Of a DNA stretch of 25,138 nucleotides, positions 1 to 25,138 are shown in pieces. Position 1 is the stretch's first letter. Each line of letters opens with the position of its first letter. The position numbers and the translations under genes were made by a program. The DNA is from a virus. The stretch spans positions 1 through 25,138 of the IMG/VR virus record IMGVR_UViG_3300025141_000685. The stretch is one strand, 5' to 3'. Below the pieces are notes generated by a model. That model ran no database searches and was not told where the DNA came from. It saw only the letters and a program-made list of their open reading frames with translations.

Positions 1-459
1 TTGTCGAATAGTGGGCGCGGTAACGCTACCCAGAATGTAGAAGAGGTTGTAAATAGGGCTATTGTGTCCTATGACCAGAGTAGACAAAGAGCAGTAAAAC
101 AGCAAAGAGAAGCTGTTTATCATAAAAGTCTTCAGGAAGCTGTAAAGTCTTTTGAAGATAAATATCCTGATATAGCAGAATCTCCAGAGCTTAGAACAAT
201 TGCTGATAATAAGACGGTCACCCTAACTCAGGATAATCCTGATTGGACACCTAATCAAATTATAGAAGCAGCTGCTGAGTATACTCGCGATTGGGCTGGA
301 TCAATGCCTAATCAAAATGGTAGGTTGGAGCGCAAGAAAAAAATTGTGCAACAGCCGAGATCTGCAAGGGCTTCTGCCAACATTGGTTCTGATGAAGTTC
401 CAATGACAGCTTCTGAAATAGTTCAGGAGATGAGAAAGGCTAGAGGCCAAATTTTATAA
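1..459 (+). CDS. Putative capsid scaffold protein, probably 5'-truncated by the window edge
   Basis: The reading frame is open from the first base (TTG) to a TAA at 457-459, giving 152 residues. No upstream sequence is available, so the TTG may be an internal codon and the protein may be longer. It is hydrophilic and helix-rich, with a charged stretch (about residues 20-55), a YPDIAESPELR motif near 55-65, an NPDWTPNQII segment near 79-88, a basic patch (about 108-125) and a conserved-looking C-terminus, SEIVQEMRKARGQ. This layout, directly upstream of the major capsid gene, is what phage scaffold-like proteins look like: they line the prohead during assembly and then leave. No protease motif is visible. 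Function rests mainly on position and composition; a minor virion protein is the alternative. Confidence 0.6.
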   Translation: MSNSGRGNATQNVEEVVNRAIVSYDQSRQRAVKQQREAVYHKSLQEAVKSFEDKYPDIAESPELRTIADNKTVTLTQDNPDWTPNQIIEAAAEYTRDWAGSMPNQNGRLERKKKIVQQPRSARASANIGSDEVPMTASEIVQEMRKARGQIL

Positions 460-466
460 CTTCTAT

Positions 467-472
467 AGGAGG
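467..472 (+). promoter_or_regulatory. Strong Shine-Dalgarno of the capsid gene
   Basis: AGGAGG with a five-base spacer to the ATG at 478. The next two genes have the same perfect core (AGGAGG at 1442-1447 for the ATG at 1454, and at 1849-1854 for the ATG at 1861). Most other genes in the window have weaker sites or rely on overlapping stop/start codons. The head genes are therefore the most strongly initiated in the window. Confidence 0.85.
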
Positions 473-477
473 TAATT

Positions 478-1443
478 ATGGCTGGACAAGTATGGTCAGT
501 TAGCACCTCCGGTGGTTATATGTATGCCTTAAATCTGAGTCGCCTTCTTAGGATGGCAGTTCAGCCAATGGTAAAGTTCCGTCAGTTCTGCGACGTAAAA
601 GACGCAGCGCACCAGGGACTTCATCGAGGTGATACATTCCATTGGAACGTGTTTAGTGATGTTTCCACTCAAGGAAGCACACTAGTTGAAACCAATACAG
701 TCCCCGAAACCTCATTCACTATCTCTCAGGGAACAATGACGATCACGGAAGCAGGTAACTCTGTGCCGTGGACGGGCAAGTTAGACGATCTCTCTGAGCA
801 GCCTGTGGCTGAGGTGGTAAGGAAAGTATTGAAGAACGATGCTAAAAAAGCATTTGATACTCTTGCTGCTGCTCAGTTTAATGCGTGTGCTTTGCGTGTA
901 GTTCCTACTGCTGGAACAAGCACGACAGCTCTCACGTTGACGACTAACACGGCATGTACGCTAACTAATAACGTGGCTTTTCAGAAAGAACATGTTAAGT
1001 TAATTGTTGATACCATGAAAGAACGTAACATCCCAGCTTATGCTGATGATGATTATTACGCTTTGGCATGGCCGACGACATGGCGTACTCTGAAAGATGA
1101 TCTAGAATCAATCAAGCAGTATGTTGATCCTGGTTTTCAGATGATTATGAATGGTGAAATAGGTCGTTACGAAGGCGTTAGATTCGTAGAACAAACTAAT
1201 ATTGCGAAGACGGGTATGTCTACTGCTGCTGCAGCGTGGACTAATTCAAAATCCAATTGGGCTTTGTTCTTTGGCGAGGATACTGTTGCTGAGGCAATTG
1301 CAGTTCCTGAAGAAATTCGCGGGAAAATTCCTGGGGATTACGGAAGGGATCGCGGCGTCGCATGGTATTACCTTGGCGGATTTGGCATAACACACACGCA
1401 ACAGGCCCAGTCACGTATTGTGATGTGGGACAGCGCAGCTTAG
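478..1443 (+). CDS. Major capsid protein (N4-gp56-like family)
   Basis: This 321-residue protein should be the main shell subunit of the head. Its start is fixed by a strong Shine-Dalgarno AGGAGG at 467-472, five bases before the ATG. The N-terminal half has features I recognise from N4-gp56-type major capsid proteins: VKFRQFCDVKDA (about 37-48), a GDTFHWNV segment, a TNTVPETSFTISQGTMTITE stretch and LDDLSEQPV. The C-terminal half has AWPTTWRTLKDDLE, QMIMNGEIGRYEGVRFVEQT and GVAWYYLGGFGI. It lies between the scaffold candidate and a putative decoration protein, the usual head-gene order. Two adjacent strong ribosome binding sites suit a highly expressed late gene. The family call is from memory of motifs, not a search. 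Confidence 0.88.
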   Translation: MAGQVWSVSTSGGYMYALNLSRLLRMAVQPMVKFRQFCDVKDAAHQGLHRGDTFHWNVFSDVSTQGSTLVETNTVPETSFTISQGTMTITEAGNSVPWTGKLDDLSEQPVAEVVRKVLKNDAKKAFDTLAAAQFNACALRVVPTAGTSTTALTLTTNTACTLTNNVAFQKEHVKLIVDTMKERNIPAYADDDYYALAWPTTWRTLKDDLESIKQYVDPGFQMIMNGEIGRYEGVRFVEQTNIAKTGMSTAAAAWTNSKSNWALFFGEDTVAEAIAVPEEIRGKIPGDYGRDRGVAWYYLGGFGITHTQQAQSRIVMWDSAA

Positions 1444-1453
1444 GAGGCATATT

Positions 1454-1849
1454 ATGAGTTATTCAAATCCTATAACTACGCGAATCCAATCTGGTGCTAG
1501 TCAAGACTTAGGTAATGGTACACCTACCGTTTTCTCCTTTAAGGGGCCAACGGGTAAGAAGGGAACTATTATTGATGTTGGCATTGAGGTTACGGAGACT
1601 TTCGCGTGTGATAGTACAGAGGCGTCATTTCAGGTCGGGACGACTGGTGATGCAAATGCTTATTGCCAACTTAACATTACAGACGGTACTACTTTGACTG
1701 ATACGTTCAATATCCAAGATGATACGGATGCTATTATTGCAGAGGCTATTCCGGCTGATACTCAGATCGAATGTACCCCAGTTGTTGGGGTAGATGCTGG
1801 TACTGAAGCTGGTATGGGTTATCCGTATGTTGTTGTTGAATGGTACTAA
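1454..1849 (+). CDS. Putative capsid decoration/stabilisation protein
   Basis: A 131-residue, beta-rich, acidic protein with many Thr, Gly and Asp residues, no membrane segment and no signal peptide. The ATG follows AGGAGG (1442-1447) that overlaps the capsid stop region. The C-terminal part (about 95-131) reads as alternating strands ending in YPYVVVEWY. Its size, beta character and place directly after the major capsid gene with an equally strong ribosome binding site suggest an abundant head protein that cements or decorates the shell. I do not recognise a specific family, so the role is inferred from position. A minor head protein is an alternative. Confidence 0.55.
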   Translation: MSYSNPITTRIQSGASQDLGNGTPTVFSFKGPTGKKGTIIDVGIEVTETFACDSTEASFQVGTTGDANAYCQLNITDGTTLTDTFNIQDDTDAIIAEAIPADTQIECTPVVGVDAGTEAGMGYPYVVVEWY

Positions 1850-1860
1850 GGAGGTCAATT

Positions 1861-2043
1861 ATGGCTAAAGATACAGCAGGAAATCACCCAACGGTTAATC
1901 AGAATGGTCTTATCGAAAAGAAGGACATAGCTGGAGAGTCTTTAAAATCTCTAGGTATGGCCAGTATGGGTAAGAATCAGATGCCACAGGGTATAGCGAA
2001 ATCAAATATTTCCACTGATCGTGGAAAGTTTGAATGGCGTTAA
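1861..2043 (+). CDS. Small hypothetical phage protein, 60 aa
   Basis: The frame is open from 1840, but the ATG at 1861 is the better start: it follows AGGAGG (1849-1854) with a six-base spacer, whereas the earlier start lies inside the preceding gene. The product begins MAKDTAGNHPTVNQNG and is hydrophilic, with Lys, Gly, Asn and Met prominent and no Cys. It contains a KSLGMASMGKNQMPQGIAKS segment that looks flexible. I do not recognise a family. Its strong ribosome binding site and position among head genes suggest a small structural or assembly protein. Confidence 0.6.
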   Translation: MAKDTAGNHPTVNQNGLIEKKDIAGESLKSLGMASMGKNQMPQGIAKSNISTDRGKFEWR

Positions 2044-2056
2044 GTTAATTGGTGAT

Positions 2057-2074
2057 GGGGCGGGAAACCGCCCC
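2057..2074 (+). other. Perfect GC-rich hairpin with a GNRA-type GAAA loop
   Basis: GGGGCGG, loop GAAA, CCGCCCC: seven uninterrupted G-C pairs closed by a GNRA tetraloop, between the stop at 2043 and the likely start at 2097. No T-run follows (the next bases are TAATCC), so it is not a standard intrinsic terminator. It could be an mRNA-stabilising or processing structure, or an attenuator between strongly expressed head genes and the tail/ejection genes. Confidence 0.7.
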
Positions 2075-2096
2075 TAATCCATACGAGGATATTAAA

Positions 2097-2327
2097 ATGG
2101 CTAAAAAAATGAATTCAATTGAAGCATTCATTGGTGGTGCAGTTGAAACTCCAGAGATGGGGTATGGTCATACTGAAGCGGTTCTTAAGGGATATACCAG
2201 TGGCTCTCAATTGTTTGATGAAAGAGCTATGGATCTTAGGTATGATCAACGAAGAACAAATAACGAAGGTAGAGTTAACGGGCAAATGGTGAGAGGAAGC
2301 GGCGTCATAGCGGGATGGGCGTTCTAA
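2097..2327 (+). CDS. Small hypothetical phage protein, 76 aa
   Basis: The frame opens at 2049, but a start there would translate through the 2057-2074 hairpin. The ATG at 2097 is preceded by GAGG at 2085-2088 with a suitable spacer and gives a product beginning MAKKMNSIEAFIGGAVETPE. The protein is mixed in charge, with a DERAMDLRYDQRRTNNEGR stretch near the middle and a small hydrophobic end (SGVIAGWAF). It has no cysteines and no membrane segment. I do not recognise a family. It lies seven bases before the glycosyltransferase gene and probably shares its transcript. Confidence 0.55.
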   Translation: MAKKMNSIEAFIGGAVETPEMGYGHTEAVLKGYTSGSQLFDERAMDLRYDQRRTNNEGRVNGQMVRGSGVIAGWAF

Positions 2328-2334
2328 AGAAATA

Positions 2335-3420
2335 GTGAAAATAATAAAGATTCCCGAAAGGGAGCTGAGCGAATATACCCCATCTGATTTTGGGGGTGTT
2401 CGAGAAGAAAAGACTGTATGTGTTATTAGGTACGGGGCTTTTGGAGATATGTTGCAAGTTAGTTCGATACTACCTTTACTAAAGGAACAAGGATATAGAG
2501 TTTGTGTTAATGTATCTCCTATTGGAGAAGATATATTAAAAAGCAACCCTTATGTTGATGAGCTTCTAGTTCAAAAAACTAACATGATTCCAGAGGGAGA
2601 ACTTACAGAGTATTGGGAAAACTTACCCCCTTTATTTGATAAAGTAATCCAGCTTTCTGAATCTATAGAAGCTTCTTTACTAGTTGTTCCAGATAGGCCT
2701 TCCACCCTTAGAAATGGCGACGTGGTTTTAGCTAAAGCCGACGAGCGTTTCTTTTGGGATAAGGAAAAGTTACATGAGGAATGTAATATTAATTATATGG
2801 AGAGAACCCATGATCTAGCGGGTGTTCCACATATATTTAATCCTAAATTTTACCCCACTAGGCAAGAAAAGGAGTGGGCTAAAAAAGAAAGAAAAAAGAT
2901 AAAGTCTAAGCATGTAATATTGTGGTCTTTATCTGGGTCTTCCGTTCATAAGGTATATCCCTGGACTGATAGTGTAATAGCTAGTGTGTTGTCCAAAAGA
3001 AAGGATGTTTCTTTTGTAACTGTAGGTGATGACTTGTGTCAACTTCTAGAGCAGGGGTGGGAAAAAGAAAAGAGGGTTATAACAAAGTCAGGCAAATGGT
3101 CAATAAGAAAAACTCTTTCTTTTATAGATCGCTGCACCATAGTAATAGGGCCAGAAACAGGAGTTTTAAATGCGGCCTCTACTTTAGATAACCATAAGAT
3201 TGTAATGCTTTCGCATTCCTCTGAAGAAAATTTGTCAAAGCATTGGGAAAATACTACTTCCTTTGGCCCAGACTATTATGATAATTTTTGTTTTCCTTGT
3301 CATAAAATGCATTATGGATTCAACACATGCAGTAGGGATGAGAATACTGGCGGCGCAATGTGTGCTGCTAATATAAAACCAAACGATATTTGTAAGGACA
3401 TAATGAAGAATTTGAAATGA
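2335..3420 (+). CDS. GT9 (ADP-heptosyltransferase-like) glycosyltransferase
   Basis: A 361-residue GT-B-fold candidate starting at GTG 2335 with a weak ribosome binding site. The N-terminal half begins VCVIRYGAFGDMLQ (about 28-41), the nucleotide-fold start typical of GT9 heptosyltransferases, followed by a SSILPLLKEQG helix and an ILKSNPYVDELL segment. The C-terminal half has HVILWSLSGSS, the donor-side motif IGPETGVLNAAS (G272-P273-E274-T275-G276), and a cysteine cluster (C319, C322, C332 and one near 342) like those seen in some GT9 members. GT9 enzymes usually transfer heptose from ADP-heptose to lipopolysaccharide core. In a phage head-tail operon the acceptor is unknown: a virion protein or host surface sugar is possible. 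It overlaps the next gene by ATGA. By eye it is more AT-rich than the capsid gene, which would fit acquisition. Confidence 0.78.
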   Translation: MKIIKIPERELSEYTPSDFGGVREEKTVCVIRYGAFGDMLQVSSILPLLKEQGYRVCVNVSPIGEDILKSNPYVDELLVQKTNMIPEGELTEYWENLPPLFDKVIQLSESIEASLLVVPDRPSTLRNGDVVLAKADERFFWDKEKLHEECNINYMERTHDLAGVPHIFNPKFYPTRQEKEWAKKERKKIKSKHVILWSLSGSSVHKVYPWTDSVIASVLSKRKDVSFVTVGDDLCQLLEQGWEKEKRVITKSGKWSIRKTLSFIDRCTIVIGPETGVLNAASTLDNHKIVMLSHSSEENLSKHWENTTSFGPDYYDNFCFPCHKMHYGFNTCSRDENTGGAMCAANIKPNDICKDIMKNLK

Positions 3421-4112
3421 GTACTTATCTAGTTTTGTGTCAAAACATGGCGAGGGATATTGGTATCCCTGGAACAGGGCCAGACGATGTTACATCAACC
3501 TCTCTTTCAGAAGAAGAGAATGCTGTTGTGCGTTATGTGAAGCAAGCTGACCTAGATATACAAAGTAGGTGGTTTAATTGGGATTTCTTGTGGACAGAAG
3601 CTACTATTACCCCAGTTGTTGGAACATCCACATTGACATCTCCAAGTGATGTAGGTAATTGGAAACTGGATGCTATTGTTTTTTCCAAAGCTACAGACTC
3701 TTATCAAGAGCTGGAGTACATGGATTGGGATGATTACAATTTAGAGTATAAGATGGGTGTAGTTGAATCAGGCACACCAGAAGTATTCTCAGTAAAGCCT
3801 GATAATGTTATAGACGTATACCCAACCCCAGATGCAACTACAACTATTTCTGTTGCGTATTGGGCAACTCCTACTGAACTAGCGGCGGATGCAGATGTAT
3901 CAGCTATACCTCCAAGACTGCATAAGATAATAACATCAAGAGCGAAAATATACTATGCTGAAAATGAAGATGCTCCTGAAATTTTATCTGGTGCATTAGC
4001 TGAGTTTGAAGACTTACTAGATAAATTAGAGTCTGATCAGTTACCTGGGCAAAAGAATAGAAGGTTCTCAAGAGCTCAGGATATTACTAATTTTACAGTA
4101 GTTCCGCAATGA
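3417..4112 (+). CDS. Putative head-tail adaptor (tail tubular A-like) protein
   Basis: 231 residues. The ATG at 3417 overlaps the preceding stop (ATGA), implying translational coupling. The N-terminus is helical (LVLCQNMARDIGIPG, then EEENAVVRYVKQADLDIQSRW); a WFNWDFLWTEATI segment near 52-64 leads into a beta-rich middle. The C-terminal third has IPPRLHKIITSRAKIYYAENED and a charged helix ending QLPGQKNRRFS. Helical ends around a beta insert, with this length and position before the nozzle-like genes, match phage adaptor proteins that sit between portal and tail tube. I assign this from architecture and gene order rather than a diagnostic motif. Confidence 0.55.
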   Translation: MSTYLVLCQNMARDIGIPGTGPDDVTSTSLSEEENAVVRYVKQADLDIQSRWFNWDFLWTEATITPVVGTSTLTSPSDVGNWKLDAIVFSKATDSYQELEYMDWDDYNLEYKMGVVESGTPEVFSVKPDNVIDVYPTPDATTTISVAYWATPTELAADADVSAIPPRLHKIITSRAKIYYAENEDAPEILSGALAEFEDLLDKLESDQLPGQKNRRFSRAQDITNFTVVPQ

Positions 4113-4642
4113 CAAAACTAACTAGCCGCTCTCTAAAACCATCAGGGCTTCAGTCAAGTTACTTCCCATTTGAGGGTGGTGTAAATTTAGTAGAGCCAGC
4201 TTTATCAATGAGGGCTGGTGAGTTAGTTGCTTCTGATAATTTTGAAGTAGATGTAAGAGGAAGGTACAGAAGGTTAGATGGTTATGAAAGGTTTGACGGA
4301 CAAACTCTTCCTTCTGCTATAACTTTTTATAGAATACCTTTTACATTAGGTAAATCAAAAGATTCTGTTTTTGATAGCGCCTTTAGTACTGCCTTTGATA
4401 TGCAAATTCCCGCAACAGGTGATACGATTAAAGGAGAAACTAGTGGGGCTACAGGTTCTATACTGCAAGTAAGTATAGAAGATGTTACTGGAGATTCGGC
4501 AGCTGGATCATTTGCTGGCGATGATGCAGAAGGGTATGTTTACTTTATAGTAGTAAGCGGGACTCTCCAAGACGGAGAGACTTTGTTATTTTTAAATAAA
4601 GATAGCGCTTTTAGCGCTGCATTCAATGTGGAGTATGGATAA
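4109..4642 (+). CDS. N-terminal part of a split tail nozzle-like structural protein
   Basis: 177 residues, with its ATG in an ATGA overlap. Residues 19-64 carry FPFEGGVNLVEPALS and RRLDGYERFDG, which I recognise as the start of much longer (700-1,000 aa) phage tail structural proteins. Two short related motifs follow, DSVFDSAFSTAFD (about 84-96) and DSAFSAAF near the C-terminus, flanking a beta module GDTIKGETSGATG...GDDAEGYVYFIVVSGTLQDGETL (about 102-160). The same module type recurs twice in the gene at 5253-7211, and that protein's start looks like the continuation of this one. The gene ends in TAATG shared with the next start. I read it as the amino-terminal piece of an ancestral single protein separated by an inserted gene. 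Confidence 0.65.
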   Translation: MTKLTSRSLKPSGLQSSYFPFEGGVNLVEPALSMRAGELVASDNFEVDVRGRYRRLDGYERFDGQTLPSAITFYRIPFTLGKSKDSVFDSAFSTAFDMQIPATGDTIKGETSGATGSILQVSIEDVTGDSAAGSFAGDDAEGYVYFIVVSGTLQDGETLLFLNKDSAFSAAFNVEYG

Positions 4643-4646
4643 TGGG
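4636..4646 (+). repeat. Left 11-base direct repeat at the inserted gene junction
   Basis: TGGATAATGGG spans the stop of the upstream gene and the start of the next one (TAATG overlap). An identical copy lies at 5247-5257 at the other end of the intervening gene. Confidence 0.75.
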
Positions 4647-5253
4647 AACACCAACAGCCTTAAGAAAAACTAGGGCAGTTTTAACAGGTACTAGTTTTGC
4701 TAATAATACTACAGGGGCTATTACTGCCCAGATGGTTAGGCAATTTGTAGAAACTGGGATGGGTGGTTACGCGACTATATGTGCTAAAGCGGGAACACCA
4801 GCCAGTCAGGCAATATCAACTGCTACGACTACGACAATAGATTGGAATGCAGGAAGTACAGGGGCAGATGCAGAGGATGATACTGGAACTGTATCTTCAA
4901 CGACTGTAGGAACTGATGCTGATTTTGCTAATGATAGGATCAGGATATACGACAAAGGATTCTTCATGGTCAATCTGGGTATTAGTTTCGCACAGACTGG
5001 AACGGACACTGTAATATGGACATTCAGAATTGCAACACAAGATACTGGTGGCTCTGTGGTATATCCGGGTTACGATTGTGCGGTTCAAAGAGTAGCCGCA
5101 ACCTTAGATAACATGGTGTCTGCTTCTGGCATAATTGATACCACGGGTCATACCACTTATACGGATTTGTTAGCGCAAGTCAAACACGGGGACGCAGGGT
5201 CTGAGAATTTCCAGATGCACTATGGTCAGTTATCAGTCTTTAGGATTGGATAA
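4642..5253 (+). CDS. Putative phage fibre/decoration protein with a TNF/C1q-like jelly-roll fold
   Basis: 203 residues, linked by TAATG overlaps to both neighbours. The N-terminal section (about 14-45: LTGTSFANNTTGAITAQMVRQFVETGMGGYATI) resembles the short adaptor at the start of many phage fibre-type proteins. The rest is Thr/Ser/Gly-rich beta sequence: TIDWNAG, NDRIRIYDKGFFMVNLGISFAQTG, a WTFRIATQDTGG strand pair, and a C-terminal QMHYGQLSVFRIG. That order (a strand entering a GxYxVxxxxSF-like segment, closing with a hydrophobic strand ending in RIG) is typical of trimeric C1q/TNF-like jelly rolls at fibre tips. It sits exactly where an otherwise continuous tail protein is broken, so it may be a moron-like insertion or a virion-surface binding protein. 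No catalytic motif is visible. Confidence 0.55.
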   Translation: MGTPTALRKTRAVLTGTSFANNTTGAITAQMVRQFVETGMGGYATICAKAGTPASQAISTATTTTIDWNAGSTGADAEDDTGTVSSTTVGTDADFANDRIRIYDKGFFMVNLGISFAQTGTDTVIWTFRIATQDTGGSVVYPGYDCAVQRVAATLDNMVSASGIIDTTGHTTYTDLLAQVKHGDAGSENFQMHYGQLSVFRIG

Positions 5254-5257
5254 TGGG
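5247..5257 (+). repeat. Right 11-base direct repeat at the inserted gene junction
   Basis: TGGATAATGGG, identical to 4636-4646, again covering a TAATG stop/start overlap. The two copies bracket the 203-residue gene precisely. Confidence 0.75.
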
Positions 5258-7211
5258 GGTTCTTGCAACCGCCATTTCTGACGGTCCTCCAGTATTAAGA
5301 AATACTTATGTAGCAGGTACTATCGCTACTGAAGCAAGAACAGCTATAGAAGACCAGAGAAGCAATATTTCTGCTGTTGGAACAATAGACAGTCCCTGTG
5401 AGGGAAGTGTATTAGGAGTTGCTGTTTTTAATGGTGATGTTTATGCCTTTAGAAATAAGAGTGGTGGTGCTACGGCAGGAATGTATAAATCTACATCTAC
5501 GGGCTGGGACGAGGTTGACCTTGGAACTGCATTAAATTTTGATGGTACTGTTACAGCTGGAGAACCTGTTCCCGGTTCTATAGGTACAGCAACGACCTTA
5601 AAAGGTGGGACGAGTAATGCCGAAGGAGATTTAATGGGCATTTCGTATCATGGGTTATGGTCTACCGGAGCTGCTGGAGTTATGGTGCTAACCAATATAA
5701 CCGGCACATTCCAAGATAATGAAGATTTGAAAATGCCTTTATTAGCATTTGATACAGGCTCTATAGAAATTAGCGAAGGCGATTCTATAGTTGGTGGTAC
5801 TTCCGGAAAGACAGCCACTGTTACTAGCGTGACAATAAGCAGTGGAACCTTAGCAGGTGGTGACGCTGCTGGTTATATTTCTGTAAAAAATAATAGTGGC
5901 ACTTGGACCAATAGTGAAGAAATACAAGTAAGCGGGATTAAGAGGGCATTAGTGAATGGTGCAGCAGAACCCACTGAGGTTGTTATTGCAAAAGTTTCTG
6001 GAACCACATACGCCCAAACTCTTAGCGCTGGAGGTAAATACGAATTTTCCGTTTATAACTTTAGGGGACAAACAACAGGTATTACTTTGTATGGTGTTAA
6101 TACTGTAGATGCTGGATTCTCATTTGATGGAACTACGTTTATAAAAATCCAGACTGGTATGGAAACGAATGTACCTCAGCATATAGCCACTCATCAAAAA
6201 CATTTATTCTTTTCGTTTGCAAATGGTTCTATTCAACATTCCAGTATAGCTGCTCCGAACAAATGGAGTGCAGTTACGGGTGCTGCAGAACTTGGCATCG
6301 GAGATGACGTTAGTGGATTTTCTAATGAAGTTAATAATGTAATGTCTATTTTCACTAGAAATGATGCTTACATGCTTTATGGGACATCTTCTGCAGATTG
6401 GGAATTAAGGAAGTTTCATGCGGGCGCTGGTGCTATTCCCTATACTCTTCAAAAAATGGATCAAACATTCTTCTTGGATGATCGAGGAATTTCATCTATT
6501 TTTACTGTTCAATATTTTGGTGATTTTCAATCATCCGTTGCTTCAGACAAAATAGACCCTTACATACAAGGCAAGAAAGATAATGCTGTAGATTCTTTAA
6601 GGGTCAGGGGGAAAAATCAATATCGTCTTTATTTTGATGATAAGACTGGTGTTGAAATGACATTTATAAATAAGAGAAACCAAGGTTTTATGCCCTTTAC
6701 TTTAGATCATCAGATTAGTTGTATTATTTCAGCAGAAGACTCTAATGGATTTGAGGTTTTATATGCCGGATTCGATGATGGTTATGTGAGGAGACTAGAT
6801 TCTGGAACAAGTTTTGACGGAGGAACTGTAAGCTCATTTATAAGAACAGCTTATTATCATTATAACTCTCCCGGAACAAGAAAGAGGTTTAGGGAATTGG
6901 GATTGGAAATAAATGCTGATACAGATACCACGTTAACGGTTATACCAACTTATGATTTTGGTGGAACATTTACTCCTAAAACATCTCCTATATCTAGTTC
7001 CTACAGTGTTACGGTAAACGCGGATCAATGGACAGAAGCAGATATAAGTAATAGTTCAACAGGAGTTACAGTGGTAGCTTCAGAACGAGTCCGGATAAAT
7101 GGGATAGGAACAAACATGGGATTAATTATCAGCAACAGTTCAATTTACGATAAGCCAATAACTCTTCAGGGTGGTATTGTGGACTATTCGGCTAGAGGGG
7201 TTAGAAGATAA
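5253..7211 (+). CDS. Tail nozzle / tail tubular protein B-like structural protein (main part)
   Basis: 652 residues. The N-terminus (PPVLRNTYVAGTIATEAR, then VLGVAVFNGDVYAFRNKSGG and MYKSTSTGWDEVDLG) looks like the continuation of the 4109-4642 product rather than a natural protein start. Two beta modules follow, near 110-157 (GGTSNAEG...GTFQDNEDL) and 174-226 (GGTSGKTATV...GDAAGYISV). The remainder has repeated blade-like beta segments: YNFRGQTTGITLYGVN, FSFDGTTFIKI, MSIFTRNDAYMLYGTSSADWEL, GAIPYTLQKMDQTFFLDDRGI and FQSSVASDKIDPYIQGK. These resemble the nozzle proteins of short-tailed phages (T7 gp12 type), beta-propeller platforms that form the end of the tail. The assignment is from motif memory and gene order. 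It starts by termination-reinitiation at TAATG. Confidence 0.65.
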   Translation: MGVLATAISDGPPVLRNTYVAGTIATEARTAIEDQRSNISAVGTIDSPCEGSVLGVAVFNGDVYAFRNKSGGATAGMYKSTSTGWDEVDLGTALNFDGTVTAGEPVPGSIGTATTLKGGTSNAEGDLMGISYHGLWSTGAAGVMVLTNITGTFQDNEDLKMPLLAFDTGSIEISEGDSIVGGTSGKTATVTSVTISSGTLAGGDAAGYISVKNNSGTWTNSEEIQVSGIKRALVNGAAEPTEVVIAKVSGTTYAQTLSAGGKYEFSVYNFRGQTTGITLYGVNTVDAGFSFDGTTFIKIQTGMETNVPQHIATHQKHLFFSFANGSIQHSSIAAPNKWSAVTGAAELGIGDDVSGFSNEVNNVMSIFTRNDAYMLYGTSSADWELRKFHAGAGAIPYTLQKMDQTFFLDDRGISSIFTVQYFGDFQSSVASDKIDPYIQGKKDNAVDSLRVRGKNQYRLYFDDKTGVEMTFINKRNQGFMPFTLDHQISCIISAEDSNGFEVLYAGFDDGYVRRLDSGTSFDGGTVSSFIRTAYYHYNSPGTRKRFRELGLEINADTDTTLTVIPTYDFGGTFTPKTSPISSSYSVTVNADQWTEADISNSSTGVTVVASERVRINGIGTNMGLIISNSSIYDKPITLQGGIVDYSARGVRR

Positions 7212-7236
7212 GATCATGAAAAAGGGAGCATAGGAT

Positions 7237-8298
<1,062 letters not shown>

Positions 8299-8301
8299 TT
8301 A

Positions 8302-8751
8302 ATGATTAGAAAAGCAGAGTTCAAGGATGTCTCTGGGATAATGCAAGTTGCCAAGGATGCGCACAAAAAGTCCCTTTCAGATTCAGTACCGATAGACCCA
8401 AAGACCTTAAGAAATAATTTACAGGTTTGCGTTCTATCTCCGGAGCATTTTGTTTTGGTTTTAGAATTGGATGGAAAAATAGAAGGGGCGTTTATTGGTG
8501 TGACGCACCAGCTTTGGTATTCAAAAAAGAAGCAAGCCACTGATTTGTTTTTCTATGTGACGGATGCTGGGACTGGATGGGGAGCCAAGATGATGAGAAG
8601 ATTTATATCATGGTCTAAAGAGAATCGTGGTGTTGGTGAGATCATGTTAGGAATAAGTTCTGGCATAGGTGATCCAGACAGAACAAGAAAACTTTATGAA
8701 AGAATGGGGGCTGTAAAAATTGGAGACAATTTTATTTTGCCACAGGAGTGA
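8302..8751 (+). CDS. GNAT-family acetyltransferase
   Basis: 149 residues, a normal length for a single GNAT domain, which transfers an acetyl group from acetyl-CoA to an amine. It begins MIRKAEFKDVSGIMQVAKDAH, the usual beta1-alpha1 opening of the family. Central strands are HFVLVLELDGKIEGAFIG and TDLFFYVTDAG. The acetyl-CoA loop is reduced to TGWGAKMMRRFISWSKE (about 93-109), where most members have a fuller QxxGxG/A. Motif B is LYERMGAVKIGDNFIL near the end. The gene lies between two virion-protein genes, three bases after one and four before the next, so it should be made late. The substrate is unknown: a virion protein or host target is possible. GNAT genes at this place are common in podovirus-like phages. 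Confidence 0.78.
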   Translation: MIRKAEFKDVSGIMQVAKDAHKKSLSDSVPIDPKTLRNNLQVCVLSPEHFVLVLELDGKIEGAFIGVTHQLWYSKKKQATDLFFYVTDAGTGWGAKMMRRFISWSKENRGVGEIMLGISSGIGDPDRTRKLYERMGAVKIGDNFILPQE

Positions 8752-8754
8752 TAC

Positions 8755-9687
8755 ATGGGAAGCGTAGTAAAATCTATTGGAAAAGTTTTTAAGAAAATCG
8801 GGAAGGGCATAAAGAAGATAGTAAAAAAGATCGGCCCCGCATTGATAATAGCTGCAGCAGTTTATGCTGGGGTTGCGTTTTATGGCGCTTCTATTAATGG
8901 GGTAACAGGGATCGGGTCTTTAGCCCCTAGTAATTTTATGACGGGTCTTGGAAAGATGACCGCCGGAGTTAAGAATTTCTTTATGCCACAGACAGGCGGT
9001 GTTCCCCAAGTTGCAGGTATGGGAACACAAGCTGCAGGGGTTGGCGCTCAAGCTGCTGCAGCCGGTAATGTTATGAGTACTGGAGCAAAAGCTGCCATGA
9101 TTGGCTCTACTCAAGCTGCTAGGGGAGCCACACCCGCAGCCGTTGCTATGTCAACAACCAACGCTATGACTGCTGCTGGTACTGTAATTCCAAGGCTTGC
9201 TAGTTCAATAGCTGGTGGAATGACTACTGGAGATGCGCTTATGTACATGACCAAAATGAACATGCTTTCCGGTGGATTAAAAATGGTTGCTGGGTTTTTT
9301 GATGATTCGGAAAAAAAGCAGATGGAGCATGAGAAAAGTCTGCTTTCAATGAAATATGCTTATGGCAAACCAATGACCGACGAGCAAAAAGCATTTAAAG
9401 AGGCAAATCCGGATTGGATTTCACAGCATCCGGCTATGCAAGGGCAGGATTTATATACATCACCTAATTTGATGCAGTCCCAAACAATGGCAAGTCTTCC
9501 AACTCAAGGAACCACTCCCTCTCCTTATATCCAACAGCAAACAATAGGCCAGCCTACCTTTGGTCGCCAAAAGGCTGGTCAGTATGGACCCAGACCTCAA
9601 AAAACATTTACTGGAAGTAAGCAAGGGCTAATCACGAAAGGATCACCACAGACTTTTGATTCTAATCGACAAAGGAGCATTGCCTGA
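8755..9687 (+). CDS. Putative ejected internal virion protein with a cationic amphipathic N-terminus
   Basis: 310 residues; the ATG follows GGAG (8745-8748) with a six-base spacer. Residues 1-27 contain nine lysines and no acidic residue, with hydrophobic residues at 4, 5, 8, 11, 12, 15, 19, 22 and 26, spaced for an amphipathic helix. A transmembrane-like stretch (about 28-44, ALIIAAAVYAGVAF) follows directly. Residues 65-200 are Gly/Ala/Thr-rich with weak hydrophobic segments; residues about 200-225 are charged (FFDDSEKKQMEHEKSLLSMKYA); the C-terminal 100 are Gln/Pro/Thr-rich and disordered-looking. A small membrane-active protein in this position fits the role of T7 gp14-type ejection proteins that help form the channel for DNA across the cell envelope. 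That is inference; I see no family-specific motif. Its stop overlaps the next start (TGATG). Confidence 0.6.
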   Translation: MGSVVKSIGKVFKKIGKGIKKIVKKIGPALIIAAAVYAGVAFYGASINGVTGIGSLAPSNFMTGLGKMTAGVKNFFMPQTGGVPQVAGMGTQAAGVGAQAAAAGNVMSTGAKAAMIGSTQAARGATPAAVAMSTTNAMTAAGTVIPRLASSIAGGMTTGDALMYMTKMNMLSGGLKMVAGFFDDSEKKQMEHEKSLLSMKYAYGKPMTDEQKAFKEANPDWISQHPAMQGQDLYTSPNLMQSQTMASLPTQGTTPSPYIQQQTIGQPTFGRQKAGQYGPRPQKTFTGSKQGLITKGSPQTFDSNRQRSIA

Positions 9688-10316
9688 TGGCTATCATGAC
9701 TGAGAAGCCCGTAGCAAGAGGGCAGAAAATTCCTGAAGGAAGAACCGTTCCGGATGAATCTTCCGGAGCATTCCTTAATACAGAGTCGGTTCCTGTGGAA
9801 CCTGAAGTAGAGGATCATCTGGCTGAACCTACAAAGGAAGAAAATTCCCAGATTGATATGGCTCTTGGAGCCATTAAGGATTTCATATGGGATGAAGGTT
9901 ATGAAGAGATTGCTGAGAGATTACAAGCAAGCGAAGAGACGCTTCCAAAAGCCATTGGGGAAATGGCTGGGCGCATGGTTAATAGAGAAGTGACGGCCTC
10001 TGACGAAGGTGGAAACTCAATCAACAGAGACCTTCTATACGCAATTGGGGCGGAAGTGGTTAACGAGTTATACAATGTTGCTGAAAAGGAAGGAATCTAC
10101 AAAAAGCAAGATGACAGAAGTGATCAAGAGGCTCAGGGAGAATCTTTGATGTACGCAGCTGAGAAATATGTGGACATGGGTGATGAGCAGATTGATCCAG
10201 CTGGCCCCATGAAACTGGCTGCGAATGCAATTCGAGGGCAGTACCCACAAGAGGAAGAGTTGACTAAGATGGGTATTCCTATGGGAGAAGAGATTACGGA
10301 AACGGAGATGGCTTAA
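9687..10316 (+). CDS. Acidic virion-associated protein, function unknown
   Basis: 209 residues, rich in Glu and Asp. The ATG is in a TGATG overlap and is preceded by AAAGGAG (9671-9677), so it has its own ribosome binding site as well as coupling. Residues 1-55 look disordered. Residues about 56-160 look helical (IDMALGAIKDFIWDEGYEEI, LPKAIGEMAGRMVNRE, INRDLLYAIGAEVVNELYNVAEKEGIY). The C-terminus is acidic (GEEITETEMA). No cysteine, membrane segment or catalytic motif is seen. It lies between ejection-type genes, suggesting an internal virion protein or a chaperone for the basic upstream product. I do not recognise the family. Confidence 0.55.
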   Translation: MAIMTEKPVARGQKIPEGRTVPDESSGAFLNTESVPVEPEVEDHLAEPTKEENSQIDMALGAIKDFIWDEGYEEIAERLQASEETLPKAIGEMAGRMVNREVTASDEGGNSINRDLLYAIGAEVVNELYNVAEKEGIYKKQDDRSDQEAQGESLMYAAEKYVDMGDEQIDPAGPMKLAANAIRGQYPQEEELTKMGIPMGEEITETEMA

Positions 10317-11770
10317 TGGTTAATATTTCAAAAGGGTTGCTGGGATTAGCCGAAGGTGTTGATGCGCAAAGAGACATAGGCGGGTTAATGTTTCAAGAGG
10401 CATCTAGGCAGGAAGGAAGAGCCTATACTGAGGCAATGCGGAAAGAAGCTGAAGAAAGAGCAGACCTTAGACAGATAGCCACAGAAGCAAGGGCAGATGA
10501 AAGATATGCAAAGAGACTTGAAGACGAAGAAAGAATCTGGTTTGAGCGTGCCAAGGAGACTAGAGAAGGTGAGATGAACCTTTATGTCAGACAGTTTGGG
10601 ATGGAATCAGCTAGACAGATAAAAATGTTTAATATGGAAACTATGAGGCAGGTTAGATTGGCTCTCGATAAAGCAACAAGTGATACGCAAAGAGAACTCA
10701 TAAAAACCCAAGGAGACCAACTGGATCAAATATCCAAACAGATAATTGCGCGTCATGAACACAGGCCCGATGATGCGAAATGGAATCCCGATACTAAAGA
10801 ATGGGACGATGGCGGTGCATGGAAGGATGAAGTAAGTGCTTTAGAGAGAAAATATAATAAAGCAGCATCCAATCTAGGACTAACGCCCCTGACAGAGAAG
10901 GTGGATAAGGATAAGTATGGACCACACGCTCTGCAAATCTATGAGAATCTACGCCAAGGACGCGGAGGGGGTAATGAGAATTGGGATGACCTAATGAAGT
11001 CGATAGCTGGAGACAAGGAATCCCCTAGTTATAAAGCTACACTAGAAACAATTGAGGGGGCAATAAATAAATTTGTAAATGACCCCTCATCTGGTTACAG
11101 CCAATTGACTGGAGCAACTAAAAGCGAACTTAGAAAGGCGGTTCTTGAATTATTTACAGTTGAAGGAAAGGGGCATGTGGCTCGTTCTGATGATCCCGGT
11201 GATGCTGGCGCTCCCCCGCCAGCCGATGTCAGTCAAGCTTTATTTGGAACGACCTTCACTGATGAGTCTCAACAAGACTTTGTGGATCAGATAAATGTAG
11301 ATAATATATCTATAGATGATATAGGTTTATACGAAAGGGAATTCGCAAGGTATCAGGATCACGGGCATCCTCAACTTCAAGCAGCCAGAGTTCGTGACCC
11401 TTCTGTTTTGTTACCTCTGCTTAGAAAAGAAAGGGCTAATATGCTTGGGGAACAAAAGGCTGCTGCAGGATATGGTATGCCGTGGACAGAAGATAAAATT
11501 AAGAGACTGGCTAAAGTAGAAGAGATTATTAAAAAACTTGAATCGCTGGACCCTTCTCTTATTGACCGTTATGAGCGTGACCCATACGGTAACATTCTCA
11601 GAGAACGGAGTAATCTTGACAATGCGGGAGCATCTGTATCCCCACAAGGAGGAATGTTAAACAGACCGGGGATGATTCAAATGTTTGAGTCAGGTCCGGG
11701 GCTTGACATGTCAGCAGAAGCTGTAAGGGCTAGAACAAAGGGGATGGCTAGACCAGAGGAACTCGCTTAA
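10316..11770 (+). CDS. Coiled-coil internal virion protein, function unknown
   Basis: 484 residues, coupled to its neighbours by TAATG overlaps at both ends. Residues about 15-145 form a long, heavily charged helical region (many Arg, Glu, Gln, Ala; for example RKEAEERADLRQIATEARAD and RLEDEERIWFERAKETREGE), probably a coiled coil. A central part (about 145-300) is mixed and includes GPHALQIYENLRQGRGGGNEN. Residues about 290-330 hold a Pro/Ala/Asp linker; the C-terminus has KIKRLAKVEEIIKKLESLDP and a final GMLNRPGMIQMFESGPGLDM segment. The layout resembles large internal proteins of podovirus-like phages encoded just before the giant polyvalent protein. No enzymatic motif found. Confidence 0.58.
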   Translation: MVNISKGLLGLAEGVDAQRDIGGLMFQEASRQEGRAYTEAMRKEAEERADLRQIATEARADERYAKRLEDEERIWFERAKETREGEMNLYVRQFGMESARQIKMFNMETMRQVRLALDKATSDTQRELIKTQGDQLDQISKQIIARHEHRPDDAKWNPDTKEWDDGGAWKDEVSALERKYNKAASNLGLTPLTEKVDKDKYGPHALQIYENLRQGRGGGNENWDDLMKSIAGDKESPSYKATLETIEGAINKFVNDPSSGYSQLTGATKSELRKAVLELFTVEGKGHVARSDDPGDAGAPPPADVSQALFGTTFTDESQQDFVDQINVDNISIDDIGLYEREFARYQDHGHPQLQAARVRDPSVLLPLLRKERANMLGEQKAAAGYGMPWTEDKIKRLAKVEEIIKKLESLDPSLIDRYERDPYGNILRERSNLDNAGASVSPQGGMLNRPGMIQMFESGPGLDMSAEAVRARTKGMARPEELA

Positions 11771-14700
11771 TGGCTCTGTTGGGACCACCACCCAAAACAA
11801 ATCCTTACGCAGCTAAGGAGGTTATGATTGGACCATCCCCTTATTACGGGGCTACTCCGCAAGAACCTGCCAAACCAACAGGCTCCCTCACGGGAGACTT
11901 AGCCCTTTCATGGGAGATTGGTTGGCAGCAGATGCGCGGTGTTCCCTACTGGTTAAAAGGGGTAGGTGCATCTCTTCTTGAAAAAGCTGGGTTCGAGGAC
12001 AAAGCTAGAGAGCAAAGGATAGAGACCTATAATCTTGTCCGTGATATGCAAGAGGATATAGGTGCTTTATCAGCCCTGTATACCGGACCCCATAGTTGGT
12101 CAGAAGCACAGAAGGAAGGAACAATTGGTTCTTATGCCTTGTGGGGGATCAATGAGGCTATCAAGCAGATTCCTAATCTAGCTACTATGGCTCTTGGTTC
12201 TTTGGCTACTATGGGTGTTGGGACTTTAGCTTTTGCGGGAGCAAAGACGGGTGCTAGGTTTGCTGTGGCAAGAATGCTTCAGAAAATGCCCGGAGCAAAG
12301 TATACATTACCAACCGGCGAGGTTGTTAGCAGCGCTGGACGAGGAAGTGCAACCGTTGGCGTAGCCTTGAGCAGCGCTCTTCTGAATACTGGTGAAATCT
12401 ACTCTAGCGCTTTGTTGGAAACCGGAGAAAATAACCCTGCTATAACTGGGCTTTCTGGATTGCTGGCTGGTACTCTAGATATGTGGCCCGGTTCTAAAAT
12501 TATACGCAACATGGGCAAAGGCCAAGACTTTGGCAGCTACATAGCGAACAAACTTCTGCGTGATAAAAAATGGAGAAGCCGTGCGTACCGCGCCCTTGAA
12601 CTAGGCGTAACAGAGTCGTTCGTTGAGGACTGGCAAACCCTCATAGAAGCGATGACAGTAAATTACCTTAATGATAATCTCTTAGCCAGTGACTATGTAA
12701 CAAAAGCTTACGGGATCGTTCCCCTCACGGCTGGTCAGGTTTCTGAGAGAATGGAAGCTAGGGCAGCAGGTGCTTTGCTAGGTACACTTCTTGGTCCATT
12801 CGGGAGAGTGGGTCCGGGTTTTAAATCCCCGCCACCAGACGCTAAGATAGAAGTAGAGGATGTCCGTGATATAGATGAAGGGGTTGCAGTTAAGGAGGTT
12901 CTTGAGAGAGAGGCCACTAGACCATATGGATCAACAACAGCCCCTATAAGAGAGGTTACTGCTCGTGGTTTACCAGCAGCTACTGTTACCGATCCGGGTC
13001 GCTTTGCTGGTGTTGCTGACGTAGCGAGAACTTTAGAAGATGAGGCAGTAGAAAAAAGAAAGGTTGGGATGCCAGCCGGGGATGCATTTGATCTGTCTGA
13101 TCCCACCACGATGCAAGCTGCAGAGGAACTTGGGCTAGACCTAGATGAACTGGCTCTTCTATCACCAAAGAAGAGAGCAAGAAAATTTGAAAGAGCGCAG
13201 CTACATGCTGACGCACAAAGAAAAGCAGCGCAAACGGCTGCTCAAGTTAAAGAAAGAATTACCGGCGAAAAAGCCGGACCTTTATCCACTGGTGAAACGG
13301 CTTCTGTTGCTGGCGGAATAATTAATAGTGCCACCGTAGATTCCCCGCTCCCTGATTCTGAAGCTTACAAACGACAGAAGGATATAGAGACTGCTACCGC
13401 TCTGGTTCTAAGACTTGTTAACCAGAAAAAAGAGATCACCGAAGCTGCTGAGTCTAAGCAGTTTTGGAAGGATGTCATGGTTGAAGACTATCTGGCTGCT
13501 GCTGAACTGGCGAAAGATGCTAAGAAGATAGGGGTTGCAGCATTAAGAGCGCTCCTGAAAGGAAAGGGCCGTGACGTAAAGAGGGATAAGAACGGACAGC
13601 CTGTTATAAAAGATGGTCAGACACAACAGGAAGACCTCACTCTTGAAGACCTTGGTGTTGCTCCGCAGGAGAAAGGAGAAAAGGCCGAAGCATTTAGGCA
13701 GCGTCTCGATGAGGGAATAAGAGCCTATATCGGAGAAGATGTTTTTGCAGACCTAGCATTTGATGAGGCTATTGATGAAAAGGCCAGTCGTGAGTTAGCG
13801 AAGGAACACGCCAGACTCCGCAAGCTTTTGAGTAGCGTAAGGGCTATCAACATGGGTCTCAATATAGACCCGGAAATAAGGAGCGTTTTACAATCTGTTT
13901 TTGAACAAGGCCGGGACAGTTATATTCCGCGTAACTTGCAGGACGATGGAGTCAGGAAGGCTCTGGAAGCTGCTATCCAGAAAAGGATAGAGGATAACAT
14001 TGCTGCACAGAAGGAAGAGGTACAGAGACAAACAGCAAGAGCAGTGACTGGTTTTATAGAAGCGCAAAAGAAACCCAGTGTAGAAAAGAGATATGGTATT
14101 GAGCAGCAACGGAAAAGAAGGAAGGACGAAACAGAAGCACAATACCAAGAGCGTCTAATACAAATTGAAGCATCAAGCCTAGAGAGACAAGCTGAACTTA
14201 GAGTAATAAGAGCTAAGGACGAAGAAGCGCATCTTGTAGGAAGAGAGCGTAAAAAAGTTGGAGCCAGACCCAGTTATAGAAAGCTAGAGGCGAGAGCAAC
14301 GGGCGAAACAGTCGAAGATGAGGTTTTAATTGCTGGGGAGCCTACTACTGTAGAGAGGAAGGTTGATGTAGCAGTTGACATAAAGCCAGAACGCGAGGGC
14401 ATTGTTACTCTTGCTCCGGAAGGAGCGCGTCCAGTTGACGAGAGAAGCTACGAGAACTTTGCCACCCTGCAGAAATTCTGGGAACTTGTTGGAATGCGCA
14501 CGAAACAGCGCGGAGAAGAAGTAGAGTTTAAATGGACTACTGAAGACGTTAAAAGACTAAAGAAAATCTTTCCAGAAGGAGACGATGTATACAATGTAGA
14601 GTACTTCTCTAATCGGGAAATGGCTGGTGACAAGCTTGTCAAGGAACTTATTGAAGAAATAAAGGCCAGAAGGAAAAAGGCTGGACTTCCCAACGTAAAG

Positions 14701-17700
14701 ATTAAATACGTTGCCCCTAATGGAAATTACGTTACCGAAGAAAAGCCAGACCCAGCAGTTGATATCTGGGAACTTGAAAGAGACCCATCGACAGGGGATG
14801 TTCTTTTATTTAATGAGGAAGGCGAAATTGTAGGGTCAAGGAATTCTAGCACTATAAGTACCCGAACAAGGTTGCCCGGAACCGCAAGAGCAGTTCGCAG
14901 AAAAGCAAAGAAACATATGGGGGCGGGGACAGAAGGGCAGGGAGAACAGGTCCAGCTTCCTGAGAGGTTAATAGGATACGATAGCAAGGACCAACTGTTG
15001 ATGTCCCAGTTTGTGGACGACGAGAGAAACTATGCCTTATCATCAAGAGTAAACTCTCTTAAAAGAGAATACGGCTCTGAGAATGTTCCGTTTGTGGAGT
15101 TGTCTAAACTCGCTGACCAATTTAACATTAGCGTTGGAGTTCTTGGTATTGAAAGAACTAAAACCAGAACCAGATTCACGCAGTTAAACGCGCAGGGAGA
15201 TGTTACTGGTATAGAAGAAGTGTGGTTTCAATTTCCTGAAAGTACAAAGTATTCTATGGGCAGGGGAAAGAACAAGGTAGAATTCAACATCTCTGGTGAA
15301 GAACTAGAACACTCCTTTATCTCTTTTGATTTTCTTGCCAATCGTTACAGTCAATTGGTTAATGTTATGAACGTATCACCTGATAGAGCGTGGCGCATAG
15401 CATTGGGCCAAACTATGAGAGGGTTAAAAGAGGACTCAGCGAATAGATACGAGCAAATTCTTTTGGATGAAGGTAATGCAGACGCTGCTTATCTTAAAGC
15501 CCAGCAAGTTGCTGGGAAGACATTAAATAAGACAGAGCAGAAACTTGTTGCCAGACTGGATAAGATTCTGCAAGATGAGGGGGCAATCTGGACAGTAAAC
15601 AAAGAAAGAGAGATAGAGAAGTTTGCTAATTTAAACAGGAATTATATAACTAATCCGGGTGACAAGAAGTACAGAATAAAACTTCCCAAGGGAGCGGAAA
15701 AGATTTCCTCTGCGGACATTCTGAAGAGCATTTCGGAGAGTGTCAGCAAGGGTACAAAGGATCAGCCTTCATGGGGCTATTCAGAAACAGAACAGAATTT
15801 CCTTTCCCGCATGTCTACTCCCCCCTCACCAAGAGAGATAACCAGAGACACGAAGGTTAAGGTAAGTGCGGAAGCGTGGCCTATAGTATTTCAGCAAATG
15901 GTTCGTAAAGAAGGAACACCCTTGAGAGAGACGGTAGGGGCTATCATAGGTCTTCAAGAGGACTTGAAGTACATAAAGAAAGGAGAGGGTAGTGTAGAGC
16001 AACTAAATGATCGCAAAGCTCTGATACAGAAACAGATTAACAACTTGCAGAGAATACTCAATAGGCAAGTTGGGGATATTTTAGATGCTTCATACAATGT
16101 GGTTCGCCGGAAGGGAGATAGTTTTGTTTTAGAACACATCCCTCGTGGCCCTTCTCTTGAGATTCATAAAGACATGTTGATGGTTACCCATTATTCTGAA
16201 ACCGCTATCAATAGAATACAAGCCACTGAAGAAAAAATTCTCAGGTCTCCGGACCCGGAACAAGCGCAAGTCAAGATAGCAAAGTATGAGAAAATAAGCC
16301 TCAAGAAAAAAGGTCGTTCATTAAATCAAGAAGAAATAGATAAAATTATTAAAGGGGTCACCAAAACTAAGGCTGACTGGAAGAGACACGAAGAAACCAT
16401 TGAGTATATGGCTGGACCAATATACGAAGATATCACATTAGGTGATAGACCAGAGTGGCGTACTATGTCTGGCAAGCGTATGGAGTTAGGCAAGAAGGCC
16501 AGAAATAAAGTTGTTAAGGAAATAGAAAAAGAACTTAAGAAGGTTGATGCTTCCTACAAGGCGGATACTAAAAGGATGCGCTGGACAGAAGAAAAGTATG
16601 AGGCCAGAGTTCAAGAAATACTAGATAGCAGGAGATGGAGAATCTTAGAAGCGTGGGGAGAACTCTCTTCCCCTATGCAGCCGATGTCAGTCAGTGAGGA
16701 TATTCAAAAGCAAATAAATTCAGGAGAAATCTCATATGAGCAGGGCTGGAGAAAATACGTCAAGAGATTCAAGCAAAGGGAGAGGACCGATCCAGAAAGT
16801 GTAAGAAGAGGAAGGACACCGCTCGAATATGCAGAGGATGAAGATGTCAAGGACATACGCACCCTCATGAACGCTAGTGGAGAGTGGATGGATGCAGCAA
16901 TGAATTCAGAACGCATCCGTGAAGTTGCTAAATCTCTGCAATCAGGTGATAGAGAATTTCTCCGGTCTATCAAACATCAAGCCACACTGAAGAAGGCTCC
17001 CATAGAAGGAATCCTGTCTCGCCTTCAGGATAGGTACAATAATCTTATCGTTTCTAGGATGAAGCGAGGGGAAAAACTGGGAGAGAAAGTAGAAAGCTGG
17101 CTAATTTATGAAGGCGAAGGAACTCCCAAGGCTTGGGCTGAGGGAAAATATTGGGAGTTTGTTAGAAGTGAAGAAGAGAGGGAACTTCCAGACAAGCCTA
17201 GATATCTTGGCAGGTTTGTAAAGGCTGCCCCCATTGGAGTATGGAAGAATGCATACGGTGTTGTTCTCGATAAGATTAAAATTACTTATCGCCCCAATGG
17301 AGAGACTGAAGATATAACCAAAACTGTTTACCAAGTTACCAATCCTTTTGACGTTGATGATCAAACATGGTTCTTTGAGACCAGAAAAGAAGCTATTGAT
17401 GCGTTTGGAAAGGAAGCATCTTATCAGAAAATGTTAGGTCGTAAGGCGCTTCCGTCTCCCAAAGAATTTGGAGGAATGGCAGCTGCTAGAGAAATTCGCA
17501 GACTCAATGAAGAAGCAGATATAAGGCTAGATGAATTAGATAAGGAAAAGGGAATAGCATTCCGAGAGAGAGAGAAAGAGAGAGCGGATGCATTAAAAGA
17601 TGCCGAAAAGAAGAAAGGGGCTAAATTAAATTTAAGAGATAGAAAGAGAGTTCTACGACCTCTTCCCCAGTTGAATCCCAACCTCACTCAAGAAGAAAAA

Positions 17701-20700
17701 GATGCTGCTAAGGTAACCCCGCAGCAGAGAGCAGCAATAACAAAGAAACATACTGTTAAATTCCCTGTCTCTCAAGCAATCATTACCCGAAGGGCTTTTG
17801 GAGATGTTCCTCTAAAGCATATAAGACAGGCCGAAAGGGAAAAGGGAGGATCGTTAACGAGGGATGAACTTAATATACTCAGAGACCAGCTGTATAGAGG
17901 AAGGCCGATAGCTGAACCTGCCGGGAGACCTGTTGGTCAGGAAACAGGGAGCGCTCCTATAACTACACCGCAAGTTATGGAGGATGCCAGAAAAAAGAAA
18001 CGACAGGCAACAACTGTAACTGTTATTGCGCCCGGACAAAAAGGAGCAGGAAGAAAGAGGCCACTCACTGTAGTAGAAACATATGAAGAAGATATAGATT
18101 TCTCAGAGATTCCAACTGATCTGGTGGGGGCGGAAAGGTACAGATGGTTAATAGGGAAGGAAAAGGTAAGAATCAGCGATCTCGAAAAAGAACTACAGGC
18201 AATAGAATCTAGAAAAGAAAAGCTACCTTCCAGATGGACAAAGAAAAGAAAGGAGCAGGAAGAGAAAGCTTCTGAGATACGAGATAAGATAGCTTTCAAA
18301 AATAGAGTTCTTAAAAGGCTCGATGAAATGATTCGAGTGGCTGCTCCCAGTAGAAAAGAATACAAAGCAACTGATATCTATCCTGCAGTTCCGCCTGAGC
18401 AAATAAGAGCGGAGATCATACGAAGAGAAGAGGCAAAGAGAGAGGGGGAGAAATTAACAGCAGCCGACTTAAGAGAGGTTGACAAAATAATAAAGGAACT
18501 AACTCCGGAAGAGATAGACGATATCAGGCTGGATATTAGAGAGAGAGTGGTTGCTGAGATAGGGGTAGAGGCTAGGACTGATGAGCAAATAGAGGCAGAG
18601 ATTGAAAGGTTAAAGAAGAGGCTTAAAGCATTGGGGGTTAAGCCCCCCAGTTACGCTTATGCCGGTAGGCCGGAGACGATTCATGCTAGGGATGTTCGCA
18701 TCCGAGAAGCTGTAGAGGCGGAGCAAGAAACCAAAGATTTTGTTGCTTCTCTAGAACCTATAGAAAATAAAATTAGATTGGCTTCAAATAAGGTTAAATC
18801 CATAGAAAGTAAGGTAGAAGAGATGCCTTCTAGATGGGTAAAGAAAAGAGCAGCCTTAAACAAAACAGCAGACCCATTCCGAAAAACAGCAGAGAAGCAA
18901 GAAACAATATTAAATCAAAAAAAGGCAGAACTAACCGAACACAGGGAAGAAAGGTTTGATGCTCTTTTAGAAGCGGAGCAGAAAGCGGAGCAAAAAAAAC
19001 AGAGGACAAGAATAACTAAAGGAAGAAGAGCGCTGGAACGTAAGAGAGCGCTTAAGGGTAAAGCGAAGGCAGCAGAAACAAAGAAGCAGAATGAAATTGA
19101 CGAAACAAACAAGAAAATAGAAGACCTTCAGGAGTCCCTTGGAACCCCGCGCAGAGTTTCTACCCCAGTAGATGTGAAGTACTCCCTCGTTCTGGATGGT
19201 GAGTACTCTGAAGACGGTGGTTTGCACGTTCTGTTTGGTGGGAAGGAAGGTGGTAGTTCTGCCAGAGATGATGTGGTAGACCGACTTAATGAAGCTTTCG
19301 GCAGACAGATTTTTCAGTTCGTTAGGGTGGTTCAGACTCAGGCTGAATTACCATTAGACTTCAGGATGAACCGAGAAGCCTACGAAAGCCCGATCAGAGG
19401 AGTTTCTTGGAACAGGCAGATATGGCTTGTTGCAGACAATATGTCACTGGACAGGGTTGTCCCTGTTGCCTTGCATGAGATCGGTGGTCATGGAATGATG
19501 TCTATTACAGGCAAGAAGTTCTATGACAGGCTGATGAAACAGATTGCAGTTCTCGTCAACACTGACGATAGCATTCGTGCTATTTACGAGCGGGTCAAGG
19601 AAGAAACTTCTGAAAGAGAAGGGGTACAAGTAGCCACTGACAAAGACGGGCTTGCCGTATTTGAAGGAGGGCTAGACAAGACTGCACCCATCGCAGGTAC
19701 ACATGTGAGTTCAAACATAGAGTCCTTGAGCGATGGATTTAAGATAAGACGCTTTAAAGGTGATCCTGTTGGTGTCTCTATTGCTAGAATCAAAAGTGAG
19801 GAGATGTCATCACCTACGTTAGCAGAGCCGGGTGGAACTCCCGGAGTTGTGTCTGTGATTGTAAGCGGTCGTGGGATGGACTACATGGACCCGGCTGACA
19901 GGAAGATTATAGATGACTTGCAAGAGGAGAGCAGAAAGAAGTCAGCTGCTGCAATAGCTAGAGGAGCAGAGCCGGGGACTCCCGGTACAATGGTTTCCGC
20001 AATACCTGCGCTGCTTGAGCGTGGTGTTGATTGGGTTAATGGCTGGAACGGTATTGGGGAAGACAGTGAACTTCATGTCATAAACCCAAGCATGATTGAA
20101 ATAGTGGGTAGAGGGAAGAAGGTAACAGCGGTAAATGAAGCCGTTGTTCTCGAAGAGACTATGGCTTACATTATTGAAAGAGAGGCTATAGCCAACAACC
20201 CATTCTGGAGAGCGGTAGTAGATGCTGTCCTTTACGGTCTCGCTCGTATCAAGCTATGGGTTTCCCCCACCAGAGTTGGCGCTGCTGACATTCTGGTCTT
20301 TGCTAAAGCTACTGCTAGGAAACATGCTCAACTTGCAGCGAGTGGGGATGCAATGTTTACAGCTAACTTCTTGGGAACCTACCTCTACTCTGGCGACTTT
20401 GGACACAACTCCTCAGAGCATGACGCTAAAGCTAGCTTGGTTAATAAGATGGGTGGTGATATCGGTGATATCCATATGGACACAGGCTTTGTAAGCGATT
20501 GGTTTGATCGAGATGTCCCTCCGGCGGGAAGGCTCTGGGAGAACTTCATAGTCTTTAGAGATGTCACCGCTCCCAAAGAGGGGGAAGCAATCTTAAAACG
20601 GCCTCTCATACATTACAGAGTAAGGAAGATTGGAAAGAAAAGGTTTCAGGTATATATCGCTCCTGAGTTTATAAAGTGGATGAAAGATTATTTCAATATC

Positions 20701-23460
20701 TTTACACTGCTGGAGGAGTCAACCCGGATACGCGGAGGAACTGTAACCGATGACAACTCTCCTTCCCTTTTTCATGGAGCCTACAAGAATAAAGTAAATG
20801 ACTGGCGAGATAGATTCCATAAGGAGTACGTTGAGCCACTCGCTGATTACATGTACGAGTATAGAAATGAGTTTGATGGAGATGACTTGTTCTGGTATCT
20901 GTACACGGCTCATGCTCCCCACAGAAACAGGCTTGGAGCAAAGAAAGCAAAAGAAGCACAAGTGCCGAATGCATCTGGCTTGTTTGACACGAAGGAACAA
21001 GCCCAAGCATACAGGGATGAAAACCCAGAGGCGGGTGAAGAAGCTTACATGTCAGTCGAGGCTGAACTTGAAAAACTCCATGCCAAGGTCGGGGATGAGA
21101 CAAGTGACGCTTGGAAGCACCTAGAAATAGCTGCTCAAAAGGTTTACATGATCAATCAATACAATCTTAATAACCAACTAGAGGCTGGTCTTCTGGACTT
21201 CAAGACCATGACTCCTGAGCAGTTAGAAGCTTACAATGATGATGGCTACAAAGATACCTATGTCCCCCTGCGTGGTCAGGAAAGGATAGTTGCTGACCAG
21301 TTTTTTGAACAGCCTCTTGGTCCCGGCAAGTTAGGGGTAAGTGGCGTTGAATCCAAGAGAGCGCGGGGTCGTCAGAGTATCCCAGAAAACATATGGGCTT
21401 GGTCAGTTATGCAGACGGATCATGAGATAGACAGAATCGAAAAAAATCTAGTGGTCATGTCATTTGCAAATCTTATCTGGGACAATGAGGAAAACTATAA
21501 AGATTTTGCAATGGTTGTTCCCTTGGAGGATTACAAAAAGCATAAAGACCCCTCTGGGAAATTGTTTCTAGACCTTATACCAAAACAGCAAACTGATCCT
21601 GATCATAACATACACTTTAAGATTAATGGAGAGGAGTGGGTTATCCTAGTCAAGGACAAGAGACTGGGGCAAGCGTTTAATCGCTCTAACATGACAGACT
21701 CAGGAGTATTCCTGCAGTTAACATCCCAACTCAATAGATACTTTAGCGCAATTCACACCTCTATAAACCCTGAGTTCGTTCTTAGAAACTTTACGGTTGA
21801 CTTGCAGACTGCATTAGGAAACTTGGAGGGTCTAAAGGAAACAGTAGCTGAGTTCAAAGACATAGAAGGTTTGAGCAGAGCAGTCTTGAAAAGCGTCAAG
21901 CCAGCAGGTATAGGCTTGAAACATTTTTTGAGGGACGGCAGGACAGACACTGAGTATTCTGCGGAAGCATCTGAATTTTCTCAGCATGGTGGCAGGATTA
22001 ATTTCTTTGCTTTTAAAGACGTAAGAGATTTCGAGAAATCATTCAATGACCACGTTAAAGATACGAAAGTTGGCGGGGCAAAGAGATTTTTTAAGAAGAC
22101 CCTTGATTTTATAAGTGACTACAACGCTGTTGTGGAGAACACGATGCGTCTTGCTGTTTACCACCACGCTAAGAAAGCTTTTCTAGCAGCTGGAATGACT
22201 GAGGGACAGGCTATTCGCAAGGCTGTTCACATTGCTCAGAACTTAACAGTTAACTTTTCGCAGAAAGGCGAGAAGGGTGCTGCGCTGAACGCTCTCTATC
22301 TATTCTTCAACGCTTCAGTTCAGGGTACTGCTCGTTTGTTTCAGGCTCTCTTCAGTAGGCCCAGAGGAAAGACAGGCTTCACCCGTGTGCAGAAGTTGGC
22401 TGGCTCTATCATGCTCTTTGGTTTTGCTCAGGGAATTCTTAATGCAGTTTTGGCTGGTGATGATGAGGATGGGATTAATCGGTATAGCCAGATTGACTTG
22501 AGATCGAGAAGTCGTCAGGCCCATATCTACCTTCCGGGGTTTGACACCTTCTTTAAGATTCCGCTTCCATATGGTTACAATGTCTTCCATGTAATGGGAG
22601 ATACATTAGCAGCCCTTATGATGGGTCATACCAATCCGGGTCGAGCAACCATGCATCTTATGTCATCGTCTGCTGAATCATTCATGCCTTTCTCATTTGG
22701 AAGCAGTGATAACTTATTCAGGGCTACGCTGTCGGCAGTCTCCCCGACCTTTGCTGATCCTCTTGTAGACCTCGCTATGAACGAGAGTTACTTTGGTCAG
22801 CCTATATACAAAGACCCGGTATGGGGTTCTTCTGACCCACCATCAGAGAGATTCTGGGGGTCAACTGGCCCCATCACTAAAGGAATATCCCGTGGATTGA
22901 ATGCCCTCTCTGGAGGAAACCAGATCAAGCCGGGCTTAATAAGCATTCCTCCAGACATCTTTGAGTTCATCTGGGAGACAGCAGCCGGTGGTGCTGGCAG
23001 GTTTGTGGAAAGGACAACAGATTTAGTGTTGTCAATCGGACCCGGAAAGATAACGCACCCGACTGGGGAGATTAAATGGAACAAGGTTCCGTTCGCCAGA
23101 AGATTCCTGTTTGACGAGAAGGCAAGCAAGAATAGGTATAGATATGATAAGTTTGCTGTGTATGAGAAGTTAATCTCGACTGCCGTGGGTATGGAGAAGG
23201 GAATGAAAGAAGTGTACGGAACAGGGAAAGAGTACACGAACTTTAAAGAGAGCGACGATTATAAATTGTATAAGTTAGCAGACTTTAGAAAAAATATTGT
23301 CGGCAGCATTACAAAACTTCAGAAAGAAAGAAACAAGTTGCGCCGGAACAGAATACTAAGGTCAGATATAATAGATGATAGGGTTGACCGCCTTGAGGAA
23401 AAGATGATGGAGTTGAGAACAAAACTTATTAACAAGATGGATGAAACTTTTGACAGATGA
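11770..23460 (+). CDS. Giant polyvalent virion protein (3,896 aa) with metallopeptidase-like, ART-like and LPD38-like domains
   Basis: A single uninterrupted frame with TAATG start overlap, AGAGGA (11754-11759) upstream and ATGA stop overlap. Domains in order: N-terminal region with hydrophobic Gly/Ala helices (about 132-160, 195-245) and GVTESFVEDWQTLIE (about 283-297); about 370-2460 a very long, Lys/Glu/Arg-rich helical part, with two IESxxExxPSRWxKKR motifs exactly 200 residues apart (2145 and 2345); about 2467-2830 a metallopeptidase-like domain with HEIGGHG at 2569-2575 and EETMAYIIERE from 2795; within it about 2640-2780 an ART-like segment; about 3330-3560 LPD38-like motifs NPEFVLRNFTVD (3333-3344), ENTMRLA (3456-3462), NFSQKGEKG (3495-3503) and LYLFFNASVQGTARL. 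The C-terminal 100 residues are a charged coiled coil. Large LPD38 proteins are believed to be packaged and injected with phage DNA to act on the host. I saw no Walker A, helicase or methylase motif, unlike many relatives. Confidence 0.8.
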   Translation: MALLGPPPKTNPYAAKEVMIGPSPYYGATPQEPAKPTGSLTGDLALSWEIGWQQMRGVPYWLKGVGASLLEKAGFEDKAREQRIETYNLVRDMQEDIGALSALYTGPHSWSEAQKEGTIGSYALWGINEAIKQIPNLATMALGSLATMGVGTLAFAGAKTGARFAVARMLQKMPGAKYTLPTGEVVSSAGRGSATVGVALSSALLNTGEIYSSALLETGENNPAITGLSGLLAGTLDMWPGSKIIRNMGKGQDFGSYIANKLLRDKKWRSRAYRALELGVTESFVEDWQTLIEAMTVNYLNDNLLASDYVTKAYGIVPLTAGQVSERMEARAAGALLGTLLGPFGRVGPGFKSPPPDAKIEVEDVRDIDEGVAVKEVLEREATRPYGSTTAPIREVTARGLPAATVTDPGRFAGVADVARTLEDEAVEKRKVGMPAGDAFDLSDPTTMQAAEELGLDLDELALLSPKKRARKFERAQLHADAQRKAAQTAAQVKERITGEKAGPLSTGETASVAGGIINSATVDSPLPDSEAYKRQKDIETATALVLRLVNQKKEITEAAESKQFWKDVMVEDYLAAAELAKDAKKIGVAALRALLKGKGRDVKRDKNGQPVIKDGQTQQEDLTLEDLGVAPQEKGEKAEAFRQRLDEGIRAYIGEDVFADLAFDEAIDEKASRELAKEHARLRKLLSSVRAINMGLNIDPEIRSVLQSVFEQGRDSYIPRNLQDDGVRKALEAAIQKRIEDNIAAQKEEVQRQTARAVTGFIEAQKKPSVEKRYGIEQQRKRRKDETEAQYQERLIQIEASSLERQAELRVIRAKDEEAHLVGRERKKVGARPSYRKLEARATGETVEDEVLIAGEPTTVERKVDVAVDIKPEREGIVTLAPEGARPVDERSYENFATLQKFWELVGMRTKQRGEEVEFKWTTEDVKRLKKIFPEGDDVYNVEYFSNREMAGDKLVKELIEEIKARRKKAGLPNVKIKYVAPNGNYVTEEKPDPAVDIWELERDPSTGDVLLFNEEGEIVGSRNSSTISTRTRLPGTARAVRRKAKKHMGAGTEGQGEQVQLPERLIGYDSKDQLLMSQFVDDERNYALSSRVNSLKREYGSENVPFVELSKLADQFNISVGVLGIERTKTRTRFTQLNAQGDVTGIEEVWFQFPESTKYSMGRGKNKVEFNISGEELEHSFISFDFLANRYSQLVNVMNVSPDRAWRIALGQTMRGLKEDSANRYEQILLDEGNADAAYLKAQQVAGKTLNKTEQKLVARLDKILQDEGAIWTVNKEREIEKFANLNRNYITNPGDKKYRIKLPKGAEKISSADILKSISESVSKGTKDQPSWGYSETEQNFLSRMSTPPSPREITRDTKVKVSAEAWPIVFQQMVRKEGTPLRETVGAIIGLQEDLKYIKKGEGSVEQLNDRKALIQKQINNLQRILNRQVGDILDASYNVVRRKGDSFVLEHIPRGPSLEIHKDMLMVTHYSETAINRIQATEEKILRSPDPEQAQVKIAKYEKISLKKKGRSLNQEEIDKIIKGVTKTKADWKRHEETIEYMAGPIYEDITLGDRPEWRTMSGKRMELGKKARNKVVKEIEKELKKVDASYKADTKRMRWTEEKYEARVQEILDSRRWRILEAWGELSSPMQPMSVSEDIQKQINSGEISYEQGWRKYVKRFKQRERTDPESVRRGRTPLEYAEDEDVKDIRTLMNASGEWMDAAMNSERIREVAKSLQSGDREFLRSIKHQATLKKAPIEGILSRLQDRYNNLIVSRMKRGEKLGEKVESWLIYEGEGTPKAWAEGKYWEFVRSEEERELPDKPRYLGRFVKAAPIGVWKNAYGVVLDKIKITYRPNGETEDITKTVYQVTNPFDVDDQTWFFETRKEAIDAFGKEASYQKMLGRKALPSPKEFGGMAAAREIRRLNEEADIRLDELDKEKGIAFREREKERADALKDAEKKKGAKLNLRDRKRVLRPLPQLNPNLTQEEKDAAKVTPQQRAAITKKHTVKFPVSQAIITRRAFGDVPLKHIRQAEREKGGSLTRDELNILRDQLYRGRPIAEPAGRPVGQETGSAPITTPQVMEDARKKKRQATTVTVIAPGQKGAGRKRPLTVVETYEEDIDFSEIPTDLVGAERYRWLIGKEKVRISDLEKELQAIESRKEKLPSRWTKKRKEQEEKASEIRDKIAFKNRVLKRLDEMIRVAAPSRKEYKATDIYPAVPPEQIRAEIIRREEAKREGEKLTAADLREVDKIIKELTPEEIDDIRLDIRERVVAEIGVEARTDEQIEAEIERLKKRLKALGVKPPSYAYAGRPETIHARDVRIREAVEAEQETKDFVASLEPIENKIRLASNKVKSIESKVEEMPSRWVKKRAALNKTADPFRKTAEKQETILNQKKAELTEHREERFDALLEAEQKAEQKKQRTRITKGRRALERKRALKGKAKAAETKKQNEIDETNKKIEDLQESLGTPRRVSTPVDVKYSLVLDGEYSEDGGLHVLFGGKEGGSSARDDVVDRLNEAFGRQIFQFVRVVQTQAELPLDFRMNREAYESPIRGVSWNRQIWLVADNMSLDRVVPVALHEIGGHGMMSITGKKFYDRLMKQIAVLVNTDDSIRAIYERVKEETSEREGVQVATDKDGLAVFEGGLDKTAPIAGTHVSSNIESLSDGFKIRRFKGDPVGVSIARIKSEEMSSPTLAEPGGTPGVVSVIVSGRGMDYMDPADRKIIDDLQEESRKKSAAAIARGAEPGTPGTMVSAIPALLERGVDWVNGWNGIGEDSELHVINPSMIEIVGRGKKVTAVNEAVVLEETMAYIIEREAIANNPFWRAVVDAVLYGLARIKLWVSPTRVGAADILVFAKATARKHAQLAASGDAMFTANFLGTYLYSGDFGHNSSEHDAKASLVNKMGGDIGDIHMDTGFVSDWFDRDVPPAGRLWENFIVFRDVTAPKEGEAILKRPLIHYRVRKIGKKRFQVYIAPEFIKWMKDYFNIFTLLEESTRIRGGTVTDDNSPSLFHGAYKNKVNDWRDRFHKEYVEPLADYMYEYRNEFDGDDLFWYLYTAHAPHRNRLGAKKAKEAQVPNASGLFDTKEQAQAYRDENPEAGEEAYMSVEAELEKLHAKVGDETSDAWKHLEIAAQKVYMINQYNLNNQLEAGLLDFKTMTPEQLEAYNDDGYKDTYVPLRGQERIVADQFFEQPLGPGKLGVSGVESKRARGRQSIPENIWAWSVMQTDHEIDRIEKNLVVMSFANLIWDNEENYKDFAMVVPLEDYKKHKDPSGKLFLDLIPKQQTDPDHNIHFKINGEEWVILVKDKRLGQAFNRSNMTDSGVFLQLTSQLNRYFSAIHTSINPEFVLRNFTVDLQTALGNLEGLKETVAEFKDIEGLSRAVLKSVKPAGIGLKHFLRDGRTDTEYSAEASEFSQHGGRINFFAFKDVRDFEKSFNDHVKDTKVGGAKRFFKKTLDFISDYNAVVENTMRLAVYHHAKKAFLAAGMTEGQAIRKAVHIAQNLTVNFSQKGEKGAALNALYLFFNASVQGTARLFQALFSRPRGKTGFTRVQKLAGSIMLFGFAQGILNAVLAGDDEDGINRYSQIDLRSRSRQAHIYLPGFDTFFKIPLPYGYNVFHVMGDTLAALMMGHTNPGRATMHLMSSSAESFMPFSFGSSDNLFRATLSAVSPTFADPLVDLAMNESYFGQPIYKDPVWGSSDPPSERFWGSTGPITKGISRGLNALSGGNQIKPGLISIPPDIFEFIWETAAGGAGRFVERTTDLVLSIGPGKITHPTGEIKWNKVPFARRFLFDEKASKNRYRYDKFAVYEKLISTAVGMEKGMKEVYGTGKEYTNFKESDDYKLYKLADFRKNIVGSITKLQKERNKLRRNRILRSDIIDDRVDRLEEKMMELRTKLINKMDETFDR
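18154..18909 (+). repeat. Pair of related ~50-residue helical repeats inside the giant protein
   Basis: Residues about 2129-2180 and 2329-2380 share IES-x3-E-x-x-P-S-R-W-x-K-K-R, with the isoleucines at 2145 and 2345. Both sit between charged helices, so PSRW is probably the turn of a helical hairpin. The DNA around the motif is still partly alike (agatgg followed by aaagaaaaga in both). Confidence 0.7.
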
Positions 23461-23687
23461 AAAAACCCCGCCTTGTCACGGTAGAGTGGCGAGACATACT
23501 AGGCACTTCGGGATGGGAGAAGCCTGATGAAGTTAATCCGCCAGTGATAACAACGATAGGATATCTAATTCAGAAGGATAAAGATGTGGTTAAGGTAGCC
23601 CACACTAAAGATGAGAAGGGTGCTTGGTCTGGAATTACAGCCTTCCCCAGAGGCTGCGTGAAAAGTATTACGAATATTTCTTCATGA
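23457..23687 (+). CDS. Small conserved phage protein, 76 aa, unknown function
   Basis: The ATG overlaps the giant gene's stop (ATGA). The protein has TVEWRDILGTSGWE near the N-terminus, PPVITTIGYLIQKDKDVVKVAHTKDEKG in the middle and ITAFPRGCVKSI near the end. I recognise this pattern from small proteins of many unrelated phages, whose role is not known to me. It is beta-rich, soluble and has one cysteine. It is the last gene of the + strand operon, and its final 20 bases overlap the end of the convergent phosphoesterase gene. Confidence 0.72.
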   Translation: MKKPRLVTVEWRDILGTSGWEKPDEVNPPVITTIGYLIQKDKDVVKVAHTKDEKGAWSGITAFPRGCVKSITNISS

Positions 23688-24450
23688 TCTTCCGTAGCGT
23701 TACTGTCCTGACCCCATCGTAGTAACCTTCCCCATCTAAGTCTTCTAACATTACAACCCCTCTCCACCACTGATGCTCAGTATCCATACACCAACTTTCA
23801 GAGTAATCAGGATGAGAGAAACAACCCGCAGACAAACCAAATATCTTTTGCCCGTCCGGTCTGGTATGTTCTGCATGATTATATAAATGCGAATGACCTT
23901 GGACGGCAGAGCAATGAAGTTTAGTGACCAGTGTATGCCCGATATGGGTACTAGAGATTGGTCTCCCAGAGATACCAGTAGTGAAATAGTGCGAGAAGGC
24001 GATCCCTTCTATTGTGACGCACTTCTTGAAGGGGATGACTTCCCACCCGAACCCCTCATACTGCAAGTCTTGGATACCTATTGCCCCATCTAACTCAGCT
24101 TGTGAATTTGTGGCTCTAGTAATCCTATCCTCATGGTTGCCTAAGCACATCACTAAGCGTGGCCTATATTGCTTCTTGCCGTTCCTTCTTTTTCTGGCGT
24201 TGAATCGGTTCATCTCCTCGAACAATAGTTCTTGGCCCTCGATAGCCGATTGAACGTCCTTTTTGTACCTTCTACCCTCGAACCCTTTTGTACCTCGATC
24301 ATAAGAGGACAGAGACGGCAGGTCAGCTAGATCACCTAAGCAAACAACGCACTCAGGCTGCTCTTCCATGAGTAACCGACCTACCGCTCTGAACCTTTCG
24401 TTGTTGTAGTCAGGGTGCGCGTGGGCATCAGGGATAATCATTAGGTTCAT
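23668..24450 (-). CDS. Calcineurin-like metallophosphoesterase
   Basis: 260 residues, full length for a single-domain member. The metal-binding set is complete: D8-x-H10 (IIPDAHAHPD), G39-D40 (LGDLAD), G-N105-H106-E107-D (GNHEDR), H154 (FSHYF) and G185-H186-S-H188 (GHSH). These residues bind two metal ions and attack phosphoester bonds; substrates in the family include nucleic acids, nucleotides and proteins. Phage copies often sit with replication or nucleotide genes, as here, downstream of a ribonucleotide reductase. The start at 24450 is three bases after the previous gene's stop, with AGGGAT upstream; M4 is an alternative. The substrate cannot be told from sequence. Confidence 0.88.
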   Translation of the reverse strand: MNLMIIPDAHAHPDYNNERFRAVGRLLMEEQPECVVCLGDLADLPSLSSYDRGTKGFEGRRYKKDVQSAIEGQELLFEEMNRFNARKRRNGKKQYRPRLVMCLGNHEDRITRATNSQAELDGAIGIQDLQYEGFGWEVIPFKKCVTIEGIAFSHYFTTGISGRPISSTHIGHTLVTKLHCSAVQGHSHLYNHAEHTRPDGQKIFGLSAGCFSHPDYSESWCMDTEHQWWRGVVMLEDLDGEGYYDGVRTVTLRKIMKKYS

Positions 24451-24453
24451 AGT

Positions 24454-24645
24454 CTAATCCCTATAACCCGGAATACCACCGCCATCTCTACCGCATCCTT
24501 CTATGTCGCAGTTAGGCCAGTTAGGACAGCTAAGATGGTAAATTCTCAGCCTTTCTTTCCGCTCCTCCTTGGTTTCATTTTTGTAGCAATCCCAGTATCT
24601 TGGGGGAACCCCGTTCCATTTCTGTTTCTTTTTCACAGCAGTCAT
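24454..24645 (-). CDS. Small cysteine-containing hypothetical protein, 63 aa
   Basis: The frame can be extended upstream to 24696, but that would run deep into the neighbouring gene. The ATG at 24645, one base after that gene's stop, is more likely and gives MTAVKKKQKWNGVPPRYWDC. The N-terminal half is basic (Lys, Arg). The C-terminal half has H37, C40, C46 and C51 (HLSCPNWPNCDIEGC) plus C20, a spacing that could bind zinc but matches no family I know. It ends in a glycine-rich tail. It lies between the zinc-finger protein and the phosphoesterase and is probably co-transcribed with both. Confidence 0.55.
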   Translation of the reverse strand: MTAVKKKQKWNGVPPRYWDCYKNETKEERKERLRIYHLSCPNWPNCDIEGCGRDGGGIPGYRD

Positions 24646-24646
24646 C

Positions 24647-24949
24647 TTAATCTCTAAACCCGACCTCATCATCAAAGTCAATACCATAACGACCACCTAA
24701 TTCTGGATCAATTCCGTAATTGTTTATCTCCCAATCATCATCTTCATCCCCCTCCCGACTCTCTTTTTCATAGTAGTCATCCCCGAACTCTTTAAAAAAT
24801 TTGGCATCAACTCTAGGCTCAAGCGCGGTGTAACTACAGTCAAAGTTTCGGCAATGGTAGTATTGTCTTAGCCCACCATCTCTTTTGGAGAATTTTCCGC
24901 GAGTCTGTAACATCTTACCGTGATTAAATCTGCAATATGGGTTACTCAT
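24647..24949 (-). CDS. Ogr/Delta-like zinc-finger protein, 100 aa
   Basis: The ATG overlaps the preceding reductase stop (ATGA). Residues 6-38 contain C6-x3-H10 and C33-x4-C38 (HCRNFDCSYT), with R17 between. The C-x22-C-x4-C part matches the Ogr/Delta zinc-binding domain of phage late-gene activators (whose first pair is normally C-x2-C; here C-x3-H). The C-terminal half (about 48-100) is very acidic (KESREGDEDDDWEI). Ogr-like proteins contact RNA polymerase and switch on late genes, so this could be a regulator. The first pair is non-standard and the acidic tail is extra, so it may instead be a general zinc-ribbon protein. Confidence 0.6.
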   Translation of the reverse strand: MSNPYCRFNHGKMLQTRGKFSKRDGGLRQYYHCRNFDCSYTALEPRVDAKFFKEFGDDYYEKESREGDEDDDWEINNYGIDPELGGRYGIDFDDEVGFRD

Positions 24950-25138
24950 AATATTTCACACTTATCCCCGGTACAAGCCAGTTCCTGACTTCCAACCGTG
25001 TTGTCGTCATATTCCACTACTGATTCCCAGTCGATGGGTTTCGTTCTGGGAAACGTGGAGTACTCTTCTTTGGTTATCTCCTCGTAAGGAGCAACCTCGT
25101 AGCTGTGGCTGTCGTCTGCCCTTGGTAGGAAGCTTACG
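24946..25138 (-). CDS. nrdJ: C-terminal end of a class II (B12-dependent) ribonucleotide reductase, partial
   Basis: The - strand frame is open from the window edge to a TGA at 24946-24948, showing the last 63 residues; the rest lies outside. They read FLPRADDSHSYEVAPYEEIT near the beginning, PIDWESVVEYDD in the middle and GSQELACTGDKCEIL at the end. I recognise the YE-x-APYEEIT segment followed by a C-terminal C-x4-C tail from phage adenosylcobalamin-dependent ribonucleotide reductases, which make deoxyribonucleotides for phage DNA. The two tail cysteines would re-reduce the active site. Its stop overlaps the next start by ATGA, showing an operon. Class I reductase is less likely but the core is not visible. 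Confidence 0.68.
   Translation of the reverse strand, partial: VSFLPRADDSHSYEVAPYEEITKEEYSTFPRTKPIDWESVVEYDDNTVGSQELACTGDKCEIL

Follow-up and report, generated by a model that had tools for sequence, protein, structure and literature searches.

A cysteine-free LPD38 protein of 3,896 residues in the P22 gp16 slot of a marine phage, probably injected through a short tail

Among virus proteins, those that phages inject act in the host earliest; they are also hard to spot by homology. Some phage-type polyvalent proteins carry zincin-like MPTases, and LPD38 is a domain of this type of protein (Iyer et al. 2017, PMC5512222). Bcep22-like phages carry DarB-like LPD38 giants (JC1 gp69, BcepIL02 gp70) with lytic transglycosylase, SNF2 helicase and DNA methylase modules, and the JC1 giant was detected in purified virions by mass spectrometry, with 51 unique peptides (PMC9144972). 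In the E. coli phage PTXU04 (genus Xuquatrovirus), gp25 (2,197 aa) has been reported to be essential by CRISPRi-ART, and its expression is toxic or disturbs infection (PMC11879866). The vRNAP of phage N4 (gp50, 3,500 aa) is ejected, and has a zincin-type motif, HEXXH, followed by a helical C-terminal part of about 1.1 thousand residues (PMC12633501). That N4-like vRNAPs contain no cysteine was noted earlier (PMC2784036, PMC3715699, PMC4837373), and their passage through tail and periplasm was proposed as the reason (PMC2784036, PMC3715699).

The stretch of DNA analysed here (the window) spans the whole of an IMG/VR record, 25,138 bases, and one gene, that of a giant protein, takes up 46.5% of it (Table 1). 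Since the record is complete as it stands, this is a fraction of the contig and not of the phage genome; contigs of relatives extend to 59.5 kb. We propose that the giant is a virion-packaged, ejected cargo and ejectosome protein of a short-tailed phage, lying in the slot of P22 gp16, and give this reading a probability of about 0.75. Its packaging and ejection are supported indirectly but strongly by the slot, the exclusion of cysteine and the virion mass spectrometry of JC1.

Table 1. Features of the window and of the giant protein (aa, residues of the giant; positions in nt).
Feature	Position	Strand	Evidence or remark
Major capsid protein	478-1443		upstream of giant
SU10-type adaptor	3417-4112		upstream of giant
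353-aa protein, no Cys; possibly tail, uncertain member of ejection set	7237..8298	+	wider family 44 Cys / 25,452 aa
310-aa cysteine-free protein, probable member of ejection set	8755..9687	+	family 0 Cys / 10,807 aa
209-aa cysteine-free protein, synteny anchor	9687..10316	+	family 0 Cys / 10,373 aa
484-aa cysteine-free protein, P22 gp20 position	10316..11770	+	abuts giant; family 0 Cys / 5,006 aa
Giant ORF, 3,896 aa, zero cysteines	11770..23460	+	open frame without internal stop
N-terminal domain, aa 1-400	11770..12969	+	in both C-terminal types of giant (BLASTP; type A against type B by HHalign, E 7.3e-39, probability 100)
Hydrophobic segment I, aa 137-155	12178..12234	+	hydropathy scan
Variable charged middle, aa 401-2440; proposed cargo region	12970..19089	+	comparison with relatives; dN/dS
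Zincin-like module, first part, aa 2441-2617	19090..19620	+	type A against type B by HHalign, E 7.5e-22
HEIGGH motif (HEXXXH class), aa 2569-2574	19474-19491	+	conserved among slot giants
Mobile in-frame cassette, aa 2620-2782 (163 aa)	19627..20114	+	between HEXXXH helix and EE helix
EE of EETMAY motif, aa 2795-2796	20152..20157	+	conserved EExxA/G motif
Conserved C-terminal block (type A), aa 2789-3896	20134..23457	+	marine type A giants 33-61% identical
Hydrophobic segment II, aa 3543-3561	22396..22452	+	hydropathy scan; immediately precedes LPD38
LPD38 domain, aa 3570-3758	22477..23043	+	Pfam PF18857 E 1.9e-33; genome search E 2.0e-37
76-aa conserved gene 3' of giant	23457..23687	+	phrog_25889; sharp 3' limit of variability

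The giant is encoded among late virion genes (capsid protein, SU10-type adaptor and others), which supports the phage-type polyvalent layout suggested in an earlier note on this DNA. A search with the capsid protein recovered hundreds of marine contigs at 82-100% identity, as well as three isolates at about 52%, namely Vibrio phage 219E44-1 and the E. coli phages Bas95 and PTXU04. All three carry homologues of the synteny anchor (V219_0018, Bas95_0026 and PTXU04_00023; E 7e-36 to 2e-30). In 219E44-1 and Bas95 the anchor is followed by a gp20 homologue (phrog_2534/917) and then by a gp16 homologue, which matches the DNA transfer protein family phrog_770 at E 4e-127 and 2e-40, respectively; P22 gp16 itself, used as a positive control, matches the same family. 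In the window and in PTXU04 the order is anchor, one gene, LPD38 giant. The giant is therefore last in the series of anchor, gp20-type and gp16-type genes, where other phages have an established ejection protein. Marine relatives were traced through the metallophosphoesterase gene downstream, and each one whose contig reaches the slot carries a large ORF there. The one defined slot thus alternates between P22 gp16 homologues of 600-730 aa and unrelated giants of 2,200-3,900 aa.

Position is common to the giant and gp16, whereas kinship is undetectable by sequence: the giant has no phrog_770 match, and the N- and C-terminal profiles of type A giants (see below) reach an HHalign probability of 0.2% against P22 gp16, a protein of 609 aa that is likewise cysteine-free but has neither zincin motif nor LPD38. 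In HHalign comparisons no giant resembled P22 gp16, T7 gp16 or the C-terminal domain of the N4 vRNAP. Homology of the type A C-terminal block to the latter domain found no support, either in HHalign (probability 1.6%) or in a structure search.

Much of what the earlier note had claimed about the giant itself was borne out; it mentioned neither the absence of cysteine nor the insert at aa 2620-2782. Its 11.7-kb frame is uninterrupted, and a second contig (L002) encodes the last 2,064 residues (1833-3896) identically; these two contigs differ at 14 of 7,190 aligned bases, none of them inside the giant, so that dN/dS is uninformative for this pair. The N-terminus is hydrophobic as described, with low charge (18%) and hydrophobic segment I, and in other giants a hydrophobic peak recurs at roughly aa 110-310. 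The predicted long charged stretch spans aa ~450-2550, where charge is mostly 25-47%. Within it, aa 1061-1888 are semi-conserved among the nearest relatives, while for aa 1889-2440 no relatives were detectable in comparison with related giants. The LPD38-like C-terminus is also real (116.6 bits against a curated cut-off of 27), but lies slightly downstream of the residues 3300-3600 first proposed. LPD38 is the one domain that Pfam recognises in the giant; NCBIfam gave no matches, and Pfam, NCBIfam and PHROGs together offered no functional assignment beyond it. In PHROGs, aa 2963-3893 match phrog_14770, phrog_616 and phrog_10691, families of proteins of 2.8-3.9 thousand residues, and it is this C-terminal block with LPD38 that is shared with the Bcep22-like giants.

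The modules of those giants were not found in the window giant. Helicase and methylase profiles, correctly presumed missing in the earlier note, are absent both from it and from 24 related giants, so that the SNF2 helicase and adenine methylase combination of DarB-like proteins was not recovered. Nor is there an RNA polymerase profile in Pfam, PHROGs or NCBIfam, in contrast to N4 gp50. Profiles identified no effector domain in the ~2,000-residue middle, the sole candidate being the mobile cassette described below. Compared with phage-type polyvalent proteins, the giant thus has LPD38 by profile and a zincin by motif and conservation, with no second identified enzymatic domain. The two structure models are of low confidence (mean pLDDT 52 and 59) and neither has a PDB match at E < 0.001, so that the proposed zincin fold and the functions suggested below for the two ends rest on conservation. 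In PTXU04 gp25, an isolate counterpart in this slot (two genes past the anchor), LPD38 (E 1.6e-38), hydrophobic peaks near both ends, the HEXXXH motif (HEIIVH) and zero cysteines are all found; it is, however, 1,700 residues shorter, lacks the cassette, and its N-terminal domain shows no kinship to that of the giant detectable by HHalign.

By their C-terminal sequences the slot giants fall into two BLAST clusters: type A, with 40 partly overlapping sequences (including the window and the near-identical L002) plus PTXU04, and type B, with 21 sequences, whose phosphoesterases are 66-75% identical to that of the window. As several loci come from overlapping contigs, these locus counts are not counts of independent phages. 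LPD38 was matched in 14 of 14 type A members covering the region in the scanned alignment, whereas none of 10 scanned type B members matched any Pfam family. HHalign nevertheless relates the two types in the N-terminal domain (E 7e-39) and the zincin (E 7.5e-22), and weakly in the C-terminal block (E 4.7e-6, probability 86%). Common to the giants are the N-terminal domain, the zincin motif and a C-terminal block of ~1,100 residues, and between them lies a hypervariable, mosaic middle. A first search of relatives with 82-97% identical capsid proteins found no C-terminal homologue, partly through contigs that end early, but replacement of whole genes between close relatives was rejected because types A and B are related at both ends; divergence plus mosaicism, not unrelated genes, is indicated.

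The variability has a sharp 3' boundary. DNA identity of 90-92% to three related contigs (L113, L115 and L120) starts exactly at the stop codon of the giant (23458). By contrast, over the C-terminal 950 residues the identity between their giants and that of the window is no more than 35-40%. Among related giants, the middle gives dN/dS values of 0.28-0.47, as against 0.13-0.19 for zincin and C-terminal block together; both ranges come from pairs with sufficient synonymous divergence (two very close pairs gave higher but unreliable values), and the middle is under purifying selection in most pairs. Recombination within the gene is indicated by a type B pair (L108/L275), in which dS rises from 0.09 in the N-terminal domain to 1.05 in the middle and 1.9 in the C-terminal part.

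The zincin-like motif proposed in the earlier note is real and conserved among slot giants, but of the HEXXXH and not the HEXXH class, and so also differs from that of N4 gp50. H-E-x-x-x-H followed by EExxA/G is present in every type A and type B giant covering the region and in PTXU04 gp25, and because the pair recurs in this way HEIGGH is not a chance occurrence. Conservation of the HEXXXH helix and of a downstream glutamate is the pattern of a zincin-like MPTase of this class, with the EE pair as the probable third zinc ligand. A model of the region (mean pLDDT 52) has no PDB match, and no Pfam MPTase profile matches it. Kinship to M49 (DPP III), suggested by the HEXXGH-like motif, was rejected, as no solved structure was matched by sequence.

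The second histidine is separated from the EE motif by 53-90 residues in other giants but by 226 in the window giant, and this longer spacing is due to an in-frame cassette of 163 aa that is absent from the other slot proteins compared. At the DNA level the cassette is 92.4% identical over 488 bp to nt 6004-6491 of another contig (L279), and the DNA on both sides is unrelated. There it lies at aa ~1783-1944 of an otherwise unrelated giant of 3,698 residues, ~350 residues before the zincin motif. Two further viral scans returned only this same second occurrence. In an all-against-all comparison, one other short stretch of high identity was seen in pairs that otherwise match little, and it lies in the related N-terminal domain. 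Judged by sequence, the cassette is the clearest domain exchange seen among the giants, and it would represent a recently exchanged piece of cargo; an insert that is itself separately mobile sets the giant apart from phage-type polyvalent proteins.

Two identities for the cassette were considered. An intein or other self-splicing element was dismissed by inspection, as there is no cysteine and no C-terminal His-Asn, and the L279 copy is distant from the zincin motif. An ADP-ribosyltransferase was a by-eye pattern, with no Pfam match and no notable sequence match in the PDB; the structure model over the cassette is unreliable. In L279 a YHVT...-type domain that looks ADP-ribosyltransferase-like by eye is located just before the cassette (nt ~5620-6000, + strand).

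The exchanged cassette bears on an alternative in which the giant serves solely as a channel across the envelope, like a greatly enlarged gp16, and brings no effector cargo; its middle would be a variable spacer matched to the architecture of the host envelope. The gp16 slot, the hydrophobic segments near both ends and the lack of an effector in profile scans all fit this view, but it is unlikely given the size of the giants, 2,300-3,900 aa, beside the gp16 homologues of the same slot, the presence of a zincin motif and the swapping of a foreign domain between giants; other LPD38 proteins, moreover, carry helicase/methylase or lysozyme modules. An injected protein that also delivers cargo agrees better with these features.

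Cysteine composition is the strongest new evidence for the injected-protein reading. From the average of 1.17% in ten neighbouring genes of the window, ~46 cysteines would be expected in the giant, and there are none. In its reading frame the codons TGT and TGC are missing altogether, while the other two frames hold 74 and 196 of them. The three genes before the giant also encode no cysteine, and their families together have 0 in 26,186 aa (not dereplicated), while families with ordinary contents include the capsid protein (0.68%), the acetyltransferase (0.87%), the gene at 2335 (3.0%) and the phosphoesterase (2.4%). A non-redundant set of 57 slot proteins, to which PTXU04 gp25 and the two gp16-type proteins belong, has a single cysteine in 103,853 aa; it lies in an out-of-frame tail just past ambiguous bases. 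Eighteen LPD38 loci in bacterial genome contigs gave 11 cysteines in 36,679 stop-to-stop residues. Two of these are internal, and the other nine lie upstream of a plausible start, within residues 1-24.

Among the controls, N4 gp50, gp51 and gp52, P22 gp7, gp20 and gp16, and T7 gp15 and gp16 have no cysteine and T7 gp14 has one; BcepIL02 gp70 (4,667 aa), a relative of the JC1 giant, and the giant of Vibrio phage 1.205.O (3,130 aa) have none. In the cargo of crAss001 cysteine is scarce, though not missing (7 in 7,478 aa). Injected proteins of myoviruses, which have contractile tails, are not depleted (P1 DarB, 9 in 2,255 residues; T4 Alt, 3 in 682). The SNF2-methylase module is cysteine-free in six phage giants (8,646 aa). 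Its homologues in three plasmid proteins have 13 cysteines in 3,743 aa, a Bordetella phage with a myovirus annotation has 2 in 973, and a Streptococcus phage 1 in 1,269. By composition alone, the whole operon would be marked as ejected; the absence of cysteine by itself is non-specific, being seen in some scaffold and tail proteins too. A 3,590-aa ORF with LPD38-type similarity (nt 10001-10477 of contig L300) and no internal cysteine was seen in a Brevibacillus contig. Brevibacillus is Gram-positive and without a classical periplasm, so that a reason based on the periplasm alone does not fit. As the case of the N4-like vRNAPs has already been published, all that is claimed as new is that the exclusion also covers LPD38 giants and the other genes of the operon; no earlier report of this was found among the open-licence papers searched.

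These counts also bear on two further alternatives. The giant could be an internal head protein, packaged for assembly or DNA condensation, that stays in the particle or is passively released, and its variation would then show how little a long helical filler is constrained in structure. A long, charged, helical middle with relaxed dN/dS would suit such a role, and some scaffold proteins are cysteine-free as well. We consider it improbable, however, as the slot belongs to an ejected protein, the zincin motif is conserved, the middle is under purifying selection in most pairs, and cysteine exclusion follows ejection and not packaging, the packaged DarB and Alt having kept their cysteines. That the absence of cysteine has nothing to do with ejection, and stems from helical-protein bias, codon bias or oxidation in the free virion, is very improbable: low cysteine in some other virion proteins and the incomplete depletion in crAss001 agree with it, but TGT and TGC are common in the other two frames, the helicase-methylase module is cysteine-free in phage giants and not in plasmid relatives, and packaged myovirus proteins retain cysteine.

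The giants, then, combine one slot, conserved end domains, a zincin motif and complete cysteine exclusion with a variable, mosaic middle, and that of the window is probably an injected protein whose middle changes fast. It would be packaged together with the DNA, as the JC1 giant is found in virions (PMC9144972), and may leave by the short tail at least partly unfolded, as suggested by N4 (PMC12633501). It would then cross the oxidising periplasm with no cysteines for DsbA to cross-link, and this passage may be why cysteine is excluded. By analogy with T7 gp16 (PMC8954989), the hydrophobic segments seen near both ends by hydropathy could insert into the membrane. The two ends, that is the LPD38 block and the N-terminal domain, would act as a chassis with which the giant is packaged, leaves the virion and enters the membrane. 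Its middle may be replaceable cargo that it delivers, and the putative zincin may cut the giant once it is assembled or delivered.

More tentatively, and with slightly less than even confidence, the gp16 slot may be viewed as an exchange platform, where a cysteine-free ejection chassis takes a fast-evolving, swappable payload of effectors through the oxidising periplasm, cassettes move between otherwise unrelated giants, and cysteine exclusion is a general mark of short-tail ejection. The chassis of such a platform might consist of an N-terminal membrane domain, the HEXXXH zincin and an LPD38 or LPD38-like C-terminal block, a composition we hold no more firmly. If the periplasm does drive the exclusion, this could help to explain how proteins of >3,000 residues cross the envelope, and cysteine exclusion would provide a sequence-readable filter for injected effectors in metagenomic phages.

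Some neighbouring genes deserve mention. A GNAT acetyltransferase gene (phrog_1249; 8302-8751, +), which itself encodes cysteine, adjoins the cysteine-free ejection genes, and in JC1 a RimL-like acetyltransferase gene (gp63) lies upstream of the LPD38 giant gp69 (PMC9144972). A conserved gene between those of the capsid protein and the adaptor (2335-3420, +; 10 cysteines in 361 residues, family 3.0%) has only a sub-threshold match to glycosyltransferase-9. In relative G006 (contig L107, 804-3632, +) the protein encoded directly 5' of the giant, where the window has one of 484 aa, is cysteine-free and of 943 aa, with no Pfam matches. Downstream, two small cysteine-rich ORFs (5% and 3% Cys; 24454-24949, -) show a weak Ogr/Delta zinc-finger match, and the ~490 bp holding both are missing at the equivalent place in L002, the giant being otherwise identical. 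The next gene past the phosphoesterase in L002 (7184-9067, -) encodes a ribonucleotide reductase of the B12-dependent class II (Pfam E 2e-7).
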